Shown piece after piece: positions 1-64,000 of a stretch of DNA of 64,000 bases; within the stretch, counting starts at the first letter, position 1, and each line of letters starts with the position of its first letter. The DNA is from Margaritifera margaritifera (Eukaryota; Mollusca; Bivalvia; Unionida; Margaritiferidae). Both the position numbers and the translations under genes were made by a program. Under the pieces are notes generated by a model. The model made no database searches, was not told the origin of the DNA, and saw only the letters and a list, made by a program, of their open reading frames with translations. Location of the stretch: the NCBI GenBank assembly GCA_029931535.1, contig JAQPZY010001670.1, positions 7,874,501 through 7,938,500 on the forward strand, given 5' to 3'.

Positions 1-255
1 AATGAACAACAAGCAGTTTTTGAAAAGAAGTTGTTTTTATCTATTTTTTAATGTTAGTAATGATGACCATATTCGATGGCAGACTGGCAGTTTTTGAGAA
101 CAAGCCATTTTTAGACTTTTCTATTTTTAGTAATGATGGCCATATATGACAGCAGATTGGTACTATCTGAACAAACCTGAAAGAACTTTATGCCAGAATG
201 CTTTCTGTCAAATTTGGTCAAAGTCTGTTCAGTAATGTTTTAGAAGTTGTGAATA

Positions 256-530
256 GCAACTGTGAACTGACAACACACAACTAATGAAGGGCCATACTAT
301 ATATCATTTAGCATTATGGACAAGCAACTGTGAACTGACAAGACACAACTAATGAAGGGCCATACTATATATCATTTAGCATTATGGCCAAGCAACTGTG
401 AACTGACAAGACACAACTAATGAAGGGCCATACTATATATCATTTAGCATTATGGCCAAGCAACTGTGAACTGACAACACACAACTAATGAAGGGCCATA
501 CTATATATCATTTAGCATTATGGACAAGCA
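256..530. repeat. 68-bp minisatellite, four copies
   Basis: Four nearly identical 68-bp units start at 256, 324, 392 and 460. Each begins GCAACTGTGAACTGACAA and ends in a CATTATGG(A/C)CAA segment. Differences between units are single bases. No coding frame runs through the array. Confidence 0.95.
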
Positions 531-940
531 GGCCCTAAAAGAATCAAATAAAATATGGGATCTTTTCTTAGAATTGTGTTATATTTATTTTACACAAAAA
601 CAGCTTATTTTGATTTCTTTTTATCTTTTCTTGCACAATAAAAACTTATGCTAATAAATAAAGTTATCAAACAAGATTTCTAAAAGTACATGTAGACAGA
701 TATGTACATGTAGATAAGTAAAAAAGGAAGGGTTTGAACTGATAATTGGAGAATATAATGCAGACAGTTGGAAGAGTATAGACATTTCACAGGATCATAC
801 TGGCTATTTTTCTTTGCAACAGAGTCATTTGATTTGCTTGTGAAACCTTCATAAAATTTCCTCTTTTGCAAAGATACACCAACAGACTCATCTCTTCGAC
901 TATATCAACAATAATGAAAGTCCGACTTAGAAATGAGAGA

Positions 941-1012
941 GGTTTTGTAATCATTTATTGATGTACTCACCAGAACGATTTGAGATCACTTATTTTTATC
1001 CATTTAATTATT
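941..1012 (-). repeat. dispersed repeat module, copy A
   Basis: On the minus strand this reads ATGGATAAAAATAAGTG, then TCTCAAATC, then ATCAATAAATGATTACAAAACC. It matches 5131-5203 on the plus strand over about 70 bp, and the core is seen again at 30361-30400. It is probably a fragment of an old SINE or MITE. No tRNA-like promoter was recognised. The rest of 531-2115 shows nothing else I can support. Confidence 0.6.
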
Positions 1013-2115
1013 TGCTCAACAGTAAGTATGTATCAGTCTCCTTTAGTTACTACATAAACAATATATGACAGATGTTGCAGTACACTGATCATGCTTTTAG
1101 AGAAATCTATGTAGCTAATCATTAGAGACAGGTGCCTTTTATTTCTGAACACACATGTAACAGAAGTCTTGATATTTACTGTATTTTGGTGTGTATAACA
1201 TGTATTTCTGAAGCTAATTTTCTTATTTTCAAGAAGGAGAGTACATTTTACAGAAGAACAAAACATATCTTTTTTGAGGTCGATCTGACAAGATGATCAT
1301 GGCATTAAAGCTGCCTACACATCACATTCACTCCATGTAAAATTTTAAATCTGTTGCATAGTAACTAAATTGTTTACTAGCCATATTAAAGACATAAATA
1401 ATGCTTATAAACTTTGATTGTCTTGTTATTTCATTTCTTATGTTAATAAACTCATTTAATTTCACATCACTATGTAGCTTTCTGTTCAGCAATTGAACTC
1501 AAAATACATGTATATACAACTGATAACTTGTTCTATTCTGTCGCATTTATGTTTAAGCTGTGCAAAGTAACACATTACAGCGGAACAAATATGATTATCA
1601 TACCTGTAACTGTTCAATATTTGATAACGGTTAATCTAATAATTTTTCTATTAATTTCTTTATTTGTGGTCGAACAGAAATATATTATTTAGAATTCAAG
1701 TTGTGTAAATCTTCTCATCAGAGGCACATTTAGGAGACATCTTTTTCATGACTAAACTTTGTCTGTTATGGTAACACTGACATATATTGAGAAACAAAAT
1801 AATAAGTTAATGCATGAAATTGGCAAATACTTTTTTCTTTGGAAAATAAACTTGGCTCCAAGTTCCATAAAATCAGAAAGATATACTTTCAATATTGCCA
1901 TTCTTCTTCATACTTTCTTTTATGATATCTTTAAAAAATTATTGGTCATGATCGGGTGCCACGTACTGATAGGAAAGACCAGAGAAACAGTCAAGCACTG
2001 GTTTATAGTAAGCAATTAAAATGTTATGCAACAAATGATGATCAGTGCACTATCCAAAATGACTAACTATTGTTGCACAAAGAAAACAGCAAAATTATCA
2101 AGATTTTAAAATGTA

Positions 2116-2329
2116 TTACCGTATATAAGCTGATAACAAAAGCAAACTGCATAGTCCCAGATCTCCCCTCGCATAATGCGTAGGCCGATCTGCATCTATG
2201 CAGCTTGTAAGGACTAATCAGTAGAACAAACAACATCAACTCTGATCTGCCGACGCATTATGCGACAGCAGATAAGGGTCTATGTTGTTTGCATTTGGAC
2301 CCACATTATATGCGAGTATATACGGTATA
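2116..2329. mobile_element. small palindromic MITE-like element
   Basis: The ends are short inverted repeats: TTACCGTATATA at 2116 and its complement TATACGGTA ending near 2329. Inside are further facing palindromes, CGCATAATGCG near 2170 and CGCATTATGCG near 2261. The length (about 214 bp), lack of an ORF and terminal inverted repeats fit a non-autonomous DNA transposon. No target duplication was established and the superfamily is unknown. The stretch 2330-3340 holds nothing recognisable. Confidence 0.5.
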
Positions 2330-3339
2330 TCACATGTGTGTTATGTGGTAGAACTGAGCATTTTTTAAAACTGCATTCTGGGTCAAAAATTGGGATGCAC
2401 ATTATACAGTATGCCTTAAACAATTATCACTAGTCACCTTGAAATGGACAACAAGCATTAAAACAATCTTTGACAAGCCAAGTTTTCATTTGACCAGAAA
2501 AGTCAATCAGGCAGTTTAAATAGCCAGATTAATGATAATGGTGAAGTCTACTAACCACTTCCTGTGGCTAGGTTAGGACTGTTATCATGTTAAAATAAAT
2601 ATTCCTAATTTGTCAAAACTTGCTTCAAATAGTAAACACTCACATTTTATTATTACATCTGCACAGGAAAAAGTGAGCTTGACCTTGACATTGACAAGAC
2701 TGAAGTGAAAAACTTTGACAGTGTATCATGAAATAAAGGAACAATAGATGAATGAAATTGCAGGCATGTAACAGAAGCATGCAGTACATATAAATGCTAA
2801 ATAAAGGTGCTGATATATGTACTGTGGTGAGTTGCAGAAAACAAAATTTCTTCTATATTTCCCCAAATATTTTGGACTTGCTATGGGCATGCATCTTGCA
2901 AACCTGAGCTAGCCTGAGTTGAATTCAGGCTTGTCCCATGCAAGTGGATTCGTCCATCCCTGTAGGTTCTTGAGAATATGTTAATGTTTACTGTTGACTG
3001 CAAATGATCTCATCCAATACATTTTCTGATTAAAAAAACATGGATCAATTCATTAATCTCTTCGTAGATTTTTGCCTTGAAACTAATTTAACAATTCAGA
3101 ATTAGGTTTACATTTGAATGGATGGCAGTAAAATTGTTATTCCAGTCATATTTGAGGTCACCAAAAGCCACTAAATAAGCACATAAGTTGATTTTAAAGC
3201 ATGTGTCTACTGTTTCACTCCAATAAATATAAGTTTTACAACTAAAAGCTATGCAAGATTAACTATTTTGGGAAGAATATCGATGGATTTAAGTTGTAAA
3301 AAAAAGAGAGGTATAGATAAGTGCCGATTTGCATCCTTG

Positions 3340-4830
3340 CACTCCTGCTGTATAGTTCCTTGAGTCCAAATTGACTGGAAAAGTTCAGTCAGTTTCTGTG
3401 TCACGTGCAATCCTCCAGCTTTGTAAACTTCTGCTGGTACATCTGCTCCAGGTGCTTTGCCATTTACAGCAGGTCAATTGCTTTCTCAGTTTCAGTCAGT
3501 GTTGGAGGATCAGCAAGAGATATATTGATTTCCATTTGGGGCAGTCAATCAATTGCCTACTCACTGGCTGATGATTGTTGATTGAGGATGTTGTTTAAGT
3601 GTTCTGCCCATCTTTGTAGTATCTTTTCTTTGTCAGTGAGCAGTGTGGAGCTACCAGTGTTCAGTATTTGAGATCTTCCTGATGATTGTGGCCCATAGAT
3701 TGTCTTCAAAGCATCATTAGAAGCTCTTCATGTCATTCCTGTCTGCATTGGACTGAATCTCATCTGCCTTGTTGCTCATCCTTGTGTTTGCATTGGACAG
3801 CCCTCTTGATGTTGATCAAGTGCGGTCTTCTAAACAGGCCTTTTGGAGCTGATGTTTCTCGTTCAGTAGTCTCCATAAGCCAGCATAACTCTCATCAAAC
3901 CAATCTTTATGTTTATGTGTGGTGGGACCGAGGGTTTTGGATGCAGCCAAGTACACAGAGTATCTGAATGATACCCAGTTTTCCTCTATGTTTTCAGAGT
4001 TTGCATCAATTGTTTCTAGTTGGCTGCACAGTTCTTAAACAAATACTTGTTGCACGTTCTCTTGTTTCAATTTGGAGACATTGAGTTTTATGGGCACTTT
4101 TTTGCCTTGTGGTCATCTGCTAGGTGGAATCCAGATATTGAGCTCGGACATTATGCCTGTCTCTTCGCCTGACAATGATGTACTGAATGAGATGCCAGTG
4201 CTTGAAGCATGGGTGCATCCAAGACATCTTGTCGTGGTTTGACAAGTGTTGGTGATTACATCATGCTCAGCTCATTTCCTCAGTAGGCGGAGTCCATTGT
4301 TGTTGCATTTGCCAAAGCCATTTTTGACAATGACACCTGGACATGTCTGGTGATCTTTGCCAACTCTAGCAATGAAGACACCAAGGATGAAGAGCTTGTC
4401 TGCCTTCAGTACTTCTGCAGTAAGAGACTCCATTGCAATTTGTCCTTGATTTCATCTGAGTTGGTCATAATGGGTGCATTGGCGCTGATGATAGTTGCAT
4501 GTCTTTTTCCATACAGTGGAAGGGTCATTTGCATTAGTCTGTCATTCATGCCCTACGGGAGATTTGTAAGCTTGCTGCCAAGCTGTAATTGTATGGCATA
4601 TCCAACACCAGCATCAAATTGCTCTTCTTTACTTTGACCACTCCAGAAGAAGGTTTAGCCGGCTCCTACTTCGGTGAGTTGTCTTTCCTTAACTAGTCAA
4701 GTTTCCCTCTCGGCCACTATCTGGATGATGAATCTGGCCAGTTCTTTGGGTTGTTCCACTTAGTGTACTTTACCTATGTAAATTAGCCGAATGGGCTCTC
4801 CCTCAGCAGTGCTCAAAGGATTTGACACAA
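3340..4830 (-). pseudogene. decayed non-LTR retrotransposon, endonuclease to pre-RT region
   Basis: Translating the minus strand in pieces gives the apurinic-type endonuclease of a LINE. An FFWSGQSKEE segment is followed by [19 protein letters not shown], then [16 protein letters not shown], between about 4680 and 4430. Around 3360-3720 comes the linker before the reverse transcriptase (SSTLLTDKEKILQRWAEHLN, then PPTLTETEKAIDLL). The same blocks in the same order occur in the plus-strand copy at 55.9-58.8 kb, so both belong to one family. Stops and frameshifts are frequent, and the RT core and 3' end are missing. The plus-strand reading frames here are antisense shadows. Confidence 0.8.
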
Positions 4831-5130
4831 CACATCACCCTAACTATTGTGAGCAAATTCAGTAAATCTCTGAAAGGTGTCTGTTTATCTCTGACCGCCT
4901 CACCTTATAATTGTCTCTAAAACAACTGTATAAACTGCCCCGAGGATAGTTTTAAAATACGGGCATAGAAATGTGCATTTTTTTCTCTTGTTTTTGTGGG
5001 AAATTTGTTTCTCGCCGAGATTGCTGAAAATCGTGTTTTTCGAAAAACAACCATGTCGAGGGGTTTGGGAGTCCAAAATCGTGTTTTTCACGTAACACAT
5101 CAGGTTATGGCACGTATGCTGTTTGGCTAA

Positions 5131-5203
5131 ACATAATTACATGGATAAAAATAAGTGTTCTCAAATCATTCACGTGTGTAAATAAATAAATCATTACAAA
5201 ACC
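5131..5203 (+). repeat. dispersed repeat module, copy B
   Basis: This is the plus-strand counterpart of 941-1012: ATGGATAAAAATAAGTGTTC, then AAATAAATCATTACAAAACC. It is followed by a short TCTA microsatellite. The flanks 4840-5130 and 5204-5500 contain no gene I can support. Confidence 0.6.
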
Positions 5204-5501
5204 AGTCTATCTATCTATCTATGTTCTTCTAAATATCCATGCATTCTATTCAACATGAACCATTAGATACATATTTTTTCTAGCAATAATTACTGGTACA
5301 AGCTTTTAATGCACAAAAGAAGATAAAATAAAATCCATTCTGCATTATATTTTACCTTATTTTTAAAATTTTGTTGTGATATTATGTTCTCATATTTTGG
5401 GTCATGCTCAAATCTCCTAAGGGCAAGTTCAATTTTCCAGTTAACTTTTTATCAAATTTGTCCAGCCCTGACCAGACACTTTGTTATCTTAAAGCTCTCA
5501 C

Positions 5502-5612
5502 CAGCTTCTTGAGGTTGGCGATCTCTCGTGGAATGGCATCAAGGTTAGTTCTACTCAGCTTCAGCCATCGCAGCCCTGTCATGTCAGCAAGCTGTGGTGG
5601 TAATTTCTCTCC
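5502..5612 (-). CDS. FLII: flightless-1 homolog, exon 2 (first leucine-rich repeat)
   Basis: On the minus strand a 111-bp open segment lies between a splice acceptor (pyrimidine-rich CTTCTCTTCAG at 5613) and a donor (GTGAGA from 5501). It encodes 37 residues starting GEKLPPQLADMTG, then LRWLKLSRTNLDAIP, a leucine-rich repeat. The LRWLKL.RT block is characteristic of the first LRR of flightless-1, an actin-binding protein with N-terminal LRRs and C-terminal gelsolin repeats. Both ends are at codon boundaries, and it continues the exon at 16397-16459 in phase. Later exons (remaining LRRs, gelsolin repeats) are not seen in 1-5500 and presumably lie outside the window. The plus-strand 70-residue frame here is antisense. 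Confidence 0.88.
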
Positions 5613-5795
5613 CTGAAGAGAAGGATGCACAATGAGGAAAATTCTCTAAAATTTGTCTTTTCTGAAGTTAAATGAAGGAATCTAAACCAAAAAAAGTTTG
5701 CTTCCATTTGATGTGGAATTTTGAGATTTTTAACTGGTTACAGTGTCAATTGTTAAATGATTAGATTATGACATTATTACATACTGTTGTGCATG

Positions 5796-6022
5796 GCACA
5801 AGTACACTGCAGTGAACATAGGTGTTTAGCAGACACAAGTACACTGCAGTGAACATAGGTGTTTAGCAGACACAAGTACAGTGCAGTGAACATAGGTGTT
5901 TAGCAGGCACAAGTATACCACAGTGAACATAGTGTTTACCAGGAAGTGCACATAACCCATGAACTGCATGGTGTTTAGCAGGCACAAGTATACTGTAATG
6001 AACATAGGTGTTTACCAGGAAG
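5796..6022. repeat. 37-bp tandem repeat with degraded tail
   Basis: The unit CACAAGTACACTGCAGTGAA / CATAGGTGTTTAGCAGA repeats almost exactly three times from 5796. It then becomes interrupted by CATGAACTGCATG segments up to about 6050. The same modules (CACTGCAGTGAACA, GATGTTTACCAGCAAG, CCATGAACTGCATG) reappear at 16130-16215, near the other end of the same intron. Confidence 0.85.
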
Positions 6023-6334
6023 TGCCTGTGCACATAACACATGAACTGCATGGATCAGTCAACCCAGTGCAGCCACCATATAAAAGCTCAAAGTTGCACA
6101 GATATCCTCGGATTTACAAGCGAAAAATTTGTTCACAACCTTGGTTACCCCATGCAGATGATGATATTCAAAGGTAAAGATGTTTAACTTTGTCAAATTT
6201 TTCAGTCACCATACATCTGATCTATTTTGTACACATTAGCGTATTGACAAATCAATGCACCTCTATTTTATGTGAGGATTTGTCGCATTCATCCAGAAAT
6301 ATTTCAGCTATCCCATACATCTTGAGTTGCTTCA

Positions 6335-6453
6335 GCATGTACACATAGATCAAGTTTATGTGTTTTTTTAATGTCTATGTGGGTTTTTTTATGTGTCACA
6401 TAGTGTCTAAACATAGAGCATGTGCTTGTTATATGTCACCTAGCATGTACACA
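6335..6453. repeat. 44-bp AT-rich tandem array, left part
   Basis: Degenerate units of GCATGTACACATA / TCATGTTTATGTG / TTTTTATGTGTCACATA type. The array stops abruptly at about 6453 and resumes at 13084, so the intervening 6.6 kb is an insertion into the array. Confidence 0.75.
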
Positions 6454-6783
6454 TAAAATATAGTTTTTTTGGGGGGGGGGGTAAAACTAATTTTAATTAT
6501 GCAATACTTACCTGTTGCTATTGTTAGCTATCCCATTTTCGTGCAGAAAATCACCGTCCATTCGATGTGAATACATCCTCCCACAGAGTGGAAAATGGCA
6601 TTAGTATGACCTTTGCACTCCAGTCTGTGCCTTGTTTAGGTTTGCCTAAATTCGTCATCTTTTTCATAGACGATGATTATGCAAGACATCAGAGCAGGGT
6701 GGGAGGAGTGCATTCGACAATAGCGACAGGTAAGTATTGCATAATTAAAATTAGTTTTATCCCCCCCCCCAAACTATATTTTA
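6446..6783. repeat. hairpin-forming inverted repeat at DIRS left end
   Basis: The left arm (about 6446-6526) reads AAAATATAGTTT, a G-run, then TAAAACTAATTTTAATTATG and CAATACTTACCTGTTGCTATTGT. The right arm (about 6717-6783) is its reverse complement with a C-run. The loop (6527-6716) carries the sequence shared with the right terminal repeat at 12905-13040. It may be a palindromic duplication of the element terminus or a separate MITE. Confidence 0.7.
6528..6680. repeat. DIRS terminal repeat sequence, left copy
   Basis: From CTATCCCATTTTCGTGC through AATCACCGTCC, CGATGTGAATACATCCTCCC and CTTTGCACTCCAGTCTG to TAAATTCGTCATCTTTTTC this is about 90% identical to the reverse complement of 12905-13040. 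A second outer piece, TTTTAATAGCAGCAATTACT to TTGTTAGCT (6779-6823), is inverted relative to 13040-13083. Confidence 0.85.
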
Positions 6784-7014
6784 ATAGCAGCAATTACTTA
6801 TCCTGTCGCTATTGTTAGCTGAATTTGTCAGTTAGGTGGGTAGGCTGATGCTCTAGTTAAACTGATCAAAAACAGAGAAAATGTAATGTACTCACCGTAG
6901 AGGGAGAGGTCCTTCTTATAGAAGGTTGGTGTTTCTCTGAGCCACATGTTGTGCTGCAGCGATGGGCCCCAGACAAAAAAATGCCTGTGCTCTGTTGTGC
7001 TAATGAGACGAGAT

Positions 7015-7803
7015 AAAAGGAGGAGAAGGTAGTATGGGAACGCCAGAAGGCTACCTTCGTGACATCCTCTAAGGGGGAGTGATTAATGTAGGCCCATGAG
7101 GCAGCAACGGCTCAAACCTCATGGGCTTTTAGTTTCATAAAGAAAAGGTCTCGATCAGTAAGGGACTGATACGCTCTTTTGATTGTAGTGACAATTCATG
7201 GGAGATAGTGGCAGCTGAAATATCTACGGAGCCCTTAAGAGGAAGGAAGAGACGTTTCCTACCTTTCCTTTTCCTTTGGAGGCATTAAGATAGAAACGTA
7301 GGGCCCTCACGGGGCATAAGAGTCTATCTGGATCATCCCCTGCACAGATTTGACTTAGACTGGGGATCTCTATAGGTAGTGGAGCTACCGAAGGTAATTG
7401 ATTTTTAGCGAGAAATCCTGGTTGGCAGAGGAGGGAGATGGAATCATAATTCCCATTAAACCGGAGACAGCCAGTGTCAATAGACAAGGCATGAATCTCA
7501 CTTCGTCGTCTCACAGACATGACAGCGAGTCGGAACAGTCTTGAGTGTGAGGTCCTGAAGGGAGGCTTCGCTCAATGGTTCATAGGGAGTTTTGGTTAAA
7601 GACCACAAAATACAAGAAAGATTCCATCTGGGCGTAAAAGAGCGGGAGACGGGTCTCTGGAGCTCAAAGTACTTAATAAGATCGGCAAGGTACGAATCTG
7701 AACCGATTGCCGTGCCCGGAGAGAATTTTAGTGTGTTGGAGATGGCAGCTCGATAGCCCTTGATAGTGGATACTAAACATCTTTTGGTCTCAAAAAGGAA
7801 CAA
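7015..7803 (-). pseudogene. DIRS tyrosine recombinase, broken
   Basis: The N-terminal part (7803-7498) reads CLVSTIKGYRAAISNTLK, the core-binding helices. After a frameshift at about 7510 the catalytic domain continues with RRRSEIHALS and, later, LLCPVRALRFYL. The H-x-x-R box appears near 7125-7112 as KAHEV followed by a TGA stop (7112-7114) where the catalytic arginine of the family is expected. It is followed by AVAASWAYIN and VAFWRSHTTFSSFYL, which includes the candidate nucleophile tyrosine. This enzyme would circularise and integrate the cDNA. The frameshift and the stop at the arginine codon (CGA to TGA is one transition) show it is inactive. Confidence 0.85.
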
Positions 7804-7823
7804 AAGGAAATCAGCAATGGAAG

Positions 7824-8990
7824 TTACAGAGGGGCAGATAAGATCAATGTGTTTCCTACTGCACCAATCACAGAAGATTCTCCACCTGGCATTATAGACC
7901 TTGGATGTAGAAGCTCTCCTGGCCTGAATGATGCAACTGGCAACTCAGCCAGAAAACTTGTTCTGGCGGAGAGATCGCTTGAGATGAGCCAAGCGTGAAG
8001 GTGGAGAATATGTAGGCTGTTGTGGAGAAGGGATCCCCTGTGTTGAGACAGGAGATACCTCCGGTAAGGTAGAGACCTGGGTCGATCGATCAACAGGTCT
8101 AGCAGATCGTTGAACCATGATTGCTGGGGCCACAGTGGAGCGATGAGGATGATCTGTGCAGTGGAAGTTCTGACTTTTTGCAGAACTTGAGGTAGCAGTC
8201 GGAACTGTGGGAAGTCATATGCGAATAGCCGATCCCACCGGAAGCTGAATGCGTCCACTGCCCATGCTCTCTGATCCGGGATGGGCGATAGGTAAAAGGG
8301 AAGTCTGTTGTTGAGCCTGGTCGCAAACAGGTCCAATAAGGGTCTTTCCCAGAGTGTGAACAGGGATCCTGTTACAAAGTGGTGAAGAGACCATTCCGTG
8401 AGAATGGCTCGACCTGTCCTGGAGAGGATGTTCGCTAATACATTCTTCTTGCCCGGAATGTGGCAAACTCGGATTGTGATGTCCTCTGAGGCTGTCCACA
8501 GGAGGAGGTTTCAGACCTCCATGCAAATAGAAGGGGCATGTGTGCCTCCGTGACGTCGTAGATACGCTACAATGGACGTGTTGTCTGATGAGACCATGAT
8601 GCAGTGACCCCTTATTCTGTCGATGTATCTTTGCAATGCTAGGAATACTGCTTTCATTTCTAGGCTGTTGATGTGGAGGGATGATTCGGCTTGAGTCCAA
8701 AGACCCCGGAGAATTATGCCCTCCGGTTCTAAATGAGCACCCTAACCGGAATCTGACGCGTCGGCGAACAGATAAGACTGGGGGTCGGATGCATGCATTG
8801 GGACCCCAGCCAGGAATCTGTCCTGATTCAGCCACCACAGCAAGTGGTGGTGAAGGTCCCATCCTAGTGGGATCGGGGTTGATAGAAAATTTTTGTGTGG
8901 TTTCCACCTTGTGAAAAGGAGGAACTGTAGAGGGTGCATAAGGAGACGTCCTAAAGGAACCAAGTCGGCAGCGGTGTTCAAGGTTCCCAA
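7824..8990 (-). pseudogene. DIRS RNase H and connecting region
   Basis: One frame runs through this stretch with two internal stops. It opens with DLVPLGRLLMHPLQFLL and WWLNQDRFL, then SYLFADASDSG-stop-GAHLEP, in which the RNase H D-A-S block is followed by TAG where tryptophan is usual. Next come INSLEMKAVFLALQRYIDRI, SSDNTSIVAYLRRHGG, VCHIPGKKNVLANILSR and LDLFATRLNNRLPFYLSPIP, a stretch typical of DIRS between RNase H and recombinase. The longer open frame at 8215-9069 on the same strand is out of frame with these motifs. Confidence 0.83.
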
Positions 8991-9089
8991 TAGGGATAGA
9001 TAATGGTGAGCAGATAATGATGTTTTTGCTCATAGCGCCTCTAGAAGAGCCAGGATTCGATCTACCCAATCCAGTGGAACCCGGACCAA

Positions 9090-9772
9090 GTTCTGGTTTG
9101 TGAATAAGTTCATCTCCACATAAACAATGTCCTGTGATGGAATGAGTTCCGACTTCTCAACCGAGTTACAGTGGACCAAGAACGGAACAGAACCTGATGA
9201 AGGGACTGAACCTGGATATTGTAGATCAGCCAGTCGTAGAAATACTGGAGAATCGGTGTTCCCAGTAATCGAAGGTAGGCCGCAATCACTCACATAATTC
9301 CGGTGAAGACTCTGGGTGCAGAAGAGATTCCGAACGGCAGGACCTGGAATTGAAAAACTTCCTGGTCTAAGCAAAATCGGAGATATTTGAAGTGTGGAGG
9401 AAAAATCGGGATGTGCAAGTAGGCATCCTGAAGGTCGATGGAGACTGCCCAATCGAACGGACGAAGTGTGTTCCAAATCGATGAGGTTGTCTCCATCTTG
9501 AAAGGTTCATTAAGAAGAAACTGGTTGAGTGGGGAGAGATCGATTATGATCCGAAATTTCCCACTTTTCTTGGTGACCAGGAAGATTCAGGAGTAGAAGG
9601 CAGAAGACTGATCATTCAGGACCCTCTCGACTGCCCCTTTCTGCAAAAGGATGTGCACATCTTCCCTCAATTTCCCCAGATTGGACTGGGGAAATAGAAT
9701 GGGAGTCCTTGATAGCGGGGGTTGTTCTCGAAACTGGAGTTGATAACCCTCGTTCACAATGGAAAGGACCAT
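9090..9772 (-). pseudogene. DIRS reverse transcriptase, catalytic Asp lost
   Basis: Frame pieces at 9772-9587 (LREDVHILLQKGAVERV) and 9496-9290 (WAVSIDLQDAYLHIPIF, then FQFQVLPFGISSAPRVFT) cover the first RT motifs. A TGA at 9292-9290 follows VFTGIM. In the same frame VIAAYLRLLGTPILQYFYDW follows. YFYD sits where the Y-x-D-D catalytic box belongs, with the first aspartate replaced by tyrosine (TAC at 9238-9236). A later segment, SQDIVYVEMNLFTNQ, is in another frame. Confidence 0.83.
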
Positions 9773-12186
9773 CCATCATCCGTGATGCTTGGCCAAGCCT
9801 CTGAAAAGAGGCCTAGGCGAGCACCTACAGGGATGTTCGGGAGGGGGATGCATGGCAGGAGAGGGGTTAGATCCCTAGGGCTGTCCCCCAACCTTTCCTC
9901 CGGTGGGAAAGGAAGGAGGATTATAGAACTTCCTCTTTTGGGGTCTGCGGCGAGCTTGATGCTGTGGACCTGACGAAGAGGAGGTCTAGTTTGAGGTTGC
10001 GGCTTGGGCTGAGGTTGCATCTGCTTGAAGAACTTGGCAGATGGCCCCTGAGGGCGATTCACATTAACATGTTTCCTGGCCGATTGCGATGGGCCAGGAG
10101 TGAATGTAAAGGATCGATGTTGATGATCCAGCAAGTCTTGAGAAGCCACAGTTGGTATGAGGCCCCCAATGAGGGTTTCGGCTTCTAGTGGAGCAGCCCT
10201 TAGAAGGTCTTTACTGTGGTTAAGTAAGACCTTCAAAGAGTCCAATGCAACATCATGGCGGATGTGCAGAAAATCCGCCGATAAAGCCATTGCAACAGAA
10301 AGCGCATGCCGGGATGTCTTGGCCACTGCTTCCAGCACGCATTGTAATGCAGCTGGATTCAAGGAGGCCTCTCTCAGCATACTAAACGCAGTTGTTGAAA
10401 ATAGATCAGAATGCAATGCAATGGTTACAAGTAACCGGGTTTTCTGTTCCATGGCATCGATTGTTTTAACTGGAAGGCGAGCCCAGTCTCACGTAGACAT
10501 GCCCACTTTGGCCACCTCAGCATCCAATTGGGAAGGTTTGGTAGGCCACTTTGCGGAATGTATCCTGTAACTGGCAGAAGAGACCAGGGGTCTCAATGTC
10601 GAGGGAGGGACGAACCACCCTCGAAGTTGCCGAGCTACGCTTTGGCCTAGCGAAAGCCTCTGGGAGAGTTCCTCAATCGTTGGGGAATGAGTGAGAAGCA
10701 AGAGGTCTGGTTGTGTTTGCTCCCTGGAGATCTTTTCCATAATGGAAAGGATCTTTTTGTATTGTGTGCCACATGGTTTGGGGCACAATTCCGGGGGTAA
10801 GAGTGTGGTAAACTTCGTTTACTGCCTTATCAAAGGACCAGACCTCTTCCTCCACTTCCAACTGAGAGGAAGGGGTGGGCCTGAGAGGTGTCAGTGCCGC
10901 TGTTTCTGTCTCAAACTCATTTGAGTCAACGAGAATAGAGAGGACATCATCATCATCTGGTATACTCTGAGTCAGAGAGTGGGTTAGCATCACTATATCC
11001 CTCGATGGTGGAGGGGGGATAAGAGCACTTCGCTCCACAGCCCGCAGTTCAGTACAAGTTCCAGTTGGGAGTCCAGACCGCCTGTCTACCCTGGATAATG
11101 TGACACCTCTAGCCTTCCGCATTGGAGCCACTTGGTGAGGAGGTGATGGCGGGACAATGAGGACAAGGTTCAGTAGCCCACGGGTGCATAGTGGACCAAG
11201 GGCCTTGAAGTGGAGGGCCCGCATCCCATAAGGATTCATTGGGATAATAGGGTGGGGGGGGTGTCGATCCGTCCCCCTTTCCTAGTCTGAGCCCAGTGGA
11301 CAGATAAACAATCCTAGACAGGATGGGACAGTAATGGGTGGTACCCAGTCTGTACCCTGTCCCCATACCATGAGGCCAATGAGTGATAGTCAGAGAAGAA
11401 ATCATCTTTGACTGATATATCACTACCCCGAAGGTGATGGGAGCGGTGCATCACGTCCCAAACGGGAGGGCGCGACCCGCTGTTGCGGTGATCTACTTCC
11501 TTAACGGTAAGGTGCGACCCGCTGTTGTGGTGCTCTACTTCCCAAATGGGAAGGCACAACCTGCTGTCGCAGTGCTCTACTTCCCTAATGGGAAGGCGCG
11601 ACCCGCTGTTGCACTGCTCTACTTCCCAAACGGGAGGGCGCGACCCGCTGTTGTGGTGCTCTACTTCCTAAATGGGAAGGCACGACCCGCTGTCGCAGTG
11701 CTCTACTTCCCTAATGGGAAGGCGCGACCCACTGTTGTGGTGCTCTACTTCCCTAACGGGTTGGAGCAACCCGCTATCGCGATGCTCCACCTCCCTAACA
11801 GGAGGGAGTGATTCCCTATGTGAGGCGTATACATTGTCTTTGATGTGAGAAGTGTTCGTCTTCTCCCCCCTGTGGGGAGGAGGCAATTGACTCCTCGAAC
11901 GTCCAGTCCCTCCTTCTAGAGGGGCCTCACAGGCTTCCAAAGAAGTTGGTCCCAAAAGCTGAGACCTAACAGTGAATCCAGAAAAATCTGATGATGTAGT
12001 GGAAGGAAGATTCCTGTGTCCTCGATAAGTACGTCTGGAATCAACTAGATTCCAGGTGCCAGAAGGCCATGATTCACAAAGTGTGCAACGATTTTTTTTT
12101 GTGCACTTGGAGCACTTTATGCAGTTTGGGTGAGTGTCCCAAGAGCCCTTCTTGTGGCCACACTTCCCCACTGACTGTGCTGACAT
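9754..12186 (-). pseudogene. DIRS gag-like ORF in several frames
   Basis: It starts with ATG at 12186-12184. Residues about 7-41 hold a Cys/His-rich motif (CGHKKGSWDTHPNCIKC, then CTKKNRCTLCESW), as in DIRS gag-like proteins. After a 14-residue repeat domain (11449-11812) the frame changes. The segment with SQLEVEEEVWSFDKAVNEVY lies at 10673-11239. An alpha-helical region follows in the original frame (10788-9754) with QTRPPLRQVHSIK near its end. At least three frame changes and several stops are visible. Probable role: packaging or nucleocapsid. Confidence 0.72.
11449..11812 (-). repeat. 42-bp in-frame tandem repeat in DIRS gag
   Basis: About 8.7 units of 42 bp with consensus CTCTACTTCCCTAATGGGAA / GGCGCGACCCGCTGTTG(TG)GTG on the plus strand. 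On the coding strand they give 14-residue repeats of the type PIREVEHCDSGSCL. Units 2-4 and 5-7 resemble each other in register, suggesting amplification as 126-bp trimers. The plus-strand 125-residue frame across it is the antisense of this array. Confidence 0.88.
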
Positions 12187-12904
12187 TATTCTGATAGAAT
12201 AGAAGTAATGACAATTTTTTTATATATATTTTTTTTTATTTGATAAATGTCACGCTAAACTCACCCTGGTTGTATTTAGTGCACACCGTGTACAGCACTG
12301 TGTATGTTCTACGTGGTTGTATTCAGCGCGTACCGCATATACCACTGTGCACTACATACCTGTATGCACGAAGTAAATGATAGAATTTACCTCATTAGAA
12401 ATAAACCTGCCCTTTTTCCTGTGAAAAAATAAAATATTTCACTGAATTTTATTAAAGAACATGCAGACACTTATGCAGTGACCACACAATTCGTGGTGTA
12501 GACATTAATTTAATATCATATACGTGAAAAGTTACAGATAATGGTCACGTTCTTTTTTCGAAGAGAGAGGTGTACACTGTTCTCTATGTTAGGCAGGGCA
12601 GGGCCTGCTGTTATTTTATAAAAACACAGAGACTTACCCGTACCTCAGTTGTTTCTTATCAGTAAATTAGGTGAGTGTTTCCACCCATAAGGGGTGGAAT
12701 ACATGAGGTAGCCTTGGAGGCCCCTTAAGAACTAAGTTCTAAAAAAAAAGGAAAGTTTACAAAACGGAATTTTAAATGAATGGATAGTGCAACACCATAT
12801 AGACCTATTATGAACTGCAAAAGGCGACCGCTAATGCGGTAATTGCAACAGGCACAATTTTATCTGGTGCTGTCTTCAGGCAATGTCTACTCAGCATGGC
12901 ATCC
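12187..12904 (-). other. DIRS leader region
   Basis: A non-coding stretch between the gag start and the right terminal repeat. It contains two related modules of GGTTGTATT(T/C)AG(T/C)GC type (12268 and 12313) and AT-rich sequence. No ORF. Confidence 0.5.
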
Positions 12905-13083
12905 GTGAAAAAGATGACGAATTTAGGCAAACCTAAACGAGGCAGACTGGAGTGCAAAGGTCATGCTAAATGCCTTTTCTCACTCTGTGGGAGGATGTAT
13001 TCACATCGAACGGACGGTGATTTTTGGCACTAAAATGGGATAGCTAACAATAGCGACAGAATAAGTAATTGCTGCTATTAAAT
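12905..13083. repeat. DIRS terminal repeat, right copy
   Basis: Inverted relative to the left terminal sequences. AGCTAACAATAGCGACAG, AATAAGTAATTGCTGCTATT end the element, and the flanking 44-bp array starts immediately after. Confidence 0.83.
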
Positions 13084-13262
13084 CATGTTTATGTGCTTTT
13101 TATGTCATGTAGCATGTACCAATAAATCATGTTTTTGTGCTTTTTATGTGTCACATGGCATGTACACAAAAATCATGCTTATGTGCTTTTTATATGTGTC
13201 ATGTAGTGTGTACACATAAATCATGTTTATGTTCCTTGTACATGTGTTACGAGACATTGTTC
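13084..13262. repeat. 44-bp AT-rich tandem array, right part
   Basis: About four units of TCATGTTTATGTGCTTTTTA followed by TGTGTCACATGGCATGTACA. This continues the array at 6335-6453 that the DIRS element interrupts. 13263-15250 beyond it shows no gene or clear repeat. Confidence 0.8.
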
Positions 13263-15250
13263 AATTGTCTTATGCACCACTTGTATTTTGTGTTGTGCGC
13301 TATATTTAAAAATGTCTGTAGTATACCCTCTTGAGAATATTTTCAATTTTTTCTTATTCTTTAAATTAAAAAAGATGCAAGGCTTTTGGAAAACATAGGG
13401 CTCACATTTTCTTTTTAAATATATAGTGAGGTAGTAATGTTTCCCCACAGTGAGTCCTATGGTTTCATTTTCTGGTGACTTACTTATTTCGCATGGTATG
13501 TGATGTTATCGGTTCACTTAACAGGGGTAGAAAACTCCAAAACCCGGGAGCCCGGGTAAACAAAAATTAAAATCCAGGCAAACTTTTTACAAATGTGAAA
13601 GCCCAGTTGGGCAAGCAGAAAATACTAATAAAAAAATTATCATTTTACAAATTATAGCGGAACTTTATATGATTTTTATATTGTCCATCTGGGTACACAC
13701 AGCAATGTGTACAAATTATCTCCATATAATTCCTCAGCTGAATGTTGGGTGATTGCTATCAGTAAAAGACCACACTAATCAACATGTGTCAGCTACACAT
13801 ATTAAGTAATCCCAGTCCATACTACCGGCCCTTACCGTGAGCCCTTAAAGAAACAAGATTCATAACTGTTTGTCTTGTGTCAACACACCAACATCTAGTT
13901 TCTTTCATCTCTGGTTTGACATACTGAATGCCTATGATCTACTATTACGTTTTTTTACTGATCTGTTGAAGAAAATGGACACTTGCTATAGAGCATATAA
14001 CAGCTGCTTCTGTTGGCTAACTTTAGCTAAAGGAATATGGTAAGTATAAATAATTAAACCAATCATAATTGTTGTTTTATACTATATTGGCTTGTGGGAT
14101 AATGGCTAAACAAAAATCCCAGGTGGAAAACTTAGTTTCCTGACTATTTAGATTTAGGTATAGGATGAACAATAACATGAACCGTAAGTGATGTAAACTC
14201 AGATAAACATAATATATGGATAAGTTTTTGTTCAGGATGACAAACTACTCGAAAGCTGATGAACAACAAGATACAATGAAAAAATGAAAGTTGTTTGATT
14301 ATCTTTTATTTGCTGATCTCAAACAGATTTAATATGCATGTAAACTTACATGATACTTTAGCAAGACTGATGGCGAGTTACAAGTATTGTGTGCAATTAG
14401 GACATAATATATATATGAAATTTTTTGCGAATAATTTTGATTTCAACTATCTTTGGGGCAATTGCAATAACTTACTATGCAACCAGATTTTCAAAGTGTG
14501 CTGCACAGTGACAAACATGGATTTTCAAAAATTTTCTACATCTGCTTAAAGATATTATTCATTTGTACGTGAGTTTGCTTTCACATCTTATGCGCTGACA
14601 TAGGTTCACTTGAAAGTATCAATGCAGTGTTCTCCCCATGACCTTTTTCCTTAGCGGTCCTGCTACATTATTTTTTCAATCCACTTTAGAACCCACAGTA
14701 AAGCAATCTGCTTGTGCCGCTATGCTTTTATGATTCCCGCTATTCTTATAAAAGTGATGTTAAATAAACATCATGTCACCTAATTCAAAGCCCTATTACT
14801 TAAATGACACATGTTCTTACCTAGTCTTGAGTATTTAATTAAGATAATCCAGGATAGTTACTAATTCACTTAGCCGTTATCTTTTGTACTTGGCTGACCC
14901 GACTGCAGGTGTGCGACCTTTGATGTGGGGTTCGTATTTACACTGACATAGTCAAAAAATCGGTCAGCGATGATGGAGTCTGCTGGTATTGTGTGTTATA
15001 TATATTTCAGTCATTTCACTACCAGCTAAAAAGTTACACATATTACATTTTAAGCTTAGCAAATTCTTGTGAAAAATGGACGCACCACCTTCAAAAATAC
15101 GTAAAATCATTTAAAATGTACTTGGGTATGTTCTGGCATTCTTAGGTATGTTTTGACCTGGGTATATTTTGGCTTCAGTAAGTTTTTACTTGGATATGTT
15201 TCGGTCAAGGTGGGGTGTGTAGAAACACTGAAATGCACTGAAACCCATTG

Positions 15251-15929
15251 GAAACATCAAAATGCACTTAAATTATATTGTATATAACATAGTGTATCAC
15301 TGGTTGTGTATGTATAATTCATAACTTAATAATTTAATATTAATTATATTATAGAGGAATGTGTACTTTCATTACTGAAAAAAGTGATGCAATAGCACAT
15401 TTTACAGGCAAGAATTGGAGAATAAATTAATAAGAAAATGTACATTACCGGAACAGACAGGAATCTCCAGAATTATGAAACAATCATTGTTTGATTTTTA
15501 AGTAAATAAAACTTTAAAGTTTAATATTAAGAATTATTTAAACTTTTATACATGACTGTGGGGTATCTGTATTTACCTGAACTAACCAAAACAAAGGTAA
15601 TTACCAGAAGAAAAAAAGAAATTACCGGAACAAATGAATGTATACTTATATTACATTGTTTAATTGCATTTCTAACAATGATACCTTTTCATGTTCTGGT
15701 TCACTTTTCCATGGAAGAATTGTGTATTTTGTGATGCCTGATGATGTAAAATATTCATCATTTACAACAAGTTATCTCTGTGCAAATATGTAGTTGTGAA
15801 TAACATATATGTATTAAACATACAAGATTGACTGTGTAAATAAAGTGTAAAGATAAATTGTTGTAAAAGTAACAAATATCACATTTCATCAAAACATTAT
15901 ATTTAAGTTCATGTTCAGATATAATTATG

Positions 15930-16008
<79 letters not shown>

Positions 16009-16064
16009 AAATAAATGATACAATATGGTATATACAATATAATTTAAGTGCGTTTCGGTGTTTC
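15251..16064. mobile_element. TIR (MITE-like) element with internal (TA)n
   Basis: The left end GAAACATCAAAATGCACTTA / AATTATATTGTATATAACAT is the reverse complement of the right end at about 16016-16064, with roughly seven mismatches in 49. The arms may extend outward, since CGGTCAAGG-type sequence occurs outside both. The interior has no ORF except frames through the (TA)32 tract at 15935-15998. Confidence 0.55.
15935..15998. repeat. (TA)n microsatellite
   Basis: Uninterrupted TA dinucleotides followed by a short CACACACA run. Confidence 0.97.
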
Positions 16065-16109
16065 TATGTACCGGTCAAGGTACGTTTTGACTAAATCCAG
16101 CCCAGGTGC

Positions 16110-16260
16110 AAACAATAACGTGGAAGTGTTTTGCATAGCACATACACTGCAGTGAACACAGATGTTTACCAGCAAGTCCGCATGAGAGGCATTCCCCATG
16201 AACTGCATGTGTCAGCATATGAAAGACTGGAGTTACCCAGCATTTACATGAGACATTGAG
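16110..16260. repeat. relative of the 5796-6060 repeat
   Basis: Carries CACTGCAGTGAACACAG, TGTTTACCAGCAAGTC and CCCATGAACTGCATG in the same order as at 5930-6060. It is followed by a poly-G run at 16263-16275. Confidence 0.65.
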
Positions 16261-16396
16261 TCGGGGGGGGGGGGGGATGACTTTGATACTTACCAATCAA
16301 CGGAAATTTGAGAATTCAATTTTTAAAAAAATACATAATTTAACTAGAATACATACATCTTTGAATTATAACCCTAGTCCCTGAATAAACACTTAC

Positions 16397-16459
16397 TTCG
16401 AAGTCATTTTTAGAGAAATCAATGCCCCGTACGAAGGGCAGGACCCCTGTTGATGCCAT
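16397..16459 (-). CDS. FLII: flightless-1 homolog, exon 1 with start codon
   Basis: The minus strand reads ATG at 16459-16457 in a good initiation context (AAGATGG). It encodes STGVLPFVRGIDFS and KNDFE (21 codons), then a consensus donor GTAAGT (16396-16391). This matches the invariant N-terminus of flightless-1 (MxxTGVLPFVRGVD.S.NDF in animals). The exon ends at a codon boundary and splices in phase to 5502-5612, giving NDFE then GEKLPP. Flightless-1 is a gelsolin-family actin remodelling factor and nuclear receptor coregulator. The first LRR therefore straddles a 10.8 kb intron. Confidence 0.9.
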
Positions 16460-16850
16460 CTTCTTGCCGATACTCAAAAATTACCGAGATATGCCAAATG
16501 AATGCGGAAAAGCTATGGGCATGCTCGATTGGATGTCCTCAACATGTTCTAGAGGTATTCCGTCACATCGGTGAATCGAACGTTTTAGACTTGTTCCGGT
16601 GTTGTGCAGTAATAATAATAATAATAATTTTGTTCTAGGGTACAATTCATTTAGCCAAATTCTTAGCTAATCTCACACGAGGCCTTCAGGGGCATACAAG
16701 ATTCTATACATGTGCATAGTATTTATAAAAGAAAGAAAGAATGAACGTATTAATTACAGAGTAATGTCACACAAATAGTTAACTTAAAACTTGCAATGTT
16801 TATACATCTGCATCAGTGTAACATGTTGTAGTTGATTTATGCATACTCAT
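16460..16850 (-). promoter_or_regulatory. FLII: flightless-1 5' UTR and presumed promoter
   Basis: Sequence upstream of the start codon on the minus strand. It holds an (ATA)n tract near 16608-16628. No clear TATA box or CpG cluster was recognised. The assignment rests on position only. Confidence 0.4.
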
Positions 16851-16879
16851 AAGAACAAAGAAGGAACTGTTGGAATATT

Positions 16880-17175
16880 TTGTGAGAGACATTATATGTT
16901 TAGGTAGTTTAAATAGCCTGATTTGAACGCGGCAAGACTGTCAGCCTGCTTTAGTTCAAGTGGTCGCTGATTCCATTCTGAAGATCCTGTATATGTCAAA
17001 GTCTTCATAATTCAAATGACCATATCCACACGGCAAGCCTCCGTTAGATAGTCTATATGTAATAAGTCACCATTTTGAGGATTTCTAGTGACAAGGGGAA
17101 ATTCTAAGCTAAAAAATGTTAATAGGTTTAACATTATGGGTCTATAGTTGACATTTATGCTGGCGAGAGCACATC
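16880..17175 (-). pseudogene. probable LINE C-terminal fragment
   Basis: Minus-strand translation gives TYTGSSEWNQRPLELKQADS followed by LAAFKSG. This resembles the W-N-x-L-P ... A-x-S-L-x-x-F-K tail found at the end of reverse transcriptase ORFs of several LINE clades. It is only a short fragment and the clade is undetermined. 17176-17285 shows nothing more. Confidence 0.4.
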
Positions 17176-17285
17176 ATTGTTAGAAGTGATCGATCTCAAA
17201 TGGGACCCAATGACAGTAGTAATATGTGGCACCCCAGAGCACTATATTGTTTTTTTGTTGTTGTTAATGTTAGTTCATTTATTCC

Positions 17286-17439
17286 CATGTGGATGGGCTC
17301 GTCCACTTATCTTGGGGGGTGGGACTTTTCAAGATTATGACGTCGGTGAGGGGGGATTCGGGAAACGCACTATCTCCCCTCGTGTAAGTTATATACCCGC
17401 CCCCTCCGTTCCAGTGGCTATACTTTGTTCTTTCCTCAT
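17286..17439 (+). repeat. unit of ~262-bp array (left of insertion)
   Basis: GGATGGGCTCGTCCACTTAT, a G-run, then ATATACCCGCCCCCTCCGTT and a CTATACTTTGTTC...CCTCAT end. The same module order recurs at 24150-24310 and 24430-24590. The LTR element inserted exactly after CCTCAT. Confidence 0.75.
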
Positions 17440-18193
17440 TGTTATGTATGATGTTTATATAATATTATAAATATTTTAGGAAATTATAAATGTTTCTTCA
17501 CTTTAATATTTGTTTAAATCTTTATGTTTATCAGGAAAAACATGTTTAACTAGTGTCCTTGAATTAGGTTGTTTTGATCAATATGTTTTCTCAATTTGAA
17601 GGTCAAGGTTGATTTTTGTTTACAAGTAAAAATTCCATTAAGATGACTCATATTCTAGAACATTCTGTCATGTGACCAATCTTTATATATGCCATGTTTG
17701 GTGGACATTTATTCAGTTTTGACATTACCATCAGTCTTGTAAAGAGCTATTACAGTTGTGAAAATTCATTCCAAATTCTAAGAGAGGAATTATTTTAAAT
17801 ATTCATTGGATTATAACAGTGCTCACAAACTTTTGGATTTTGGATTTTTAATTGATGATTTTGGAATTTATGTGAACTTATTCAAAGATTTTGGAATACT
17901 TCATTTTGACATCAGCACATCAAAGATTACTAGTACATCAGGACTTTGGAGACCATTAGCACATCATAACATTCAAGGACACAGCCGTGAATTCGGAACA
18001 TTCTATATTTAGGACTTGTGATTAGAACAATCATTCTTATTGGATTATATGGATTTCAAAACACATTACTGTAAGTGACTTTTTGATTTTTCATTTTAAT
18101 TATCTAGTAATAAATTGCTTGTTGATTTTTTACATGATTTGTTGGTTTCACTTTCTTTCTGTTACATTTTTCTTAGACCATAGAGTCGTAACA
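17440..18193 (+). repeat. 5' LTR
   Basis: Starts TGTTATGTATGATG and ends GAGTCGTAACA (TG...CA). CCAAT (17676-17680) is followed closely by TTTATATATG (17682-17691), a TATA-like box. An AATAAA (18109-18114) lies near the end. The 68-residue frame inside is not a gene. Confidence 0.95.
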
Positions 18194-18198
18194 GAAAT

Positions 18199-18220
18199 TG
18201 GGGGCTCGTCGTTCCGGGAT
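18199..18220 (+). promoter_or_regulatory. primer binding site, tRNA-Pro-like
   Basis: TGGGGGCTCGTC, five bases after the LTR, equals the first 12 bases of the classical proline-tRNA primer site. It then has GTTC before CGGGAT, so the usual 18-base site is interrupted by four bases. Confidence 0.7.
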
Positions 18221-18359
18221 TGAATTTCTTTAAAGCATATTAGTGATATTAAATTTATCTTTGAAATTCATATTGATTTTGTCTCGGAGAATTTTTTTTG
18301 TCTTTGGCAAAGATTTTTAATAGAGAAATTTTTTTGTGTGAAACCAACAAGCATTTACA

Positions 18360-18869
18360 ATGGCATCTAATGTTCAGAATTTCATTTCAAAACCTACCCA
18401 GGAGGGGTTAGAGTGCATGAGAAAGGATGAGTTGCTCGAGCTTGCCAGAAAATACAGTCTATCTGAGGCAAAAGTATCATTGACAAAACAGGAAATAAAG
18501 ATTATTTTAATTCAGTATTTAGTAGGAAAGGGAATTTTTGAAAATAGTGCTTTAAGTTTGAAGAGAAAGCCTGTATCTGGTTCTGACAGGAAATTAAGGG
18601 AATTAGAGTTAAACAACCAGATGGATTTAGAGTTAGCAAAGCTTCAGATTCAGAGAGAGAGAAAAAAAGAAGAGAGGCAGATAGAGAGAGAAAGAAGAGA
18701 GGCAGATACAGATGGAGAGAGAGAAAGAAGAGAGGCAGATACAGATGGAGAGAGAGAAAGAAGAGAGGCAGATACAAATGCAGAAAGAAGAGAGGCAGAT
18801 GGAGAGGGAGAGAGAGAAAGAGGAGAGACAGATGCAGATGCAAAGAGAAGAAAGGGAAATGCAATTTAA
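18360..18869 (+). CDS. gag N-terminal ORF
   Basis: The 169-residue frame begins with ATG 166 bp after the LTR. Residues 1-70 (ECMRKDELLELARKYSL) look like a small helical N-terminal domain. From about residue 80 it is an Arg/Glu-rich coiled coil (LRELELNNQMDLELAKLQIQ). It then enters purine-rich tandem repeats (18655-18850), where the biologically sensible frame appears to shift by one into the frame at 18712-21192. Beyond about 18700 the EADTDGERER residues look like the out-of-frame reading of a K-E-E-R-Q-I-Q-M repeat. The frame change is either a slippage indel or, less likely, a programmed shift. Confidence 0.75.
   Translation: MASNVQNFISKPTQEGLECMRKDELLELARKYSLSEAKVSLTKQEIKIILIQYLVGKGIFENSALSLKRKPVSGSDRKLRELELNNQMDLELAKLQIQRERKKEERQIERERREADTDGERERREADTDGERERREADTNAERREADGEGERERGETDADAKRRKGNAI
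18655..18855 (+). repeat. purine-rich coding tandem repeat
   Basis: Units of GAGAGAGAAAGAAGAGAGGC / AGATACAGATG, about 30 bp, repeat with length variation. In the frame of the downstream ORF they encode E-K-E-E-R-Q-I-Q-M. The overlapping opposite-strand Ser/Leu frames are artefacts of this composition. Confidence 0.85.
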
Positions 18870-21192
18870 ATTAAGAGAATTAGAACTGGCAAGCATAGCA
18901 CACTCCACTCCTTTAAATACAAGTTCAGGTTTTGATGTTACCAGATATATTAGGTTAGTACCCCCTTTTCAGGAAAAAGAAGTAGATAAATACTTTCTTC
19001 ATTTCGAGAAAATTGCTGAAAACTTGAAATGGCCCAGAGAGCATTGGACTTTGTTATTACAAAGTGTACTTATTGGCAAAGCTCGTGAAGTCTACACTTC
19101 GCTGTCAGTACAACAAAGCACTGATTATGATGTGGTTAAGGAGTACATCTTGAAAGCTTATGAGTTGGTACCAGAGGCATATCGACAAAGGTTTAGGAAT
19201 TGTAGAAAAGAAACTGGACAAACTCATGTCGAATTTGCAAGGGATAAAGAACAACTATTTGATAGGTGGTGCTCAGCCAAGAAAGTTGATCAAGCTTATG
19301 ATAACCTCAGACACCTCGTATTAATTGAAGAGTTCAAGAGGTGCATCCATAGTGATGTTAAAACCTATCTTGACGAGCAGAATGTGGAAACTTTGGAAAA
19401 TGCTGCTCGTATGGCTGATGATTATTCCTTGACTCACAAAATTTCATTTGGTAATAAATCGTCCTCTCAGCAGTTTTCTGGTAAAAAACCATTTCAATTT
19501 CATTCGAGTACTTCCAAATTTCACAACAGCACAACTGTTAGGGATCAAACATCTGATAAGACTGATCAGAAATCCTTATCTCTTCCTACGTGCACTTATT
19601 GTAAAAAGAAAGGGCACGTTATTTCTGATTGCTTCAAGTTGAAAAATAAGCAACAGAGAAAAGACAGAGCTTTTCCAAATTCTCTTATTTCTACGAGGTC
19701 AAGGTCACGGTCTTGTATTGAAAGCAATACATTTGTTGGGTCAAACAAATCCCAGTCTGATTCTATTTTGGAGGCTTATGAACCATTCATGTCAGAAGGT
19801 TCTATATCACTTATTGGTGATTCTGCCAAACCTATCCCAATTAAAATATTAAGGGACACTGGAGCTTCTCAGAGTCTTTTATTATCAGGTACTTTGCCTT
19901 TGTCTGAGGAGTCTTCTTCAAGTGAAAGTGTTCTTGTTCAGGGAGTAGAGTGCGGCTTTGTAAATGTTCCTCTTCATTGTGTAAATTTGGCATCAGACTT
20001 AGTTTCTGGACCTGTGACTGTTGGGGCAGTGACTTCTTTACCCATAGAGGGTGTTCATTTATTACTAGGCAATGACCTAGCTGGAGATAAGGTTGTGGTT
20101 AATCCACTTGTAACTGACAAGCCTTGTTTGAATCAGAAAGTTGATCCTGTCGAAACTGAAATCCCTGATTTGTACCCTGCTTGTGCAGTTACTAGAGCTA
20201 TGGCAAAAAGAGCTCTTGAGAGTGATGTTGATCAGGATATTATTCCTTTAGCTGACACATGTGTTGGTCAGTTTTTTGATGAGGTCACTTTTTCCTCAGG
20301 TATTGATCAATCAAATGGTATTGATCACAGTGATCCTCTTTTGGCAACTCATTCTCTTTGTTCTAATCAGGATGACAAACGACAATCCCTTGTCGTTGAA
20401 CAGGAGCAAGATCCCGAGATATCTTGTTTGTTTCAGAGGGCTATTAGTGAAACTGAAGCCACACAAGTTCCAGTGTGTTACTTTGTGAAAAATGGGGTCC
20501 TTATGAGGAAATGGAGACCACCTGATGTACCCGCTGGTGACGAGTGGTCAGTGAGCTATCAAATTGTTGTTCCTAAGTCATATCGACAGGAAATTCTTAA
20601 TTTAGTCCATGAAACTCCTTTGGCTGGTCATTTAGGAGTCCGTAAGACTTATCACAAGATCTTGAATCATTTTTATTGGCCGAAACTCAAAAGTGATGTT
20701 TCTAAATACTGCAGATCTTGTCACACTTGTCAAATGGTAGGAAAACCCAATCAGAAGATACCTAAGGCTCATCTGCAACCTATTCCTGCATTTGATGAAC
20801 CATTTAGTAGAATAATAGTAGACTGTGTTGGTCCTTTACCTAAAACCAAGTCAGGCAACCAATACTTGTTGACCATCATGTGTACATCTACAAGATTTCC
20901 AGAAGCAATTCCTCTGAGAAATATAAAAACTAAAACTATTGTGAAAGCTTTGGTGAAGTTTTTTACACTTGTTGGCCTTCCCAAATCTGTCCAGTCGGAT
21001 CAAGGGTCAAATTTTATGTCTGGAATTTTCCAAAAAGTTATGCATGAATTAGGCATCCAACAGTTTAAATCTTCTGCCTATCACCCTGAAAGTCAAGGTG
21101 CTTTGGAAAGATTTCATCAAACTTTGAAGAATATGATTCGATCATATTGCTTTGATACAGAAAATGATTCATTTGTTGTTGTTTGCTGTTAG
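18712..21192 (+). CDS. gag-protease-integrase polyprotein part
   Basis: 826 residues; the start shown is just the first ATG in this frame, inside the repeat. Residues about 68-240 form the gag capsid (FDVTRYIRLVPPF). The part from about 150 (VPEAYRQRFR ... EFAR ... LIEEFKRCI ... AARMADDYSL) resembles a SCAN domain. A CCHC knuckle CTYCKKKGHVISDC starts near 294, and protease DTGASQSLLL near 382. The integrase zinc motif has HETPLAGH near 633 and CRSCHTC downstream. The catalytic residues are D704 (VDCVG), D763 (SDQGSNF) and E799 (ALERFHQ), spacing D-58-D-35-E. The C-terminal residues after about 815 are the wrong frame, because a small indel near 21165 moves the coding sequence into the next ORF. 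Confidence 0.93.
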   Translation: MEREKEERQIQMEREKEERQIQMQKEERQMEREREKEERQMQMQREEREMQFKLRELELASIAHSTPLNTSSGFDVTRYIRLVPPFQEKEVDKYFLHFEKIAENLKWPREHWTLLLQSVLIGKAREVYTSLSVQQSTDYDVVKEYILKAYELVPEAYRQRFRNCRKETGQTHVEFARDKEQLFDRWCSAKKVDQAYDNLRHLVLIEEFKRCIHSDVKTYLDEQNVETLENAARMADDYSLTHKISFGNKSSSQQFSGKKPFQFHSSTSKFHNSTTVRDQTSDKTDQKSLSLPTCTYCKKKGHVISDCFKLKNKQQRKDRAFPNSLISTRSRSRSCIESNTFVGSNKSQSDSILEAYEPFMSEGSISLIGDSAKPIPIKILRDTGASQSLLLSGTLPLSEESSSSESVLVQGVECGFVNVPLHCVNLASDLVSGPVTVGAVTSLPIEGVHLLLGNDLAGDKVVVNPLVTDKPCLNQKVDPVETEIPDLYPACAVTRAMAKRALESDVDQDIIPLADTCVGQFFDEVTFSSGIDQSNGIDHSDPLLATHSLCSNQDDKRQSLVVEQEQDPEISCLFQRAISETEATQVPVCYFVKNGVLMRKWRPPDVPAGDEWSVSYQIVVPKSYRQEILNLVHETPLAGHLGVRKTYHKILNHFYWPKLKSDVSKYCRSCHTCQMVGKPNQKIPKAHLQPIPAFDEPFSRIIVDCVGPLPKTKSGNQYLLTIMCTSTRFPEAIPLRNIKTKTIVKALVKFFTLVGLPKSVQSDQGSNFMSGIFQKVMHELGIQQFKSSAYHPESQGALERFHQTLKNMIRSYCFDTENDSFVVVCC

Positions 21193-23152
21193 GGAATCAG
21201 TTCAAGAGTCGTTGGGTTTTAGTCCCTTTGAACTAGTTTTTGGTCATACTGTCCGTGGACCACTGAAATTATTGAAAGAGAAACTTCTTTCAAATGAAGA
21301 TTCAAAGATTAATCTTCTTGATTATGTTTCTGATTTCAAATACAAGTTGTCAAAGGCCTGTGAAGTAGCAAGAACTAATCTTCACAATATCCAGTCAAAA
21401 ATGAAATTAAGGTATGAAAGAAATTCACAGAAAAGGAGTTTTAAACCTGGTGACAAAGTTCTGGCTCTCTTTCCCATACCTCAAAATCCTCTTCAGGCTA
21501 AATTTTTTGGTCCTTATACCGTTGAAAAGAAAGTAAATGACTTAAATTATATCATTAACACTCCTGAGAGACGGAAACAGAAACAACTTTGTCATATAAA
21601 TATGTTAAAGGAATATTTTGACAGAGATAGCTCAGCTAATTATTCTGTTAATTTAGTTGTACCTGTCCCACACAGTGAAGATATCAACGATGGAGTACGA
21701 TCAGACTATAGTGACTCTGGTATAACCAATCTTCGGAATTCAGAAATATTGAATAACCTAGACCAGAAACTTTCACATCTACAACAACAGGAAAGAAATG
21801 AACTAAAACAGCTATTACATGACTATGAGCACTTGTTTCCTGATGTTCCAACACGAACAAGTAAAATTTATCATGACGTTGACATTGTAGATTCTGCGCC
21901 TGTGAAACAGCATCCTTATAGGATGAATCCTCTCAAACAGAACTATCTGAAGAAAGAAATTCAGTATTTACTGGAGAATGATTTCATAGAACCAAGTAAA
22001 AGTAACTGGAGTTCACCATGTATTCTTGTTCCCAAGCCAGATAATACATTCCGTATGTGTACTGACTATAGAAAAGTCAACAGTGTCACCAAAACTGATT
22101 CATTTCCAATCCCAAGAATGGACGATTGCATTGATAAAATTGGAAATGCGGAATATGTCACCAAGTTTGACCTTTTAAAAGGATTCTGGCAAATTCCACT
22201 GACGGAAAGGGCAAAAGAAATTTCAGCATTTGTAACTCCAGATGGACTTTATCAATATAAAGTCATGCCGTTTGGAATGAAAAATTCGCCTGCAACGTTT
22301 CAACGTCTGATGAACATGATAACATTTGGTCTTGGTAATTGTGACGCTTATATCGATGACGTCATTATCTACAACAACACCTGGGAAGATCATTTGGAAG
22401 CCATTCGAAAATTCTTTGATCGACTCAGCGATGTGAATCTGACAATTAATTTGAGCAAAAGTGAGTTTTGCCATGCTTGTGTCACATTTTTAGGACATAT
22501 TGTGGGACAAGGTCAAGTTAACCCTATAGAAGCTAAGGTCAAAGCTATCTCTGAATTTCAAGTTCCAATTTGTAAAAAGCAACTGATGCGATTTCTAGGT
22601 ATGGCTGGATATTATCGAAAATTTTGTTCCAATTTTTCCAAAATTGCTGAACCTTTGACAAGTTTATTGAGTAAGAAAGCCAAATTTTATTGGTCTGACA
22701 AGTGTCAGGAATCTTTTGACAAGTTAAAGGGCATGCTTAAGAATGCACCAGTTCTTTCTGCACCAAATTTTAGCCAATCATTTAAATTATCTGTTGATGC
22801 AAGTGATGTAGGGGTTGGTGGAGTATTGATTCAGGAAGACAAAAGTGGTGTGGATCACCCTGTGTGTTATTTTTCTAAAAAACTAAACAAGCACCAGAAA
22901 AATTATTCCACAATTGAGAAGGAATGTTTGGCTTTGATATTGGCTTTACAGCATTTTGAAGTGTATGTCACCTCAGCTCTTTCTCCAATTATTGTGTACA
23001 GTGATCACAATCCCCTTACTTTCATCAACAAAATGAAAGATAAAAATAGGAGATTGTTGAGATGGAGTTTGATATTGCAAGAATATAACATTGACATCAA
23101 ACACATCAGGGGAAAAGACAATGTGATTGCAGATGCACTCTCACGTGCCTAG
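21152..23152 (+). CDS. integrase C-terminus, reverse transcriptase and RNase H
   Basis: 666 residues, continuing the previous ORF after a frame break. Residues about 9-40 (FAVRESVQESLGFSPFELVF) finish the integrase core. An integrase tail with KPGDKVLALFPIP follows. RT begins near residue 250 (YRMNPLKQNYLKKEI): LVPKPDNTFRMCTDYRKVN, VTKFDLLKGFWQIPL, PFGMKNSPATFQRLMN, and the catalytic YIDDVIIY near 400. RNase H has SVDASDVGVGGVLIQ near 547 and STIEKECLALILAL. It ends DNVIADALSRA at the stop. All catalytic residues are intact. No envelope gene follows. Confidence 0.94.
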   Translation: MIQKMIHLLLFAVRESVQESLGFSPFELVFGHTVRGPLKLLKEKLLSNEDSKINLLDYVSDFKYKLSKACEVARTNLHNIQSKMKLRYERNSQKRSFKPGDKVLALFPIPQNPLQAKFFGPYTVEKKVNDLNYIINTPERRKQKQLCHINMLKEYFDRDSSANYSVNLVVPVPHSEDINDGVRSDYSDSGITNLRNSEILNNLDQKLSHLQQQERNELKQLLHDYEHLFPDVPTRTSKIYHDVDIVDSAPVKQHPYRMNPLKQNYLKKEIQYLLENDFIEPSKSNWSSPCILVPKPDNTFRMCTDYRKVNSVTKTDSFPIPRMDDCIDKIGNAEYVTKFDLLKGFWQIPLTERAKEISAFVTPDGLYQYKVMPFGMKNSPATFQRLMNMITFGLGNCDAYIDDVIIYNNTWEDHLEAIRKFFDRLSDVNLTINLSKSEFCHACVTFLGHIVGQGQVNPIEAKVKAISEFQVPICKKQLMRFLGMAGYYRKFCSNFSKIAEPLTSLLSKKAKFYWSDKCQESFDKLKGMLKNAPVLSAPNFSQSFKLSVDASDVGVGGVLIQEDKSGVDHPVCYFSKKLNKHQKNYSTIEKECLALILALQHFEVYVTSALSPIIVYSDHNPLTFINKMKDKNRRLLRWSLILQEYNIDIKHIRGKDNVIADALSRA

Positions 23153-23280
23153 AAATGTAATATTGCTTGATGTAATTAAGTCCAGTATCATAAAACATGT
23201 TCTTATGTAATTTTGGTTATTATAGTATTAGATGTATATTCAAAAGAAAGCTTTATTACATAAATCTTTCTTTTTCTTTA

Positions 23281-23290
23281 TGAGGGGAGG
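23281..23290 (+). promoter_or_regulatory. polypurine tract
   Basis: TGAGGGGAGG lies directly before the 3' LTR, the expected plus-strand primer. Confidence 0.85.
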
Positions 23291-24045
23291 TGTTATGTAT
23301 GATGTTTATATAATATTATAAATATTTTAGGAAATTATAAATGTTTCTTCACTTTAATATTTGTTTAAATCTTTATGTTTATCAGGAAAAACATGTTTAA
23401 CTAGTGTCCTTGAATTAGGTTGTTTTGATCAATATGTTTTCTCAATTTGAAGGTCAAGGTTGATTTTTGTTTACAAGTAAAAATTCCATTAAGATTACTC
23501 ATATTCTAGAACATTCTGTCATGTGACCAATCTTTATATATGCCATGTTTGGTGGACATTTATTCAGTTTTGACATTACCATCAGTCTTGTAAAGAGCTA
23601 TTACAGTTGTGAAAATTCATTCCAAATTCTAAGAGAGGAATTATTTTAAATATTCATTGGATTATAACAGTGCTCACAAACTTTTGGATTTTGGATTTTT
23701 AATTGATGATTTTGGAATTTATGTGAACTTATATTCAGATATTTTGGAATACTTCATTTTGACATCAGCACATCAAAGATTACTAGTACATCAGGACTTT
23801 GGAGACCATTAGCACATAATAACATTCAAGGACACAGCCGTGAATTCGGAACATTCTATATTTAGGACTTGTGATTAGAACAATCATTCTTATTGGATTA
23901 TTAGGATTTCAAAACACATTACTGTAAGTGACTTTTTGATTTTTCATTTTAATTATCTAGTAATAAATTGCTTGTTGATTTTTACTTGATTTGTTGGTTT
24001 CACTTTCTTTCTGTTACATTTTTCTTAGACCATAGAGTCGTAACA
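23291..24045 (+). repeat. 3' LTR
   Basis: 755 bp, TGTTATG...GTAACA, nearly identical to the 5' LTR. CTCAT follows as the target duplication. At most sites where the LTRs differ, this copy agrees with the solo LTR at 39826-40580. Confidence 0.95.
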
Positions 24046-24050
24046 CTCAT

Positions 24051-24600
24051 CCTATGTAGGCTGAGTCCATCATCTTTTTTTTTTAAATATTACTATTGTT
24101 GATACTCTTGTTATTGTGAAATGTATTTCTTTATATATTTGTATAATTGTTTGTGTGGATTGGCTCGTCCACTTTTCGTAGGGGGTGGAATATTTCTAGT
24201 TTGTGCAGGGGGGGGGGGGGGCCGCACCATGAGAACCAGCGTCCCCTAGTGGGAGTGATATACCCAACCCCCTCCTATCCAATGACTATACTTGGTTCCT
24301 CCCTCATCTGTGTAGACTAAGTACATCGTCCTTTTTTTCCCCTTTCCCTTCCCTATTTATTAGTATTTTTTGTATTATTACTTTATGCATTTGTATTTGC
24401 TGTAGTATTTATTGTTTAATTTTACTTTTCAAGTGTGCTTGTCAGCCCCTTTTAATGAGTGGAACATTTCTAGCTTGTAACTTCGGGGGGTGGGCCGGTA
24501 AACGCTCCACAGTGGGAGTGATATACCCGTCCCCTGCCGTTCTATTGGCTAAAATTTTTTCCTCCCCCATTCCGGGCTGACTGAATCTCACTTGATAAGG
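24051..24600 (+). repeat. ~262-bp tandem array (right of insertion)
   Basis: TAGGCTGAGTCCATCATC (24057), TAGACTAAGTACATCGTC (24313) and GGGCTGACTGAATCTCAC (24575) mark repeated unit ends. Each is preceded by GTGGGAGTGATATACCC-type and G-rich segments. 24600-24890 is AT-rich with no gene recognised. Confidence 0.7.
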
Positions 24601-27600
24601 GGAATCATATATTCATTGTTATGCATATACGTTAATATTTATTTGTTTATTTATTTATTTAATAGTTTATTTTATATTAGTTTAGTTTATTACTTTACCT
24701 CTTCTTATCCTTCCCCTCTTACATACGAAAACGAAAGAGCAAGATTGAAGTAACCTTTTATTAATTATTGTGGTCTTGGACTGAGGGAGTTATTCTATTC
24801 GGACCTCGGCCTTCGGTTGCTTTACACTCAGAGAGCGTTTATCTCCCTCTTGAGAGACGTATATAATCCATCCCTACACACAGACTGGTGTGGTTAAAAT
24901 AGCTTAATTTTTCCTCTGCATTGTATGTTTGCATTTATTATGTAATTGATTATCTTGTTATATACATTTTTCTCATCTAACCCGTTCGTATAAAGTAACG
25001 AGTCTCCATTATAGTTTCCTGATTCATTGTTTACTAATCTATTACATGATTCCGTAGTGGCTGTGTTATTACGCATTCCAAAATAATGTTTTTTTGTAGT
25101 TCCCTTTCCGTACAGTGGGCAGGGCGGTATATGGTGTATCATATGCCTATTATGTGCATATTCACATAGGTGACCATGTATTATGCAGGTATGTCAGCAT
25201 CACAGATTGTTTATAAGTTGTATGTATTCCTGACCACACTTCCTATATCTTATTCCACTTTAAGTGTATATTTTCTCGCTCTGTTTTATTCCATGTTTTC
25301 TTATCTTCTATTTCACTTAGTATCTAGTATACTTTACTATTCTCGTCTATTCCCCAAATATTGTTTTGGTCCCTATATTTAAATATGATTTTTTTGATAT
25401 GTTTGTATTTCCTGAGTGGTTCTAACATTTTTATATATTTATTATTTTTATAAATTTCTGGTGTATTCTTGAAAATGTATCCAAACCAGTAAATATAGAT
25501 GAATACCCACAAATGATTTCTTTTTCCAAATTCCTTATTCTATTTAACTGATATGTATTTTTCTTTGTGTGTAAGTTTGGAAGATTTACTCCCCCTTCTT
25601 TTTTTTTATTCCTGTACATAGTATTTTTCCTGATATAGTGTATTTCCCCTCCCGATAAAAAGTCTACGATTACTCTGTCAAAAGCATTAAATTGTGCATT
25701 AGTTAAGAGCACAGTGTCTATTGCATACCACAAGTTGCTATATATAAACATTTTCGCTATTTGTATTTTATCAATTATGTTTATTTTCAAAGGCATCCAT
25801 ATGTCAATATTGGACTTTATTTTATCCATTAAAATGTCGATATTGTTTTGTAGTGCATTCTTTCCGTAGTATATTCATAATGCTTTTACAATATCTTTTA
25901 TATAATGCAGAGGCAGTTTCGGGTGTTTTCCCCTCCAATTTCCAATTAATAGAAAATTTCCGTTTTTTGATGATTGACTTTTGGTCCTGAGACTTTGCCG
26001 AAATCCGTAAATTCTTTTTGTAAATGTCTAAATGAAGAATCGTCCCTGATAAAGTTTGTACAAACATTTGCGTGTTGCAGCATCTTTCATTTTTTCCCAA
26101 GTTTGGTACATGTATGCCTTTTATATTATTATTATTATTATTATTTATTCTTATACACAGTGTTTCAATGGGTATCACATAAACTAATATTGACAGTCAG
26201 CATCCCTGCCTCACTGATGTGTTTATGGGAAAACTTTTTTTTTTACCATTTATCTGCACTTTTGAGTATATATTTTGTATATAATGTTATCCATTTACAA
26301 AAGTTATTTGCAAACCCAAAGCGTTTGAGAACGCTATCTACAAAGTTATTCACTATTTTATCAAACGCTTTATCTTGGTACAATAAAATCATCGCCCCTT
26401 TATCTCCTTTCCAATCAATACAATCTATTATTGATTGTATATTCATGGTATTATTTTGTATTGCTCTCCCCTTTTCCGCACAGCTTTGATGTAAGTTTGT
26501 CATTTTCCCCCATACAGGTTTTTATTCTATTAGCTAAAATTGTACTTAGTATTTTATAATCGGTGTTTAATAACAATATCGGTGTTTAAAAACAACATCG
26601 GTCTTCAGTTTTTCAGATCTGTATTTTCCCTTTTCCCCTTGTATAAAAGTGTTATTATCAATGAGTGTGACATTTCTCCTTTTAAGAATATATTATTATA
26701 AAGAAGTTCTAAAATAGGTATAAGTTCTTTTTTTTATTATATAAAATTCCCTCGTGAGTCAATCGGATCCAGGTGACTTCCCTTTATTTATCTCTTTTGT
26801 AGCTTGTTCTATTTCTTTCTCTGTGATAACATTTTCACATTGATTTTTTTTTATGTTTCTTAAATTAATATAAAATGTATACTATTACAATACTCCTCTA
26901 CCTTTGTTTGATGTATGTTTTGACTTGTGTATAGGCCTTCATTATATGTGTACATTTCTTTTAGTATTTCGTCTTTATTTGTTGCTATTTGTCCATTTAT
27001 CGACAATCTATCTATCGCTCTTTCTTTACCTCTTTTAATTTCCACCCTTCTATATATTTCCTCTCGCTTTACTATATATATCTTCGTATTTACCTGCTCT
27101 GATTTTTATCCCTTCTGATTTATATTCTTGTATATTTTTGTATACTACTTTTACTGTTTCCTTCTTTTAAAAAGAAGTATTTAAACTGTTTTTTAATATA
27201 CTAGTACTTACATTCATTTCCTTGATTACTGATTTGCACCTTTTTATATGTACATAGCCTTTTGGACGTAACTTTTATATTTATTTTTAATTTATCCCAT
27301 TCATTTATAATATTGGTGTTCCCGTGTTCGTAGAAATCTTCTAATAATTTGTTAAAAATTTCCTCACAGTATTGGCCATCTTCTAAAATGGAGTTATTTA
27401 GTTTTCAAATGTCCGGTCCCCATTTGCTTTTACCAGACATTGATATTGTTAAATGTACAAGGTAATGATCGGTTTCTATCAATTTATGTATGTCGTATTT
27501 TTTAAATATTCTGCTCGCATTCCCCGGATGTATAAAAATTATCAATTCTGCTGCCTTCTCCATGTCTATAATTGTAAGTACAATCTATTTTGTCCTTATT

Positions 27601-27724
27601 GATTTTTTTTATGTATCAGTTAGTTCGTTTATTTCTTATTACAGCTTTAATATTTTTAGTTGTTCTTCCATCACTCTTATTGAATCCCTCACTTCTATCT
27701 ATATCTTTCTCTATACTGTAAAAA

Positions 27725-27764
27725 TCACACACACACACACACACACACAAATACACACACACAT
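27725..27764. repeat. (CA)n microsatellite
   Basis: CA dinucleotides with two interruptions. Confidence 0.95.
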
Positions 27765-27846
27765 TATTAGTTTATCCCTGTAGTATTGCTGTATGCAAAT
27801 ATTGAGATTGGTTATAAAATCTAATTTAATTTTAGTTAGGTCCGAT

Positions 27847-27848
<2 letters not shown>

Positions 27849-27937
<89 letters not shown>

Positions 27938-27938
27938 A
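27849..27938. repeat. (TA)n microsatellite
   Basis: TA dinucleotides ending in TATG units. It lies within the LINE endonuclease region. Confidence 0.97.
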
Positions 27939-28677
27939 TTCGGTGCCAATTGTTTATTTTGATATGAACTATCCTTCCTTTAAAGAGTGGTCTTTTGTTA
28001 TTTTATATTGACATTGTAGGTGACTTAATTTCTTACTTACTATTGTTGCCACTCCAGAGTATCTTTCATCCTTATTTTCATTCACATATGCAATGGTGTA
28101 TAATTCTTGTTCAATATATAACTTCCAATTTGCGCTAAAATTATGTGTTTCTTGTATAAAAATGATGTCATAATTGCTGTAATTTTGTTTTATTTTTTTC
28201 TATCTTGTTTTTATCTGCTCCATTAATATTTATAGTAATTATATTAATATATATAGTAATTATATTGAGTTTATCTTCCATCATGTTTTATTGTTTAATG
28301 CTATATTTTTCCGAATGAAGTATCCGTTATTATGTTCTCCTTTGTTTCTTCGTCACTTTTTTGAGCATTTACGTTTTCTGTAGTGCTTCTAGTTTTTCTT
28401 TCTAAAGACTGCGTCCTTTCTTCGTAATTCTTTATGCGCTGTTGTTTCACATTTGATTCAGATGTGTTTCATTTCCTTTTATTGAAAATTATATCTTTTA
28501 TTTTTTCTATCGCTGCCTTTTCCACTTCATTTCTAGAGGATATTTTTGCAATGAGTTCTCTTTCCCCCTCCGTTTCCGGGTCTGGAAAAATGGGTTCTTC
28601 TAGGGTACCGGTGTTGCTTTCTCCTGTTTTTTTTTTTAATTATTTTTTTTTGTTGTTGTTTCAGGATTTTTTTAACT

Positions 28678-29250
28678 TTATTTATTTATTTTCCCATTTT
28701 TAATAGGGGCCACTTTCTCCCTTTCGGCTTCCCTCTCTAGGGGTGGGAAGTCCTCGATTTGGGGTGATGCCATTGTGGTCTCTATTGATCTATCAGGAGT
28801 TCTTTCCACCTCTACATCATAATTTCTAAAACCTCTCTCTTCTATCTCTTCATCAATGTCGGAGACTTCGCCTGTACAGTCAGTGCTGTCGGAGAGCCAC
28901 CTTGAGGTTATCCTTGCATAGCTATTGTTACGGGTTTGCTTTTGTTTGTTGATTTCTTCTACGCAGTCACGTAGGAGATGACCCACTTTTCTGCATCGCC
29001 CACATGGTTTATGGTTGATACAACCGTAGTACCAGGACTTTAGAAGGAAACCCATGAGGCAGAATAAAGTTGGTAACTTATTTGCCTCCTCTTTGTCCAC
29101 TTGTACTATCCTGACTCCTGTGGTTATCTTTGCAAAGCCTTTATGGGTTGCCATTCTATAATTGTGGATCTTGACTTGGAACCTTAGCTCAAACTTTTCT
29201 ATGATTTCCACTTTGGGGACTTCCAATGGTAATCCAGTAATATGGATCAT
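28678..29250 (-). CDS. LINE ORF1 protein with CCHC zinc knuckle
   Basis: 190-residue uninterrupted frame. Residues 1-70 (MIHITGLPLEVPKVEIIEKF) have RRM-like spacing. CGRCRKVGHLLRDC (about 83-96) is a C-x2-C-x4-H-x4-C knuckle. The tail is acidic with DFPPLEREAEREK. It is the probable nucleic-acid-binding chaperone of the LINE downstream. The upstream end may be truncated, because full ORF1 proteins of this group are usually longer. Confidence 0.78.
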   Translation of the reverse strand: MIHITGLPLEVPKVEIIEKFELRFQVKIHNYRMATHKGFAKITTGVRIVQVDKEEANKLPTLFCLMGFLLKSWYYGCINHKPCGRCRKVGHLLRDCVEEINKQKQTRNNSYARITSRWLSDSTDCTGEVSDIDEEIEERGFRNYDVEVERTPDRSIETTMASPQIEDFPPLEREAEREKVAPIKNGKINK

Positions 29251-29355
29251 GCAGGGATTTATAAATCCACTTGCCCGACTCCCGGGACAAGCTCAAATTC
29301 GGCTCCGGCAAGCTCAAGTTTGCAAGGGACTTGCGCACGGATAAGTCCAAAAAAT

Positions 29356-29358
<3 letters not shown>

Positions 29359-29433
<75 letters not shown>
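29359..29433. repeat. (GA)n microsatellite
   Basis: About 37 GA dinucleotides just upstream (minus-strand sense) of the LINE ORF1. Confidence 0.97.
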
Positions 29434-29437
<4 letters not shown>

Positions 29438-29623
29438 TTATTTAACGTCGATAGTCTTGGTAAAATACCTAAAACACTAGCTTTGTGCGAGCTATTATAC
29501 CGACAAGGGGTCGTGTTCAGTTCGTAATGCTTTATGTTCTGCAAGTTTTATGCCCTGCCATCTCGCCACATTATGTATACCAGCAGCCAGTGGTGTACTG
29601 GCCATTGGGCGTACCAGGACAAA

Positions 29624-29800
29624 TCCCGGTGGGCCGCCGCAAAAAAATCCGTTTTTACCGGTGTTTTACTAGTGTGAGCAAAACCCCGGGCCTGACCCGG
29701 CAGACCGCCGCATCGGTGGGCCGGTGGGCCGTCAAAAAAATCCGTTTTTACCGGTGTTTTACTGGTGTGAGCAAAACCCCGGGCCTGTCCCGGCAGATAA
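29624..29800 (+). repeat. 93-bp tandem duplication
   Basis: CAAAAAAATCCGTTTTTACC / GGTGTTTTACT(A/G)GTGTGAG / CAAAACCCCGGGCCTG(A/T)CCC occurs at 29640 and again at 29733. It is flanked by GGTGGGCCG segments. Before it lies CAGTGGTGTACTGGCCATTG. It looks like part of a GC-rich mobile element end; the family is not identified. Confidence 0.7.
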
Positions 29801-31400
29801 GTCCAGGGCCGAGTTGCTTACCCAGTACACTCCTGCCAGCACCTTTTATTTAGTGTTAACATGTACCGCATTCTTCTTCTACATAACTGTCCACAGTTTC
29901 TTTCATCCACGATCTATCGTATGTCATTTCCATCGTGTAGTCAATGCCAAGGTCAGTCTCGCATTTTCTCGAGCGGACGTGATAATGTGAATATTTACTA
30001 TTTAAAGTAAGTTTTGACAAATAATGAATAAATATTTATATTTAACTTGTCAGTTACAATTTAATCGTAATATTTGTACGTATCCGGGATTCGCCGACTT
30101 TCATGTCCTAAGTTAGCTTCGGACAGTTGGTCAGCTTGCCGACTCTAAACAATCAGCTTGACAAAGATTGTTTTGATGCATGTCGCCAATTTTAAAGTGA
30201 GTGTTAATTGTTAATGATATAACTCGTGAGATTTCTTTGACAGGTGTGTTTGGAAATAAAAGGCACTCGTCTCTTACGATTAACCACCAGGAGGATTTCG
30301 TTCAAAGCGTAATTGATGTTACGAAAATGTAGCACCCACAAGATACTTACTGCTTGGGAAACAATTAAACGGATAAAAATAAGTGTTCTGAAATCATTTT
30401 CAGAAGTCGGGTTGTCAAATATTTTGATGTATGTCGCCGATTTCAAGATGTTTAGATGATAATTATTAAGGTGGTAAGCGGAGGCAGACGTGAGTGGACA
30501 CAACACACCCCAGACAAAAAAAGCAGAGAGTGAAATCATTTATATTTATGGAATATTTTAGTGATGGACTCATTTTTACCTTCTTTTTTTTTACTGAATG
30601 GATACTTAAATCTGCATGATCATTTGAACTTAAGTGGAAAAGCAAATAAAGAAAAATGTTATATATTAAAACATGATTAAAATTAAGTTAACCCTAACTG
30701 TTATTAGTTGTTTGATTTTTCAGTTCAAGGTCTTTTACCTAAACATCTCTCTCTCTCTCTTAAAAATCTAGCTATTCCAAGTCCTTTCCTACTTGACCAT
30801 TTGTCTGTCTATATACAGTGTTACGGCATTAACACCAAGTTTTTATCTATGATCGTTCTGATTGAAAATAATAAACATTTCTTATAGCTGTGAAATGTCG
30901 TTTCATCTGGACATATTTTAACCTTTTTCTCTTACAGAGATTTTCAGTCTATTTACCAAGCACATCATTATTCACGAGTTTGAAATTTTTGTTTTCAAAG
31001 TCATTGGCTGCTTTATGTTACTGTGTGATATTCAATTCAATGTAAGATTTCAACTATGGCTCTTCTTCGAATAACAAGAATCTAGTTTCAAACCTAACTG
31101 AACGTACACATTCAATTACAATAGTGCATAGCGTGTCTCTCGTTATTTTTAATGTGCACGATAACTTGGGTATTAATTATTTTATACCCCTTTTTCCACT
31201 ATCAATTTCTTACGTAAAGTTGATAAACCACATTTTTTTTGTTATTGTGGAATTAATATTTCAGGCTCTAATATGTAACATTTGAAATAGTCGTGTAGAC
31301 GTGTTGGTACCTCTAGATATACGTCTAAATGCCACCTAAACGTTGGTAGTCTTTCCAAAACCTTAGATTTTCTTTGATAAGTTTGATTTGTTGTTTGTTT
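29801..31400. other. no gene seen; dispersed repeat core at 30361-30400
   Basis: AT-rich sequence. 30361-30400 carries the GGATAAAAATAAGTGTTC core shared with 941-1012 and 5131-5203. Nothing else could be supported. Confidence 0.4.
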
Positions 31401-31419
31401 ACCCATTTACAGTTTATAA

Positions 31420-33450
31420 CTGACTTTAGTTGGCTCATGCCCAATCATACAAATTGTTAAGAATTCCCATAGCTTTGACCTGCCATATTTTTCATCAACT
31501 CGTATATTGCCTTCGCAATCAATGTTGTCTCACGATTGGCATAACGTATCTATTTGGTATCACGTTAAATCCTCCTCTAATTCCAGATTCAATCACCAGA
31601 AAGATATTATAGTCTAGACGTAATTAGAATTCTTCTTTCCTTAATTTTAAACCAGCATCAAGTGCTAGTTCCAGTGAACTGTAATAAATGTGCTGGATAT
31701 AATTTATAATTATTCATGCAGATATTCCTAAACCCTTCAAAAATGTCAATGATGTAAACTATCTTTTCTGCTTTAGTGGTCAGGTAAGTCACCAAGAGAT
31801 TTGAATTTAAATCCTTCATGGCATCTAGTACATACATGTAATCGTTCATCTCTTATCCATGGCCCTCGAAGACTCCAATACAATTTCTCTGTTTGTGCTA
31901 ATTTAGTTTTCTTAAACCTTTTAAAATCACCTAAGTACTCGTACGGATACATATCTTTTCCCAAAAATGTGGGTTTCATGTTTTGTAAATATTTCATGAT
32001 ACCAGTGAACTTGTCATCGTTTAGATTCTTTGCAAGTTATTCTAACGATTCTCTCATGAAGCAAAAACTATCTATGAATCTGCTTGTCCTATTTATAACA
32101 ACTTTACTGTCATTCTTTTAAACCAATAAGTTACGATATCCGTACTAAACGAAATGTAGTTTTCATCGTTATTTGCTATTATCGTCACATGTTGATCAGG
32201 CTCATGTTTTTGTTACCAGCTTCTTTATAAACAGATGAGAATCATGACCTGACAAATTGTGGATAAGGAGTGGTATATACTTTGAATTTAAATTACATTT
32301 GTTATGTGCAGAACGCCGGTGAAAGAATCATGATTTGTTACTTTGTTGTGAGTTCCTTTTCACAAATATGACATATGTTGGTCGAATTAAAGTGCTATCT
32401 CCCTTTGTGAATATCATTTCATCAGTTTTTCTTGGTCTAAGTTCTTCGTATTCAGTGCTGCAATTGTCTGCACGTCGTCGCAAAACTTTCTTATGAAGTC
32501 TCTTCCTTTGTGTGTTTTATCACATATTATACGGTATAAAGAAACATTTTATATCTTTATTCTGAACGTTAATACAAGCACTGTTCTCTTTCACCAATTG
32601 TGGTAACTTTGTGTATGATCTTCTTCTCATTAGAGAGTGTCTATCTACATGTAAATTCAAATAATCCGTCCTACCAAAATACCAATTTGTTCCTGTATTT
32701 ATTTCCTGATCAAATTTTGAGCGTAGCATATCAAACAGCCTATCAGTTACTTTTTGCGTTTCATTTCTGCTTAGGATGTTTGAAGCGTTTGCTATGTGAT
32801 ACCATTCCCCGAACAAATGTTCTACGTTCTTTTCTAATTACGACTGTAATCTCTCAATCTAGAGTTGATTTTAACAGAACAAAACTTGTAAGTTTTCTAC
32901 GTATTATCTTCTCTGAGTATGGTTAAATCTTATAAAAAAATTGTTTACAAAAAAAACCCAAGTACAAATCTTCATCATTTCCACGAAAAATGTTACATCT
33001 CTATTAAACGCGTTCTGAAGCCATATCTATGCTACAATGTTAAATCTCTATTAAACGGGTTCTGAAGCCATCTGGTGATATCTATGCTTCTATTTCGCTT
33101 GTTTATTTTATTAATTTCCCCTCTAGATGAAAGACGGATTGTTATTTTTTCCTGTGGTGCTTGTCGTTTTAGAATCAAGAATTGAAGAAATTTATATAGT
33201 ACTATTTTTTCAATAAAAAATGTAGTTGAAATTTATTCTTCCTGTGGTTATACACGTATCTTCTTGAAAGGAGCATTATTTTCATTACGATACCAATTTG
33301 ATCTTATCAAGTTAACACACTCTTTACATCTCTCGTCTAGAGCCATTTCATCTGGTCGACATTTACTTACCATGCTATTTACATATGAATCTGGACGATT
33401 GTTCTTGTTCTCTAATAGCATTGTGCCATACACACCGTATTAGGTTTTCC
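31420..33450 (-). pseudogene. Polinton/Maverick protein-primed DNA polymerase B remnant
   Basis: Minus-strand pieces follow polymerase order. MALDERCKECVNLIRSNWYR (about 33350) comes first, then WYFGRTDYLNLHVDRHSLM and SACINVQNKDIKCFFIP (32700-32535). The exonuclease-side segment is MYPYEYLGDFKRFKKTKLA (31950) to IIDIFEGFRNICMNNYKLYP (31700). Last comes IFLVIESGIRGGFNVIPNR (31600), with a degraded motif A, MGILNNLYDWA (31460), in which the catalytic aspartate is missing. The order and spacing match the plus-strand fragment at 46.3-47.8 kb. Many stops; dead. Confidence 0.78.
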
Positions 33451-33473
33451 AATCGCCAATAATTATATTTTTT

Positions 33474-33478
33474 GTGTG

Positions 33479-33537
<59 letters not shown>
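33474..33537. repeat. (GT)n microsatellite
   Basis: GT dinucleotides with one C interruption, followed by GGGGGAGGGGGG. Confidence 0.97.
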
Positions 33538-33540
<3 letters not shown>

Positions 33541-33949
33541 GGGGAGGGGGGCTATTCTGACTCTTGCAAAAATAAACTGGGAAGATACTGAACCCATTTC
33601 TTTGATAATATTTATAGCGTTCTTTCCCAATCCTATTTGTATCTGTTTATATCCATTATTGCTGATGGTGGAAATGTTATTGTCGGACAACATTGTCTTG
33701 TAATACTAGCATGCGTGTTGAGACCTCTAAATCATCGTACAAATAAATTAATATCTGTACTTCGGTATAATTATAATTATAATTGGCTTGATTGTATTTT
33801 GAGTTGAATTGGAGAAACCAGTTTTCTGTTTGACCTGGTGTAGCTTCCATTTATTTATCAAAACAATATTTTCCGTATGCTTCGGACGGTTAAAATAATT
33901 ATTTTATTCTTTCTATTTCATGAGCGTATACTTTTACCAGTCATTGTTT

Positions 33950-34448
33950 TCAACCTTGTACACGTCATATTATTTGTCGTATAGATATAACTCCTTCTTG
34001 TAAAATATCCTCTCAATATTCCCTCCATTTAGGTCATCCAATATATACGTACAGTAGGGTTACCTAACATCACCTTCTTCATTTTCAAATATTTCTTCCA
34101 TAAAATTAGGCAGGTAGCCTTTTATAAATGTAGATTATATTCTTAGATCCTAAACATCTGACCACATCTGGCGCTCGTTGACCAGTAGTACATGTTATTA
34201 TAACCATCGATTACCTTATCCAATTCATTTACCTATTTTCTAGTTTCGTGTTGTGTAAAATATTTCCACATTCTAGTTTTCAGTATTCTATTAAACCTTT
34301 TTATTACAGATGCTTTTTTTTATCAGAGAACGTAGAAAAGTATTCGATAAATTCTTCTGCAATAACTCCTTTACCTTGTGGTTGAAGAATTCTGTACCTT
34401 CCTCGAACTGTATCAATTTCTGGTTTTCTCTCTTTAATCATTTGCCTC

Positions 34449-34522
<74 letters not shown>

Positions 34523-34750
34523 TCCCCAGTTGTTGCATTCTGGAGAAGATATCTATCACATGCTTCTTGCATGATTGCATGTCAGTAATGTCTGCTTGAG
34601 ATTGAACGACTGCATGAATTCGTAAATACTTTTGCACGTAAATTCTTTTTCTTGCTAGCTTGTGTATTGTGAAGGTAGATTAGCCATTCCTTCAATTCAG
34701 CGTATTTTCTTTTCTTTTTGTTCTGTTTCATATGTTCCATCAATAGAGCG
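33950..34750 (-). pseudogene. Polinton-type retroviral-like integrase remnant
   Basis: From about 34750 on the minus strand: ELKEWL, IHKLARKRIYVQ, ADITDMQSCKKHVIDIFSRM (first catalytic aspartate region), then a (TA)n interruption. Next come EEGTEFFNHKVKELL and KASVIKRFNRILKTRMWKYF, in which the catalytic glutamate position is lysine. The C-terminal part is TFIKGYLPNFMEEIFENEEG and YILDDLNGGNIERIFYKKEL. This segment order is that of Polinton/Maverick integrases. It lies just upstream (same strand) of the polymerase remnant, so both belong to one dead element. Frameshifts separate the pieces. Confidence 0.77.
34449..34520. repeat. (TA)n microsatellite
   Basis: TA dinucleotides interrupting the integrase remnant. 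Confidence 0.97.
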
Positions 34751-36244
34751 GTGATAGCAACTGGACTTTCGAGATCTTAGCAGAGACAGTTCAAATATTC
34801 TTCTTTATCAGTGATTTATGCTACAATTATTGTCCCACTTAAAATGAGCTCCATTATAATCAAATTAAAGTATTTGAAGAAATAGTTATCTTCTTTTGTT
34901 TTGTTTTTACTCTTGTAATAAAGCAAGGATATCAATACCTAAAAGTAATTTTTATTTATTTTCTCGGTTGCGAAGAGTAAAGTATGGTCTAACATTGTCC
35001 TCTAGAAATATAACTTTTGAGAAAATAAAACCAAGTATATGCCTATCTCTAGCATAAAAAGGATATTCGACTTTAGTTTAAAAGACAGGAGAAGTACAGT
35101 TAACTTTTAGTGCGAATGACATGGAAATCAAAAGCTTTTATATTCTCTCCAGTGGACAAAGCAAAACGTCAAAATATTTGAGATACGATACAGGTATTAA
35201 TTTCACTTTCGACTGTTAAATGTATAGATTCTTTTTCGGCTCTCTTTGTACAGAGGTAAGACCTTTCAACTTTTTTTCAAATCTCTCTACAACGACTCAA
35301 CAAAAATACGTTGAATTTACCAAAAAAACACAGCATTAAAGCGGTCTCTGGAACTTTAATGTATGAATTGCCACTAATAAATTCCAGGTAAAAAAAAACA
35401 AAGTTCAATATTGGTATGAAATTATTTATTAGACTAAGAGGATGAAAGAGACGATGTCAAAATATTAAATGTTAAAGATCCAGTTTTAAAAGATTATATT
35501 GCTTGTCTTTAATGATCCCCTCAAGGTGATTTGTCAAATGTAAAGTATTCATTTCATGTATTTATCATATTGGATTCACGTGTATAAACTTCTTACATAC
35601 ACAAGTGTATACAGTACCCCAGTAGTGCATAACTTCCAGTAATCCTGAATATTAATCTCGATTCTTTCATTATACTTAAATATTAAGAAGTGTAAACAGC
35701 GCTCACACAGTTTATTTATAGCAACCTGAGTTTTTGTTGTTTGAAGGGTTTAAAATAATACACACCGAACACGATTGTGACCGATAATCATTTGTGAGCC
35801 ATTCTGTGTGTATTCAGTTGCACACTTTCCTTCGCAATGCTAAGGATATAAACCGATCTCTAAGAACGCAAATTATCAGTATCTCCTTGACGAGCGAAAT
35901 GAAGAATCCGTTGTTGTAAGGACTGCAAGGCAGACGATTCTGTATTATTCAAACGACAGGAGGATTAAAGTGAAAGTGCAACAACAGTGGCAGTTGAAAT
36001 AATATTTTATTTTTTTTGAACACAAGTTGTCAGGATTTTACATATTCGCCTACATCACCACCTGACCTGGTTTATGGGACATTACCTTAAATTATTTGTT
36101 CCTGATCTTTTCATGTGTTCCTTTACTTAGACACAACACACACATATGCACACATACAGACACATACATTCACAATTATTGTACACAAAGACACACTCGC
36201 ATACAAACCCCAAGATGTTTTAAATTGCCTATTTGCTTGCTGGG
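34751..36244. other. no gene seen
   Basis: AT-rich. It may contain further Polinton decay, but no motif was recognised. A short ACACA-rich stretch lies at 36130-36200. Confidence 0.35.
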
Positions 36245-39200
36245 TTTTTTTTATTTTAAAAAAAAATGTACCAAAAGTTGACAATAAGTTCCACTTTTTC
36301 TAAACTCATCACCTCTGTTATTCACTTTGGCGACATAATTTTCCAGCGTTTTATATGATAAAACAAAATTTTTATAATAGGTTAGATATGGGATTTTTGA
36401 TGCACAACGTGATCTGTATATAACATAATTTCCAATCAAAATTAGGAATTTAATAAGATCATCAAAGTTGTTATTCCTATAAAGACATCTTTTCGTGTAA
36501 TTCTAAAATTTGGATCGTAAGTTTGGATCCATTCCACAAATAGTTTCCAAAAGTGTTCAGTAACTGAACAGTCATAGAATAAGTGCTCAATTTTGTTCTA
36601 TTCCCTCATTACAAAAGGTACATTTATCATTATCACTTAAGTTAATCTTTTTTAAAAACTGGTTTGTGGCAATATTTCTATGGAGAAATCTCAAATTATA
36701 GCTAATCAGCTAAGTGTCTTTTGTACAAAGTTTAGCCAAAACAAAAGAGTTGGTCCATTCATTTGCACCAATTGCACACTCTAGCTGCCTGGACCAAGTT
36801 TCATGTTTACCATTTGGCTTTTGTATCATGGTTCTTATTAGGTCTTCATAAATAAATGTATTCTTTTCTCTTACCCTAATGAGTGTCGTTTTGTCCAAAA
36901 CTACATGAAAACTATTTCCAGAGCAAAGTACTGTATAAAATTATTAGTTTGTGTTTTTTGTTTTATTTCATCAAAACTTAATAGAGATCCTTGTGCATCA
37001 AAAAAGATGTTGAATAAGTACAACACCGTTTGTTCTCCACCTTGTGTATGATTTAAAATTATCTATAGTAACTAAATTAAGAATATCTTGAGACAAGTAT
37101 TCATGGACAGTAGATGGTTCATTTTTCCATTGTGATAAAGCATAAATAACTTCACGCCAAAAATATTTTTAATTGATTTAGAAATTTCTTTTAATTTATT
37201 TTTTCCTAATTTAAATAACAGTGTACCTCCATATTTTCCAAATATTTGTTCAGAAACCAGTTTTTGCCACAAACCATCTTCGTTTAGTAAAACACCCCTA
37301 ATCCAGGAAAGTTTTATATAACACACAAATGAATGCAAGTGAATCATATTGAATCCCACTTCCTTAAAAGAAGCTATAAGAGTGTCTCTTTTTACCCTCT
37401 CAGTTTTACCGCCCCAAATAAACTGGAAAAATAATGTATTTAGTTCATTTTCTTTATGGGGTTGAGGAATTCGCTGAGCTGCAAAAAGATGAATGAATGT
37501 AGGCAAAATCAAGGACCTTATCAAGTAATTTTTCCAATAAAGGATACATTTCTTCTGATCCACCAACCAAGCAGTTTCTTTACTTCCTTTAATTTCGTGG
37601 AATAATTAAGTTCTACTATATCCATTCAAAGAGAAATTACTCCCATTAATCTAAAATTGGACATTGACCAGTTAATATCAATTTCCGGACATATTTTTTC
37701 ATTAGACATTTTTTTATTTCCAATCCAAATTTCTTTTAATTTCAAAACATTGCAGTACAAACCTGATATCAAGGCAAAGTCATTTAAAATCTGCATGGTT
37801 GTCTTCAAGGACAAATGAGAACCATCTAATAATAGAAAAGCATAATCAGCGTACTGCCCTAATTTGAACTCCATTTCATTATAGAAAATGCCTCTAATAG
37901 GCGTGTTCTTTTTTAGTTCTATTGCAAGAAGTTCAATTCCTATTATAAATAAATAGAGTGATAAATGGTCTCCTTGGCGACAACCTCTCTCCAAATTAAA
38001 ACATGGGGATAAATGTCCATTATTAATGACACAACGTTTTGATTTATTGCAAAGTACTCTGAACCAGTGACAAATTAGTTCTCCAAAGTTAAAAGATTTC
38101 AGAGCAATTTCCAGAAAGTCCGATTCAACCGAGTCTAAAGCCTTTTCAAAGTCTATCAATAGGAGAAGACCACATTCATTTTTTTCCTCAAGATATTGCA
38201 TCAGGTCATACAAGAGTCTTGCATTATCACCAATAAATCTCCCTTTCATAAAACCCTTTTGGGTGTCACTAATGATAAACTGGAGGACTTTCTTGACCCT
38301 ATTAGCAATCGACGCCGAAGCAATCTTGTAATCTACATTAAGTAGTGAGATTGGTCTCCAATTTTTTAAAATAAATTTCCTGTCTTTATCTTCTTTAGGA
38401 ATGCAAGTAATGTTTCCCCGAGACCGAAATTCTGAAAAATGTTGCATATCGTATCCAGTGTTTAGAGACCTAAAGAGGAAACTGCCTAGATCTTTCCAAA
38501 AATTGTTTAGAATTCGACAGTAAATCCATCGGAAACAGGGCTAGTTTCATTTTTTATATTATTTAGTGCTATGCCACATTCCTCAAAAATTAACTTACCT
38601 TCACACGAGCTTCTTTTAAAATCTAAAAGTTTTTTTATCATAATTAAAAAAGTGGATACGAGTTTGTAAATTATTTTTGTTTTTGCTTTGGTATAATTTT
38701 TCATGAAAATCTTTCTGTTGATTTAATATATCTTTTTGACATGTTACCCTTGTTCCATCTTCCGTAATTAATTCTTTTTTTGTTTTGTTTGTGTAATTTC
38801 TCATTTCAAGATTAAGAAAATATTTTGAGTTTTTCATCAGACTCATACAGCCTTGCTTTTGATCTTAAATTTACACCTTCCACCTCTTTTTTCCTAAATT
38901 CTTCTACAAATTTATTTATTTATTTATTTATTTATTTATTTTTGTTTAGTTCTTTGATCATAGTGGAGTTATTATTTTGATTCACTAAAGTATGTAAGGT
39001 ATGTCGTTCAGCTTCAATTTTCCCGAAATTTTGTTTCTTCTGTTTTGCCTTAGCTTGTGAATACCTAATTGATTCTGATCTCATAATCATTTTAAGGATT
39101 TCAAAAAAGAATTGATCATTACAAGTTAGTTTCACCTGAAGTGGGTTTTTCTTATCACCTTCACCATATTATTCTTCTACTGTGTTGGTTATACAATTCC

Positions 39201-39600
39201 TTTTACCAATTGATTATATTAATTTTGCTTTAATAGCTTTGAACTGAATTTCCAGTACCAAGGACCTCGAGGTAATGCAGATATAGAAAATTTTAGTGTT
39301 ATTGCTGAATGATCTGTTTTTTAGCAGAAATAATAGAGGAGTCTATACAATTTGAAAACATGTCCTCAGAGATTAAAAAATAGTCCAGTCTACTCTGTTT
39401 CACAGGGTTTGCCCGTCGCCAAGTAAATACTCTACTGTCAGGATTGACTGTTCTCCATGGATCAAGTAAATCAATTTGATTCTTGATGTCCTGGACTGCT
39501 TCGTGGGCCAGAAATAATAATTCTTATTTCCATGGAATATTAGAAGAAATAAAAATATTTCATAACAATGAAAAACGTATAAGTGTTTCAAATATTGGAG
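36245..39600 (-). mobile_element. second L1/Tx1-like LINE, 5'-truncated, decayed
   Basis: Only ORF2 is present: endonuclease C-terminus (39590-39280), linker (39135-38616), RT (38447-37626) and C-terminal region (37566-36250). An A-rich tract on the minus strand at about 36255-36245 may be the 3' tail. The 5' part (ORF1 and most of the endonuclease) is absent, the usual 5' truncation. Confidence 0.85.
36251..39590 (-). pseudogene. LINE ORF2 with altered YADD box
   Basis: NPVKQSRLDYFLISEDMF (about 39400-39350) is the end of the endonuclease. RT has ITCIPKEDKDRKFILKNWRP, then SDTQKGFMKGRFIGDNARLL, LLIDFEKALDSVESDFLE and CFNLERGCRQGDHLS. The catalytic box reads QYADYAFLLLDGS (near 37850), with TAT where the second aspartate belongs. 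The C-terminal part includes LLNEDGLWQKLVSEQIFGKY (37290) and TNQFLKKINLSDNDKCTFCN (36670-36600), a Cys motif typical of this LINE group. Stops and frameshifts are present. Confidence 0.86.
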
Positions 39601-39825
39601 AAAAAACTACACATATTTTCATTGTTTCTTTCTTATAATTTCTGTGCATTCTACATTTTTGAAGATTTCAGAATAGACTTTTTAATTTTACAAATGTTTT
39701 GAAGTTATTACAGAGGTAGGTGAAGTATTAAATATACATTGAAAAATAAGAATTCAGTATAGACTGCACTCATTACAATATATTCCGTCTCTTGCTGCAG
39801 TTTTGGTTTCTAGTCGGATTCGTTA

Positions 39826-40580
39826 TGTTACGACTCTATGGTCTAAGAAAAATGTAACAGAAAGAAAGTGAAACCAACAAATCAAGTAAAAATCAACAAG
39901 CAATTTATTACTAGATAATTAAAATGAAAAATCAAAAAGTCACTTACAGTAATGTGTTTTGAAATCCTAATAATCCAATAAGAATGATTGTTCTAATCAC
40001 AAGTCCTAAATATAGAATGTTCCGAATTCACGGCTGTGTCCTTGAATGTTATTATGTGCTAATGGTCTCCAAAGTCCTGATGTACTAGTAATCTTTGATG
40101 TGCTGATGTCAAAATGAAGTATTCCAAAATATCTGAATATAAGTTCACATAAATTCCAAAATCATCAATTAAAAATCCAAAATCCAAAAGTTTGTGAGCA
40201 CTGTTATAATCCAATGAATATTTAAAATAATTCCTCTCTTAGAATTTGGAATGAATTTTCACAACTGTAATAGCTCTTTACAAGACTGATGGTAATGTCA
40301 AAACTGAATAAATGTCCACCAAACATGGCATATATAAAGATTGGTCACATGACAGAATGTTCTAGAATATGAGTCATCTTAATGGAATTTTTACTTGTAA
40401 ACAAAAATCAACCTTGACCTTCAAATTGAGAAAACATATTGATCAAAACAACCTAATTCAAGGACACTAGTTAAACATGTTTTTCCTGATAAACATAAAG
40501 ATTTAAGCAAATATTAAAGTGAAGAAACATTTATAATTTCCTAAAATATTTATAATATTATATAAACATAATACGTAACA
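39826..40580 (-). repeat. solo LTR of the Gmr1-like element
   Basis: The reverse complement of the LTRs at 17440-18193 and 23291-24045, full length (755 bp, TG...CA), with no internal element sequence next to it. GTTA flanks both sides (39822-39825 and 40581-40584), a possible target duplication. It arose by LTR-LTR recombination. Confidence 0.95.
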
Positions 40581-40659
40581 GTTATGACTAATTTTCAGGC
40601 GATAGATATCACATGATAATGATTAACAATTTGAACAGTTATTTCATGTGACTATAGAC

Positions 40660-40860
40660 CATAGCATATACTCACTCATGTGTGATTATATGCAATCCAA
40701 TCGCGGTTTTATTACCAAATAAAAATTATGTTAAAATCACTCATGTATGATTAAATGTTATCTTATCCCGGTTGGATTACTAGAAAAGACTAACGTAATA
40801 ATTACTTAAGTGTGATTATTTGACTTCTAATTACGGTTGGATTACTTCACTGGACTACAG
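40660..40860. repeat. degenerate ~66-bp repeat
   Basis: Three loosely similar units with CACTCATGTGTGATTATATG and CGGTTGGATTAC. The rest of 40581-42360 contains only the small frame at 41187-41375. Confidence 0.45.
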
Positions 40861-41186
40861 TAACAAAACATGACTATATCGTTTCAGTTTACATTCACTG
40901 ACTGCAGTGTGAACATCTGGGTGTTTGCTATATATATCTCTTGCTTCAATTAAATCAAAAACATATACATTTACTCTCATTTTATTTTACTCTTTAATTT
41001 GGTTTGGTAATTTCTCCTTACCTTTTTATCACTCTCTTGCAAATATTTATTTTGTGATTCTCAGTTTTCTTTTTTATGTTCTTTAAGTTCTCTTCCACAT
41101 ACTTCTGGCATATTTTGTTGAATCTGATGACAATGACGGTTGCACCAAACATTTGGATCTGCCCTTAAATCAATCGGCCCACCATC

Positions 41187-41375
41187 ATGGCGGCCCTCCC
41201 CTTAAAATATTATCGAAAATCTCGCGGCAAATCTGCCCTTAGGCAGATTGCCAGATGGGCAAGTCCTCAAGTTTTTGAAGATATAGATGATAGAGCTTGT
41301 GGAAGCAATAACAATGAAAAGTCAAAAGAGGAGAAGGAAAAGAAAGTAGCTTCAGAAGCAAGTCAACGCGGCTAG
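41187..41375 (+). CDS. hypothetical 62-residue ORF, possible first exon
   Basis: Not recognised. ATG is in a favourable context (CCACCATCATGGCG). The protein begins MAALPLKYYRKSRGKSALRQ, is basic, then has a charged tail EKSKEEKEKKVASEASQRG. Codon makeup is less AT-rich than the surroundings. A GT-containing site follows the stop (CAGGTAATTT at about 41379). It could be a real 5' exon or chance. Confidence 0.25.
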   Translation: MAALPLKYYRKSRGKSALRQIARWASPQVFEDIDDRACGSNNNEKSKEEKEKKVASEASQRG

Positions 41376-42361
41376 CAAACAGGTAATTTGTCTTACAGTG
41401 AAAGCCCCATGTCAATACAACCATTCATTTAAAAGGAGTAGCAATAACAATACTTTTAATTAGATGATATTGGATGTCAGATGGGTACCATTTTGATACT
41501 GTGACAAAACACAAATACTGAATTATTTTTTATGTCTAAAAGGGAGAGTTTAATAGAATACATCTTATCAAACATTAAAATCAACAAAAAGGGTTGTGAA
41601 AAGAAAGGAAAATGTTGAACAGTACATTTTCGCCTGTTGCATATAACCTAAATATTCCGTACACAGAACTGTATACTGCTGCAGATAAAATATTTGTGAA
41701 TGTTTGATATTGATATGGCGCCCGATATTAAATAGAGAAATATAAAGGAAACAGAAAAGATGAAAAACTAAAAATTTTAAATTTAGGATTAAATAAAGCA
41801 CAGGAAATCATTTGCAAACATTACATAGAACAAACAGCTATAATCATTTTAAGACACGATTATTCACTTTATTTCAAAATGAAAAAAAGAAGAAAAGATA
41901 AATATTAACAGAGGAGAAATACTACCACTGCACATGAAGTCAGAGAGTAGCAGTTAATACATAGGAGTCTGGAAAAGAAAATTATCATAAGTTATTGTTA
42001 CCTACTTTTAAGGGATCGCTTCTGGAAGATAACTTTTGCAATGACTCATAATGCCTTTGGGTTTAATGTAGCTCCAAACTCTAAGGTAAAAATTACAACA
42101 TAGGGCAAATAGGTCACAGCAACAAATGGTGGAAGGGGATAATTTATAACTATTTGGTATCAATTGACATAGTACAGAATGCTTGAGGGGATATACATAA
42201 TAAACCTACAAATGCCTTCATTTTGTTTTATAATGTATTAAAGGTGGATAACTACTCCACAGGATTGACGATTGACTTACATTATTTGACCTCGAAAGCT
42301 GCTTTTATTTGTCTCTTAAAGGAAACTCTAGAGCAAACATTTTTCCACGCCGTGAAAAGCA

Positions 42362-42604
42362 ATTGTCGTCCTATTTCCTGTGTATATTAAAGTTCATACG
42401 CATTGTCGTCCTATTTCTTGTGTATATTAAAGTTATGGACGCATTATCGTCCTATTTCCTGTGTATATTAAAGTTATGGACCCATTGTAGTCCTATTTTC
42501 TGTGTATATTAAAGTTATGGACGCATTGTCGTCCTATTTCTTGTGTATATTAAAGTTATGGACGCATTATCATCCTATTTCCTGTGTATATTAAAGTTAT
42601 GGAC
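42362..42604. repeat. 41-bp minisatellite, six copies
   Basis: Units of ATTGTCGTCCTATTTCTTGT / GTATATTAAAGTTATGGACGC, nearly identical. Confidence 0.95.
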
Positions 42605-43022
42605 AGATAATTTTCATTACGTCGAGCAAGTATAGCATTACAAATTGTTTGAGGTGGAAACCAAGAAAATACTATTGATGAACTTAATTATTTCAGAGAA
42701 ATGTAAATTTAAAACAACAACAACAACCAAACAAACAAACAACAGCAACATCAAAAACAACAGCACCAACATGTACCAAAGTGTGGTAACTTCTCTCTGT
42801 AGTGTTGTATATGGTTCAAAGAAAAACAAATCAGTCTGTATCATGGATAACAATTGAAAACATTAAAATTTGGAATATCAACATAATAAAGATTAATAAA
42901 AGATCAACTAATTTTACTCAAGACCGGGCATATCATTCTTTTGATGTAATTGAAACTCCATAAATGTAAAAGGCAAAGTCCTCTACAATAAATCAGAGGC
43001 GTGTATTACAGATGAGAACATC

Positions 43023-44175
43023 GAGACTCAATGGACAACACTGTCGTCGATATTGATCTGGACTAGAATGACTACTGTTACGACTAGGGGTAATGTAACA
43101 AAAGAAAAGACTCAAACAAGCTTTCAAGATTTAAAATACAAATCTTTAATTTCCTAAAATATTAAAATATTTCAACAAACAATTAAAGTGAAAGAATTAC
43201 AAATAACTTAAAGTATATAATATTCTTAAAAGTCCTAAATTGTTCTAAAATTCACTGATCCGGAAGTCAATCCAAATATTCCGAATGAGGTATTCCGAAT
43301 GAAGTAACCTTCACTGTACTAATGTGTTAATAAGAATAAGTTATATCCAAGTAATCCTTGCGAATATGGAATATCACAAGTTCTAGAAATGTTTCCGATA
43401 ATTCCACGGAGGTGAAAAATTATTCAGGTTGAAGAAACAGTACTAATCCAGAATACACTGTATTTATAATAAATAGATCTCCAAAGAAGAATATCCCACA
43501 CACAATAAACCAAATTTGTTTATGACCTCTCAATTCAATGTAACTACGAAGAATGCCTAAACACAGGATTATTTCCTATATATAGTCTCTTAACACGGAG
43601 AATCGAAATAAAAACACATACTTCGTCTTCGATAAACAACTGGGTATTTCGAAATAATTTCCTTTTAATAAACACGATTCATTCTTCAAATGTGACCTTA
43701 AACTATAATTCCTGGTCAATACAATGTTTACTCTTAAAAGTACGAGAACTAGGTCAAAAGTTCAAACCTCTCACGCTCTAACACATGATGTACGAATGCT
43801 ACAAGCGACAATATCGATCGAGCCTACCGTATGTGTACTCACGGCAAGACGACAGCTGTTAGACTAAGATCAGAGATCATAAACTAATAAACTATACCAT
43901 TATTAAAAGAAAAATTATATATAATTCCTTAACACTACACTGTCATCCACATTGATCCTGACTAAATGGACTACACTGCCATCCATATTGATCTGGACTA
44001 GATGGACTACACTGTCATCTATTTTGATCTGGACTAGATAGACTTCACTGTCATCCATATTGATCAGGACTAAATGGACTACACTGTCATTCATATTGAT
44101 CCGGACTAGATTGACTACACTGTCATCTATATTGATCCGGAATAGATGGATTACACTGTCTTCCATATTGTTTAG
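43023..44175. repeat. 36-bp minisatellite split by an LTR
   Basis: Units of TGGACTACACTGTCATCCAT / ATTGATCTGGACTAGA. One or two units lie at 43023-43075 and about seven at 43935-44175. The period is a multiple of three, so the minus strand has an open frame of 12-residue repeats (INMDDSVVHLVR). The split is caused by the 859-bp insertion at 43076. Confidence 0.9.
43076..43934 (-). repeat. solo LTR of a second, related LTR element
   Basis: Plus strand begins TGTTACGACTAGGGG and ends CCTTAACA; on the minus strand this is TG...CGTAACA. CTAC flanks both sides (43072-43075, 43935-43938). The terminal GTCGTAACA and TAATTTCCTAAAATATT resemble the Gmr1-like LTR, but the rest differs. No internal region remains. 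Confidence 0.75.
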
Positions 44176-44526
44176 TTTACCACTCTATAGGTAAAGCCAT
44201 ACTTGTCTTTCGTAAGAAAACAACAACATTTAATGGATGAATGTTAAACAATGAAAACTAATCTGATAAGAAGTCTTTAGATTTAACCAATCAAAAATCT
44301 TGTCCATCACAGGTGTTAACTATTCTGCCCATAATTGCTGTTGACAATATTAACAACAATGTTGTTGAGGACAAGTTTGGAACTGACATTCTGCGACAGA
44401 AAATCGCAAAATTACAACTTTAGCGAAATTTAGTTTTCATATGGAGCTCAGTGAAATGTGCAACAGTCTTTCTGTAAAAAAAAAAAATCTGTAAAAACAA
44501 TTAAATAATAGTTGTAATAATATAGA

Positions 44527-44845
44527 ATGGCAACATCATCATCAAACAACGCCAATATGGAAAAATACAAAAAGGCATGTATAAAGGCAGAAAATGAAGC
44601 CGACGGCCGTGAACGATTTATGAATATGTTTGGTTGGATTGATACATCTAGAAAACATCGCACAGCAGTTTGTAATTTGCCATCTGATCCTGAACACTTT
44701 TTTAAGACGATTACGCGAGCAGTTTTTCCAAGAGCTGATGGATCAATATCTTGAAGCTAATTGGAGAGAAGAATTTGCGCCACATCTTGCACCTGCAGCA
44801 CAATTCAAATCAGTTAAAGATTACAACGCAGCAATGCTAACATAA
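44527..44845 (+). pseudogene. unrecognised ORF pair, copy 1
   Basis: Two overlapping frames read together as one broken protein. 44527-44754 begins MATSSSNNANMEKYKKACIK with DTSRKHRTAVCNLPSD. The second frame continues ELMDQYLEANWREEFAPHL, then APAAQFKSVKDYNAAMLT. One frameshift lies near 44735. The same architecture recurs at 45003-45350. It is upstream of the polymerase fragment at 46.3 kb and in the same orientation, so it may be a gene of that Polinton-like element. Function unknown. Confidence 0.45.
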
Positions 44846-45002
44846 TTTATAACATGAAAATCAGCAAGACTACAATAAGATTATTTTTGCAACAAGCGAC
44901 CAGAATGTCACGACATTTTTTTATTAATTCAGAAAAAAAAAACACAAATCGAAATGAAATATAATTAGTTACCTATCATAATAATAATGGAATCATCAGT
45001 AA

Positions 45003-45350
45003 GCATTGCCAAGATTAAAAATTAAATAACAAGTACAATGAAGCTTTAAAATCTGCTAAAAATTATGCAGACCAGAAAATACGACGACTCAATTCAATTG
45101 GCCGGTTACATGCTGCCAGAAAACATCATGAGGAAATCTTTAACACACAAATAACTGCAGAAGACGTTTCAAATGATCTACGTGAACATTATTTCAGAAA
45201 GCGTTGAATAGAAATCTTGGCATGAACTGGAGAGAACAATTCAGACCAAGCATGACAGCCGCTGCAGGATTTAAATCAGTTCATGATTACAACATGGCAA
45301 TGTTAACATCATTTATGACTGGAAAATCATCATCGATTTGGTGTGTGTGA
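45003..45350 (+). pseudogene. unrecognised ORF pair, copy 2
   Basis: Translation gives IGRLHAARKHHEEIFNTQIT and, after a stop near 45206, AMNWREQFRPSMTAAAGFKS, VHDYNMAMLTSFMTGKSSS. These align with copy 1 (NWREEFAP.LAPAAQFKSVKDYNAAMLT), so a divergent tandem duplication of one gene is likely. Confidence 0.45.
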
Positions 45351-45380
45351 TGAAACTTTAAAAGAATCACACAAACAAAA

Positions 45381-46227
45381 GTTTAGAAAACAAGTAGCTA
45401 ACACGTAGACTTTTTGTTATTGTTACATGAATTACCCCCTCAGCAAAAAATATTGTTTCCAATTCGCAACAGAACTTGTGCAGAATATTTTGTCGCAGAA
45501 CTTGTCCAGAATATTTTTGAAAAAACTTGTCCTGATATTTTTCACAGAACTTATCCTGATATTTTTTCATAGTACTTGTCCAAAGAAATAGTTGCGAATT
45601 GAAAACGATATCTTGTCTATACAAAGTTTGTACAGAGACATTTCTGTGAAATGAAAACAATATTTTGTCAGAGAAACTTGTCTTGAGAAATTGCTGTAAA
45701 ATTAAACATTTTGTCAGAGAAACTTATCCAGAAACATTGTCGCGAATTTAAAACAATATTTTCCTATAGAAACTTATCCAAAAAAATTGCTGCGAAACAA
45801 AAACAATATTTTGTCAGAAAAAAATATTGAGAAAATTGCTGCGAATTGGAATTAATATTTTGTCAGAGAAACTTATTCAGAGAAATCGCTGCGAATTGAA
45901 TCAATATTTTGCTATATGAACGTATCCAGAGCGATTGATGTGAATTGAAATCGATACTTTGTTAGAGAAACTTGTCCAGAGACATTGTTGCGAATTGAAA
46001 TCGATATTTTGTCAGAACCACTTGTCCAGAGAAATTGTTGCTAATTGAAATCTATATTTTGTCAGAGAAACTTATTCAGAGAAAATTGTTGCGAATTAAA
46101 ATCGATATTTTGTGAGAGAAACTTGTTCTGAGAAATTGTTGCGAATTGGAAACAATATTTTTTGCTGAGGGGGTAATTCATGTAACAATAACAAAAAGTC
46201 TACGTGTGAGCTACTTGTTTTCTAAAC
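45381..46227. mobile_element. 847-bp foldback element with 90-bp arms
   Basis: 45381-45470 and 46138-46227 are reverse complements over 90 bp with one mismatch (GCTAACACG against GCTCACACG). The interior (45471-46137) is almost entirely a tandem array of about 14 units of 50 bp. There is no ORF of note and no clear target duplication (flanks CAAAACAAAA-type and TATCTTGG). A foldback-type or non-autonomous DNA transposon fits best. Confidence 0.8.
45471..46137. repeat. ~50-bp tandem array inside the foldback element
   Basis: The unit is approximately GTCAGAGAAACTTGTCCAGA / GAAATTGTTGCGAATTGAAA / TCGATATTTT, with substantial divergence in the left half. The arms contain a terminal unit of the same array. 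Confidence 0.85.
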
Positions 46228-46339
46228 TATCTTGGATAACTATATTTATATAACCACTTTATATACAAATATTCTTTAATTAACTGTTTATGTAATATCA
46301 TTATATAGAAACGTACTTTTTAATAAGTATTATATAGAG

Positions 46340-47780
46340 ATGGATGTAAGAAATCTTCGTTTCATCCTGCAGCGACATGCTTTTAATGAGTACGATAAAA
46401 CCTATATTGTTGACCTAGACGAGTTAAGACCATTTGACATTTTGTCCTGGGCAACTGAACCAGAAATAGGAGACATTCTGTACAATTAGTTGCGAGTGCA
46501 ACATGGAATTAAATGCTCGATTGGTATTGGCGAAGCATTGAAAAACTTGATGGCACCGAAACAGATGCGTTTTTTAATACGAAGCCAATTCGAGCTTTTG
46601 ATAACATCGACTTCAGATATGTCTTTGGAATACTTAGAAATATGATTGATAAATTTCAACGCAAAGAATCTGGTTGGATTTTACATAGCGCTTTTACCAT
46701 GTCGCTAAGGGTATCAAAATATAATCCATTACGTCCAAAGTCCTTTATAGAACTTCCTGCAAAAGTGAAAAATTGCAAAAGTCGAATCAACGTCGAAAAC
46801 ATTGATAATTTTTTTTTCTTATGTCGGCTGTTATCAGCGCTTCATTCAGCAACAACAAAATATCCAAATCAAATAGGCATTTATGTAGCATTTCAAGATA
46901 CTCTCAATTTTACCGGAATCGAGTTTCCTGTTCAAATAAATGACATTTGAAAGCTTGAAAAATTAAATTTGATTTCGTTGAATGTTTTCGGCAACAACGA
47001 CAAAGGCTACATTTATCCGCTTTATGTCTCTGCCATTAATGACAGAGTCATTTGCTGCGATAGCAACATTGTTGCCGAAGTTGATTTGCTTTATGTGCAC
47101 AAAGACACCCAAGAGAGCCACTATTTTTGGGTCAACATTTTTGTCTAGGTTAAGCTTACTTTAGCTTACTTTAGAAAGTTGAATACGTAACAAAAATTTC
47201 ACAAGCAAAACACATTTATACAGCTGAATTTATTCCTCGGGTGCTGAATTTATTCCTCGGGTGCTGCATAATGTTCGTGGCTATGAATCACATTTAATCG
47301 TAAAACACTTTGAAAAAATTCCCTTAAAAATAACGTGCATTCCAAACAACGTGGACAAATATTTATCATTTTCTCTTGGCGCGCTACTTTTCATCTATAG
47401 TCTCCAATTTATGAATAACTCGCTAGATGAACTTGTCAAAAATACAAAAATATTTAACCATACAGCAGAAGAATTCCCCGATGACAAACTTCATTTGATT
47501 ACGCGCAAAGGAGTTTATTCATACGATTACATGTCATCTTGGGAAATATTTCGGGAAACACATCTGCCTGCCAAGGAAGCCTTCTACACTCAGCCAAGCG
47601 GAATAAATATTTCTGGTGAAGATTATAATTATGCCCGCAAAGTGTGGAATAAATTTGACATCCGAAATCTTGGCGACTATCACGATTTGTATCTGAAAAA
47701 GAATGTGCTGCTGCTGGCTGATGTTTTTGAAAATTTCAGTGATATTTGCATGTCCTATTACAAATTTGACCCTGCTTAAA
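46340..47780 (+). pseudogene. Polinton-like DNA polymerase B fragment
   Basis: 46340-46489 encodes MDVRNLRFILQRHAFNEYDK, a plausible N-terminus. 46513-46950 has ESGWILHSAFTMSLRVSKYN, PLRPKSFIELPAKVKNCKS and ENIDNFFFLC. About 46985-47150 has KGYIYPLYVSAINDRVICC and DLLYVHKDTQESHYFWV. 47261-47779 has VRGYESHLIVKHF, CIPNNVDKYLSFSLG, then YDYMSSWEIFRETHLPAKEA and LGDYHDLYLKKNVLLLADVF. This covers the N-terminal and 3'-5' exonuclease parts of a protein-primed family B polymerase. It stops at YYKFDPA before the palm motifs. Frame changes occur near 46500 and 46960. Confidence 0.8.
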
Positions 47781-48249
47781 CACAATATAATTTGGCGTGT
47801 GTGCCACAAAATTGCATTGCTAAAATTCAGTCAAATATTAGTCTCACAATACCCTAAACCATGCACTTTAAATTGTGCTTTTACTCCAGAGCCTGGTGTA
47901 AACAGTTTTCACGACTAGCGCGGTCGGTGTCTAAAAACAAATGAACCAAAATCAGGTCATAAATTGTTACACATTTTGTTAGCCAATACACACCCGCAAT
48001 CTGTTTTTTAAAATTATTTTATTGGATTTTAAATTTTTTTCCCAGAACTTGTACATTCTCTTAAATGTACGAGTTTGGGGAAAAAACTTAAAAAAATAAA
48101 TGCAATGTAAAATATAACGACCGATACACAAGTTAAGCACTGTAAAGATATTTTTGGTGTTCAAGTTTTTGAAAAACTGCAAAACCAAACTAGCATAGCC
48201 TTCTATTTTATGTAATCATCTTACTCAACAAGCTACAAACCAGAATACA

Positions 48250-48303
<54 letters not shown>

Positions 48304-49390
48304 TTTTCATGATGTGTCTAAGAGAGAGAGAGAGAGAGAGTTAAAGCGCATTACTGAACAGACCATGATTTCTATAACACCAGTTTATATGATGAATTCG
48401 ATTGACTAATGTCTCCTCTAGCTCTTAATAAGTGAACATTGCATTTATCCCGCATATGACACTAAAGAACGATTGCTATTTTTGTTTCTGAGATGTATAA
48501 ACAATTACTAACTTACTAGCAACTAGTTATTTACTAAAGCTAATGCACCACCTTTCCATGGTGATTGCTTAAGCGGACAACATCTTTAGCCATCCTTTAT
48601 CTTTGTCTGTCCAAAATAAGATATAACATTTGGATCCCATCTGTCTTTAGATTACACACATTTTGTAAACCGTAGAAAAGTTACATACATCAAACATATA
48701 AATCAGAAGATGGTAACTATTTGTTGTGAACATAGCTCACAAAAAACTTGATGAATTTTCTAGAATCAGCGCATGGTAGTCAGAAAAATTAGGCGAGATT
48801 CAATATTTTCGAAAGTGGAGTGATAAATATCGGCATGATACATAATATAAAAAAAACCCACTTAACTCAAAAATAGTTAATTAGTTAAGTTCAACAAGGA
48901 TTGAATACAATCAATTTATGTTCAACAAAACAAACATAGAAAAACGTCAGTCAATATGTGGTTTACTACTTCATAAAATTTCAGAATCACCTCAGTAAAG
49001 GCAAAACATTATATTTTATATATAACACTTTTATTATCTGTTGGAAACAACAATAACAAAGGGTTTATCAGTTAAACAATAATTACTGGAAATAATTTAT
49101 GATACAGCACTTCAATGGTTGAAAAATACTGTCATATTTCAGTTGTTCCTGCTGTGGTTACGTTCACATGAAACCTAACATGGAGTGACACAACATGGTG
49201 TAAGCTGAGTGGAGTTATATACCAAACTTCTTCTACGTACATTGAAATGATACTTAAATGTAAGAAGTAATTTGAAATAACTCTCAGACATACCGTAAAC
49301 ATTATTTTGTAAAATTTGTTTATTTATATTATACGTTTGAGATGTTCCTAGTAAACGAATGAAAAATGATTATTGCTCAAAGATAATAAT
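47781..49390. other. no gene seen; ATT and GA microsatellites
   Basis: Non-coding AT-rich sequence apart from an (ATT)n tract at 48250-48302 and a (GA)n tract at 48320-48340. The polymerase C-terminus expected downstream of 47780 was not recognised. Confidence 0.5.
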
Positions 49391-49399
49391 AATTAGTTT

Positions 49400-49645
49400 T
49401 TAAAAAAAGTCAAGCCTTGACCTATTATGTTCCTCAATTCTTGATCTGTAAGTTCTTCTACTCGGGCAAGCAGAGTTGGGACAATATATGGATCTCAGGG
49501 GTGCGCGTTTGTCTGGATATTTGCCCATCATATGCGTCCGTGGACCGAGTTTTTGTATCAGAGATATGGTATTGTTACCCCTTATAACAACCGATGATCC
49601 GCATAAACGACTTCCGAAAAGATCTGAAAAGGATATCATATACAA
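49400..49645 (-). CDS. hypothetical 81-residue ORF
   Basis: Not recognised. It is minus strand, has SRLCGSSVVIRGNNTISLIQ, and ends Arg-rich (SRRTYRSRIEEHNRSRLDFF). It is unsupported by any splice or promoter context and may be chance or a transposon scrap. 49646-50330 shows nothing else. Confidence 0.15.
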   Translation of the reverse strand: MYMISFSDLFGSRLCGSSVVIRGNNTISLIQKLGPRTHMMGKYPDKRAPLRSIYCPNSACPSRRTYRSRIEEHNRSRLDFF

Positions 49646-50329
49646 TTTGGTCTAATCAATATAGATCAGTCATCGCCACTGAATGACTCAAGATACATCA
49701 ATGAAATCATACATCCATGATTGAGCAACGAGCGCATTGTTAAACTCTTGCTTATTTAACTTTTTCTCCTGTGTATTAAATTAACTTTGTAAACATCTGC
49801 ATTAATGCCACAACAAGATTTGTTGCTTGAGTGTTGGATAGAATTTTGATCAATTCTAATAATATATGGTATAATATGCAAAAATACAGAGACACATTAT
49901 GTAGCTTGTCATTATTTCTCTTTCTCATGGACTCATTTTCTTTGTTTTAAAAGATTGTTTCGGCTTTTCTTTTTCTTTTTTTTTTTTCGTTCTCTTTTTG
50001 CTGCTGAATAAATGCAGTTATTGCATAGTCAAGAAGGCCCAAGCTTGCTAAAACGTGCAATATTAGGTTATCAGGCAATTCAAATGTGACAGTTTCATGT
50101 CCATATCAAAATCTTTTGAGGAGGGGATGCTGGAGTCCACGTATAAAGGAAAGATCTAACCTCCTTACGGTTTTTTGTATAGCCAAATTTTATTTAGCCT
50201 CCGATATCTCAAAATCGTCTCGACGAATTTCGTCTAAACAGTGCTCAAAGAATTTTTTTTCAGACTAAGGCACAGGGGGAGTAACTTTTAAAAAATCACT
50301 TGCCCTGACTTAAAATCCACTTGCCCAAG

Positions 50330-50590
50330 ATGGCCATATTTTTAACTATTATTTTGACACACCCACTCCATCACGAAAAATTAAATGGTCGGTCACTTAT
50401 ACCTGTTTTTCTTCATGAGTCTGAACCCTCGTTCACGTTCTGTTGTATAGGGGCTCACAACTAACGAGATTTCCAACAATTTCACAATTTCTGCATGCTC
50501 AGGTGTGAATTCTGAATAAGTGTGGCATACACCTCTGCTCTTGCGATCTCCGACTGTACGCCTTCAGGTTTAGTGTCAGCCTGTGAATTT
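50330..50590 (-). pseudogene. hAT-like transposase C-terminal scrap
   Basis: Minus strand reads ADTKPEGVQSEIARAEVYAT and, after a frameshift, EHAEIVKLLEISLVVSPYTT followed by ERERGFRLMKKNRYK. This resembles the C-terminal dimerisation region of hAT-type transposases and domesticated relatives (V-S-x-Y-x-x-E-R-x-F-S-x-M). Too short for a family assignment. Confidence 0.45.
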
Positions 50591-51026
50591 CATCACGATC
50601 TGTAGGGATGAGTATTGTGGGGGGGGGGGGGGAGAGCTTGGAGTAGCTTCGTTTGCTGAACGCAGCAAAAATCTCAATGTCTCTCGATCAAAGTTGAGAA
50701 TAGAAATGAAGTCGGAGAGGCATTGCTCTTTTTATATATCAGTCAGTATAAACTGTAGCTTAAAGTTTCCTAATTAGTTCGTGTGGATGTGTCACAATTA
50801 CAGAAAATACTCAGTCCGTATCAATAAAATAAGCGGCAATCAACTCTGTGAACTAAATGGACTACAATATAATCTAATGATCTCAGTTCCTTTAGGGTGG
50901 AAAACATTGCATAGAGGGCTTATATACCCAAGCCCGATTATTGGACGCAGTCAAAAAACGAAGTGCAGGATTCTACCGCACCTAACGCTAATAACCCGTT
51001 AGCATCGCATAACATTTTGTGCCTTA

Positions 51027-52380
51027 ATGGAGGAAGGAGGCTCCGGGAAAACATCACGCGCGATAGCCATTTTTGTGCAGCTATCATCATTTGCTAGTTC
51101 TCACGCCAACGCATAGGCTAGAAAAGGAAATGCGCGATAGAAATGTTCGTGAACAAAGGTATCACAGCTTCTTGTGCTGGAATGGTTTCCCAATAGCGAA
51201 GTGGGGACCGGAACGTATGGGACAAAATATATTCCGCGGGTTATTATCTGGGATGAAATTTGCACAGTTTCCGACCGCATTCTTGAAACCTTTTTAGGGT
51301 GGCTTGAAATGCTCAGGTTATGTGCTGCGGGGACCATGGTCAACCTCCGTCTATTGACGGAGAGCAGTCGCACGACTGGTTGAAAGAGCACTCGGATTAC
51401 TATGAAGCTGTAGAGGAAGACTACCGCACCAAAACGGAGGCTCTTAAAAATTTGAAAAAGAGGAAGCGGCTAACACCTGACAAAATCCAGGTTAAGGAAA
51501 TGCGGAAGGCCCTTCAGACATAGCGCGACTGAACTACTTTCTGGAAAAATAGACCCCCGCCGACCTTCAGGTTTATTTTCGCAATGCTGTGCGGGATAGA
51601 GTTCAGCAGCTTTTGCTTGAGCATCATAAAGAGAAGTTTTCCGAACATCCCCGTGCCTCTCATATACTATCCGTATGATAGCAGGCGCAAGAATCTTTTA
51701 GTCACAATTCCCGGGACGACAAAGAAGCAAGAGCTTATAAAAAAAGTGACAGCGTTGAGGTAACCATCGCATCCGCAGAACAGGCCATTGCAAATGGCGA
51801 ATTGGCAATTAAAACAGCAGAGAAAGAAAATAGGGAAAATGGAGGCAAATTTGGCGCTTAGGCTCCGCCATCACTATACACAGCTCCCAAGGGCTTACCA
51901 TTAAAAATCCGAAAAAAATTGGTGACGACTATTGTCAATGATCAAATCTCGCGTATCTGGTGGTATCCCATGTGGAGTACCTGTCTCAGCTTGAGCGTAT
52001 CGCCGCGCCACAGGTTGTGGGGGCCACAGTAAAGCGTGAGCTAACTGACCAGGAAATCCGCAAGGTTATCCTACAAAAGCCTCTTTCTTACGCGCAGCAA
52101 GATAAGACTCAAAAAGTCCAAAGACCAACGCCAGAAACTACGTTAAAGGTCGACGATGTGCTAGACCTTAAGCAGCAGCAACATAATCGTGGTGCTGCCT
52201 ATAACATAGAAATGCTTTGGGCGTACGAGCCAAGAGACTTGCAGCAGTTTAGTGTAGAGCGCCTGGACAACAGGAAGGGCTAGTGAAGAAAAATGTTAGG
52301 TTGACCCGTTTGAAGTACAACCGAAAGAGAGGGGCTACATCATTTTGACCCGCAGCAAAGCAATGTAGTGGTTTCGACCT
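51027..52380 (+). pseudogene. superfamily 1 DNA helicase fused to HNH nuclease, broken
   Basis: Three frames together carry the SF1 motifs in order. They are: Walker A GGSGKTSRAI (51039), motif Ia LTPTHRLEKEMRDR (51100), motif II KYIPRVIIWDEICTV (51230), motif III CCGDHGQPPSIDGE (51323), DWLKEHSDYYEAVEEDYR, motif V HSSQGLTIKNPKK (51882) and motif VI YLVVSHVEYLSQLERI (51955). Then LTDQEIRKVILQK leads into an HNH-like block: NIEMLWAYEPRDLQQFSVER, LDNRKG, NVRLTRLKYNRKRG (52200-52340). There the metal-binding cysteine positions read Tyr/Arg. A tryptophan-to-TGA stop precedes SNLAYL. Such proteins would unwind and nick DNA. Assignment to a named element family is uncertain. Confidence 0.65.
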
Positions 52381-52399
52381 CAACGACGTGTATCGTCTG

Positions 52400-53050
52400 A
52401 ATGACTAATGAGGACCTGTTCGGTTGTAATTGTGTGTCAGGGGGGCACAACCTGCAGCTCTTCACGCACAAACGCGCGCTTAGGCCCTGAATCGCCGGTG
52501 CTAAGTAGATAATATAGTACTGGCGAGCCAGATTTAGCAACCTCACGCTCAAACCTTTAAGGACCATATAAGGTCGGTAGCATGACGTTGTCCTCCTGCC
52601 AGCTCTCTAGCTGCATATAGGTACCGCACCCAGGTATTTGAGTCCAGGCGTTTCTCGGCCAGACCGATGTTGCAGGAGGCACCCGCATAGATGCAGCATG
52701 AATGGCATATACAGGTCTTTTGCCTGTCAGCCACGTTACCTAACCATTTAGGGCCGCCGAACCCACTTTGTAGTATGCTTTGCAGGCGCGCGAGCCGTCT
52801 TGGCTGCAAACAACATCTCCTGGGCGTGCTGGTGCCCAGCCGCTTGCCCATAGTACGGTTGAACCTCTCCACAATGCGCTGCACACGGTGGACGCTAGCC
52901 TAGCCCCGCCTCACCTGTATGTTGAGCTTGGCCGAGAGCTGCGACACATTAACAAACGCCCCGCCAACCATGAGATCAACCTCGGCTAATAGGAAGTCGT
53001 GATGATATTAGCAGGAATGATGCCTTGTTTAATTAACATGTCCTGTGTCA
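52400..53050 (-). pseudogene. probable retroviral-like integrase, broken
   Basis: Minus strand reads ADLMVGGAFVNVSQLSAKLN (about 52990-52925), then HRVQRIVERFNRTMGKRLG (52890-52840). The E-R-F-N-R-T block is the third catalytic position of DDE integrases, and the G-x-F-V-N segment before it fits the second. Upstream, ILTQDMLIKQGIIPANIITT-like residues can be read across frames. The rest (52840-52400) breaks into several frames. It converges tail-to-tail with the helicase-HNH gene. Confidence 0.5.
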
Positions 53051-53056
53051 AAAGGG

Positions 53057-53392
53057 TCACCGCTGTGATTGTAACGGCCTTTGCTGCATATTCAAAGTCC
53101 AGGCGTCCAAGAAATAGGCTGGTTCCATCTTAACAAGCGTTTGGCATAGTAAAGGAGGTTTAGAAAGTCTGGCGTACGATGGTGTGTAGATAACTTTTCC
53201 TGATATTTTGTACACTTGCAAGACTACTATTCCATATAAAAAGGGTAGGGCGTGCGCCTGCAGTGTTTGCCGTTCCTCCACGCCCGCTGCTTTTTGCCGT
53301 CGTTTCAGTTCTTTTGACAGTGAGACGCGGAATAAGCCGTACGCGAGACCAGCCGGTAAAGCTAGGTAGACCCAGGGAACATAAGATGGCAT
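53057..53392 (-). CDS. unrecognised 111-residue ORF
   Basis: Starts MPSYVPWVYLALPAGLAYGL, a possible membrane segment (about residues 5-22). A basic stretch KELKRRQKAAGVEERQT follows, then a hydrophobic FLYGIVVLQVYKISG. No family recognised. It shares strand with the integrase-like frame and the ORFs above, and could be one gene of the same element. Confidence 0.35.
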   Translation of the reverse strand: MPSYVPWVYLALPAGLAYGLFRVSLSKELKRRQKAAGVEERQTLQAHALPFLYGIVVLQVYKISGKVIYTPSYARLSKPPLLCQTLVKMEPAYFLDAWTLNMQQRPLQSQR

Positions 53393-53428
53393 AATTCTAT
53401 CTTGCCCGACTGTTTTAGCCGTTCTGTA

Positions 53429-53719
53429 CTATTCTTGTCGTCCCGATGGATTAAGCTGTTCCGACTGAGCGGCGGGAATGTCGGCCTTTTTTTTTTTTTT
53501 TTTTTCTTCTTCAGCCTGGCGTGGTTTGATCATAGCAGCAAGGTTTTTTTTACTGGCTGCAACCCCACCTCGATTTGTAACCTTAGTGACCTGCATCACT
53601 TCCTGCTGCAATTGTACAAGTTTCGACTTTGGTTCCGACATCGGTACTTCCGCGTTTCGCGAAAGCACTTGTGCTGGTTCCCGCAACTCCGTTGCTGGTT
53701 CCGAAGTCACACTATTCAT
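53429..53719 (-). CDS. unrecognised 96-residue charged ORF
   Basis: Residues 1-35 are Glu/Pro-rich (ATELREPAQVLSRNAEVPMS). A helix KLVQLQQEVMQVTKVTNRGG follows, and then a poly-lysine run encoded by a poly-T tract on the plus strand (53487-53505). Low complexity in part. No family recognised. Confidence 0.3.
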   Translation of the reverse strand: MNSVTSEPATELREPAQVLSRNAEVPMSEPKSKLVQLQQEVMQVTKVTNRGGVAASKKNLAAMIKPRQAEEEKKKKKKADIPAAQSEQLNPSGRQE

Positions 53720-53929
53720 CCTTTGAAAAAGATATTTTAAGTCTGCTTTTTTTCAACATGCCGGTAGGTTATCATGTCAGTTGCAATTGACGCTGGTACT
53801 GGACAGTACTTAAAATAGAGGTGGTTGCTGGTACTCGTTAAAGAGGCCTGGATGAGCGGATCCTTTGTATGTTGAGCTGCGCGCCCATCATGGTGTATAT
53901 GTACGCGTTCAACACGCCGTCTCTCTGGG

Positions 53930-54640
53930 CTGTTTTTTCCGATTTGCAGCGTTACGCCTTAGCTCGAGTTTTTCGTGTTCCTTCATTATCCGTGGAGAAT
54001 GTAGTACTCCGTCAATGTCATATCGATGACAAGGGCAAACTTGTTTTTGTAAAATCCTCAATGTCTGTCAACGGCAGCCCCGCGTCCTTGATAGATTCCC
54101 TTTCCATTATTTTTATGGCCTCTTCCCACTGCTGGTATCGCGCCTACCATGGGCATATATCTGGTTTGGGACACCCTTGATTGTCACCGACACTTTGATG
54201 ATAAAGAGGTTGTAAAAATGCTCAGTATCGCGTGCGAAATCAGCTGTTTGCGTAGGCTCTTCGAAGAGTATGGCTATCGCTTTCATACTTTTAGCGGGAG
54301 TGTTGAGCTGGATGTTGCACGTGCTGTCGCTCTTCTTCACCACCAGTAAGCATATGGTTTTCATCTATTGTGTTTGGATTGTTGGTCACTACAATGCAGA
54401 TCCGGGCTCGCTTTGCTTCAAGAGCGCGGCAGTGGAAGCGGAATGGGTCGAGTTTGTTGCCGTATTGAGACATCCTTTTGCAAGCTTGCTGTTCCAACAA
54501 CTTAATTGCGTGAATGGCGGTGCTATTGGAATCCATGTGCCCTTTCTTCATAGCTACATCACCTGCATAATAGCAAACCATGGCTGAAGGCGACATTGAG
54601 GTGGAGTGGAACTTCTGGCGGAGGCGGCACACTGCCAGCC
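53930..54640 (-). pseudogene. unrecognised protein in two frames, possible structural gene
   Basis: 54632-54291 reads SAMVCYYAGDVAMKKGHMDS, then IHAIKLLEQQACKRMSQYGN. 54364-54113 reads NIQLNTPAKSMKAIAILFEE, PTQTADFARDTEHFYN, then VSVTIKGVPNQIYAHG. QQWEEAIKIMERESIKDAGL continues in another frame to about 54060. The beta-strand-rich, Asn/Pro-containing middle is compatible with a capsid-like fold, but I cannot name the family. It sits at the head of the minus-strand gene set. Confidence 0.35.
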
Positions 54641-54649
54641 CGGGCGGTT

Positions 54650-55190
54650 AAACCAGATTCTGACGGACAGTAACCAACTTGATTTCACATAAAGCTCAAG
54701 TATTCTTTAACAGGAAACTTCATATGTTAGTGATTCATAGATATAGGATTTCTTTTGGAATGATTATATACGATTGGTGTTGAATTTAACGTCCTCTGTA
54801 ACACTCGGCTAAGACTTTGAACACAAAGGAAAAATTTTCTTATGCTCCAGCAAGCGTTTGAACTTTCCTGCCAGTTTTTAAATTCCCACAAATCATCGTT
54901 CAATTTCCGTTAAAAATAAAACTTTGATTTAAAATGTAAGCGGGGATTTGTATAGTGCCATTTAGTAGTTTTTAGCCACGTGATACAGCCTGCTCTGTAT
55001 AAATTAGGGACAACTGTAATTGCGATGGTAGTGTGGTATAAGGAAGAGCTTGAGTTAAGGCTTCCTATTGAAGTGATATAGTTTAAGCCACACAGCTGGA
55101 TCAAGCACATTTGATCGTACATTACGGAATAGGAGAACGCCGAGTTAGACGGATTTCAAAAGGTTAGGGACTAGGTCCTTCTTCGACAAG
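54650..55190. other. no gene seen
   Basis: AT-rich spacer between the helicase-HNH cluster and the LINE. The 70-residue minus frame at 54910-55122 has no recognisable features. Confidence 0.35.
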
Positions 55191-55199
55191 TAATAGAGA

Positions 55200-58100
55200 A
55201 CCTCGAGGATCGCAAAGACGCGCGGCGACTTTGTATTGCAAGTACGTTCTAAGGTCAGGTCAGGCTATGCCTGCTACCGTACGTAACAGTAGATGGTACT
55301 ACCTCCAACTGTTGACCCAGAGTGGACAGCTACACCTGGCTCCCTCTGGAAAGTCCAGTCTGGTGGATCAAGCGGTCAAGCAGATATGCTCATCCCCTCG
55401 TCTGTGAAGTCAGATGGCAAGAGCTGTGTGGACAGTGCATTGCATTGGCTCAGGTCCAGTAGGACATGATGGCCATCCACTGCATCCAGACATTGTCTTG
55501 CCACAGGATTCTGGATTCAGAAACGCACATAAATTCAACTCACGCGCAAGTCATAACACAATCCACAACCCCCCACCAGTTACCTTCTAGTCCTGCGGCG
55601 ATGGGCGAGCGGCTAAGCAGCAGGTGTGGATAGACCTGGAGCTGTAGCTGCAGACCTGTACAGGCTGCTCAGGGCATAGTGCTGCTTTTCACTGGACCGA
55701 AGCAGCAGTGAAACTTGGCAGCCCCGTGGGCGACTGAGCAGCCTTAATTAGGATCACATTGCTCACCTTCGTAGCATGAGGAAGGGGCTAGAAAAGGTGC
55801 CCTAAATATTGCCTGCTTCACCTTAACCCTGGTCAGCATACCGCGGCTGATGGGCGTCCAACCTTAACGGTCGAAAATCACACAAAGATATAGGAAACGT
55901 AACTCACTATCGGTGCTAAGAATGAGCACACACTAATCATCAGATGGACCAGAATGAAGAGCAGCTCTATTTGGTCATATTCAACATCCAGATAGCGGCC
56001 GTGAGTTAAACTCGCCTAGCTGAGAAAGGACAATTCACTGAAGTAAGAGTCAGGTACACCTGGTCTGAACTGGCCGAAGTAAAGAAGAGCAATGTGAAGC
56101 TGGTGTTGGGTTTGCATCATATTATAGCTAGATAGCAAGCTCAGAAAGCTCCCAAAGGGCGTGAATGACAGACTAATGCAGATGAGACGCCCACTGTCTG
56201 TAAGAAGAAATACAACTATCATCAGCGCCTATGCACCCACCATGACCAACCCATATGAGATCAAGGAGAAACTTTTTGAAGACCTTGAGTCTCATATCGC
56301 AGAAGTGCCGAAGGCACACAAGCTCTTCATCCTTGGTGATTTATAGAGTTGGCACAGATCACCAGACATGGCCAGGCGTCATGGCAAAAATTGCTTTCGC
56401 AAATGCAGCAACAACGTTCTCCTCCTACTGGGGATATTCGCTGAACATGACCTCTTAATCACCATCACTGAGTCTTCCGCCTGCCAAACCGCAACAAGAC
56501 CTCTTTGACGCACCCGCGCTCCAAGCACTGGCATCTCATTGACTAGGTCATCGCTAGGAGAAGAGGCAGGCAGGATATCCGAGTGACTAAGGCCATGAGA
56601 AGTGCAGAATGCTGGACTAACTACAGGCTCATGGTCTTCATGCTCAATATCCGGATTCAGAGTAGCAGACGACCACAAGGCAAAAAAGCGCCTAAAATGA
56701 TCAATTTCTACAAATTGAAACAGGAAAATGCGAAACAGGCGTTTGCTGAAAAACTGTATTGCCAACTAGTTGCAATTCATGCGAACTCTGATAACGTCGA
56801 GAACAATGGGCATTCTTTCGAGACTCTGTGTACTCGGCTGCATTCAAAACCCTTGGTCCCACCACAGGTAAACATCAAGATTGGTTCGATGAGAACGATG
56901 CTGACACACGGAGAGTACTGAACGAAAAACACCGGCTCCAAAACGTCTGTTTACAAATCAGCTCTTCATCAGCTAAAAAGGCAGACTTCAACAAAATCAA
57001 TATGATTGTCCAATGCAAACCCAGAGAGTTACAAGACTAATGGGTGAGAAATAGGATTGATGAGAGTCAGTCCGACGAAAACATCAATGACATGAAGAAC
57101 TTCTATGATGTTTTCAAGACAATATACAGGCCACAGTCATCTGGAACATCTCTAATATTGACTGCTGACGGTACCATACTGCTCACGGACAAAGAAAAGT
57201 TATTACAAAGATGGGCAAAGCACGTCAACAACATCCTCAATCTTCAATCATCTATTAGGGAGGAAACTGTTGATCGACTGTCCCAGGTCGAAATTAACAT
57301 ATCACTTGATAATCTTCCAACGCTGACTGAAACTGAGAAAGCAATTAACCTGCTGCCACATGGCAAAGCACCAGGAGCAGATGTTATAGCAACAGAATTC
57401 CACCTAGCCTGAGGCTCGAAATGGCCCAGAACGTTCCTAACTCTTCCAGGATGCATCCATCGTCCACTTGTACAAGCGCAAAGGCAACATACATTTTTGC
57501 GACAACCATCGGGGCATCTCCTTGCTCTCACTACCCGGCAAAATCATCGCCAGCATTCTGCTGCATCGCCATGATGTACATCACATTTGGTTGCCCAGAG
57601 AAATTCATGGTTATGGTTCTGCAATTCCATAATGACATGCTCTCTCACGTCGTGGACGATGGTGAGTCATCTGAACCATTCCCAGTAACCATTGAGTTAA
57701 GCAAGGCTGTATATTGGCCCCAACCCTCTTCAGTATCATGTTTTCTGCCATGCTTACAGGTGCCTTCTGTGACTTTATCACTGGGATCAACATCAGATAT
57801 CGGAGTCTACGGGCGAAGACGAAGTTACTGGAATTGACTGTTCCTGATCTCATATTTGCTGATGACTGTTCCCTGAATGGCATATAGAGTCTGACATGAA
57901 ACACTGTATGGACCATTTCTCTTCAGCTTGGTCTCAGAATCAGTATCAAGAAGACAGGCGATGCACCAACCTGCATCAGGAAAGCATTACGTAGATATGA
58001 TCATCACAGTGAATGGCCAAACCCTCCAGGCAGGGGAAAAGTTCACCTACCTTGACAGTACTCTGACGCGTGCAGTCCATATCGATGACAAAACCAACGG

Positions 58101-58790
58101 CAGAATTGCCAAAGCAAGCGTGGCCTTAGCATACTACGCACAAATGTGTGGGAATGCAAAGGCATCAGTCTGCAAACAAAACTGAAGGTCTACAAAGCCA
58201 TTACGTTGCCCACCCTGCTGTATGCATGCGAAACCTGGACGGTGTACAGACGCCATGACAAGATGCTGAACCATTTTACATGGGCTGCCTGATGAAACTG
58301 ATAAGAATGACACTTAGGTTCTTACATTGGCAGGCATTCCATGCATCCACACTCTGCTGATGAAATCACAGATGAGATGGGCAGGCCACGTCACTAGGAT
58401 GCTAGACGGACAACTGCCAAAGAAGATCTTCTACGACGAACTGAAGGTGGGAAAGCCATCTTAGTGAAGACAGAAGAAACGCTTCAAAGATTGACTCAAG
58501 TCATCCTTGAAACATGTCAACGTTGATCATGAGTCTTAGGAAGATCTCTCACGGATCGTTGCAGCTGTCGCAGTCTCATCCATACTGACACTACAGACTA
58601 TGAGCTAAGGAGAATTGCAGAGGCAATACAGGAGCGCGAGCAGCGTTAATATCGGAACTGCGGCACGTCCTCTGTTGATCAAGCAACCCCAAGCGGCATC
58701 TCCTGTCCAGTGTGCCACAGACAGTTCAGAGCACAAATTGGCCTGATCAGCCACTTGCGTGCTCACGGAAGCCAAACCATTTTGTGATGT
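55200..58790 (+). mobile_element. LINE with terminal C2H2 finger, decayed
   Basis: A GC-richer 5' region (55200-55925) leads into ORF2 pieces in order: endonuclease (55950-56450), linker (56583-57412), RT (57420-58100), thumb region (58180-58330) and C-terminal zinc finger (58704-58766). It is the same family as the minus-strand copy at 3340-4830. Numerous stops and frameshifts. Confidence 0.85.
55950..58787 (+). pseudogene. LINE ORF2: endonuclease, RT and C2H2 finger
   Basis: Endonuclease: RYTWSELAEVKKSNVKLVL, NDRLMQMRRPLSVRRNTTII, SAYAPTMTNPYEIKEKLFED, KAHKLFILGDL. Linker: FYDVFKTIYRPQSSGTSLIL, LLTDKEKLLQRWAKHVNNIL, TLTETEKAINLLPHGKAPGA. RT catalytic box VPDLIFADDCSLNG (GATGAC at 57861-57866, intact). 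Then FTYLDSTLTRAVHIDDKTNG and KAITLPTLLYACETWTVYRR. The ORF ends with CPVCHRQFRAQIGLISHLRAH, a C2H2 finger, and stops at 58785-58787. More than five frame breaks are visible. Confidence 0.87.
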
Positions 58791-58799
58791 TATGGTCAT

Positions 58800-60285
58800 C
58801 TTGGAACTCGAATGAAGAACAACACTTTCCAAGAATACAGATTTGAACTGAAAGTCACTCTTCTCATTTATTCGTCGCTCTCTATCTAGTAGAAAGAAGT
58901 AGAGCATGTTTCGCCAATTTAAAAATTTTAAATCGAAATTTTAAATTCTATCATTCTTTTACAAGAACATTTCTGGACCACTTCTTTTTTTAAAAAACAA
59001 AAATACCCCAAAGTCTTTGGATCATAGTGGTATTTCAGAGCTGGAAAATTATAGTATTTCTGTGCTGGACCATTAAAAAAATTTTCAAATCAAAATGTAG
59101 AATCCCGTATCTCGATACGAAGATATTCTAAAGAACAATACATGTTTCAAAGAATAAATAGAACATTTCTAAACCACTCATTTTTTTTCTTCTCATTATT
59201 TGAAAGAAAAAAGTCCCTCTACTCCCTAAACCACATTCTAATTTCTTGATTGTGCATTGAGGGGGGGGGGGCGCAAAAGTAGAATGAATTTTTTAAACAT
59301 AAATATTGGCAAAAAGCTATATTGTAATAGATTCAACAGTTTTCAGAGACGTGTTTGAACTATTGAATGAGTTTAGCATAAAGCAACAATCTCAGAAAAA
59401 AGACACCATGTGTTTATGTTTACAAGTTTGGATTAGATAAAAGTGTGGTGAATGCTTGTTGTGTTAGAAAATAACATGCAAGAAAATTATAAAAAATGAT
59501 TTGCCAATTTTACACATAAAAAAGATATCTTGCAACGTTTAAAAAGTTTCAGACTACATTCAATGATACTAACAACTGGATAAGCATTATCAATCGTAAA
59601 TAGCAATATAGTCAAAACAGTACGGTAAGATAAAGGAATGTGATGTGCATACATTTAAAAATTTTAAACGACTAAATTTACAGTACAAAGATCTCGTAAA
59701 TTTTGCAACCTCAGTCTACAAAGAATTAAATAAAGAACAGTAATAAAATTATGGGGAACAAAGTTCGATTTACAGCTGCACATGGTGACTCATTATATGA
59801 AGTAGCTGTTTTCGAATCATCCACAGGAATGACATAATTTGACATCAATTTGAAATCATTCATACGTTGAAAAGGCTTAAATAGAGTCAAATATTTGGCG
59901 AACGGTCACGTTTTAGCTGAAAAATGTTGAAAACCGCTTTAAAGTGAATAAAAACTGCTGAACCGTTTTAATCTCGATAGAGTTTTTCTTTACATTATCG
60001 TCCAGCTGGTTGTAAGAAAGTATCAATTCCTCATTATCATAAGAGATAACAACTTAAATATTGTGCATGAAATAGTCATACTTGCTTTATTTATACAAAA
60101 CCACTAGAAAATATAGGGTTCTTAAACTACGAGAGGGCTGGGGAAATAGTTTATTTTCACAGTTAACACACACGTAAGGAAATATGCTGCCTTGCCAAAG
60201 ATTTCGGTTAGAAAACACTAGATGTCTCAAATAGTTACTAAAGAGAATCTAAAATGTCAGAGTTTACAGCTCAATGTGATAGACT
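58800..60285. other. no gene seen
   Basis: AT-rich DNA without a recognisable exon. If the GPCR C-terminal exon follows its array, it should lie here or further left. Confidence 0.4.
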
Positions 60286-60289
60286 TGTT

Positions 60290-61391
60290 TATTGAAGACA
60301 TGTACCAGGTAACGTGTTTCGCAGCAAACAATAATGGACGTGTTTACTAAAGGTATGAACCATGTTATATGTTTTGCAGCATACAGAGATCGGTTTACTT
60401 TTTGAAGGAATGTACCATGTCATGTATGTTTTTCAACATAAAGTGACATACTTTATTTTTGAAGGAATGTATTGTGTCATGTGTTTTGCAGCACACAGTG
60501 GCAATTTTACTTCTTTAAAACATGTATCATGTCATGTGTTTTTGCAACACACAGTGACAACTATACTTCTGCAAGACATGTACCATGTCATACATTTTTG
60601 CAACACACAGTGACAACTTTACTTCTGTAAGACATATACCATGTCATGTGCCTTTTAGCACGCAGTGACTTACCTATTGAATGAATTTCCCATGCCATGT
60701 GTTTTATACTAACTTATTGAATGTTTAAATCTGGCTTCTGGCAGCTCACAGTAACAGACATTGTTAAAAGCATGCACCATATCATGTATTTTTGCAGCAT
60801 ATTGACGGAATTATGTATTAAAGGAATGCATCATGTAATGTATTTTGAAGCACAGAGTCAAAATACATTCTTTTTAAAGTATATATAATATCACTTGTTT
60901 TGTAACACTCAAAGACGGACTTACTTATTAAAGATCTGTATCATGTCACGCATTATACATGGCAGTAACATGACCGGCATATTTGTTGAACGCTAGAAAC
61001 ATGTCACGGTTTTACAGTACACAGTGACCGATATCATTGTTGAAGAGAATGTACTATATCATCTCATGTTTATCATGTACAACAGATACATTATTTGATG
61101 AGCATGTATCAAGTCAAACATATTACATACAGTGGCTAACAGAGTTTTTACGAAAACGTCTTTTATTTTGCATCGCCCAGTAGCCGACAATCGTACATAT
61201 TTGCTGAAGATTATGTACCATGGCATACTTTCAACACAAAATGACCGACATACCTTTCAAGGACTGCATATCGGATAATGTGTATAACAGCACACCGTGT
61301 CGAATATAACTATTAAAGAGCAACTGTTAGTCACACATATTACAACACATAAAGAACTGAATAATTGAACAACCTGTATCATGTCAAATTG
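60290..61391. repeat. degenerate ~55-bp intronic array
   Basis: About 18 diverged units. The plus-strand consensus is near GTGACTTACTTATTGAAGGA / ATGTACCATGTCATGTGTTT / TGCAGCACACA. On the minus (gene) strand many units carry AATAAGTAAGTCAC-like donor sequences. TTGTTGAAGAGAATGTA at 61037-61053 is identical to the end of the adjacent exon. Frames through it are not genes. Confidence 0.85.
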
Positions 61392-61397
61392 ACTTAC

Positions 61398-61604
61398 TTG
61401 TTGAAGAGAATGTAGACGATGCAGTTGAGGCTGGAGTGGAGGTGGACCAGAAAGGTGATGAACAGATGGATCTCCTCGGAGAAGCTGTTCGTTGTGTCGA
61501 TAGCAGTCACAATGACGTAGGGTGTCCAGCAGCTGAGAAACACCAAGAATACGACAAATAGAGTCCTAGAACTGCGGACGGTATCTCTCCTTGCTTTCCG
61601 CAAC
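61398..61604 (-). CDS. class A GPCR exon: TM6 and TM7
   Basis: 207-bp exon. The acceptor GGCTGAGCAG precedes 61604, and the donor GTAAGT follows 61398. Translation: a basic intracellular end RKARRDTVRSSR, TM6 TLFVVFLVFLSCWTPYVIV (the C-W-T-P turn of rhodopsin-class receptors), an extracellular DTTNSFSEE loop, and TM7 HSSLNCIVYILFNK (N-C-I-V-Y in place of N-P-x-x-Y). It enters with one base and leaves with two of a split codon, and fits the exon at 62261-62702 exactly. Without splicing the frame hits TAA at once, which supports the donor. Confidence 0.9.
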
Positions 61605-62260
61605 CTGCTCAGCCAGACATGAGAAAATTATGCGGGCAATACGATCATAATGTAACATTTCATTAAGTAATAGAAATTATCTTTGATTAACCAATATTAT
61701 TTTCAGATTAATCCCACCTGCCACAAATCGCTGACATATCTTTATCACTGTAAACTTTCAGCAGTTGTAATTTGTATAATTTTTACAGGTTAAAGTTGGG
61801 GGGTTTTTTGTGGAAGTGATTGGAATATATTGAATATCGTTAAAATAAGAAACAGTCCGCAGTGTACAGAATTAAACACTATGTGGCATTTAAAATGAAG
61901 AAACCCAACCTTGTACATGAGAGTAAACGACTAAATTTGTCTTCAGTACAATTTGAATTATTATAAAGTCATGTTACAGGTGAGAACAATTAACATGCAT
62001 GCAAAAAATGTTGTATACTCTACAGAATTATGCTGTCAATGCTTTGTATAAGATTGAACGAGTGAAAATGAAAGAGAAGGACAGATGAGATTGAAAATGC
62101 AATATATGACAATACCAGAATGCCGTCTTTATAATACACACCACCTGAAAAAATATAGGCTTTTTATCAGACTTAACATACATGAAGATTCAAAACTTGC
62201 GCAACTAAGAATTGATTTGCAAATAATGAGAGTATATAGAATATTCAAGATATGTCTCAC
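61605..62260 (-). other. GPCR intron
   Basis: 656 bp between donor GTGAGA (62260-62255) and acceptor CAG (61607-61605). Phase 2. No other feature. Confidence 0.85.
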
Positions 62261-62702
62261 CATAACGGGTCATCCTTATTAAGCTTGTATACACTCAACT
62301 TTCTGACCCAGATACGGCGAAAGATCAGCACGTACATAGTTCCCATGAATACTAGTGGCCCAGCAATCATAACAGTGGACACAAACAAAGAGTAGGAGAA
62401 GCTTGCAGTCCGGTTCAAGGTACACTGATGGGTCTTCTGATCGAAGTAATAACCGCCCCATCCAATAAAGTTTGGGAACTCCAAGAGAGAGGCCACAACC
62501 CAGCAGACGACGCACATGATGGTACAGAAGACATTGCTGTAGATCTTGTTGTAGATGTGGTTGTGGCAGAGAAAGACGTAGCGATTGACTGTCAGCATGG
62601 TCAGGTTAATGAAGGCACAGAAACACGCTGTCGTGCATATTGCTGCGATCATCTGGCATAACCACCACTGATTGTGAAACCAAACCTCTCCTTTAATAAC
62701 TC
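62261..62702 (-). CDS. class A GPCR exon: TM3 to TM5
   Basis: 442-bp exon. The acceptor ATTGTTCCAG ends at 62703, and the donor GTGAGA starts at 62260. It opens with extracellular loop 1 (WFHNQWWLCQM, with the conserved Trp and Cys). TM3 ends in LTMLTVNRYVFLCHN (N-R-Y for D-R-Y). TM4 is VCWVVASLLEFPNFIGWGGY, the second loop carries Cys (THQCTLNRT, a possible N-glycan site), and TM5 is SLFVSTVMIAGPLVFMGTMY. It ends on an intracellular RRIWVRKLSVYKLNKDD. The ICHN/VNRY and FPNFIGWG features recall the melatonin-receptor/moody-like group of invertebrate receptors, but the ligand is unknown. The 5' exons (N-terminus, TM1-2) should lie at higher coordinates, and were not recognised in 62703-64000. 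Confidence 0.9.
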
Positions 62703-64000
62703 CTGGAACAATAATGTATATAATTTGACCTAACACAACATATATTGTGTTTTATTGGCTAGTTTGGTTAAATTAATGCATGATATAATCCGGTATGGAG
62801 CAACTATTTGCCTGATACGAGCACGCATTCCGTGTCAGATACCAACGTGAGTAGTTATGGTGGAAGGTATGTGCATAAATGTGGGACACTATGTGGCTAC
62901 ATTTCCGTGGGATCGATATATTCTGAGGACAAGATCTTTCTTTTTTTTTTTGGGGGGGGGGGCGGGGAGGGGGGAGTGGAATGTACTGCGGGGGAAAGAG
63001 AAATTAAACATAATGGATGGGACACTATGCAAATATGACATTATGTATCACTATGGCGTTCTATGGATGTTTAACAAGGATAGGTCACTATGGGGATGTA
63101 TGGAAAATTTATGTGATGGATGACACTATGGGGATCAATGAAAATTAATAGTATGTGCCACTATGATAGCCTATGGACATTTAACCTGGGGCTAGACCAC
63201 ATGGATATATAGATAAATACAAACCTAATTACAGACAATGACTCACTCTTTAAAGACAAACACTCGTTCTTACAATCAAACACATATCCTTACCATCCAA
63301 CATGCTGATCGATAAGCAAGTTCATTGTCGACATTGTTTCAATGCACTCAATGACTTCCTTACAGATTGTCGTATTGATTAATATTTGCAAAGCGATAAA
63401 CAAGTTCGTTGTGAAATTTGTACCAATGCACTAAGGAACCTCATTAAAAATGCGTTTTGATAAAGGTTTCTATTGCGATGAGAAGGCTGGTTCATTACTT
63501 TTTTCAAATGAACTCGGTGACTTCTCAACATAATACCGTAATAATAATATATATTTGATAACTAAATTAGATATCACCAAACGGATTTATTGTTTGGTGT
63601 GCGGGGGTGTGGGATATTGTCCTTTTTTGTAAAACATTCATCCTCAATTATTTTACGTTTACAATATTTACATTTACGAAATGAAATACAGTTTAAAATA
63701 AAATGTTAAAAAATGTCTCCGCATTGGTGGATAACAAAAATTTTTCGTTTGAAATTTTTAAAAAAAATTTAATTTAAACTGAGGTCATTTTTTATTCACG
63801 AGAAGAAAAATATATATTTGCAAATAAAATGTCAGGTAAACTTTCAGTTTTATTTGCCTCTCGACTGAGCTATTGAGAAATACGACAGCGACATATTGCT
63901 CTATTTTGTGAAAACAAATTCACATGTTGTCAATTCGCCCTATTGTTTCGTGTACTTTTATACTGTAGAGAAGTTATATTTCTTTAAATCAAAATAATAA
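62703..64000. other. GPCR upstream intron or flank; degenerate repeats
   Basis: Contains a T/G homopolymer run at 62940-62977 and a loose repeat of CACTATGGGGATGTATGGA type at 63010-63180. No exon recognised. Confidence 0.4.

What the first reader, a model, noticed from the sequence alone, without database searches (positions are those of the whole stretch)
51027..54640. Helicase-HNH gene converging on an integrase-like gene: possible undescribed virus-like element
All main SF1 helicase motifs are followed by an HNH-like block in one gene (plus strand). A convergent minus-strand set has an integrase E-R-F-N-R-T block, a possible membrane protein, a charged protein and a larger unknown protein with VSVTIKGVPNQIYAHG. 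Helicase, nuclease, integrase and a possible structural protein together would make a self-replicating integrating DNA element distinct from the Polinton remnants here. I cannot show that all frames belong to one unit.
Basis: partly seen in the sequence, partly recalled or inferred. Interest (0 to 1): 0.75.

Follow-up and report, generated by a model that had tools for sequence, protein, structure and literature searches.

The report
Fossil Tlr1-type virus in animal DNA
A broken copy of an integrating DNA virus lies here, one of well over a hundred related copies in this animal's genome; its fused copying enzyme is of a type described so far mainly from single-celled hosts and their viruses, so the find extends a known kind of virus to animals.

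Summary
In detail: helicase motifs plus an HNH-like block (50918-52345, +) converge on an integrase, small membrane-type proteins, a charged protein and a larger protein (54473-52443, -). They form one unit: the 7 best other helicase loci all carry the convergent integrase within about 1 kb, and 150 other places in this genome match the helicase/HNH piece. The gene is the C-terminal part of a polymerase-palm/SF1-helicase/HNH fusion; fuller copies of the same family keep the front part, and the make-up matches the published 'Tlr1-like helicase' (pPolB-S1H) of Polinton-like viruses. The 'larger unknown protein' is, by homology, the major capsid protein. A sister family is a ~16.1-kb element with terminal inverted repeats, a double-jelly-roll capsid protein, packaging ATPase, integrase and an uninterrupted 1180-aa fusion frame; five of seven compared copies are 93-96% identical to the reference over 5.5-7.1 kb. 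The window copy is dead: truncated, frameshifted, with parts of integrase and capsid genes lost and no ATPase detected. The host is a metazoan (Wnt genes); named relatives are molluscs and glomeromycete fungi. The kind is known; no paper found in nine searches reports it in animals.

The parts
50918..52345 (+). C-terminal part of a pPolB-palm/SF1-helicase/HNH fusion (residues 716-1166 of P0010); front part (vOTU-like and palm) not found in the window; frameshifts and stops
   Evidence: tblastn of P0010/P0030/P0001, E to 7e-74; frames; 151 matches of one 113-aa piece in the same genome, itself included, 150 of 628 candidates scored
51036..51053 (+). helicase motif I (Walker A, GGSGKT)
   Evidence: translation; G-G-x-G-K-T in 20 of 20 aligned relatives
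51243..51257 (+). helicase motif II (Walker B, IIWDE)
   Evidence: translation; I-W-D-E in 20 of 20 aligned relatives
51326..51343 (+). helicase motif III (CGDHGQ)
   Evidence: translation; C-G-D-x-G-Q in 19 of the 19 relatives that cover it
52250..52345 (+). remnant of the HNH nuclease domain (decayed, split by a stop and a frame change)
   Evidence: the same region of P0010 (1084-1164) matches 26 of 50,697 phage records, 39.5% identity in the 20 listed, some annotated HNH endonuclease
52443..52989 (-). retrovirus-type (RVE) integrase, C-terminal part; the first ~144 residues not detected
   Evidence: tblastn of an uninterrupted sister-family integrase (L021:5157-6167), residues 145-325, E 4e-17; that relative matches Pfam rve E 1.3e-9; the front part is detectable in other copies such as L005, L007, L027, L038
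52990..53428 (-). one or two small membrane-type proteins (two in fuller copies, by reading of the pieces)
   Evidence: 72 matches in the same genome, itself included; pieces in L027, L030, L031, L040
53432..53752 (-). charged Lys/Glu-rich protein
   Evidence: 46 matches in the same genome, itself included
53740..53958 (-). deletion junction: end of the capsid gene joined to the tail of a downstream protein; an ATPase-like gene lying between them in fuller copies is not found here
   Evidence: the two halves match places about 1.1-1.2 kb apart in L030 and L040; pieces
53868..54473 (-). major capsid protein remnant (residues 1-43 and 253-415 of P0062; middle not found); holds VSVTIKGVPNQIYAHG
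   Evidence: tblastn E 8.7e-19, 1.2e-11 and 1.8e-10; 149 public relatives, 120 listed; Capsid_N weakly matched by 40 of 46 of them
54474..54647 (-). conserved stretch just upstream of the capsid gene (leader or N-terminal extension)
   Evidence: shared with L030 and L031

Best explanation
It is a dead, internally deleted copy of an endogenous Polinton-like virus of the Tlr1-helicase type, in a metazoan and probably molluscan genome. The living element would be linear double-stranded DNA that inserts with a retrovirus-type integrase (inferred from the integrase and, in the sister family, from TIRs and 5-bp flanking repeats), copies itself with one fused protein holding a vOTU-like region, a protein-primed polymerase palm, an SF1 helicase and an HNH nuclease (domains shown by motif or profile; polymerase activity inferred from the literature), and packs its DNA with an ATPase into shells of its own capsid protein (capsid by homology, particles inferred). 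The window copy keeps the helicase-HNH end, the integrase end, membrane-type and charged proteins and two parts of the capsid gene.
For: Window aligns to the fusion P0010 (716-1166, E 1e-72), an integrase and a capsid-type protein. Convergent integrase in 7 of 7 best other helicase loci; reversed queries 0 hits. Of 12 fetched 10-kb stretches of the window family (partly chosen for co-occurrence), 12 have an integrase match, 10 the fusion, 8 the capsid gene, 6 both fusion and capsid. Fuller copies keep the fusion's front part, e.g. L029 (P0010 residues 19-1122) and L040 (52-1166). Sister family: uninterrupted 1180-aa fusion frame with helicase matches E 9e-10 and 1.6e-8, beside rve integrase, PLA2-like protein and Pox_A32-type ATPase; DJR capsid E 1.9e-9; TIR; TSD-like flanks. 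In 20 of the 61 public fusions, motif A Asp 20/20, motif C A-T-D-S 18-19/20, vOTU-like Cys and His boxes 19/19 covering, as described for Tlr1-like helicases (PMC11071308 section 10). Wnt genes in the host genome.
Against: No structure could be predicted, so palm, vOTU and the window-family capsid fold rest on motifs and weak profiles: Capsid_N best E 2e-4, and P0062 below Pfam's cut-off; hhalign between the two capsid families E 0.0094, probability 4%; no PDB match better than E 0.86 for the capsid family. The window family's ATPase is a motif reading; Pfam gave nothing better than E 0.016. No relative in IMG/VR by pattern scans. The ends of the window family were not found. Two of 12 stretches lack the fusion (L030, L031), and in L030 a Polinton-type polymerase fragment lies where the fusion would be. 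In L032, L036 (the place of L003) the capsid piece is on the strand of the fusion, not opposite.
Confidence: 0.9

Rival explanations
1. A canonical Polinton/Maverick (own pPolB with exonuclease, integrase, capsid) that picked up a helicase, or a Polinton next to a helicase element.
For: RVE integrase, capsid and ATPase modules are shared with Polintons. Fragments read by eye as Polinton polymerase lie in the window, beside L021, and in two window-family stretches, in L030 right behind the integrase.
Against: The palm motifs lie inside the helicase gene itself, and window-family copies keep that front part. Queries of the polymerase fragments hit nothing inside the ends of the sister element; the one beside L021 begins beyond the TIR. 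These fragments had no Pfam match, so their naming is by eye.
Confidence: 0.06
2. A chance neighbourhood: a helicase relic and separately inserted integrase and capsid relics.
For: The window is crowded with transposons, and the frames are broken.
Against: Convergent order in 7 of 7 best helicase loci and in many 10-kb stretches; in public data two contig lengths (29,170 and 14,105) occur in both the fusion list and the capsid list.
Confidence: 0.01
3. A non-viral transposon (Helitron- or Ginger-like) that uses helicase and integrase without making particles.
For: SF1 helicase and RVE integrase each occur in transposons (recalled).
Against: Capsid-type gene in the same unit and a DJR capsid plus ATPase in the sister family. 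Helitron Rep motifs were not searched for.
Confidence: 0.03

Closest known systems
Tlr1 element of Tetrahymena and 'Tlr1-like helicases' (pPolB-S1H) of Polinton-like viruses and transpovirons (PMC11071308: passages and section 10 read; Krupovic 2016, PMC5499653, not held)
   Same: One protein with vOTU, protein-primed palm lacking the first Asp of motif C, SF1 helicase and a C-terminal homing-type nuclease; Tlr1 also has an RVE integrase.
   Different: Metazoan host; HNH at the C-terminus (Tlr1 itself is reported with GIY-YIG); the sister family carries a DUF5679/PLA2 protein; no relative in IMG/VR by our scans.
OmPLV of Oxyrrhis marina (PMC12721341, passages read)
   Same: Endogenous Polinton-like virus with SF1 helicase and pPolB in one protein, mostly fragmented copies.
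   Different: There the helicase is N-terminal to a full pPolB with exonuclease and no RVE integrase was detected; here the helicase follows the palm.
Maverick/Polinton and adintoviruses of animals (PMC10120064, PMC11071296, passages read)
   Same: Integrated in animal genomes; RVE integrase, capsid, ATPase.
   Different: They use a pPolB that is not fused to a helicase; this element uses a polymerase-helicase-HNH fusion.
HNH-helicase Polinton-like viruses of cryptophytes (PMC12220804, passages read)
   Same: HNH fused to helicase, next to an rve integrase in one group.
   Different: The paper reports the HNH unit fused N-terminally; here it is C-terminal.
HelPol replicase of some parvovirus-like and midsize viruses (PMC11071296, passages read)
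   Same: An unusual DNA polymerase in animal-associated contigs.
   Different: Relation to this fusion not tested.

Membership tests
Tlr1-like Polinton-like virus | pPolB palm fused to an SF1 helicase in one protein | tested here: met
   Motif A Asp 20/20, motif C T-D-S 18-19/20; helicase profiles in 20 of 20 at E <= 1, P0010 E 3.9e-10. Met by motif, not by structure. The window copy lacks the palm; other window-family copies keep that region.
Tlr1-like Polinton-like virus | first Asp of motif C (DTD) replaced | tested here: met
   A in 19 of 20, then T-D-S
Tlr1-like Polinton-like virus | vOTU protease domain before the palm | tested here: inconclusive
   N-C-V-A and H-N-x-H-A-W in 19 of the 19 members covering them; fold not modelled
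Tlr1-like Polinton-like virus | terminal-protein domain at the N-terminus | not testable with these tools
   structure prediction unavailable
Tlr1-like Polinton-like virus | no exonuclease domain | not tested
   no search for exonuclease motifs was made
Tlr1-like Polinton-like virus | C-terminal GIY-YIG or HNH nuclease | tested here: met
   HNH-type Cys and His residues 19-20 of 20; match to phage HNH endonucleases; Pfam HNH weak, 9 of 20, best E 0.036
Tlr1-like Polinton-like virus | double-jelly-roll major capsid protein | tested here: inconclusive
   Sister family DJR-like_dom E 1.9e-9. Window family: Capsid_N weak in 40 of 46, hhalign weak
Tlr1-like Polinton-like virus | packaging ATPase | tested here: inconclusive
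   Sister family Pox_A32 E 1.4e-6; window family motif reading only; not found in the window copy
Tlr1-like Polinton-like virus | terminal inverted repeats | tested here: inconclusive
   Present in the sister family; none around the window copy; window-family ends not found
canonical Polinton/Maverick | own pPolB, not fused to a helicase, as the element's replicase | tested here: not met
   Replicase is the fusion; polymerase-fragment queries hit nothing inside the sister element's ends. Against: such a fragment lies behind the integrase in L030
canonical Polinton/Maverick | RVE integrase | tested here: met
   Pfam rve E 1.3e-9 in L021; window remnant

The most novel reading that the evidence does not exclude
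A large undescribed lineage of Polinton-like viruses has infected molluscs: at least two families with very different capsid proteins share one polymerase-helicase-HNH/integrase module, swap replicases with Polintons, have left hundreds to thousands of copies in one animal genome, were active recently (sister copies mostly 93-96% identical), and crossed between animals and glomeromycete fungi.
Probability: 0.5. Interest if true: 0.7.

Novelty: new variant of a known kind. Interest (0 to 1): 0.55.

Why it matters
The passages read place Tlr1-type replicases in a ciliate, in Polinton-like viruses of algae and metagenomes, and in transpovirons. In one survey the metazoan capsid genes, cnidarian ones apart, fell in the Maverick-Polinton group, and its own assembly search left animals out (PMC10120064, passages). 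Finding this replicase in animal genomes in such numbers suggests that part of the DNA-virus record of animals has been missed, because the profile libraries tried here hardly recognise its polymerase or capsid.

Tried and rejected
Pfam and PHROGs on ten single window pieces: nothing better than E 0.03. Integrase piece against PDB: nothing better than E 0.92. IMG/VR scans with the integrase piece, the fusion alignment and the capsid alignment: no relative. GTDB contigs with the capsid alignment: none. Phage records: the window piece none, P0010 only its HNH part. Host naming by COX1 failed (no match); Wnt shows a metazoan; an HSP70 stretch could not be fetched. Considered and rejected: Helitron, Ginger, canonical Polinton, chance neighbourhood. 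Structure prediction could not be run. A tree of one window piece with 47 relatives (of 62 fusions, those with at least 86 aa aligned; 15 dropped) puts it beside P0042, P0004 and P0005 with support 80/85 and 80/88; it is a long branch and no starred set of up to half the rows holds it, so its nearest kin is unsure; the split from the sister family is starred, 99/90. Counts of copies depend on a cap of about 150 scored candidates per search. GC is 0.48 in the element against 0.354 in 1-50000 and 58500-64000, but other transposon-rich stretches of the window are as rich (0.50-0.52 at 8-12 kb, 0.45-0.47 at 54-58 kb), so GC is no evidence of foreign origin.
Full report
What is in the window. All are broken. 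Ten single pieces match nothing better than E 0.03 in Pfam or PHROGs.

One unit. The window lies in a 2.45-Gb genome. Matches there, the window itself included: a 113-aa helicase/HNH piece 151 (150 of 628 first-look candidates scored), the membrane frame 72 (150 of 229), the charged frame 46 (150 of 227), the frame around the start of the capsid gene 150 (150 of 638). Sixteen other loci were cut out by these searches. All 7 helicase loci (L002-L008) have an integrase converging within about 1 kb. All 3 charged-protein loci have the membrane piece and the capsid-gene tail piece, and 2 of them the integrase. Of the 3 membrane-protein loci, 2 have charged-protein pieces, 2 integrase pieces (one of them partly turned round) and 2 the tail piece. 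The 3 capsid loci are too short to tell. Departures: in L003 a capsid piece lies on the strand of the helicase, just before it, and in L012 a fusion piece lies on the strand of the membrane gene. Reversed queries gave 0 hits (all).

Fuller copies. Twenty 10-kb stretches were fetched, partly because co-occurrence was already visible, so they are no unbiased sample. Eight belong to a sister family. Of the 12 of the window family, 12 have an integrase match, 10 the fusion, 8 the capsid gene and 6 both fusion and capsid. L027, L038 and L040 show the complete convergent order capsid - charged - membrane - integrase against helicase. L032 and L036 have the capsid piece on the strand of the fusion. 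L030 and L031 lack the fusion; in L030 a fragment that I read as Polinton polymerase lies behind the integrase, and L037 has one further off. This may be a replicase swap or a neighbouring element; it is open. In L030 and L040 about 1.1-1.2 kb lies between two pieces that touch each other in the window; it reads as a P-loop ATPase followed by the start of another protein, but Pfam does not confirm the ATPase.

The fusion gene. A sister-family copy holds an uninterrupted 1180-aa frame whose last part is homologous to the window's gene (L021). It matches helicase profiles (AAA_19 E 9e-10, AAA_30 E 1.6e-8) and is followed, on the other strand, by an rve integrase (E 1.3e-9) and a DUF5679/PLA2-like protein (E 4e-12, 4.6e-12), then a Pox_A32-type ATPase (E 1.4e-6). 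Sixty-one public relatives were found for its residues 380-1180 among the 7996 candidates scored; the named ones are from the sea slug Elysia crispata (a mollusc), from the fungi Gigaspora, Racocetra, Cetraspora and Diversispora, and from a Thiodiazotropha MAG, which I take to be clam-host DNA (inference). In 20 of the 61, aligned, the motif A aspartate is invariant, motif C reads A-T-D-S in 18-19, Walker A and B are invariant at their core, vOTU-like Cys and His boxes hold in the 19 members covering them, and HNH-type Cys and His residues in 19-20. The labels of these motifs come from PMC11071308 and recall. Profile search places the helicase with PIF1 and RecD2; the HNH part matches phage HNH endonucleases. 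P0010 aligns to the window from residue 716 to 1166 only, while window-family copies such as L029 and L040 match it from residue 19 or 52 to 1122 or 1166.

The capsid protein. An open 355-aa frame from another copy (L045) has 149 public relatives; of the 120 listed many are 420-440 aa. Of 46 of these, aligned, 40 match Pfam Capsid_N, best E 2e-4, but P0062 itself falls below the curated cut-off; no PDB match better than E 0.86. The window keeps residues 1-43 and 253-415. With a 147-aa capsid piece of L030 the genome gives 2177 first-look candidates, of which 150 were scored and 150 matched. The sister family's capsid matches the double-jelly-roll domain PF21738 (E 1.9e-9) and has 46 public relatives, one on a chromosome-size record of the mussel Sinanodonta woodiana. 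Profile comparison of the two capsid families is co-linear but weak (E 0.0094, probability 4%). I call the window gene a major capsid protein by homology and context, with the fold untested.

The sister family gives the anatomy. Against the copy on C501, those on C602, C64, C940, C172 and C250 are 93-96% identical over one block of 5.5-7.1 kb each, with lower identity in shorter stretches beside it; one on C295 has 94% over 3.4 kb and 88% over 2.8 kb, and another on C295 is about 74%. On C501 a repeat at L041:1377-1501 is inverted and 97.6% identical at L021:7371-7493, so the element is about 16.1 kb. Flanks show GTTTT on both sides at C64, and AGACA against TGACA at C501, as expected for integrase insertion; only these two copies were seen at both ends. 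Its left part holds a weak adenovirus-type protease match (E 0.022) and the capsid gene, on C501 split over two frames. The Polinton-type polymerase fragment in L021 lies beyond the right end, and queries of it hit nothing inside the ends; its naming is by eye, for Pfam gave no match.

How it most likely works. Shown: gene content, order, repeats, family identity. Inferred: protein-primed copying by the fused polymerase-helicase, release of the primer protein by the vOTU-like region, nicking or homing by the HNH domain, particle formation, insertion by the integrase. The window copy can do none of this.

Known or new. Tlr1-like helicases are described as vOTU-palm-SF1 proteins with GIY-YIG or HNH at the C-terminus, in Polinton-like viruses and transpovirons (PMC11071308, passages and section 10). 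OmPLV has the reverse order (PMC12721341, passages). Cryptophyte viruses have HNH fused N-terminally (PMC12220804, passages). Animal elements in the passages read are Mavericks and adintoviruses with pPolB (PMC10120064, PMC11071296). PMC10328495 and PMC4642659 were read as passages. Nine searches, whose lists are capped at 20, showed no paper that by title or opening of abstract reports this fusion in animals. Two bivalve transposon papers that mention Mavericks and Polintons (PMC10294476, PMC8905726) were seen only in the listing; most subscription papers are not held; Krupovic 2016 (PMC5499653) could not be read. So the absence claim is limited. The host is a metazoan by its Wnt genes: 40 matches here, none in the 14 control genomes; that Wnt is confined to animals is recalled. 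It is not named; mollusc is a guess from the named relatives. In a tree of one window piece, the 5 fungal proteins that could be included (of 7 named) form one fully supported group inside the relatives (100/100), which hints at transfer between kingdoms.

Verdict. The copy itself is ordinary decay; the interest lies in the lineage. On re-checking I added the results against a simple picture (L003, L012, L030, L032, L036) and moved one point of confidence from the transposon rival to the Polinton rival; the other odds stand.

Noticed in passing
window 47330-47623 (+), within frame 47228-47779, and 31845-32081 (-): Fragments related to a Polinton-type polymerase piece of L021 (E 5e-17 and 9e-9), named by eye; separate from the element described. 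Frame 46513-46950 (+) also matches such a stretch in L037.
   Followed up: partly
L030:8388-8606 (-): Polinton-type polymerase fragment just behind the integrase, where other copies have the polymerase-helicase fusion: replicase swap or neighbour.
   Followed up: partly
window 18342-23152 (+): Long open frames of a Gypsy-type retroelement in which the integrase-like frame lies before the reverse-transcriptase frame, the order recalled for Gmr1-like elements (by eye).
   Followed up: no
window 7498-12219 (-): Frames that read like a DIRS-type element with a tyrosine-recombinase-like end (by eye).
   Followed up: no
window 55168-58185 (+): Decayed LINE-like endonuclease and reverse-transcriptase frames next to the element, by eye; Pfam found nothing in the four pieces tried there.
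   Followed up: partly
window 62257-62751 (-): Open frame reading like an exon of a seven-transmembrane receptor, by eye melatonin-receptor-like.
   Followed up: no
L022:7572-8144: Free-standing HNH_3 gene (E 1e-16) beside the sister family's fusion gene, on the opposite strand.
   Followed up: no
L021:6168-6698: DUF5679 joined to a parvovirus-type phospholipase A2 domain in the sister family.
   Followed up: no
   Followed up: partly
G000:C78:8091193-8091435: Another helicase/HNH piece about 165 kb from the window's on the same contig.
   Followed up: no
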